Source: a virus. From it: 24,826 nt of DNA. Location: positions 1 through 24,826 of the IMG/VR virus record IMGVR_UViG_3300021964_000497. One strand, written 5' to 3'. The notes under the pieces are model-generated. The model did no database searches. It was not told the DNA's origin and was given only the letters and a program-made list of their open reading frames with translations. How positions within the stretch are numbered: the stretch's first letter is position 1; each line of letters opens with the position of its first letter. The position numbers and the translations under genes were made by a program. Below, one piece after another: positions 1 to 24,826 of this stretch.

Positions 1-988
1 AACTTCCTGGTGATCCTGTTGTCCAATCAATACTAAATCTAAAATCTCCCGTTCCTGGGTCTGCAGCAGTTGTGGAACTATCGAAGTTGTATGTAATGCC
101 ATAAGCATCAATACCAGAAGTACCTGTAGTACCTTGAACACCCTGAATACCTTGGATTCCTTGAATACCTTGGATACCTTGGATACCTTGGATACCCTGA
201 ATACCTTGAATGCCCTGGATTCCTTGAGCACCATCTGTTCCTTGAGCCCCATCTGCTCCTTGAGTTCCAGTAGTTCCCTGAATACCTTGAATGCCCTGGA
301 TTCCTTGAGTTCCAGTAGTTCCCTGAATACCTTGTGGACCGGCAGATTCAAATGCAGTGATAGTTAAAACATCACCAACGGCCGCCCCAGATGTCAATAC
401 AACACTTGTTCCATTAGTAGCAGTGAAATCATCTGGGTCTAAGTGGGAACCATTAAGGAAAACATCAAGATTTCCAGCAGAATATGCTAAGGTATTTGTA
501 TTATCATCTGCTCCACTAAAAGTTGTTTGATTCGCAGTTGCAGTATAAGTAAATGAAGACCTAGTGAAACTTGAGCCTTGGACACCCTGAATACCTTGGA
601 TTCCTTGAGTTCCAACTGTAGATGGGTCTACCCAATCAGTTCCTGTTGCTGTTGACTTGAGAATATAACCACTAGTTCCTGAATCATTATTGGAATCATA
701 AAATGCGCCAGTAACTTTTAAATCACCATTAACATCTAGAGCTACCGATGGTTGTGTAGAACCAATACCAATATTTCCTGCAGTAAAATATGCGTTATAA
801 CTATCAGTTCCTGTTCCTACCCTAAATGGGTTGATGACAATAACTGTTGTTCCAATACCTACATTTTTGGATGCGTAGAGATATCCGTCGTAAGTGTTGA
901 GAGCTACTTCTCCTAGTGGCAGCTGCCCCGGGGTCGGAATTTTGCCATATACAGCCGACCGTTTTAGCTTGATTATTGGATCTGCCAT
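1..988 (-). CDS. Collagen-like tail fibre / virion protein, partial (C-terminus beyond left edge)
   Basis: The frame opens at ATG 988 and stays open to base 1, giving 329 visible residues. The N-terminus (MADPIIKLKRSAVYGKIPTP, then LGEVALNT and GYLY) resembles that of the 530-residue protein at 1292-2884 and looks like a virion-attachment module. Next come a beta-rich stretch (GNIGIGSTQP, LDVNGDLKVTG), a short collagen-like run near 568-606, and a module of a type common in phage fibres (FSGADDN, LDVFLNGSHLDPDDF, then GTSVVLTSGAAVGDVLTI). About 25 Gly-X-Y triplets follow (113-340), nine of them consecutive Gly-Ile-Gln. Collagen-like triplets in phage fibres usually form trimeric shafts, so the receptor-binding tip probably lies beyond the window. 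A CATAAATA late-promoter-like site lies 52 bases upstream. No strong ribosome site precedes the ATG (AAAAG only). The fibre role is inferred from architecture; the exact fibre type is unknown. Confidence 0.85.
   Translation of the reverse strand, partial: MADPIIKLKRSAVYGKIPTPGQLPLGEVALNTYDGYLYASKNVGIGTTVIVINPFRVGTGTDSYNAYFTAGNIGIGSTQPSVALDVNGDLKVTGAFYDSNNDSGTSGYILKSTATGTDWVDPSTVGTQGIQGIQGVQGSSFTRSSFTYTATANQTTFSGADDNTNTLAYSAGNLDVFLNGSHLDPDDFTATNGTSVVLTSGAAVGDVLTITAFESAGPQGIQGTTGTQGIQGIQGIQGTTGTQGADGAQGTDGAQGIQGIQGIQGIQGIQGIQGIQGIQGIQGVQGTTGTSGIDAYGITYNFDSSTTAADPGTGDFRFSIDWTTGSPGS
113..340 (-). repeat. Collagen-like Gly-X-Y repeat tract
   Basis: About 25 consecutive Gly-X-Y triplets, read on the minus strand. 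Nine Gly-Ile-Gln units at 140-220 are 9-base tandem repeats with only third-position changes. Longer exact direct repeats are nested in the tract: a 33-base unit at 257-289 and 302-334, and a 34-base unit at 195-228 and 276-309. Both offsets (45 and 81 bases) are whole numbers of collagen triplets, so unequal recombination or slippage would keep the frame. Confidence 0.9.
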
Positions 989-1016
989 CTTTTAAGCGTC
1001 TATGTAGTCATTTCTA

Positions 1017-1030
1017 CCAGTATATACTGG
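1017..1030. repeat. 14-base perfect palindrome upstream of tail fibre
   Basis: CCAGTATATACTGG is a perfect inverted repeat (7 + 7, no loop). It lies just downstream of a late-promoter-like octamer and upstream of the tail fibre start at 988. It could be a protein-binding site. As RNA it would form only a weak hairpin, since a loop would have to open the central TATA. It also falls inside a 13-codon mini-ORF (992-1033). Function is unknown. Confidence 0.5.
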
Positions 1031-1039
1031 CATTTTTAA

Positions 1040-1047
1040 TATTTATG
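1040..1047 (-). promoter_or_regulatory. T4-like late promoter CATAAATA (tail fibre)
   Basis: CATAAATA on the minus strand differs from the T4 late consensus TATAAATA only at its first base. It contains the TAA stop codon of the 66-residue gene (1043-1045). By T4 late-promoter geometry (octamer about -13 to -6) transcription would start near 1034, giving a leader of about 45 bases for the tail fibre gene. Confidence 0.6.
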
Positions 1048-1243
1048 CGAAATCTCCTGCGTCTTTAGTTGTTCTTTTTGTCTTTGGTAACTTTGTTTCT
1101 AGTTCTGCAATAGTTTTATTAAGACCTTCAATAGTTTGTCTATACTTTAATTCTCTTGCTTCTAAAGCAATATTTTGATTAATAGCATCAAAATATTTGT
1201 TCTGATATATTGCAATCAAATTCTTATAATCCTGTTCATCCAT
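1043..1243 (-). CDS. Small coiled-coil protein, 66 aa, unknown function
   Basis: A short acidic-to-basic protein. Residues about 20-52 look like a coiled coil (ALEARELKYRQTIEGLNK, then IAELETKL). The tail is lysine and threonine rich (PKTKRTTKDAGDFA). It has no signal peptide or membrane segment. It lies between two fibre-like genes, so a role in fibre assembly or as a minor virion part is plausible but not shown by the sequence. The ATG at 1241-1243 follows directly on the U-tract of an intrinsic terminator and has no Shine-Dalgarno sequence at normal spacing. No in-frame alternative ATG exists. A TCTAAATA site at 1270-1277 may supply its own transcript. Similar small coiled-coil proteins occur among cyanophage hypothetical proteins, but I cannot name a family. 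Confidence 0.75.
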   Translation of the reverse strand: MDEQDYKNLIAIYQNKYFDAINQNIALEARELKYRQTIEGLNKTIAELETKLPKTKRTTKDAGDFA

Positions 1244-1270
1244 AAAAAAAGAGGGAGATTAACTCCCTCT
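1244..1270 (-). terminator. Intrinsic terminator after the 530-aa fibre-like gene
   Basis: On the minus strand an 8-base perfect stem (AGAGGGAG with CTCCCTCT, 1263-1270 with 1250-1257) closes a 5-base loop and is followed by seven T residues (1250-1244). This is a textbook factor-independent terminator, 21 bases after the stop of the 530-residue gene and abutting the start of the 66-residue gene. Confidence 0.88.
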
Positions 1271-1277
1271 ATTTAGA
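1270..1277 (-). promoter_or_regulatory. Late-promoter-like TCTAAATA overlapping the terminator (66-aa gene)
   Basis: TCTAAATA on the minus strand, 14 bases after the stop of the 530-residue gene. Its last base is the first base of the terminator stem. By T4 late geometry the start point falls near 1264, inside the stem, so a transcript begun here would lack most of the 5' arm and could not fold the terminator. Confidence 0.5.
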
Positions 1278-1291
1278 TTATATGGTGGATA

Positions 1292-2884
1292 TTAGAAGGA
1301 ACCGCCATCAATTGTTGCGTTTGTGATTACAATCGTGTTGCCATCACATCCAATTACTTCATCAGTTGTGCCACTGCAACCAGAGACATACAGAGAAGCA
1401 ACTTCTAATGCACCACCAGTGTTATTGGTCAGAACTCCAGAAGATTCTGAAACATCTGCGGAAACAACAACTCTTGAAGTACTATCATCCCAGTAAACAC
1501 CTGCTTTTTTAGCAGAACCGGAATAATAGTTGAACAGAACACCAATGTCCTTATTTAGGTCAGATGATGGCGCAGATCCATCAACCATACCAAGATCAAG
1601 AAGTTGGTCTTCAATGGTTGTCTGAGAAGTATTAACCTGCGTTGTTGAACCATTGACATAAAGATTTCCAGCAACAGTCAAGTTCTGAGCAAGTTCAACA
1701 GCACCAGTGCTATCGGTAATTGTAATAGCGGCAGTGCCATCATTTGCCTTAACAGCAGATGCTTGAACGGTTGGAGTTGTTACTGAAGTTGTAACTGTAA
1801 CAGCAGAAGGAAGACCAATTGTTACTGTTTGACCAGAAGCAGATGTTTCAATTTCGTTTGCAGTACCTGCAATAGTTAGAGATTGTGAATCAAGATCTAC
1901 AGCACCAGTTCCAGAATCTCCAGCAACATCAAGATCTTGAGCGGTTACTTGAGAATCAACATAAGATTTAATTGCCTTTGCTGATGCTAAGGTATCATCA
2001 GAAGAAGAAACGGTGGAAAGATCAGTATCAACCGAAGTGATTGCAGTTCCGCTACCAAATGTAGTATTGGTTATTGTTGCATTTGTAATCGTTGCGGTTG
2101 CTACTGTAGCTGCTGTAGCAACATTAATATTATCTAACTCAACAACACCAGCAATATCGTGCGTTGCTCCATTGACATCCAGAGAACTTGTTACTGTAAG
2201 AATGCCAGCAATAGTAACATCATCAGGTAGACCAACCGTTACAGTTCCATTTGATCTAGAGACATTAACCTCGGCATCAGTTCCAGCAATCGTGAGAACA
2301 GCACCACTAGCACTATCAGCAAGAGTTACATTTCCAGACGAAACTGAAAAATCTCCATTATCAAATGATGCAACACCCTTATTAGAGTCTGTTGCATCTT
2401 CTGCAGCAATAGTGATTGTATTATCACTTACTGTGGTGTCAATGGCTTCCCCACCAGTAAAGGTTAATGTATCGGTTAAAAGGTTAACAGTGTCATCAGA
2501 ACCAGAATCAGCACCAACTGTTAAAGTAGCTACTGCATCAATGAATGATAGAGTTCCAGAACCATTTGTGGCAAGAACCTGATTATTACTACCATCTGTC
2601 CCTGGCATTGTATATGTTACAATACCCGCAAGACTATCAGGTGCTTTGAGGGTGATGAAAGAAGTACCGTTATCAGTGCCTTCTACTAAGTTAACTCCAC
2701 TGCCAACTGTGGCAGAGTTAATTGACCAATATCTACCAGATCCAACAAATTGATTATTTGCTGTTGTAGAATCGATGCCGACATAAAGATCATAACTGTC
2801 GGTAGTAAAGCCTGGTTCACCTGCCCTCAGTCCAGGGAGATTGCTAAGGAGGCCTCTCTTAAACTGAATTACGGGAGCCGCCAT
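1292..2884 (-). CDS. Fibre-like virion structural protein, 530 aa
   Basis: The N-terminus (APVIQFKRG, then LPGLRAGEPGFTTD and LYVGID) resembles the N-terminal attachment domain seen in several phage fibres and in Mtd-type tropism proteins. The body is Ser/Thr/Val/Gly rich and very low in Cys, Trp and Met, as in beta-helical or beta-prism fibres. Two internal copies of an LTIAGT...TVT-GLP unit lie near 2213-2310 and 1795-1880. Near the C-terminus comes a block of a kind familiar from cyanophage fibre-like proteins (LYVNGSTTQVNTSQTTIEDQ, then NKDIGVLFNYY and KKAGVYWDDS). The last residues are DGGSF, echoed in the two short proteins just upstream. A TCTAAATA site precedes the gene and a strong terminator follows it. 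The receptor-binding role is inferred; it could also be a whisker or head decoration. Confidence 0.85.
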   Translation of the reverse strand: MAAPVIQFKRGLLSNLPGLRAGEPGFTTDSYDLYVGIDSTTANNQFVGSGRYWSINSATVGSGVNLVEGTDNGTSFITLKAPDSLAGIVTYTMPGTDGSNNQVLATNGSGTLSFIDAVATLTVGADSGSDDTVNLLTDTLTFTGGEAIDTTVSDNTITIAAEDATDSNKGVASFDNGDFSVSSGNVTLADSASGAVLTIAGTDAEVNVSRSNGTVTVGLPDDVTIAGILTVTSSLDVNGATHDIAGVVELDNINVATAATVATATITNATITNTTFGSGTAITSVDTDLSTVSSSDDTLASAKAIKSYVDSQVTAQDLDVAGDSGTGAVDLDSQSLTIAGTANEIETSASGQTVTIGLPSAVTVTTSVTTPTVQASAVKANDGTAAITITDSTGAVELAQNLTVAGNLYVNGSTTQVNTSQTTIEDQLLDLGMVDGSAPSSDLNKDIGVLFNYYSGSAKKAGVYWDDSTSRVVVSADVSESSGVLTNNTGGALEVASLYVSGCSGTTDEVIGCDGNTIVITNATIDGGSF

Positions 2885-2910
2885 CTTCTTTAATTTACAT
2901 TACTTTTTAC

Positions 2911-2918
2911 TATTTAGA
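2911..2918 (-). promoter_or_regulatory. Late-promoter-like TCTAAATA (530-aa gene)
   Basis: TCTAAATA on the minus strand begins directly after the TAG stop of the 79-residue gene. The predicted start is about 21 bases upstream of the ATG at 2884. The rest of this 34-base gap is AT-rich and holds only a weak AAAGAAG ribosome-site candidate. Confidence 0.55.
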
Positions 2919-3158
2919 CTAAAAACTTCCTCCATCATATCTGAAGTTTGAACCTTCTCTTGGTTCAACTTCGACTTCCAACTGGTCTACAAAAGAATCA
3001 TCAATATCTCCGTCTTCAGCAGATACAGATAATGCAGTGTCAAATGGTATTAAATCGAATTTGTCACTGGTTGAATTGTATCTCATAATATAACGATTTT
3101 TTGCTGCTGTAAGTGGAGCAACATCCAAATCAACAAGATCTCTAAGTCTAGTTGCCAT
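2919..3158 (-). CDS. Short virion-associated protein, 79 aa, paralogue of the 107-aa neighbour
   Basis: An acidic protein with no recognised family. Residues about 24-79 align with the C-terminal half of the 107-residue protein just upstream: both have Y-S-x(3)-KF-x-L, then AL, a D-DI-DSF core, QLE and a terminal GSF. The C-terminus FRYDGGSF also matches the end of the 530-residue protein. The ATG overlaps the upstream stop by one base (TAATG). It has one of the clearest ribosome sites here, AGGGAG at 3165-3170, six bases from the start. It probably works with the fibre-like proteins, by context only. Confidence 0.75.
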   Translation of the reverse strand: MATRLRDLVDLDVAPLTAAKNRYIMRYNSTSDKFDLIPFDTALSVSAEDGDIDDSFVDQLEVEVEPREGSNFRYDGGSF

Positions 3159-3481
3159 TAGAAACTCCCTGCATCGATGTCTCCTGCTTGAACTCTACCA
3201 AAATCCAACTCGTCTTCCAACTGAGTTATAAATGAATCTTCAATATCTGCATCTGACGCTGATTGGAATAATGCCTCATCTGGAGTTGATAATACAAATT
3301 TATTGGTGGCACTGTCATATGTAACTAATAAACCATCTTTTGTTGAATCTAATGTTCCAAAATTAGTATCTCCCATTTCAGCAGCAGCTGATGGATTACG
3401 AACAGATCTAATTGACGGTTTGGTTATTCTTGATTTTTTTGTTATTGTATTTGAAGTTGTTACTTTTCTAACTACTGGCAT
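3158..3481 (-). CDS. Short virion-associated protein, 107 aa, basic N-terminus
   Basis: The first 30 residues are basic and Ser/Thr rich (VRKVTTSNTITKKSRITKPS). The rest is acidic, with a Y-DS-A-NKF-L block, a D-DIEDSFI-QLEDEL core and the C-terminus GDIDAGSF. The acidic half is paralogous to the 79-residue protein that follows and overlaps it by one base. It starts two bases after the stop of the 112-residue gene and has no obvious Shine-Dalgarno sequence, so translation may be coupled. No known domain is recognised. Location in the fibre cassette suggests a structural or adaptor role, but this is inference. Confidence 0.75.
   Translation of the reverse strand: MPVVRKVTTSNTITKKSRITKPSIRSVRNPSAAAEMGDTNFGTLDSTKDGLLVTYDSATNKFVLSTPDEALFQSASDADIEDSFITQLEDELDFGRVQAGDIDAGSF
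3165..3170 (-). promoter_or_regulatory. Ribosome binding site AGGGAG (79-aa gene)
   Basis: AGGGAG on the minus strand, six bases before ATG 3158, inside the last codons of the upstream gene. It supports an independently initiated 79-residue gene despite the one-base overlap. Confidence 0.6.
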
Positions 3482-3483
3482 GA

Positions 3484-3822
3484 TTATGTTGTAGTAATGC
3501 CTGCTTCTACCAAAGCCATCCCCTCTACCAATCTAGAAACTGCACCTGAAGGAGATTCTAAACGAACATCATATTGATATCTTCCTGGAGTTAGTCCAAC
3601 TGTAACTCCACTTGTCATGGCAATTGATACTTCTCCAGTAGATCCTGTTATTGAAACTGAAAATGATGTGGATGATGTAGAACTAAAATGTTTTTTTATT
3701 CTAGCAGTTCCAGTATAACCAGCAAGGTTTGATGCAGAACCATCACTTTCGGTTGAAGTGAAAGTTTCTCTAAAATCCGCACCTTGAGGAATAACTATAT
3801 TAATAACAGGATTTGCTGCCAT
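3484..3822 (-). CDS. Beta-rich virion protein, 112 aa (Ig-like/BppU-type fold suspected)
   Basis: The pattern IPQGADFRETFT, then LAGYTGTARI, GEVSIAMTS and PGRYQYDVRL is typical of small phage tail or fibre-base proteins with a beta-sandwich (for example the N-terminal domain of BppU-like baseplate proteins). In that pattern a QGADF strand is followed by an L-GYT turn and a G-Y-YDV strand. It has no signal peptide or Cys. It follows gp16 by 13 bases and has its own ACTAAATA site, which overlaps the gp16 stop. An AAAGGA lies only two bases from the ATG, which is tight. It is the first gene of the cassette where T4 would have gp17. The fold is inferred from sequence pattern; function is unknown. 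Confidence 0.75.
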   Translation of the reverse strand: MAANPVINIVIPQGADFRETFTSTESDGSASNLAGYTGTARIKKHFSSTSSTSFSVSITGSTGEVSIAMTSGVTVGLTPGRYQYDVRLESPSGAVSRLVEGMALVEAGITTT

Positions 3823-3835
3823 GATCCTTTTTTAA

Positions 3836-4273
3836 CTATTTAGTCTCGTCTTTATCTATATTGCTATTCTTCAAAAGTTTTGATAATTCTGCAGTAGAAC
3901 CAACAAAGAGAGCATTGGTCACATTAGTTGGACCTTTAGTATGGGTTTCTTCTTCAACATCTTTAAGTTTCTTTTGCAACTCCATTAACTTATCCGTAGC
4001 ATCAGCCACATTTTTGATTAATTGACCAGCAACCTCATATGCTCTAGGCATTTCACTCTCTTGTGCTAACTCAAGAATTCCATTAATTGCTTCTTGTCCC
4101 TTTTCAATAATGGAATATAAATTACCTCTCGTATATTCATAATCTTTTTTTATATCTTCCACAGAAGAAGTAGAAAGATTCTTTGGTTCTTCTTTTACTG
4201 GATCCGTAGAAACGATGTCTGCAGCAACATCAAAAGTTTCATTGAGTTCATCAAAATTTTTTGTCATTTTCAT
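3836..4273 (-). CDS. 16: Small terminase subunit gp16, 145 aa
   Basis: The small terminase subunit recognises viral DNA and stimulates the gp17 packaging ATPase. T4 gp16 is 164 residues, so the length fits. Key similarities to T4 gp16 are an acidic N-terminal region followed by DYEYTRGNLYSIIEKGQEAI (T4 has a DDYGVVRRN block), a central helical pair with SEMPRAYEVAGQLI (T4: SPRHMEVFATLM), a probable coiled coil DKLMELQKKLKDVEEE, and a C-terminal TKG...N-TNALFVGSTAEL (T4: NATVFMGSPTEL). The central helices are the usual oligomerisation part. It follows gp15 by seven bases, as in T4. Two ATGs are possible: 4273, or 4267 two codons later, which has a better-spaced AGAG ahead of it. The expected partner gp17 is not in the window. 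Confidence 0.88.
   Translation of the reverse strand: MKMTKNFDELNETFDVAADIVSTDPVKEEPKNLSTSSVEDIKKDYEYTRGNLYSIIEKGQEAINGILELAQESEMPRAYEVAGQLIKNVADATDKLMELQKKLKDVEEETHTKGPTNVTNALFVGSTAELSKLLKNSNIDKDETK
3837..3844 (-). promoter_or_regulatory. Late-promoter-like ACTAAATA (112-aa gene)
   Basis: ACTAAATA on the minus strand overlaps the final Thr-Lys codons and TAG stop of gp16. The predicted transcript start is near 3831, about nine bases before ATG 3822, so the leader would consist of little more than AAAGGATC. Confidence 0.5.
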
Positions 4274-4280
4274 TTCTCTA

Positions 4281-5282
4281 TCAATAACTTACACTGAAAC
4301 CAAAATCGTCTCCATCTTGAATGAGTGCATCGTCCGCATTTGTAATGGACTTAATCGCTTCCCCTTTAACATGTTTGGTTGGAGTTGTCTTATCTTGCCC
4401 TCTTTTAACCTTGATACTATCAGTGAGAACATCAAGCACATACAATTCCTCACCATCCAGTTCAATGTATGTATTTTCTGTAATTGTGGAAGGATCTGCA
4501 ACCTTGAATAAAACATCGCCAACTTCAATGTCTTGTTCAAGAGTTGTGAGAACTGTTCCTGTGTAATTCTTAATTGCTCTTGGTTCAACAGCATATGTGA
4601 GATCTCTTTGTGGAGTTCCTGTTCCAGTAGATCCAGCAACATATCCAATAGATACCTTTTTGACAATATCGGAATTTGCAGAAGAAACAGGGCCAAACAA
4701 ATAAGTCTTTGCACTAAACCTTAAAGTGTATACAAGTGCTCTCCGTGTAGAGAAATCTCCCTCATAATCATCATTCATACTAATGCTTTCAAGAGTAACG
4801 GGAATATCTCTTTTTTCGCCAATAGATTCTACCAAATTGACCGACATCGTATATGCGGGTTGAAAATATGGTAAAATTTGCTCAATGATTTGAAGCATAT
4901 CATCATTTAACTTGGTCATAATAGCCAATTCAAACTCCATATTATATGGAACTGGCATATATGCAGTTTGAATTGAAGTCTTATCAGATGTAAGTGCTTT
5001 TTTAAACTTTTGAGTTTGCGTTACTTTTCTCGACGGGTCATATGTAAGACCAATAAACTCAAAGGACATTCTTGGTAAAGAAAGAGAAACTGATTTATTC
5101 AGTTCTGGTTGTTGAGTAATTCTTGCCAAGAATTTTTGCGTAGGGCCATATGCCAAAGGAACTCTAAACTGGTTATTTACATTTCCAGAAGAATCTTCCT
5201 GTTTAATTTCTATATCATTAAACAGAGAACCGAATGATATAATGGTTCTTCTAAAAATTTCGTTATAAAAATATTCAAACAT
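4281..5282 (-). CDS. 15: Tail sheath stabiliser / tail terminator gp15, 333 aa
   Basis: T4 gp15 caps the finished tail and joins it to the neck. Residues 1-28 (MFEYFYNEIFRRTIISFGSL, then FNDIEIKQ) match the T4 start MFGYFYNSSFRRYATLMGDL closely. Other shared blocks are the RVP-AYGP/RVPITYAS region, LPRMSFEF, and a near-identical QI-EQILPYFQP motif at about residues 130-145. T4 gp15 is 272 residues. The extra length is a C-terminal module from about residue 239 (DIEVGDVLFKV, ELDGEELYVLDVL, VKRGQD, KHVKGEAI), also found in both giant proteins of this window. It lies between gp14 and gp16 as in T4. A CATAAATA site in the 35-base gap upstream suggests its own late transcript. No clear Shine-Dalgarno sequence precedes the ATG. 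Confidence 0.93.
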   Translation of the reverse strand: MFEYFYNEIFRRTIISFGSLFNDIEIKQEDSSGNVNNQFRVPLAYGPTQKFLARITQQPELNKSVSLSLPRMSFEFIGLTYDPSRKVTQTQKFKKALTSDKTSIQTAYMPVPYNMEFELAIMTKLNDDMLQIIEQILPYFQPAYTMSVNLVESIGEKRDIPVTLESISMNDDYEGDFSTRRALVYTLRFSAKTYLFGPVSSANSDIVKKVSIGYVAGSTGTGTPQRDLTYAVEPRAIKNYTGTVLTTLEQDIEVGDVLFKVADPSTITENTYIELDGEELYVLDVLTDSIKVKRGQDKTTPTKHVKGEAIKSITNADDALIQDGDDFGFSVSY

Positions 5283-5306
5283 TGGATCGGTTCTTTGTTT
5301 AACTAT

Positions 5307-5314
5307 TATTTATG
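5307..5314 (-). promoter_or_regulatory. T4-like late promoter CATAAATA (gp15)
   Basis: CATAAATA on the minus strand, three bases after the gp14 TGA stop. The predicted transcript start near 5301 gives a leader of about 19 bases for gp15 and, downstream, gp16. Confidence 0.6.
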
Positions 5315-5317
5315 GGC

Positions 5318-6733
5318 TCAGGGCATACCGAATGGATTTCTCTCACTGAAGTCAATAATACTATCTGCTTCACTCTCTATTTCTTCATTTGATGTGAATC
5401 CTGTTTCTGGATAAGACGCGGAAGAAAGTTTGTAACTTGCTGAAGAAGCAGAACCAACAATTTGCTCTCCAACAACAAAGTCTCCATCTGCTCGGTAGAT
5501 TTCTAGCGATCCTCCATCGGCAACCCAATTGAGAACTCTTGCTGTAGAACCAGAAATAGAACCAGTAACAATTTCGTTCTTCTGGAAAGTTCCAACTCCA
5601 GTTTGATTTGGTGCTGCAATTGTAATAGTTGGTGGTTCAGTGTATCCCAGACCAGCATTGGTGAGATAAATTGCACTAATTGTTCCAGCAGCACTAACAA
5701 CAACTGTTGCAGCTGCAGAAACTGTTGAAATTCCACTGAATGTTACGAGTGGTGCAGTTGCTGTCGTATAACCAGAACCTCCACCGGTAATAGTGACAAT
5801 TCCAAGAACACCATTGCCAATGGACGCAGTTGCAGCAGCTCCAACACCATCACCGATAAACCTAACTGAAGGAGCAACTGTGTAACCAGAACCTGGATTT
5901 GTAAGAAGAACTCTTTGAATAGATTCTGCAACCGGATTTGCGTTGAGTTCGCAGGCAACAATTCCAGAAATTCTCTCCGCAGTTGCTATTCCAGTTACAC
6001 CTGGAGATGATGAGATTGCGACTCTTGGATTGTAAGTATATCCACCGCCACGGTTTGTGACACTAATTTGTCTAATGCCACCATCAGAAATATATCCTAC
6101 AGTTGCTAATGCAGTTGTTCCAACCCCAACAAGAGTTAGGAGTGTTGTCATTGCATCACCACCTAGGAGTTCCGAATCAGAAGCACCTAGAGTTCCCGCA
6201 ATAGAATCATCAATTTCAGCAACATCGGTATCGATAACTTCGTTTTCGTATCTGAAGAGTTCACACTTCAGTGTATATACGTATCCTTTCTGTAACTGAT
6301 AGAATGGTTTTTCGTGCTCTACAAATTTAATTTCAAATAATCTATCTCCAAGTGGGAAATAAATTAGGTCACCTTCTTTAGGTCTATTGCTAATTTTTAT
6401 ATTATCTTTTCCTGCTAAAAGTGGAGAAATATAATTCTCAAATCTTTCTTTTGAAATTGTAAGAGTTATTTCTTGAGTTGATTGAATTCCAAATTTAGAT
6501 AAAATTGTTGTTTGATCACCATATCCCTCAAAGTTTTCTACATATGCTTCAATTGGATGGGCCTCATCAAACTCAGATTCAATAACTTCTCTAATAACAG
6601 TTTTTTCTGTAATAAATTTTCTGGGCATGTAATGAACTTCAACTCCGTACATACGAAGTTGTTCATTAATTAAGTCCTGAATCAGATTCTGTTCTGATGG
6701 AGCACCTTGAAGAAAGAAAGGATTTAATGCCAT
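5318..6733 (-). CDS. 14: Neck protein gp14, 471 aa, with inserted GYT repeats
   Basis: With gp13, gp14 closes the filled head and docks the tail. The N-terminal 165 residues (MALNPFFLQGAPSEQNLIQD, then QLRMYGVEVHYMPRKFI, EGYGDQTTILSKFGI and ISKERFENYISPLL) follow the pattern of cyanophage-type gp14. T4 gp14 is only 256 residues. Most of the surplus is four tandem GYT repeats of about 40-50 residues (roughly 5595-6075) and a GE-x-I/SGS module (about 5405-5590). The C-terminus returns to a conserved-looking IDFSERNPFGMP. The chosen start is ATG 6733, four bases after the gp13 stop. A TTG at 6745 would add four residues and overlap gp13, but gives no better ribosome site. Translation is probably coupled to gp13. 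Confidence 0.9.
   Translation of the reverse strand: MALNPFFLQGAPSEQNLIQDLINEQLRMYGVEVHYMPRKFITEKTVIREVIESEFDEAHPIEAYVENFEGYGDQTTILSKFGIQSTQEITLTISKERFENYISPLLAGKDNIKISNRPKEGDLIYFPLGDRLFEIKFVEHEKPFYQLQKGYVYTLKCELFRYENEVIDTDVAEIDDSIAGTLGASDSELLGGDAMTTLLTLVGVGTTALATVGYISDGGIRQISVTNRGGGYTYNPRVAISSSPGVTGIATAERISGIVACELNANPVAESIQRVLLTNPGSGYTVAPSVRFIGDGVGAAATASIGNGVLGIVTITGGGSGYTTATAPLVTFSGISTVSAAATVVVSAAGTISAIYLTNAGLGYTEPPTITIAAPNQTGVGTFQKNEIVTGSISGSTARVLNWVADGGSLEIYRADGDFVVGEQIVGSASSASYKLSSASYPETGFTSNEEIESEADSIIDFSERNPFGMP
5595..6075 (-). repeat. Four tandem G-x-GYT repeats within gp14
   Basis: Four copies of a pattern I-x2-I-x-[IL]T-x2-G-x-GYT-x2-P-x-[VI]-x-[IF] occur in order: GGGYTYNP near 6040, GSGYTVAP near 5885, GSGYTTATAP near 5765 and GLGYTEPP near 5640. 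Spacing is 40-52 residues. Each is followed by a Gly/Ala-rich turn (GVGAAATA, TVSAAATV). The same motif occurs in gp8 and both giant proteins. Confidence 0.85.
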
Positions 6734-6737
6734 AATA

Positions 6738-7592
6738 TCAACCAATCATATCAAATGGAGGAAGTTCATATGTATTTGACATCTTCTCCATTATTTTTTC
6801 TAAGTCTTTTTCTGCATCATCATACATTTGTCTACCATTCAATTCAACACCACCTGGAAGTTTAACTCCAGTAAACTTCATCATATTCATTCCCCATTGC
6901 CTCTTAATTAAAGCAGTGAGATATGGTTTGATGAATGAATCATTCCAAACTCTTGCATAATCATTTGGATCTAATGTTGAATGACATTGGATAATGAGAT
7001 AATCGTCGGCATTAACAGAACCCCAATCAAGATCCAAATATAATCGGTCTTGTCGCTTATTAAATCGTATTTGTTTATCAGTTGTCAATAAGAAATTGAT
7101 ATCTTCCAAATATGTCTTTGTCATTGCATAGGTCAACATCTCAGTTGCTCCCCAGTAGTAGATATCATTGAGGAACATTTGATATCTAACACTGAACATA
7201 TTGTTCGTTACTGTATTTGTCCCATCAAAATGAAACAACTTAGTAACACCAATTATATTTGGTGGAACTTGTAAATAATTGCTATTTTCTTCAAAGGTAA
7301 AGGTGGTGGCAGAACTATCTCCTGCGATTGTTACTGATGCTGTAGTGGTTGCGATACCTACTGCAGTATTACTTCCACCTCTAGTTCTTCCCCTATCAAT
7401 ATCACTTTGAGTAATTTTATACTTATAATATGTTTCGTAAACCCCATCAAAATGTCTTTCTTGGAAAAACTGAATGGCGTCATCTACCAAATCATCAATT
7501 TGCTCATCGGCTACATTGATTTCGAGAACAGGATATCCAAGTTGTCTTTTGCAGTAGTCTATTAGCTCCTGCCTAGTAGATGGTTGTGCCAT
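6738..7592 (-). CDS. 13: Neck / head completion protein gp13, 284 aa
   Basis: gp13 joins the portal to the tail after packaging, together with gp14. T4 gp13 is about 309 residues, so this is near full length. The N-terminal block (RQELIDYCKRQLGYPVLEIN, then ADEQIDDLVDDAIQFFQERH and KITQSDIDRG) fits the family, whose hallmark is an acidic helix ahead of the DAIQFF motif. A Gly/Thr-rich insertion at about residues 72-100 (TRGGSNTAVG, TTTASVTIAGD) precedes a conserved-looking core (LQVPPNIIGVTKLF, YYWGATEMLTYAMTKTYLED) and a C-terminus ending in YELPPFDMIG. A strong ribosome site AAGGAG (7603-7608) lies ten bases before the ATG, with an ACTAAATA site just upstream. gp14 follows after four bases. 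Confidence 0.92.
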   Translation of the reverse strand: MAQPSTRQELIDYCKRQLGYPVLEINVADEQIDDLVDDAIQFFQERHFDGVYETYYKYKITQSDIDRGRTRGGSNTAVGIATTTASVTIAGDSSATTFTFEENSNYLQVPPNIIGVTKLFHFDGTNTVTNNMFSVRYQMFLNDIYYWGATEMLTYAMTKTYLEDINFLLTTDKQIRFNKRQDRLYLDLDWGSVNADDYLIIQCHSTLDPNDYARVWNDSFIKPYLTALIKRQWGMNMMKFTGVKLPGGVELNGRQMYDDAEKDLEKIMEKMSNTYELPPFDMIG

Positions 7593-7602
7593 TTACACAT
7601 TT

Positions 7603-7608
7603 CTCCTT
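7603..7608 (-). promoter_or_regulatory. Ribosome binding site AAGGAG (gp13)
   Basis: AAGGAG on the minus strand, ten bases before ATG 7592. It is the best match to the anti-Shine-Dalgarno sequence among the gene starts here and supports the chosen gp13 start. Confidence 0.65.
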
Positions 7609-7615
7609 ATACTGA

Positions 7616-7623
7616 TATTTAGT
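7616..7623 (-). promoter_or_regulatory. Late-promoter-like ACTAAATA (gp13-gp14)
   Basis: ACTAAATA on the minus strand contains the TAA stop of the 76-residue gene (7619-7621). The predicted start near 7610 gives an 18-base leader that includes the gp13 ribosome site. Confidence 0.55.
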
Positions 7624-7849
7624 CTTGTTTTCTTGCCAGGTCTAGCAAAAGAGACTTAATTTCATTCAAATCATTTTTAATATCGTTGACATCAGTTTCA
7701 AGTTGTTCAACTCGTTCTGCTTTTGAAGCATTTTTCTTTCTTGCCTTCATATATTCATCATACTCAGACTTGCTAGTATTGAGTATTGCATTAGTCCGAG
7801 GATCCCTGACTAAACTCAGGTGATCCTTTACTTTTACATATTCTTTCAT
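7619..7849 (-). CDS. Small coiled-coil protein, 76 aa, unknown function
   Basis: A charged protein with a likely coiled coil over residues about 43-72 (AERVEQLETDVNDIKNDLNE, then IKSLLLDL), showing regular Leu/Val/Ile heptad spacing. The N-terminus (MKEYVKVKDHLSLVRDPRTN, then AILNTSKSEYDEYM) looks like a short folded segment. It starts two bases after the stop of the 2504-residue gene without a clear ribosome site, so translation is probably coupled. Its position just before gp13 corresponds to the T4 gp12/wac region. Fibritin (Wac) is also a coiled coil, but far longer, and I see no specific similarity to it. Small proteins of this type are common in cyanophage structural clusters; function is unknown. 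Confidence 0.78.
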   Translation of the reverse strand: MKEYVKVKDHLSLVRDPRTNAILNTSKSEYDEYMKARKKNASKAERVEQLETDVNDIKNDLNEIKSLLLDLARKQD

Positions 7850-7851
7850 AA

Positions 7852-10800
7852 TTATGCGAGAGCGATAACTCTAAGATCTCTAAGAGAAGGTGGATATGAT
7901 TGACTCGTGGAAGTCATTACAAGTTTAATTCTAAAGTGCTTGAATGATGGAAGATTATCTCTCGTAAATGTAAAGTCTTGGAAAGAATCGGCTATTTCAC
8001 CAACAGTTGCCTGAATCAACTCAACATATGAGTCAGATCTTCCATTACAATCTTCAAGATTGATGATTTCTCCTCTATCATTAAGATTATCCCATCCTGG
8101 GAATGGAACAAAGATTGGGTCAAATCCAGAATCATTACCAATGGCATAAAATGCTCTAATATCTGTGTATGGATTCATATGAGCAGAAGTAATGATCTTA
8201 ATTGAAGTTGCTGCATTCTCAAGACCCATCTCTTTGGAGATGTACTGGAACGAAGAAGGATCTCCTTCAATACCAGAAACTCTTGAGTCTGTTGCAAAAT
8301 CTTCAATAACACTATTAACTCTATTTGAAGTCAAAATCGCACTAACTCTTTGGCCGTCAATTACTGGCGACAAGCGAGTATCCGTAGTAGATAATTGAAC
8401 ACTCATATTAAGTGCTTTGTTTCCGGGAAGAGCAGTTAAAAGATTTGATGAATTCACATCCGAAGTAATAATTCTTGTGGATGACAGATAATTTGGTTTG
8501 TTCAGAGAAATTGATTCAAAACCATTATCAAGGAATGGAATTTCATTTCCACTTAAACTCTTACCAGTTACTGTTCTGATTGTTGCTGAAATATTAGTTC
8601 CTTCTGGAGTAATATTTTGAACAATGGGTGTAATAATTTCATAAGGCATATTTTGTGTTGCCTTAATGCCAAATCCACCAGTGGACTTGTTCTCCTTCAC
8701 AAACAGTTTTGGCCATCCAGATGCGGCAGTTCTATCTGCACCATCGGCAGACATATCAATCTTCAATCTATAGTGATCATAACCGATTGAATCAGCAACA
8801 GTAGAATCTGCGAGTTCATGCGACTTATTAATTCTTCTGAGAGAAACTCCATTAAGTTCATATCTATAAACAGGAGTTCCAACTGGATAATCTTTAGGGT
8901 CACTGCCTCTAGTAATTGTTCCACCAATAGAACCAGAAGTTGCAGTTGTAAATCCAATAATCTCATCACCAATCAGAAGATAACCAACATTTGTAGTTCC
9001 AACGCCAACACTCTCAAATTGTTGGAACAAACTGCCATTATCTACGGAAAGTGCTCCAGTAGAATCTGCAGTATATGCTGTAGTCAATTTAGTTGGTTTT
9101 GTATCTGGCGCGACCCCAGAAATAGTAACTGTGTTACTATCATCATACATTCCATGATTCTTATGGTTGACTTTAAAATGAAGACCATCAGTTTCAACGG
9201 CAATTTCTGTTGGTCTTGGCCATGGACCAATAGGACCACCAGAAGAATAATTTAATGTTGTTGTGACACCAGAATTATTAATAAACTGAATCGTATTACC
9301 AACACCAGTGAGGAAGTCTCCCTGGACATTATCAAGAATCAGTTCACTGCTGCTTCCGATAGATGTTATAGAAAGTCTAGCTCCAGCACCAAGATTATTA
9401 GTTCCAATGGTAGTGATTCCTAAAACATCACCAACTTGATAACCAGAACCACCGCCAGATGGAGTTGAAATTGTAGCAAATCCGATAGTTCCATCGGAAG
9501 TTACTTGAACATTTGCTGTGGCATTTCTACCATTTCCAGTTACTGTAGTGAGAGCAACACCAGTATATGTAAATGGTCCAGTGTAACCAATACCAGCATT
9601 GATTACATTCATATTTCCAACAGCAGTTCCTGCAGTTCCTACGAAATTAGCGGTAGCATCTGAACCAATCTGAATAATAGTATTACCAATTGTCAAATCT
9701 GGATCATTAAATGTCGTGGAAAGGCCAACTCTAATCTTCTTAGAGTTCATAGAAAGCGCATTGCCAAGAAGGGTAGGAATTTGACCATTACCCTCTTTAA
9801 GTTGTGGATTATAAAATTCTACAGATCCATTTTCAATAAAGTCTGCTCTGTAGAGAGTAAACTTAAGATCTTCCCACTGACTTGGTTCCCAAGTAGATGC
9901 ATTCTGAGATTTGAATAGTGAACCAAGATATGGTTGATTGGAAATAAATGTATCAGTAAGAAGGTCATTTTCACCAACTCTTGAAACATATACGCTGTAC
10001 TTAGTAGAGTTTGATGCAACACAGATAGCATAATCTGTTCCTCTACCCTCTAAGTAAACTGGTGCTTTAAACTCAAAAGTAGTTGCAACAGAACCATCCG
10101 CAGAAAGATTAACCTGATCTGGGTCTAAAGTTACCTCAGAGAATGGTAGAATCTTTTGAGTTGGCAGACCATTATTCATGGTCCTGATTTGGAGAGTTAC
10201 TGGAACATCTGAATCATCTTTTGATCTAAAGAAGATATCACACTTGGTGAGATAAATTCCAGTATCATCATCAACCAAGAAGGATTGTGCAAGGGGATCA
10301 TACCAATAGTGGACTCTTTGTTGAACTGGAGTTCTTCCAATTACGCGACTATTAACCAACTGGGTTCCAGTTGTTCTAGAAACTGCTTGATCTTCAAATT
10401 CAAGTTTGTTTTGAATTCTAGCATTTCTTACAGAAACGATATTTTCTTGAACAGCCTCGATAGTTCCACTAGATACATATCCTTCCTCTGCAATTGTTGT
10501 TGCAGTTTCTTGATTATTGGTGCTGCTGTTAACAAATGTGAGAACTCTTGTTCCTGCTTCAAATCTTGGATTCGTGCTTACATTTGGATCAGGAATAAAG
10601 AAACTACCTTGAAGTGTTGAACCAATGTCAGAGATAAGTTTTACATCCGTGATTGTTGCTTGAGCTCCACTAGTTTTGCCAACCAGAGTCATGTTTCTCT
10701 CAACATAACCGAAGAAATCGCCTTGTGGTTGATTTGCAAGAGAGAATGTGTCCACATTAAGGATCGTGGATGTTGACGAATATGCTTCAGGTAATGGTTG

Positions 10801-13800
10801 TGAGTTATATGGGCTAAGACGATATACTCTATCTGGAGAATCATATTGTCCAGATTTATGGTTTGCCTGAGCAACTCTGAATGTAATTCTTGGGGAATTT
10901 GCATTAGAAGGTCCAGTTCCCGCATTTATTACGGAACCGACAACAGTTTCTCCGACTTCAAAAGTCCCCGAGGTCATGGAAATTTCCAGTAATTTAGGTA
11001 CACAGAACTTAGTTACATTAGCACTATCAAAGAATGCATAAAGTCTTGTGAGTGGTTTGAGTTTTTTAGCTTCAAATTGAACATTTCTGGACCTCATATA
11101 AGGAACAACATTTCTACTTACAACTCTGTCTCCTACAGACTCTCTATCAAAATGTTCAGTAACAATAGTTCTAGATCCAGTTCTGGACATTACTCCAGTA
11201 TCTTTTACTTCCCTATAAGTTTCTTCAATAACATCCGCATTGACATTTTGTACCCAAGTTCTATAAATGTTTCTATTTCCAGGACCTTGACGATTTACAG
11301 ATGTGGGAACATTTGTTGTTCTGGTTCTCGTTGTTTCAGTTACTTCTTTACCTGTCCAGTTGGTTTCCCAGGCATTCCAAATCGTTGGGGCAAAACCTGT
11401 CTGTGGATCAACGCCCTGTTCCTCAACAGCTCTTGCCATCACATTTTCATAATCACCTTCAACATCAATAATTTTTGCTTCAAGTCTTACAGTATCTACC
11501 CAAGTATCAGATGCTGGAGTCAATTCAAGGGTTCCTTGCCAGAAACTTACCAAGAAAGGAGTTACACTTTCAGTTCTTGTGGCAAATGATTGTCTAAGCC
11601 ACTCAACATCAGCATAGTCTAGAGTAATAATATCATTAGACTTTCTTACATTGACGCCTTCTGGTTGCTCAACTGAAAAATCAGCACCGGCATTTACATT
11701 TACTACTGGGCCCTGAATCAGATCAATTGCATTTGTATAGTGCTGTGGTCTTAAAGTTTTTAACTCAGCATCTAAACTATTTCTAAATGGAACTGATTCT
11801 TCTTGTGCGTTCAGAGATGTAAAATTATCAACAAAGAATCCTGACTTGAATCTATTAAGACCATCTCTATCGGGAACAAAGAAGTTTGCAGTATTTGTCT
11901 CAAGCAGAGAAAGTGCAGTATAATACTCAAGATTTCTAATTCTATTCTCAAGATTCTTGATATCGGACATGCGATATCTCTTATGTTGTAAGAAATCTAA
12001 TTTGACCTGAGAAGTATCGTAAAGATATGGTGGAAGAGTAACAGTCGCTATTTCAATAGCATCATCAACAGCCAAAGGTCTTTCAATCTTTTCAGATGGA
12101 ACACCATATTGAACCTGGAATTTGCCAGATTGAGTTAAGAAAATTCTATCAATTCTTGGAAGATAGAATGAGAATGATACATCAAATGCATCATCAGAAG
12201 AAAGTACGCTTGATGAATTTCCTGCCCCATTAAATGCTCTTCCATAGAACTCAAATGGTGATCTTGCACCCTCAGTTACAGTATAATCAGAAGTTTTTGG
12301 CCTAATATCAATAATATCAGTGTTTCTATTTCCATCAACAGATCTAACATCTTTTACATAATCAAATTCACTGTATGAATTAGTGGTGATTATGTCTCCT
12401 GTATCTGCTGCTTCAAAATAACCATTAGTGAAATATACTTTCAATTGTCTAGTTGGAGCATCAATACCATCTTTTCTTACTATAGAGGAACCGCCATAAA
12501 ATGATCCTCTCTGTCCAGTGCTGAACTTAAAGTTTTTAGATATATTAAAACTTGGTTCATCTACAACAGAAACAGTAGCATCAAGTCCTGTTTCGCCAAA
12601 GGTAACAGTCTCCCCTTCAATAAGAGAGTTGGTATTTTTTGGAATATATGAAATCTTGGTATCGGTTAATTTTTCCGCGACTACACCAACAGCACCACTT
12701 GTAAGTCCTCTAAATTTTTCACCAATCAAGAGATCACTTGTCTTTCCTTGGGGGCCAGAGAGAGATGCCAAAATAACAGTCGGAGCAGATGCTGGAGAAG
12801 TATCTGTAGATTCATAGATTGCTTGAATGCTAACAACATCACTAACATTTAAAGAAATTCTTTCATCTTGAACTCTTGTTCCAAACGCATAATTTCCATA
12901 TGTGAGACCATCATTAAGTGTTGTTGCGCCAACACCAGAAGCAACTAATTTTGACTTATCAACAATAACAGAATTTACTCTATTTTTCTTCTTTTTCTTA
13001 GCAACTGGTTTGAGTTTTTTGACTGTATAGATTAACTGTGCTCCAGTGTCATCACTTCCCAGGTTATAAATTTGAAGTTCTGTATTATTATTTGCAAGAG
13101 CAAGTTTATTTGCGGCCAATACTTCTGTAGATCCATCAGATCTAACAAGAGAGTACCGCTCTTCGTCAAATGGTAAGAATGTTTCATTTGTACCAGAAGT
13201 AACCACAGCAGATAGTTCATTATCTACGATGTCTACTGTCGCATACTTTCTAAGAGTGATGAATGAATCATTCAATGTAAGAGAAGAAACATTCTCTTTA
13301 GGCAACGCTGTATACAGAGTACTATCACTTGATGTTGATAACTTAGTTCCAAGAACTTTAAAATCGGTTACTTCAATTCTTGATCCAGTTGTTGGGAGTC
13401 TTCCTTCGCAAATTCCAGTGACAGTTGTAACGCCGGAAATAACAATACTTGCATCATTGACCGTTTGAACAGTAGCAAAAACCGGATCTGTAAAACTTTG
13501 ATTGACATCAGTACTCGTGTAACTGACAAGATCACCAACGCTAACTAATCCGGGGAACTGTGGGTTTGCTGAGATTACTGTGCTTTCTCCACTAGCATTT
13601 ACAGTGGAAATTGTGGCGATACCAATTGTAGATTCAGTTGAAGGAATAACATCAGCAGCAAAGGTCGTTCCTACTCCAACTTTACCATAGATGGATTGAA
13701 CATCAGATAGTCCATAAGAAGTGATTGCTGTAGCAACTCTTCCATTTTCAATACCATCAAACTCAAACCCTTCATATCTAATAAAATCGCCAGAAGTCTC

Positions 13801-15366
13801 ATATAGTTCAATGACATTGCTGTCAGTAATACTATTTTTTAAGAATCCAGTTGCTCCACTATTAGTTCCTTTTACGAATGTTGGAGTTGTTAGTGTAGTA
13901 TTTTCATTCAGAGTAATCTTAGTAATTGTCTGAACATCAAATAAAGAGATGTTCCACTCATTCAAATCTCCATTTGAAGTATTGTATGAACCAGACTCTA
14001 ATCTAAAGTCATAAACTCTAGCAACGCCAATTTCTGCACCAGCAGGTTCTGTTTGAGCAGCACCAACTGCACCATCAACAGATCCAACTCTTTCATCTCT
14101 TAAACTCAAAACATAAGTATTTCCCGCACCAACTAAAGGTGCTCCATATACTCTATTCAAGTTGAGAGTTGAACCAGTATTATAGAAAATTGATTGGTTC
14201 TCAATTGTTTTTGTAGTTCTTGGTTTAGGTAAGTCGAGTAGAGTCGATCCTACTGTTTCAATCTCATATCCCTTTACATATGCCTTTCCAGGGGAAACTT
14301 GATATAGAGCCAAATCAGTAGATGGAACTGAACCTCCTGAGGTTACTTGATCTGCTTCTAAAAGACCTCTATTTCCTTCTCCATCATTCAGAGATTCTTT
14401 GACAACAATGTCAAATGGTTTTACATAGTAGTTTCCAGATTCATCATAAGTTCTTCTTGCAAGTTCGTCATTGATGACACTGTACTGAGAAGAAGTTCTA
14501 ATAGTTTTTAAAATGCCATTTTCTACGGTGGCAAGTTCTACAAAGTTTTCGTCATTGAAATCTGTCAGAGACTTCTTGAAGAGAAAAACGCTAACTTTGA
14601 GTCTATCTGCACCAGGTGCAGCATAGTTATTATACCCTTGAGAATTGTCGGTCAGAGTCTCATCTTGATCTGGAGTGACAATCTCCTCATTAATGTAAAG
14701 ACCAATTCTATATGAGGGTGAATTTGTATATTGATCTAGGATTAGAGTTTCATCCTCAACATTTACAAATTGACCTCTTATAAAGTAAACTCCGTTGGAG
14801 ATTGAAAATGCTGAACCAGTTGAAGTCGCACTAGTGGCAATTGTTGATCCAAATGCTTCTCCACTTGCAATGACTTCATTTCCTAGAAGTCCACTAACAA
14901 TATCTCCCTCTGCACTCAGAATTTCACCATCGGCAAATACTTGAGTCGCGTTGTTTTGAGTACTTGACCCAAGATAGTTCAAATAGAGAGTAGGATTTCC
15001 TCTCTCGGAATCCGAAGAAGTTAGAATGCTACTGACAGTTGCGGTAACACCAGAAGTTCTTCCAGTAATCTTAAGGCCAATTAATTGATCAATATACGCA
15101 TCAATAGGAACACCTTGATGCGTTGTATTTAGTTCTACCGCAAAGTAATTTCTACTATATGCAGTGTTTCCGGGAATTACTTTCCCACCTTCTTTGAAAA
15201 AATGTTGACCAAATCTCTCAATCTGATTCTGAAGAATCGATTGGAGCGTTGTTAATTCTCTAGCCTGAACTGGATATCCAGGTTTAAACAATACCCTGTG
15301 ATAGTTGTCCGTTGGATCAAAATCATCATAGTATGGGGCAACATTGAGATTGGTGATTTGCGACAT
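7852..15366 (-). CDS. Giant virion structural protein, 2504 aa, DUF4815-like N-terminus
   Basis: The N-terminus (YYDDFDPTDNYHRVLFKPGY, then PVQARELTTLQSILQNQIER, FGQHFF, VIPG) resembles the DUF4815 family of phage structural proteins. Landmarks: a lysine cluster KKKKK near residue 790; a short helical stretch KNLENRIRNLEYYTALSLLE near 1144; a likely conserved block VPYMRSRNVQFEAKKLKPLT, then RLYAFF, near 1425; WYDPLAQSFLVD, then GIYLTKCDIFF, near 1689; a GDEI/RG module near 2136; and a C-terminus ending in YPPSLRDLRVIALA. GE-x-I-x-G/SGA and GYT repeats recur along its length. It begins six bases after gp8, with AAGGA overlapping the gp8 stop, so the two are co-translated. It occupies the T4 gp9-gp12 region, which suggests a baseplate-periphery role. 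That is inferred from synteny, not homology. Confidence 0.88.
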   Translation of the reverse strand: MSQITNLNVAPYYDDFDPTDNYHRVLFKPGYPVQARELTTLQSILQNQIERFGQHFFKEGGKVIPGNTAYSRNYFAVELNTTHQGVPIDAYIDQLIGLKITGRTSGVTATVSSILTSSDSERGNPTLYLNYLGSSTQNNATQVFADGEILSAEGDIVSGLLGNEVIASGEAFGSTIATSATSTGSAFSISNGVYFIRGQFVNVEDETLILDQYTNSPSYRIGLYINEEIVTPDQDETLTDNSQGYNNYAAPGADRLKVSVFLFKKSLTDFNDENFVELATVENGILKTIRTSSQYSVINDELARRTYDESGNYYVKPFDIVVKESLNDGEGNRGLLEADQVTSGGSVPSTDLALYQVSPGKAYVKGYEIETVGSTLLDLPKPRTTKTIENQSIFYNTGSTLNLNRVYGAPLVGAGNTYVLSLRDERVGSVDGAVGAAQTEPAGAEIGVARVYDFRLESGSYNTSNGDLNEWNISLFDVQTITKITLNENTTLTTPTFVKGTNSGATGFLKNSITDSNVIELYETSGDFIRYEGFEFDGIENGRVATAITSYGLSDVQSIYGKVGVGTTFAADVIPSTESTIGIATISTVNASGESTVISANPQFPGLVSVGDLVSYTSTDVNQSFTDPVFATVQTVNDASIVISGVTTVTGICEGRLPTTGSRIEVTDFKVLGTKLSTSSDSTLYTALPKENVSSLTLNDSFITLRKYATVDIVDNELSAVVTSGTNETFLPFDEERYSLVRSDGSTEVLAANKLALANNNTELQIYNLGSDDTGAQLIYTVKKLKPVAKKKKKNRVNSVIVDKSKLVASGVGATTLNDGLTYGNYAFGTRVQDERISLNVSDVVSIQAIYESTDTSPASAPTVILASLSGPQGKTSDLLIGEKFRGLTSGAVGVVAEKLTDTKISYIPKNTNSLIEGETVTFGETGLDATVSVVDEPSFNISKNFKFSTGQRGSFYGGSSIVRKDGIDAPTRQLKVYFTNGYFEAADTGDIITTNSYSEFDYVKDVRSVDGNRNTDIIDIRPKTSDYTVTEGARSPFEFYGRAFNGAGNSSSVLSSDDAFDVSFSFYLPRIDRIFLTQSGKFQVQYGVPSEKIERPLAVDDAIEIATVTLPPYLYDTSQVKLDFLQHKRYRMSDIKNLENRIRNLEYYTALSLLETNTANFFVPDRDGLNRFKSGFFVDNFTSLNAQEESVPFRNSLDAELKTLRPQHYTNAIDLIQGPVVNVNAGADFSVEQPEGVNVRKSNDIITLDYADVEWLRQSFATRTESVTPFLVSFWQGTLELTPASDTWVDTVRLEAKIIDVEGDYENVMARAVEEQGVDPQTGFAPTIWNAWETNWTGKEVTETTRTRTTNVPTSVNRQGPGNRNIYRTWVQNVNADVIEETYREVKDTGVMSRTGSRTIVTEHFDRESVGDRVVSRNVVPYMRSRNVQFEAKKLKPLTRLYAFFDSANVTKFCVPKLLEISMTSGTFEVGETVVGSVINAGTGPSNANSPRITFRVAQANHKSGQYDSPDRVYRLSPYNSQPLPEAYSSTSTILNVDTFSLANQPQGDFFGYVERNMTLVGKTSGAQATITDVKLISDIGSTLQGSFFIPDPNVSTNPRFEAGTRVLTFVNSSTNNQETATTIAEEGYVSSGTIEAVQENIVSVRNARIQNKLEFEDQAVSRTTGTQLVNSRVIGRTPVQQRVHYWYDPLAQSFLVDDDTGIYLTKCDIFFRSKDDSDVPVTLQIRTMNNGLPTQKILPFSEVTLDPDQVNLSADGSVATTFEFKAPVYLEGRGTDYAICVASNSTKYSVYVSRVGENDLLTDTFISNQPYLGSLFKSQNASTWEPSQWEDLKFTLYRADFIENGSVEFYNPQLKEGNGQIPTLLGNALSMNSKKIRVGLSTTFNDPDLTIGNTIIQIGSDATANFVGTAGTAVGNMNVINAGIGYTGPFTYTGVALTTVTGNGRNATANVQVTSDGTIGFATISTPSGGGSGYQVGDVLGITTIGTNNLGAGARLSITSIGSSSELILDNVQGDFLTGVGNTIQFINNSGVTTTLNYSSGGPIGPWPRPTEIAVETDGLHFKVNHKNHGMYDDSNTVTISGVAPDTKPTKLTTAYTADSTGALSVDNGSLFQQFESVGVGTTNVGYLLIGDEIIGFTTATSGSIGGTITRGSDPKDYPVGTPVYRYELNGVSLRRINKSHELADSTVADSIGYDHYRLKIDMSADGADRTAASGWPKLFVKENKSTGGFGIKATQNMPYEIITPIVQNITPEGTNISATIRTVTGKSLSGNEIPFLDNGFESISLNKPNYLSSTRIITSDVNSSNLLTALPGNKALNMSVQLSTTDTRLSPVIDGQRVSAILTSNRVNSVIEDFATDSRVSGIEGDPSSFQYISKEMGLENAATSIKIITSAHMNPYTDIRAFYAIGNDSGFDPIFVPFPGWDNLNDRGEIINLEDCNGRSDSYVELIQATVGEIADSFQDFTFTRDNLPSFKHFRIKLVMTSTSQSYPPSLRDLRVIALA

Positions 15367-15372
15367 AATTCC

Positions 15373-16929
15373 TTAGAATTGTAATATAACCTTGATGTCT
15401 TCTTTTTGATTGGTTGATCTTGTCACAGATGGTCTATTGTCAACATAAATGATGTTTCCAGAGTATTTTGCAACCTCAGGGTTTGCAATTCCATTAGTAA
15501 ATGATTGACCAAGGTAGAATGTTCTATTATTTATTACGGTTGATACACCCGTAAAAGTACTATCAATGGATAAACCTTCAGCGACAGTTCCTCCAATAAT
15601 TTTCAGAGAACCATCTCCAGTCGGTGATGAAGTAAAATCAACTTGATCAAATCCATACTGCGGATTTGTAATTGCAGCACCAACAGTATTGAAACCAGAT
15701 TGTGATCTATCTTGCCATACTTTTAAAACTCCAGTAGATTGATCGTAACTTACAACCCTAGCAACAGCAGTAGTTCCAGTTGAAACTGTTTGTGTTACAA
15801 ATGAATCAGCATCATAACTAGCAGAACTATAACCAATTCCAGTCAATCTAAGGGCAGTTACCGCACTTGCTTTATCTGCGGTAAGAGGAGTATTTGTTCC
15901 AAAAGTGTTCGGTTTTTCTACAATACCAACTCTTGCAATTTGATTTCCTGTAACAAAGTCGGGATTTTGAATGTCATTCTCAAATCTAGAGTACATGAGA
16001 ACATTTTTTGCTCCCAATTCTCTATAAATGTCTGCTCCATGGCCACCCTGCGGAGAAATGATGACATCAAAGGTTGGTCTTGTAGTTCCAGTTGGAACTC
16101 CACCAGCAACTAAATCTATATTGCCATAAGTATATCCCGAACCTTGAGATGAAACTACAATAGATGCAACTTGGGAGTCGGCATTAATCGTAATTGTACA
16201 CTCCGCACCTGTTCCGTTTCCTTTGATTGGAACATTAGTGTAGACTGCATTTGCAGTTCCTAGTGCTACACCTCTACCGGTGATAACTACCGTTTTAATT
16301 GATCCATCTACAGCATTATCCCGAACAGATGCATTTGTTGTTGAATCTGCCCAGTCAGATGGAACAGGAATATAATTTGTAGAATCAAACTTAACAATGT
16401 CTGCTGGCGCAATAGTGTACAAATACTTCCAAATATATCCGTCTCCGCTAGAACCAGCAGCCCTTGGTTCTAAGTCTACAAATGTTGGTTCATCAAGAGA
16501 TGGAGCTCCATTTGGAGTCTCTGGAGTTGTTCCGTTCTGAAGGCAAACATAAACTCTATAGTCACTGTTCATTACATAAAATGATGCCCCATAAAGATTA
16601 GTTGCTCCAGATACTTTCGCAGTATTTGAAGTGTTGTAATCATGACGATACATGTCAAATGTATTGCCAGATTTCCACTCGATTTTTGGAACTACTAACC
16701 TTACATCACTACTCGTAATTTTTTTCAGTCCAATCATGGTCTCCCAGATTTCATTCTCATTATCAAAATTATCTACAGGAGATGGAGGACTGTTATCCCA
16801 ATTTGACTGAATATCGGTAGCGTTTGGCAGTCCAATAAAAGAGTAATAAGAACTACCAGAAGTAGTGATGCCGGCAAGAAAATTTCTTGCATTCAATATT
16901 CTAATTTGATCAGTAATTATTGCGGCCAT
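15373..16929 (-). CDS. 8: Baseplate wedge protein gp8, 518 aa
   Basis: gp8 is a baseplate wedge subunit. Similarity to T4 gp8 is clearest at the C-terminus (NIIYVDNRPSVTRSTNQKED, then IKVIL) against T4 MIYMENRPPIIMAMDQTEEI-NILF. It is also visible in the N-terminal third: EIWETMIGLKKI-SSDVRLVVPKIEW against T4 DMWTHMMGTVKV-PSMLDAVIPRRDW, and GDGYIWKYLYTI-PADI against GDGYVWEYLFEI-P. T4 gp8 is 334 residues. The extra 180 or so lie between these blocks and include one GYT unit (GSGYTYGNIDLVAGG, near 16120) and a GE/SGA-like unit (TTAVARVVSYDQSTGVLKVW). Two late-promoter-like sites precede it in the largest gap of the window. No clear Shine-Dalgarno sequence is seen. Confidence 0.93.
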   Translation of the reverse strand: MAAIITDQIRILNARNFLAGITTSGSSYYSFIGLPNATDIQSNWDNSPPSPVDNFDNENEIWETMIGLKKITSSDVRLVVPKIEWKSGNTFDMYRHDYNTSNTAKVSGATNLYGASFYVMNSDYRVYVCLQNGTTPETPNGAPSLDEPTFVDLEPRAAGSSGDGYIWKYLYTIAPADIVKFDSTNYIPVPSDWADSTTNASVRDNAVDGSIKTVVITGRGVALGTANAVYTNVPIKGNGTGAECTITINADSQVASIVVSSQGSGYTYGNIDLVAGGVPTGTTRPTFDVIISPQGGHGADIYRELGAKNVLMYSRFENDIQNPDFVTGNQIARVGIVEKPNTFGTNTPLTADKASAVTALRLTGIGYSSASYDADSFVTQTVSTGTTAVARVVSYDQSTGVLKVWQDRSQSGFNTVGAAITNPQYGFDQVDFTSSPTGDGSLKIIGGTVAEGLSIDSTFTGVSTVINNRTFYLGQSFTNGIANPEVAKYSGNIIYVDNRPSVTRSTNQKEDIKVILQF

Positions 16930-16947
16930 TTTGCTGGGGTTTTTACT

Positions 16948-16955
16948 TATTTATT
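16948..16955 (-). promoter_or_regulatory. Late-promoter-like AATAAATA (gp8, proximal)
   Basis: AATAAATA on the minus strand, with the predicted start about 13 bases before ATG 16929. It lies between two AAACCCC copies (16935-16942 region and 16957-16963). Confidence 0.5.
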
Positions 16956-16966
16956 AGGGGTTTAAT

Positions 16967-16985
16967 AACTAAATTTTATTTAGTT
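16967..16985. repeat. AT-rich inverted repeat overlapping a late-promoter-like site
   Basis: AACTAAAT and ATTTAGTT form a perfect 8-base stem with a 3-base loop, two bases after the stop of the giant upstream gene. No T-tract follows on the minus strand, so it is not a convincing terminator. The minus-strand octamer ACTAAATA (16977-16984) spans one arm and runs into the loop. Confidence 0.5.
16977..16984 (-). promoter_or_regulatory. Late-promoter-like ACTAAATA (gp8, distal)
   Basis: ACTAAATA on the minus strand, two bases after the TAA stop of the giant gene. The predicted start is about 42 bases ahead of gp8. Together with the site at 16948-16955 it gives gp8 and the 2504-residue gene two candidate late promoters. 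Confidence 0.45.
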
Positions 16986-16986
16986 G

Positions 16987-19900
16987 TTATACATCATAAT
17001 TGGATATCTTCAGTGGTACAAATCTTCTGACTGTAGCGGAAGTTGAAATTCCAGTTACGCCATTTTCATTATAGAAGTTGAAGTCAGATGATGAAGTTCT
17101 CGCCGTGGTGTTAATTTTACCAAAACTATAATCTCCAAAATAAGTGTTTACTCCAACATCGGTGAAGTCATAACCATTGTAACTCAGAACACTAACAGTA
17201 ATATCGTTAACCGTAGTAGAACCATATCCAGGGAGAGTCTTTTGGGTAGTTGCTGTACCAACAACCTCATAAACATTATCAATGCAGGTGGTCCCTACTC
17301 CAACTGCAACTGCATTTCCATATTTGAGTGAAGTAACACCAAATCCGATGTTAGAGTTTCTAACAACAAAGAAGTCACCAACCGCAAGACTGCTAACAGT
17401 AATTGCTGTTCCTACCAGAGTATCATTTCTTAGTGCAGAATTAGTAGGAATAAACATACTTAGAATCAATCCAGTAGATGCAACACCAACAATGCTAGTA
17501 GTTGCTACTCCAACAATAGTTCCAAAGTCACCACTATAAGTAATTCCCGCATTAAGTCTTTCAGCAAGAGCTGCTGGAGATTCAATAAGAACAACTGGTG
17601 GATTTGATTGTGAGTATCCAGTCTTGGCAGTACCTAGAGTGATTGAAGTTACGACCCCAGCAGTGATAGATGCCGTTGCAGTTTGTCTTTGCTCAGACCC
17701 AAGCCCAACAGGATTTCCAATAACAACAGTAGGTGCTGTGGTATATCCAACACCACCATCAGAGATTAAAATTGATGTGATTGTTCCCGCAGAACCAACA
17801 ATAGCAGTAGCTGCTGCTCCTACTCTTGCATCTTGTGAGACTAACAGAACATCCTTCTGGAAAGACAGTGATGTTCCACTCTCATTGTCTTGATTAAACA
17901 GAACTTGAACATTCTCGACATAGATATTTGTTGAACCAACTCCAACAGTCTGAATTATATTAGTTGTTGGGAAAATATTTGCTTTATATTGAGGTCTGTC
18001 CTTACCTACTCTTTCTCCATTAATAATCTTGTCTTCAGTTTGTTTGCACCAAGTAACCGGTCTTTCCATAGTGATGTTATTCGCAAGACCGGGACCATAG
18101 TATGCATTTGTAGTTACTTGTTCTGTGGAATCAATGCTGTAAACAAGTCTTCTGTCCTCATCAAAGTAAGATGACTGTCCTCTTGTCGAATCATAATCAA
18201 TATCTAAAGTATCACCTTCTTTGACAGTCTCAAGGATATCGACGGTCTTAACATCAACAGCTCCATTTCCTTTGTAGAAAAGAATATCCACAGTGTCACC
18301 AGGTTCTAATGGTTCTGGGAATACAATTGTACTTCCTCCATTAAAAATATATCCTTCACCTGGTACTTGAAGAATGTTATTGACGAGAACAATTAAGACA
18401 TCTTGAATGACAATACTTGAACCCTTAGATGCGATAATAGAAGTAATGCTTCCATCAATTTTGAGTTGGAAATCAGTTTTCTGTCCATCAAATTCATCAT
18501 CAAAACTATCCATTGTTTGGAGTTGGCCAATAGACCATCCAGCAAACTTATCCGAATAAATCTTTTCGATATTGATAGTAAATCTTTCAAAATCACCACC
18601 AAGAGTTGGATTTGTTGGAATTCCTGTAGGACCACCCGTGGGAAGAGTCAAGAATTGACCTGCTCCATATCCAAATCCAGTGTTAGAAATTTCAAAGTCA
18701 ACAATATCAGAACCAAATCCAACATTAACATTAATTTTAGCTTGAGAACCAACTCCAGTTGAAGGTTCAGCAAGACCATCAGTTTGATAGACAAGAGGAA
18801 TGTTCTCATAAGAAAGTGGGTCTTCAATAATCACTTCTGGTGGATTTATAGAAGTATATCCCTCACCAGGACTTGTTATATGCACTGTTTCAAGAAGGTG
18901 TCCAGCACTAATAGTAGCGACACCAATATGAGTTACTGTTTGAATACCAACAGAACTGCTTGCGACACCAACGCGAACAATGCCAACTGATGGATTGAAA
19001 ACCCTGACGAGGACAGAAGTGCCTGCTGGAATATCAAGAGAAGATACACTACTAATACCTATAGTTACCGAAGTTGTTCCAAAACCAGTGATTGTAGTTG
19101 GTCTGCTGAAGAAAGTTCCAACGCCAATTGAGGTCGCAGCCCCAGCATTAAATTCAAGGAACTTAAATACGCTATTTTCATTATTAAGAGTGATTGTCGT
19201 GCTGCTAGCAGCAACTGTTGTTGCCACACTGGTAAGAACATCATATTGTGTAGATGCTCTATATCCAGAACCTGTACTTCCAATAGTGATGGCAGAAATA
19301 GTTCCAGCGACAGATACTGTTGCTGTGCCACCAGCAGAGACGAGAGGTTGATAACCAAATCCACTAGAAGAACCAACAGAAACGATAACTCCACCAATAG
19401 GAAGATTAGAAGAATTTACATCATTGGTGATAGTTTGTCCATCATTAACAAAGATTGCAGATGTAATACCTGCCTGTTCTGCAAGAGTGAAGTTTTGATT
19501 TAACCCTGGAATTTGAATGATATCGTTAATTAGGATAATGGCGTTGTCATCTTCATATCCAGTAGTATCCGAACCACTAGACTTTAATGCGAATGTGTCA
19601 TTAGATCCATTAAACTGGTCAGAAATGTCATCAAAGAGATAATTTGTGCCATATGTTCTGGTAATTGATCCTGGAGTTCCAGATCTTAAAAATACTCTTC
19701 CTTGGAATGTGGAACTGGTTTCAATTCCAGTCCAATCTCTCTCTGAGGGTCTAACAAAATTGATATCAAAAACGGGAAGATTGCCATAAGGAGCTTCGAC
19801 AAAATTGAGAGTATTATTTACAATATTGTAATTTCCCTGAACCTTAGTTACAAGTGCTCCAGTAGAATAACCTGCTCTTCTTGTTCCAAGCCATGCTCTT

Positions 19901-22900
19901 TGAACTCTTACGATATTTGTAGAACCAACGCCAACTGATTCTACTTTCATAATTTCATCACCGATCTGAATTAAGTCGCCGCCAGAAATAGATCCAATTC
20001 CACTCATATACATGGAACTTTGACTTGAAAATAATTGATCACTCAAAGAAGAAGTAAGCGCAGTTGCAACGACTGGAGACTGAATATAGTTATCGATAGC
20101 AATTAGACACTTAGTATTTTGGTCATTTGCAGTAAATGTATGTGAAGTTCCAATACCGACTGTAGTGATGTCAAAATAATCGGTTGGTACAGGTGCCAGT
20201 GCCTTTTCTGCAGTATCTGTAAGTCTAATTTTATTGGAATCAATTTTAATTACATATACATCTTCTGGAAGTTTGTCAGTGTTACCAATTCCAGAAATGT
20301 TTGTTAATCCAATACCAATATTTTCCGTTGTTCCTGCACCTGGAGTAGAATAAGTTAATTTTTCTCCCGTTACAAAGAAATGATTTGGTATTGTAATTGC
20401 ATCTTGAATTTCAATTTCTGTACTAGAACCAATAACACTTTCATCAGTGGAATCAATGTACCTTTCAAAAACATCATAACCACCATATTGGAGCCTAAAT
20501 GCTCTTCTAATATCTACATGAGTTCCTGAATATGAACCATACTGAGTATCAATATACGCATTATTAAAATCAATATCTACACTAGCAGAACCATCATCAT
20601 CATACTTAATGTAATTGTAGAAGGTTTTTACTTCAGCATTAATTCCCGAATTCGGTGTGAATGTCAATCTAACGATATCGCCATCAACAGTTGCACCAAA
20701 AGTACCAAGACCCGCTGAAGAAACGCCATCGCTAGTTATTACTCCATATTCACTTAGGAAAGTATCTTCAAAGTCAGGACCCTTATCAACTAAAAGCAAT
20801 TCGCTCAACTGATGCTGATTATTATCTGGGTCAGATATCTGAACAATAAAGTATGCTCCATTATATGTTCCATTATCAAACTCTGCGATTGCATTTTCGG
20901 TTGGAGAACCACTAGATGCAATAGAAGTTGGTAAAGCGCCTATTTCTGCATGAGTTAATCCGAAAGATCCAACACCAACCCCCTCACTTGAGATTGCAAC
21001 AACCACTGTATTGACAGAAGATGCTATTGATACATTTGGTGTAAAGTCTACCTTAACATTAGACCCATCAATATATGCATTATATGTACCAAATCCAGTA
21101 TATCCTCCAGACCAAGCATCAAGGCCAATGGTTGACAGTTCGCCATATTCAACCAAATCTACAGTAGTACCATCGTGGATGAGATTTATTTCATCATATT
21201 CATAATCATTGTCAACAGTTTTTACTTGAACAAGAATTTTGGCTGCTTGATATGTACTCGCAATACTTACAATATTTGTAGTTGTGCTAACAGGAACAGA
21301 TTCACTAGTAGTTGTTATTTTAACTGCCCCACCATAATGAGCAGATCCAATACTAGTAACAACATCGCCAATATTATACGAAAGAGTGAATATATTATAT
21401 GGATTGAACTCATATTTGTTTGGGTAGAATTGTAGAACACCGTCCGTCCCATCAAGAGAATAATCAAAAGAGCCCAACTCTGTTTCTGTGCTTGTTATAG
21501 CATATTGATTCAAATATCCGGCACCAAGTTTGTCATGAAGAACGCTAACAATTTGAATCTGAGCTTCCGCAGTATTGTCTGGATCTTGAATATAAGTTAC
21601 GAACTTATGGGAATGTGCATCGCTAATTGACCAACGAGCAACTTCACTAAATCTAGTTGCCCTTGGTCTACTATTAAACTGACCTGCCACATTGTCAACA
21701 TTAAGAACCCTGTTTCCTACAGACTCTTCATAATCTGTCAAAATTTTGTTTTTAAAATTTATTATATCAGAAAAACCAGACTTATTATTTTCAGTTACAA
21801 TATCAAAATTAGTTACGCAATTTAGATCAGGATATCCAATAAAATCAATAGTATTGCTAAAGTAAGATTGAGTCGTTCCCAATCCAACTATTGGATTAAC
21901 TTCTGGAGAATTTTCAATAATAAGATCAGAAAATCTCTTAAATCCAGATGTATGATTTAAAGACCCAACAAGATCATCCCAAGTTTCTAAATCAACTTTA
22001 GATCTGAGGGAATAAGAGAACTTTTGGTAATAATCACTATCCTGAATAACCTGTCTAGTATCATTTAAGAATCCAGTGATATCTTCCCATCCGGATTCAA
22101 CTCTGGAAGTAGCAGCAATATCATAACTTGAATCAGATTTAATAATTGATGAAATAGTTCCTCTAGTTCTAGAAGATTGTCCTTCAACAATATGCCCCTT
22201 TGTAAAATCTCTGTTGGCTCTAATCTTCAGATATCCATTATTGTTGTCCCACCTTTCAACAACACCGGTTGCATTTTCATCGCTGAGTGAAATAATATCT
22301 TCACCAATGATAAAGTCGGTTGTTGTCAGAGTAACATCAAAAGTTGGGAAGTGCTTTTTGGGAATAATTCTTCCAGCAGACCTAGAAGAGCTAAATGTCC
22401 CTGGAGATTCTCCAGTCGAAAGATATCCATCAAGACTGAATGTCACAATACCAATTCCACCAATATTTTCATTAATATCAGAAACAACGAATAACTTATA
22501 GTTATAGTTCTCAGAATTATAACCCCTACCAGTGTTTACAATCTCAACAATACCTTGTGGATTAGTTGATGCAATTCCAACACTAGTATTTTCAATCATA
22601 ATTTCATCACCAATCGCAAATGGGAAAGCACCAACAGTGCTGATTCCAGATGCCAAAGTAACAGTGACATTTTTTGTTCCAGAATCATATGACATGGAAC
22701 CTATTCCCATGCCATTACTATTTTTAGTTGCGAGAAGTATTGGTTTGACATAAGAAATACCATAGGTATTGCTTACAATTTCGAGTTGATTTGAACCAAA
22801 TTCAAATCTCAAATCAACTTCAGTCTTTTGCTCTCCAGTCTCACCATCAAGTAGAATAATCTTTGGTTCAAGTGAACCATATCCATATCCATAAGATGTA

Positions 22901-24826
22901 ACGCCAACAGTATCAAGAACTCCAAGATTATCAATCTTAACAATTTCAGGGAGTTTTGCACTTGGTCTCAGTGTCTTATCGGATGGATAATCAAAACCAA
23001 TATCTCTAAGTTTTGTCTTGTTAATAGAACCTATTGTATTGCTTTTAACTTCAAAAACGGCATTTGAACCAATTCCACTAACAACTCCATCAATTGATGG
23101 AAGTTTATAATAATTTGCACCTTTATTAAAGGTTTTTAATTCTGCAATAGAACCAATACCTGTTGTGGAATCAGTGCTGTAATTGATAATAGCCGTGCTT
23201 GAAGTGTATGATGTTCTTTCTGGAACTTCCTCAAGAAAATACTTGAAAGAAGTTGAAGATTCTATAGAAACACTATGTTTTCCAGAATAATCACTATTGA
23301 GAACTTGGAGTTGATTATATCCAACAACTTCTGGGTCACAAACAATTAAACTCTTTTCTCTTGGGAGCAAATCATTTGAAATTGGAATCAACTTGTAATA
23401 CAGAATTTTTGGAAGTTTATTACTTGTGGTTAAAGTAACTTTTCCATCTACACCAACAGTGCCAGTAGTTAACACTTCAAAATCTTCACTATCAGCAACT
23501 TTATCGTATTCTGTATCAAAATTGCTATCAGCATATAGTGCAAATTTAAAAGCAGGATACTTAATAGAATTTCTACTGAAGGTCAGACTAGAATCTGAAA
23601 GGTCAAATTCAACTGTAGAGTCTTTATAAACTTTAATAGGTGGATTGATTGGAGAAAGTTCTGAATCTGCCGCAGAAGTAATATCTACAATTGTTGGAAC
23701 TGAACTGATTGAATCATAATAAGATTCTGACAACTTAATCTTATCTTTATCGACAATCACAACATAGTAAATTTTCTCATCCACTAAACCACCAGCAGGA
23801 GTGGACGCGGTATAAATTACCGATTGTCCTAATTGATATCCATGATTTTCAATCGTGATTTCATTTGTTTCTACATTTATTTCACCTGCAGAAATTTCTT
23901 TCTTATCGATAACAATTCGATTATTATAATCATTATAAGAAACTGCAAAAGATGTAGTGATTGATGGTCTTACATCAACATAAACATTATCTAAAACAGT
24001 CAATCCATGGGTGGCTGCAGTAGACACTGTAACGATATTTTTAAATGCAGAGACTGAAACTACATTTGGATAGTTTGTGGCAAAACTATGATTTGACCCT
24101 TGTCCATATCCTGTGAAGTACAATAGACCCTGATTTGCATTAGTAGAACCAATACCAGCAAATGTTCCAGTAGAGTTTAAACCAACTCTGACTGTAGAAA
24201 CACCTATTTGGTCTTCGTTAATTTTAGCCACGAACAGTTTCTGTTGATCGGCAAGAGCAAATGTAGAAACTCCTGCTGTAGAAACGCCAATAGATTCATC
24301 TTGATTATTCAGTTTGTAAATTAATTCGTCACCAGTTTTAAGTCCATGTCCTGGAAGATACAATGTCTGTGTTGGGAGGAATATGTTAGTTGCGCCAGAC
24401 CCTGGATTAACGAAAGTAATTGTAGTTCCAATACCAACTCCAGCACTCATACCAAGTGCTAAAGTATTTTGAGGGTCAAAATACAATTCCTTATTAAGTT
24501 TGAAGTCAAATGATGTATTAAATCCTACTTTAGCAGTAAATCTTCTAGGTTCTTCATAAAAAACTGTTGTCGCTGTATGTGCAGCACCAGAAGTTCCAAG
24601 AACTTCTCTGAGAACTCTAATTCTCGAAGATACTTTATCAATATTGAGAACTTTTACTTTTTCGTCTTCAATTTTAAAAATATCATTCTCAACAATATTA
24701 TCAATACCAACGCCGTAAATGTTGAAGTAGGTTACGATTCCAGTTGCTGCAGTATTACCAACACCTTCTCTAAGAACTAAAGTAGAAGTGGTAACCCCAA
24801 TATTATACTTACCAGTCAGTTTAACT
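16987..24826 (-). CDS. Giant virion structural protein, partial (N-terminus beyond right edge), at least 2612 aa
   Basis: The frame is open from base 24826 to the TAA at 16987. A TTG at 24484-24486 can look like a start, but the frame continues upstream without a stop for 113 more codons (VERLVRIRSS and similar), so the true start is outside. The protein is beta-rich, with many repeats: GYT units (GEGYTSINPPEV, GVGYTTAPTVVI, GYGYGSLEPKII), three tandem DPDN/FTPN modules (about 20625-21625), a GDEIMKV/RAWLGT module, and a VNNILQVPGEGY...FPEPLEPGDTVDILF module near 18230-18400. A distinctive block RPVTWCKQTEDKIINGERVG lies near 18010-18065. Its place directly before gp8 is that of T4 gp7, though I cannot see clear gp7 similarity. 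Cyanophages often carry a giant structural protein here, sometimes labelled VrlC. Co-option as the wedge arm is inferred. Confidence 0.88.
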   Translation of the reverse strand, partial: VKLTGKYNIGVTTSTLVLREGVGNTAATGIVTYFNIYGVGIDNIVENDIFKIEDEKVKVLNIDKVSSRIRVLREVLGTSGAAHTATTVFYEEPRRFTAKVGFNTSFDFKLNKELYFDPQNTLALGMSAGVGIGTTITFVNPGSGATNIFLPTQTLYLPGHGLKTGDELIYKLNNQDESIGVSTAGVSTFALADQQKLFVAKINEDQIGVSTVRVGLNSTGTFAGIGSTNANQGLLYFTGYGQGSNHSFATNYPNVVSVSAFKNIVTVSTAATHGLTVLDNVYVDVRPSITTSFAVSYNDYNNRIVIDKKEISAGEINVETNEITIENHGYQLGQSVIYTASTPAGGLVDEKIYYVVIVDKDKIKLSESYYDSISSVPTIVDITSAADSELSPINPPIKVYKDSTVEFDLSDSSLTFSRNSIKYPAFKFALYADSNFDTEYDKVADSEDFEVLTTGTVGVDGKVTLTTSNKLPKILYYKLIPISNDLLPREKSLIVCDPEVVGYNQLQVLNSDYSGKHSVSIESSTSFKYFLEEVPERTSYTSSTAIINYSTDSTTGIGSIAELKTFNKGANYYKLPSIDGVVSGIGSNAVFEVKSNTIGSINKTKLRDIGFDYPSDKTLRPSAKLPEIVKIDNLGVLDTVGVTSYGYGYGSLEPKIILLDGETGEQKTEVDLRFEFGSNQLEIVSNTYGISYVKPILLATKNSNGMGIGSMSYDSGTKNVTVTLASGISTVGAFPFAIGDEIMIENTSVGIASTNPQGIVEIVNTGRGYNSENYNYKLFVVSDINENIGGIGIVTFSLDGYLSTGESPGTFSSSRSAGRIIPKKHFPTFDVTLTTTDFIIGEDIISLSDENATGVVERWDNNNGYLKIRANRDFTKGHIVEGQSSRTRGTISSIIKSDSSYDIAATSRVESGWEDITGFLNDTRQVIQDSDYYQKFSYSLRSKVDLETWDDLVGSLNHTSGFKRFSDLIIENSPEVNPIVGLGTTQSYFSNTIDFIGYPDLNCVTNFDIVTENNKSGFSDIINFKNKILTDYEESVGNRVLNVDNVAGQFNSRPRATRFSEVARWSISDAHSHKFVTYIQDPDNTAEAQIQIVSVLHDKLGAGYLNQYAITSTETELGSFDYSLDGTDGVLQFYPNKYEFNPYNIFTLSYNIGDVVTSIGSAHYGGAVKITTTSESVPVSTTTNIVSIASTYQAAKILVQVKTVDNDYEYDEINLIHDGTTVDLVEYGELSTIGLDAWSGGYTGFGTYNAYIDGSNVKVDFTPNVSIASSVNTVVVAISSEGVGVGSFGLTHAEIGALPTSIASSGSPTENAIAEFDNGTYNGAYFIVQISDPDNNQHQLSELLLVDKGPDFEDTFLSEYGVITSDGVSSAGLGTFGATVDGDIVRLTFTPNSGINAEVKTFYNYIKYDDDGSASVDIDFNNAYIDTQYGSYSGTHVDIRRAFRLQYGGYDVFERYIDSTDESVIGSSTEIEIQDAITIPNHFFVTGEKLTYSTPGAGTTENIGIGLTNISGIGNTDKLPEDVYVIKIDSNKIRLTDTAEKALAPVPTDYFDITTVGIGTSHTFTANDQNTKCLIAIDNYIQSPVVATALTSSLSDQLFSSQSSMYMSGIGSISGGDLIQIGDEIMKVESVGVGSTNIVRVQRAWLGTRRAGYSTGALVTKVQGNYNIVNNTLNFVEAPYGNLPVFDINFVRPSERDWTGIETSSTFQGRVFLRSGTPGSITRTYGTNYLFDDISDQFNGSNDTFALKSSGSDTTGYEDDNAIILINDIIQIPGLNQNFTLAEQAGITSAIFVNDGQTITNDVNSSNLPIGGVIVSVGSSSGFGYQPLVSAGGTATVSVAGTISAITIGSTGSGYRASTQYDVLTSVATTVAASSTTITLNNENSVFKFLEFNAGAATSIGVGTFFSRPTTITGFGTTSVTIGISSVSSLDIPAGTSVLVRVFNPSVGIVRVGVASSSVGIQTVTHIGVATISAGHLLETVHITSPGEGYTSINPPEVIIEDPLSYENIPLVYQTDGLAEPSTGVGSQAKINVNVGFGSDIVDFEISNTGFGYGAGQFLTLPTGGPTGIPTNPTLGGDFERFTINIEKIYSDKFAGWSIGQLQTMDSFDDEFDGQKTDFQLKIDGSITSIIASKGSSIVIQDVLIVLVNNILQVPGEGYIFNGGSTIVFPEPLEPGDTVDILFYKGNGAVDVKTVDILETVKEGDTLDIDYDSTRGQSSYFDEDRRLVYSIDSTEQVTTNAYYGPGLANNITMERPVTWCKQTEDKIINGERVGKDRPQYKANIFPTTNIIQTVGVGSTNIYVENVQVLFNQDNESGTSLSFQKDVLLVSQDARVGAAATAIVGSAGTITSILISDGGVGYTTAPTVVIGNPVGLGSEQRQTATASITAGVVTSITLGTAKTGYSQSNPPVVLIESPAALAERLNAGITYSGDFGTIVGVATTSIVGVASTGLILSMFIPTNSALRNDTLVGTAITVSSLAVGDFFVVRNSNIGFGVTSLKYGNAVAVGVGTTCIDNVYEVVGTATTQKTLPGYGSTTVNDITVSVLSYNGYDFTDVGVNTYFGDYSFGKINTTARTSSSDFNFYNENGVTGISTSATVRRFVPLKISNYDV
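20625..21625 (-). repeat. Three tandem beta modules of about 122-125 aa in the giant protein
   Basis: Successive copies share a starting strand with DPDN or VDND (VTYIQDPDN near 21590; LVQVKTVDND near 21220; IVQISDPDNN near 20845). They then share a helix or strand with ELLLVDKG/EINLIHDG, a G-x-GT(F/Y)-x-A-x-(I/V)DG turn in the last two copies, and V-(K/R)-(V/L)-x-FTPN (near 21045 and 20665). The first copy has the related LDGTDGVLQFYPN near 21435. Period is about 370 bases. Confidence 0.75.

Follow-up and report, generated by a model that had tools for sequence, protein, structure and literature searches.

The window analysed here, that is, the whole stretch of 24,826 bases, is an IMG/VR contig of an uncultured virus and represents a fragment of a T4-like cyanophage. 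The genes near the site at 1244-1277 are all located on the minus strand and their products are structural proteins of T4-like cyanophages, the neighbours including a terminase small subunit, a tail sheath stabiliser and tail-fibre-like proteins; the same gene order is found in Synechococcus phages RB11-B, S-B43 and S-B05. The site itself is the gap between the gene for a 530-residue protein, which is probably a late gene, and the gene for a 66-residue protein, for which only a Pfam match under the cut-off and no PHROG was found (Table 1). The otherwise different 530-, 79- and 107-residue neighbours have a C-terminal DGGSF or DAGSF in common (1292-1310, 2919-2940 and 3158-3175, minus strand), and the small protein of RB11-B ends in GDGGTFE, a resemblance that points to a shared C-terminal tag.

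Table 1. Genes and signals at the site (positions in the window, except for the last line, which refers to phage RB11-B)
Feature	Position	Strand	Remarks
Upstream 530-residue gene, structural or tail-fibre-like	1292..2884	minus	PHROG 697 structural protein, 18186 baseplate wedge
Sigma70-like -10 hexamer TATAAT, perfect	1282-1277	minus	overlaps late motif; no good -35
T4-type late-promoter motif TCTAAATA	1277-1270	minus	last base is stem base 1
Terminator 5' arm AGAGGGAG	1263..1270	minus	occupies promoter -6 to +2
Predicted late start (+1), six bases past motif	1264	minus	by analogy with T4 late promoters
Loop TTAAT	1258..1262	minus	sequence and folding
Terminator 3' arm CTCCCTCT	1250..1257	minus	sequence and folding
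U-tract, seven T	1250-1244	minus	directly adjoins start codon (1243)
Downstream 66-residue gene, coiled-coil-like	1043..1243	minus	start codon ATG 1243-1241
Homologous gap in RB11-B, motif AATAAATA	about 122,378-122,409	minus	

Read 5' to 3' on the minus strand, the gap consists of TAATATCCACCATATAA-TCTAAATA-GAGGGAG-TTAAT-CTCCCTC-TTTTTTT-ATG. Positions 1270-1263 pair with 1257-1250, which gives a stem of 8 bp, 5 of them G-C, closed by a loop of 5, and the last A of the promoter motif (A1270) forms a pair with the T at 1250, where the T-run begins. The GC-rich stem, the short loop and the U7 directly 3' of the stem are those of an intrinsic terminator, and the combination of an 8-bp stem containing 5 G-C pairs with an uninterrupted T-run occurs nowhere else on the gene strand within bases 1-20000. 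The octamer upstream is of the late-promoter type TATAAATA, here in the form TCTAAATA with the core TAAATA, and its overlap with the stem is exactly as described in an earlier note on this DNA, in which a terminator stem at 1250-1270 was said to begin at the last base of the octamer. There is no Shine-Dalgarno sequence between the stem and the AUG; in the family the stems run into U6-U8 and then the AUG, and about 7 nt separate the hairpin from the AUG, which places the end of the hairpin within the footprint of the ribosome. A search of Rfam with positions 900-1400 of the window produced no match.

All hairpin energies given here are predictions. The region as a whole folds at -14.0 kcal/mol, compared with a mean of -6.5 kcal/mol for shuffled sequences (z = -3.35), none of the 200 shuffles being equally stable; the value for the read-through RNA is -13.9 kcal/mol. 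In T4 late promoters the octamer occupies positions -13 to -6 (PMC1524935), and therefore +1 is predicted at 1264, the distance being borrowed from T4 and not from a cyanophage. The predicted fold is -13.2 kcal/mol for an RNA that starts at 1270, -8.2 for 1267, -4.5 for 1266, -1.2 for 1265 and 0.0 from 1264 onward. Given that the hairpin is essentially abolished for starts at 1265 or further downstream, the predicted escape of new RNA would hold even if the true start were one base upstream of 1264 or any distance downstream of it. The proposal of the earlier note that initiation about six bases downstream of the motif deletes most of the 5' arm is thus supported, at T4 spacing, by the predicted change from -13.9 to 0.0 kcal/mol; the TATAAT that overlaps the motif, a start from which (near 1270) would retain the whole hairpin, had been missed.

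In 10 cyanophage genomes summed, with T4 and the window left out, TAAATA is found within 60 nt 5' of 362 of the 1607 predicted gene starts, as against 43 for its reverse complement TATTTA, and other permutations of its letters are likewise less frequent upstream of genes. TAAATA is thus a gene-upstream, strand-biased signal in these cyanophages, lying in the sense orientation expected of a late promoter. Within the window, TAAATA stands before structural genes and occurs without a hairpin before other genes (2916-2911, 3842-3837 and 5312-5307). CTAAATA has been proposed as the late consensus for phage Aeh1, the first letters being variable in S-PM2 (PMC1524935). Altogether, the evidence that TAAATA acts as a promoter at the site is good but indirect.

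One usual, although not strictly defining, property of T4 late promoters is an AT-rich segment 3' of the motif, which is AT-rich because it melts (PMC2988020); here the corresponding bases are GAGGGA, and across the family the six bases 3' of the motif have a mean A+T content of 38%, compared with 70% for TAAATA before ATG in the ten cyanophages. A G-rich or C-rich arm in this place probably costs promoter opening or strength, and its retention despite that probable cost suggests that the hairpin is worth it.

The conservation of the overlap in relatives, a check proposed in the earlier note, was examined by comparing the 60 nt that precede the start codon in 121 homologues of the 66-residue gene, drawn from phage records and IMG/VR contigs; these homologues are mostly from uncultured contigs and include many close relatives. 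Given that the protein alignment of the entire family was too divergent for a scan of the collection, a subfamily alignment was used instead. Among the 88 distinct leaders, 83 retain TAAATA. In 72 leaders a nested stem that includes 4 or more G-C pairs starts at offset 0, +1 or +5 from the end of TAAATA, and a U-tract accompanies it in 67 of these 72. Most flanks read TCTAAATA, T and C being favoured at positions one and two. At T4 spacing, 81 of the 83 promoter-bearing leaders are predicted to form a read-through hairpin at -5 kcal/mol or better that is gone from the RNA starting at +6, the median predicted fold over all 83 being -13.9 kcal/mol for the read-through RNA versus 0.0 kcal/mol for the +6 RNA.

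The conserved position is accompanied by a highly variable sequence. Six unbroken pairs directly 3' of TAAATA are present in 73 of the 83 leaders and are built from 21 different 5' arms, GAGGGA, CACCCA, CACCTA, GTGGAA and CGCATA among them; the stems of the family include AGAGGGAG, AAGAGGGTA, AGGGGGGAG, AGTGGAAGTA, AAATACACCCAG, AAATACACCTAG, AAATAGACCCA and AAATACGCATAG. When distinct arms were tested for pairing with their own 3' side, 22 of 26 did so, whereas 500 shuffles gave 11 on average and never more than 14. Thus, the stem is locked in position to the promoter while its sequence turns over with compensating changes. Counts of stem changes on the family tree, namely 45 in fine classes and 9 switches between G-rich and C-rich arms, are indications only, with the tree based on approximately 66 columns and poorly resolved. 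An invariant promoter combined with a variable but paired stem fits selection on the overlap itself, since conservation of position under compensated sequence change is the pattern that such selection would be expected to leave. The TATAAT is not conserved in relatives, where CATACT, CATAGT, AAGTTC and others are located before the motif.

We also considered that TAAATA might be conserved as an A-tract complementary to the U-tract. This idea was rejected for the +1 class, in which TCTAAATA is not an A-run; in the +5 class AAATA pairs with TATTT, so that it is partly true there.

Several leaders depart from the common layout. In two distant members, L039 and L421 (phage DSL-LC02), the stem is located six bases past the motif, so that these are the only promoter-bearing leaders in which a +6 start would retain the hairpin; in L421, the stop codon of the upstream gene forms part of TAAATA. 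The promoter is lost altogether in 5 of the 88 leaders. In L024, L029, L030 and L462, both promoter and terminator are absent and the start codon follows the stop codon by a few bases (TGATATTATG, TAAAATATG); in these cases the gene seems to have become part of the upstream operon. Two other leaders, L033 and L015, have lost the stem and retain the T-run before the ATG, and the pyrimidine-rich leader may itself contribute to translation, the gene having no Shine-Dalgarno sequence. Finally, the clade of L034-L038 has a promoter-nested hairpin, TGATAAATAGGGGAAG...CTTCCCCATATG (GGGGAAG...CTTCCCC), directly before the ATG and without a U-tract.

The nested arrangement is not limited to this gene family. 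In the 10 cyanophage genomes, 11 of the 1530 occurrences of TAAATA (7.2 per 1000) carry a terminator at the nested offset, two of these 11 being overlapping motifs at one S-SM1 site and two belonging to the family of the 66-residue gene; among 13 permuted control hexamers, not including the overlapping ATAAAT, the count is 30 of 28,772 (1.0 per 1000), so that nesting is about 7-fold commoner for TAAATA. The unrelated sites include those at the gene for a 702-residue protein of S-SM1, a P-SSM4 gene, a putative PDDEXK nuclease gene of S-PM2 (a weak match), the endonuclease VII gene of RB11-B, and others. Given this excess over the controls and the conservation in the homologous gap, the overlap of promoter and terminator is, as judged from sequence comparison, more than a product of chance. 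An unrelated gene of S-SM2 (L324:140, about 140,113) resembles L034-L038 in having its promoter nested on a GGGGAAG...CTTCCCC hairpin immediately 5' of the ATG, again without a U-tract. Because there is no U-tract in these cases, termination cannot be the function of the hairpin there, and in sequence they look like translational gates of the T4 gene e type in cyanophages.

Applied to T4, the scan identified gene 49, which encodes endonuclease VII (T4 46,885, minus strand), with the same offset as in the homologue of RB11-B (L231:8648-9091, minus strand; RB11-B about 29,118). At both genes, as at the site in the window, the end of TAAATA is stem base 1 and a T-rich stretch is followed by ATG; in gene 49 the T stretch differs in being weaker (TTTATT). 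The regulation of T4 gene 49 was reportedly assigned to translational control by Barth et al. in 1988. When the endonuclease VII of RB11-B was used as the query, distant relatives only were recovered. The layout shared by cyanophage and T4 would reflect control of a dangerous nuclease that is either conserved or has arisen by convergence.

A close characterized counterpart is T4 gene e, where the late promoter is embedded in the 5' arm of a hairpin in the leader; late RNA is therefore unable to fold the hairpin, and early read-through RNA can (PMC3014915). As at the site described here, the late promoter (TATAAATA) is located in the DNA of the 5' arm, and late RNA escapes a structure that the longer read-through RNA does not. 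However, the gene e hairpin acts on translation by masking the ribosome binding site, with no U-tract or termination described, whereas here a U-tailed intrinsic terminator is found and no Shine-Dalgarno sequence is hidden. In the homing endonuclease genes I-TevI, I-TevII, I-TevIII and segB of T4 and mobE of Aeh1, the late promoter is likewise placed such that late RNA avoids an inhibitory structure (PMC2988022), with control again translational, by sequestration of the ribosome binding site, unlike the site in the window. Thus, of the two properties of the gene e and I-TevI gates, removal of the 5' arm by the late start is predicted here and sequestration of a Shine-Dalgarno sequence is not found. 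The usual cyanophage layout is seen in the gaps after gp23, where a strong U-tailed terminator and TCTAAATA are also located between late genes, but in tandem, the promoter following the U-tract with zero shared bases; the nested form is a compact alternative to it. A literature search for late promoters nested on terminators, with most subscription journals outside its coverage, returned the translational cases of T4 only. The geometry is known from T4, and a U-tailed terminator as the effector is a new variant.

Geometry, predicted energetics and comparative evidence support the interpretation offered in the earlier note, and we consider it probable that the site is a self-excluding terminator, at which read-through would be terminated and newly started RNA would escape. 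The -6 to +1 segment of a gp55-type late promoter would also serve as the 5' stem arm of an intrinsic terminator. A polymerase arriving from the 530-residue gene would transcribe both arms and the U-tract and be released, as the sequence suggests, while one started at the promoter would begin at about 1264, within the arm, if the T4 start distance applies. The RNA initiated there would be without six of the eight bases of the 5' arm, would form no hairpin and would continue into the 66-residue gene, whose late transcript would have a leader of 21 nt. The promoter and terminator would together uncouple two neighbouring late genes within 34 bases.

The main rival to termination is a translational gate in the style of T4 gene e and I-TevI, acting alone or as a second layer, in which the hairpin before the AUG would block ribosome loading on read-through RNA and translation would be confined to late RNA, from which the 5' arm is removed, termination being secondary or absent. 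This T4 precedent of a late promoter in the 5' arm of a hairpin was missed in the earlier note, as was a possible additional translational role of a hairpin that precedes an AUG without a Shine-Dalgarno sequence. The same geometry is established for gene e, I-TevI and others (PMC3014915, PMC2988022), the identical offset recurs at T4 gene 49 and its RB11-B homologue, L034-L038 and the S-SM2 gene combine promoter and hairpin without a U-tract, and the distance of the hairpin from the AUG would suit a gate. However, the U run found directly 3' of nearly all nested stems would be superfluous for a pure gate, the T4 stems sequester a Shine-Dalgarno sequence of a kind not found between stem and AUG here, and the upstream gene looks structural and is probably late, so that early read-through is a less obvious problem. 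Such a gate appears rather unlikely at this site, and termination is favoured because the U-tract is so regularly present in the nested hairpins and adjoins the stem.

Two further explanations dispense with the escape of new RNA. An ordinary terminator might have a 5' flank that reads TAAATA by chance, with no promoter present and the 66-residue gene served by partial read-through: terminators come after stop codons (TAA) and commonly have an A-rich 5' flank, and the spacing of the motif in L039 and L421 would not spare new RNA. This scenario, which we regard as improbable, has to be reconciled with the retention of TAAATA in nearly all leaders and the preferred T and C before it, with a flank that is no A-tract and, in the majority of members, lies outside the stop codon, with the rarity at the nested offset of control hexamers, those beginning with TAA included, and with the hairpin-free TAAATA before other genes of the window. 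Alternatively, the gene could attenuate its own transcripts, with sigma70-type initiation from TATAAT near 1270 retaining the terminator and damping the output. The -10 hexamer is perfect, the RNA that starts there keeps nearly the full predicted stability, and L039 and L421 would act in this manner; however, with the hexamer not conserved in relatives, no good -35 and the late motif being the conserved part, an attenuator is highly improbable.

A broader proposal is that self-excluding terminators are a recurrent module of T4-like phages that evolved at several unrelated genes, with the geometry held by selection, and that they use the 5'-arm removal known from T4 to switch between termination and elongation; we consider the case for this generalization evenly balanced. 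If the site does act as a self-excluding terminator, the arrangement would be about the most compact gene insulator possible, with start and stop signals sharing bases and the origin of the polymerase deciding which of them acts, and dense phage genomes would have a way to set independent levels of neighbouring late genes. It would also account for a gap that is conserved and yet variable in sequence in a widespread group of marine and freshwater cyanophages, would make termination and translational gating two uses of a single trick of T4 phages, and would provide a 34-base insulating part for synthetic circuits.

The gap on the 3' side of the 66-residue gene contains a late motif as well, CATAAATA at 1047-1040 on the minus strand. 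Between this motif and the tail-fibre gene, the leader contains CCAGTATATACTGG (1030-1017, minus strand), a perfect palindrome and thus a leader hairpin, which a +6 start would retain. In RB11-B another palindrome, ACACTTATATAAGTGT, occupies this place.
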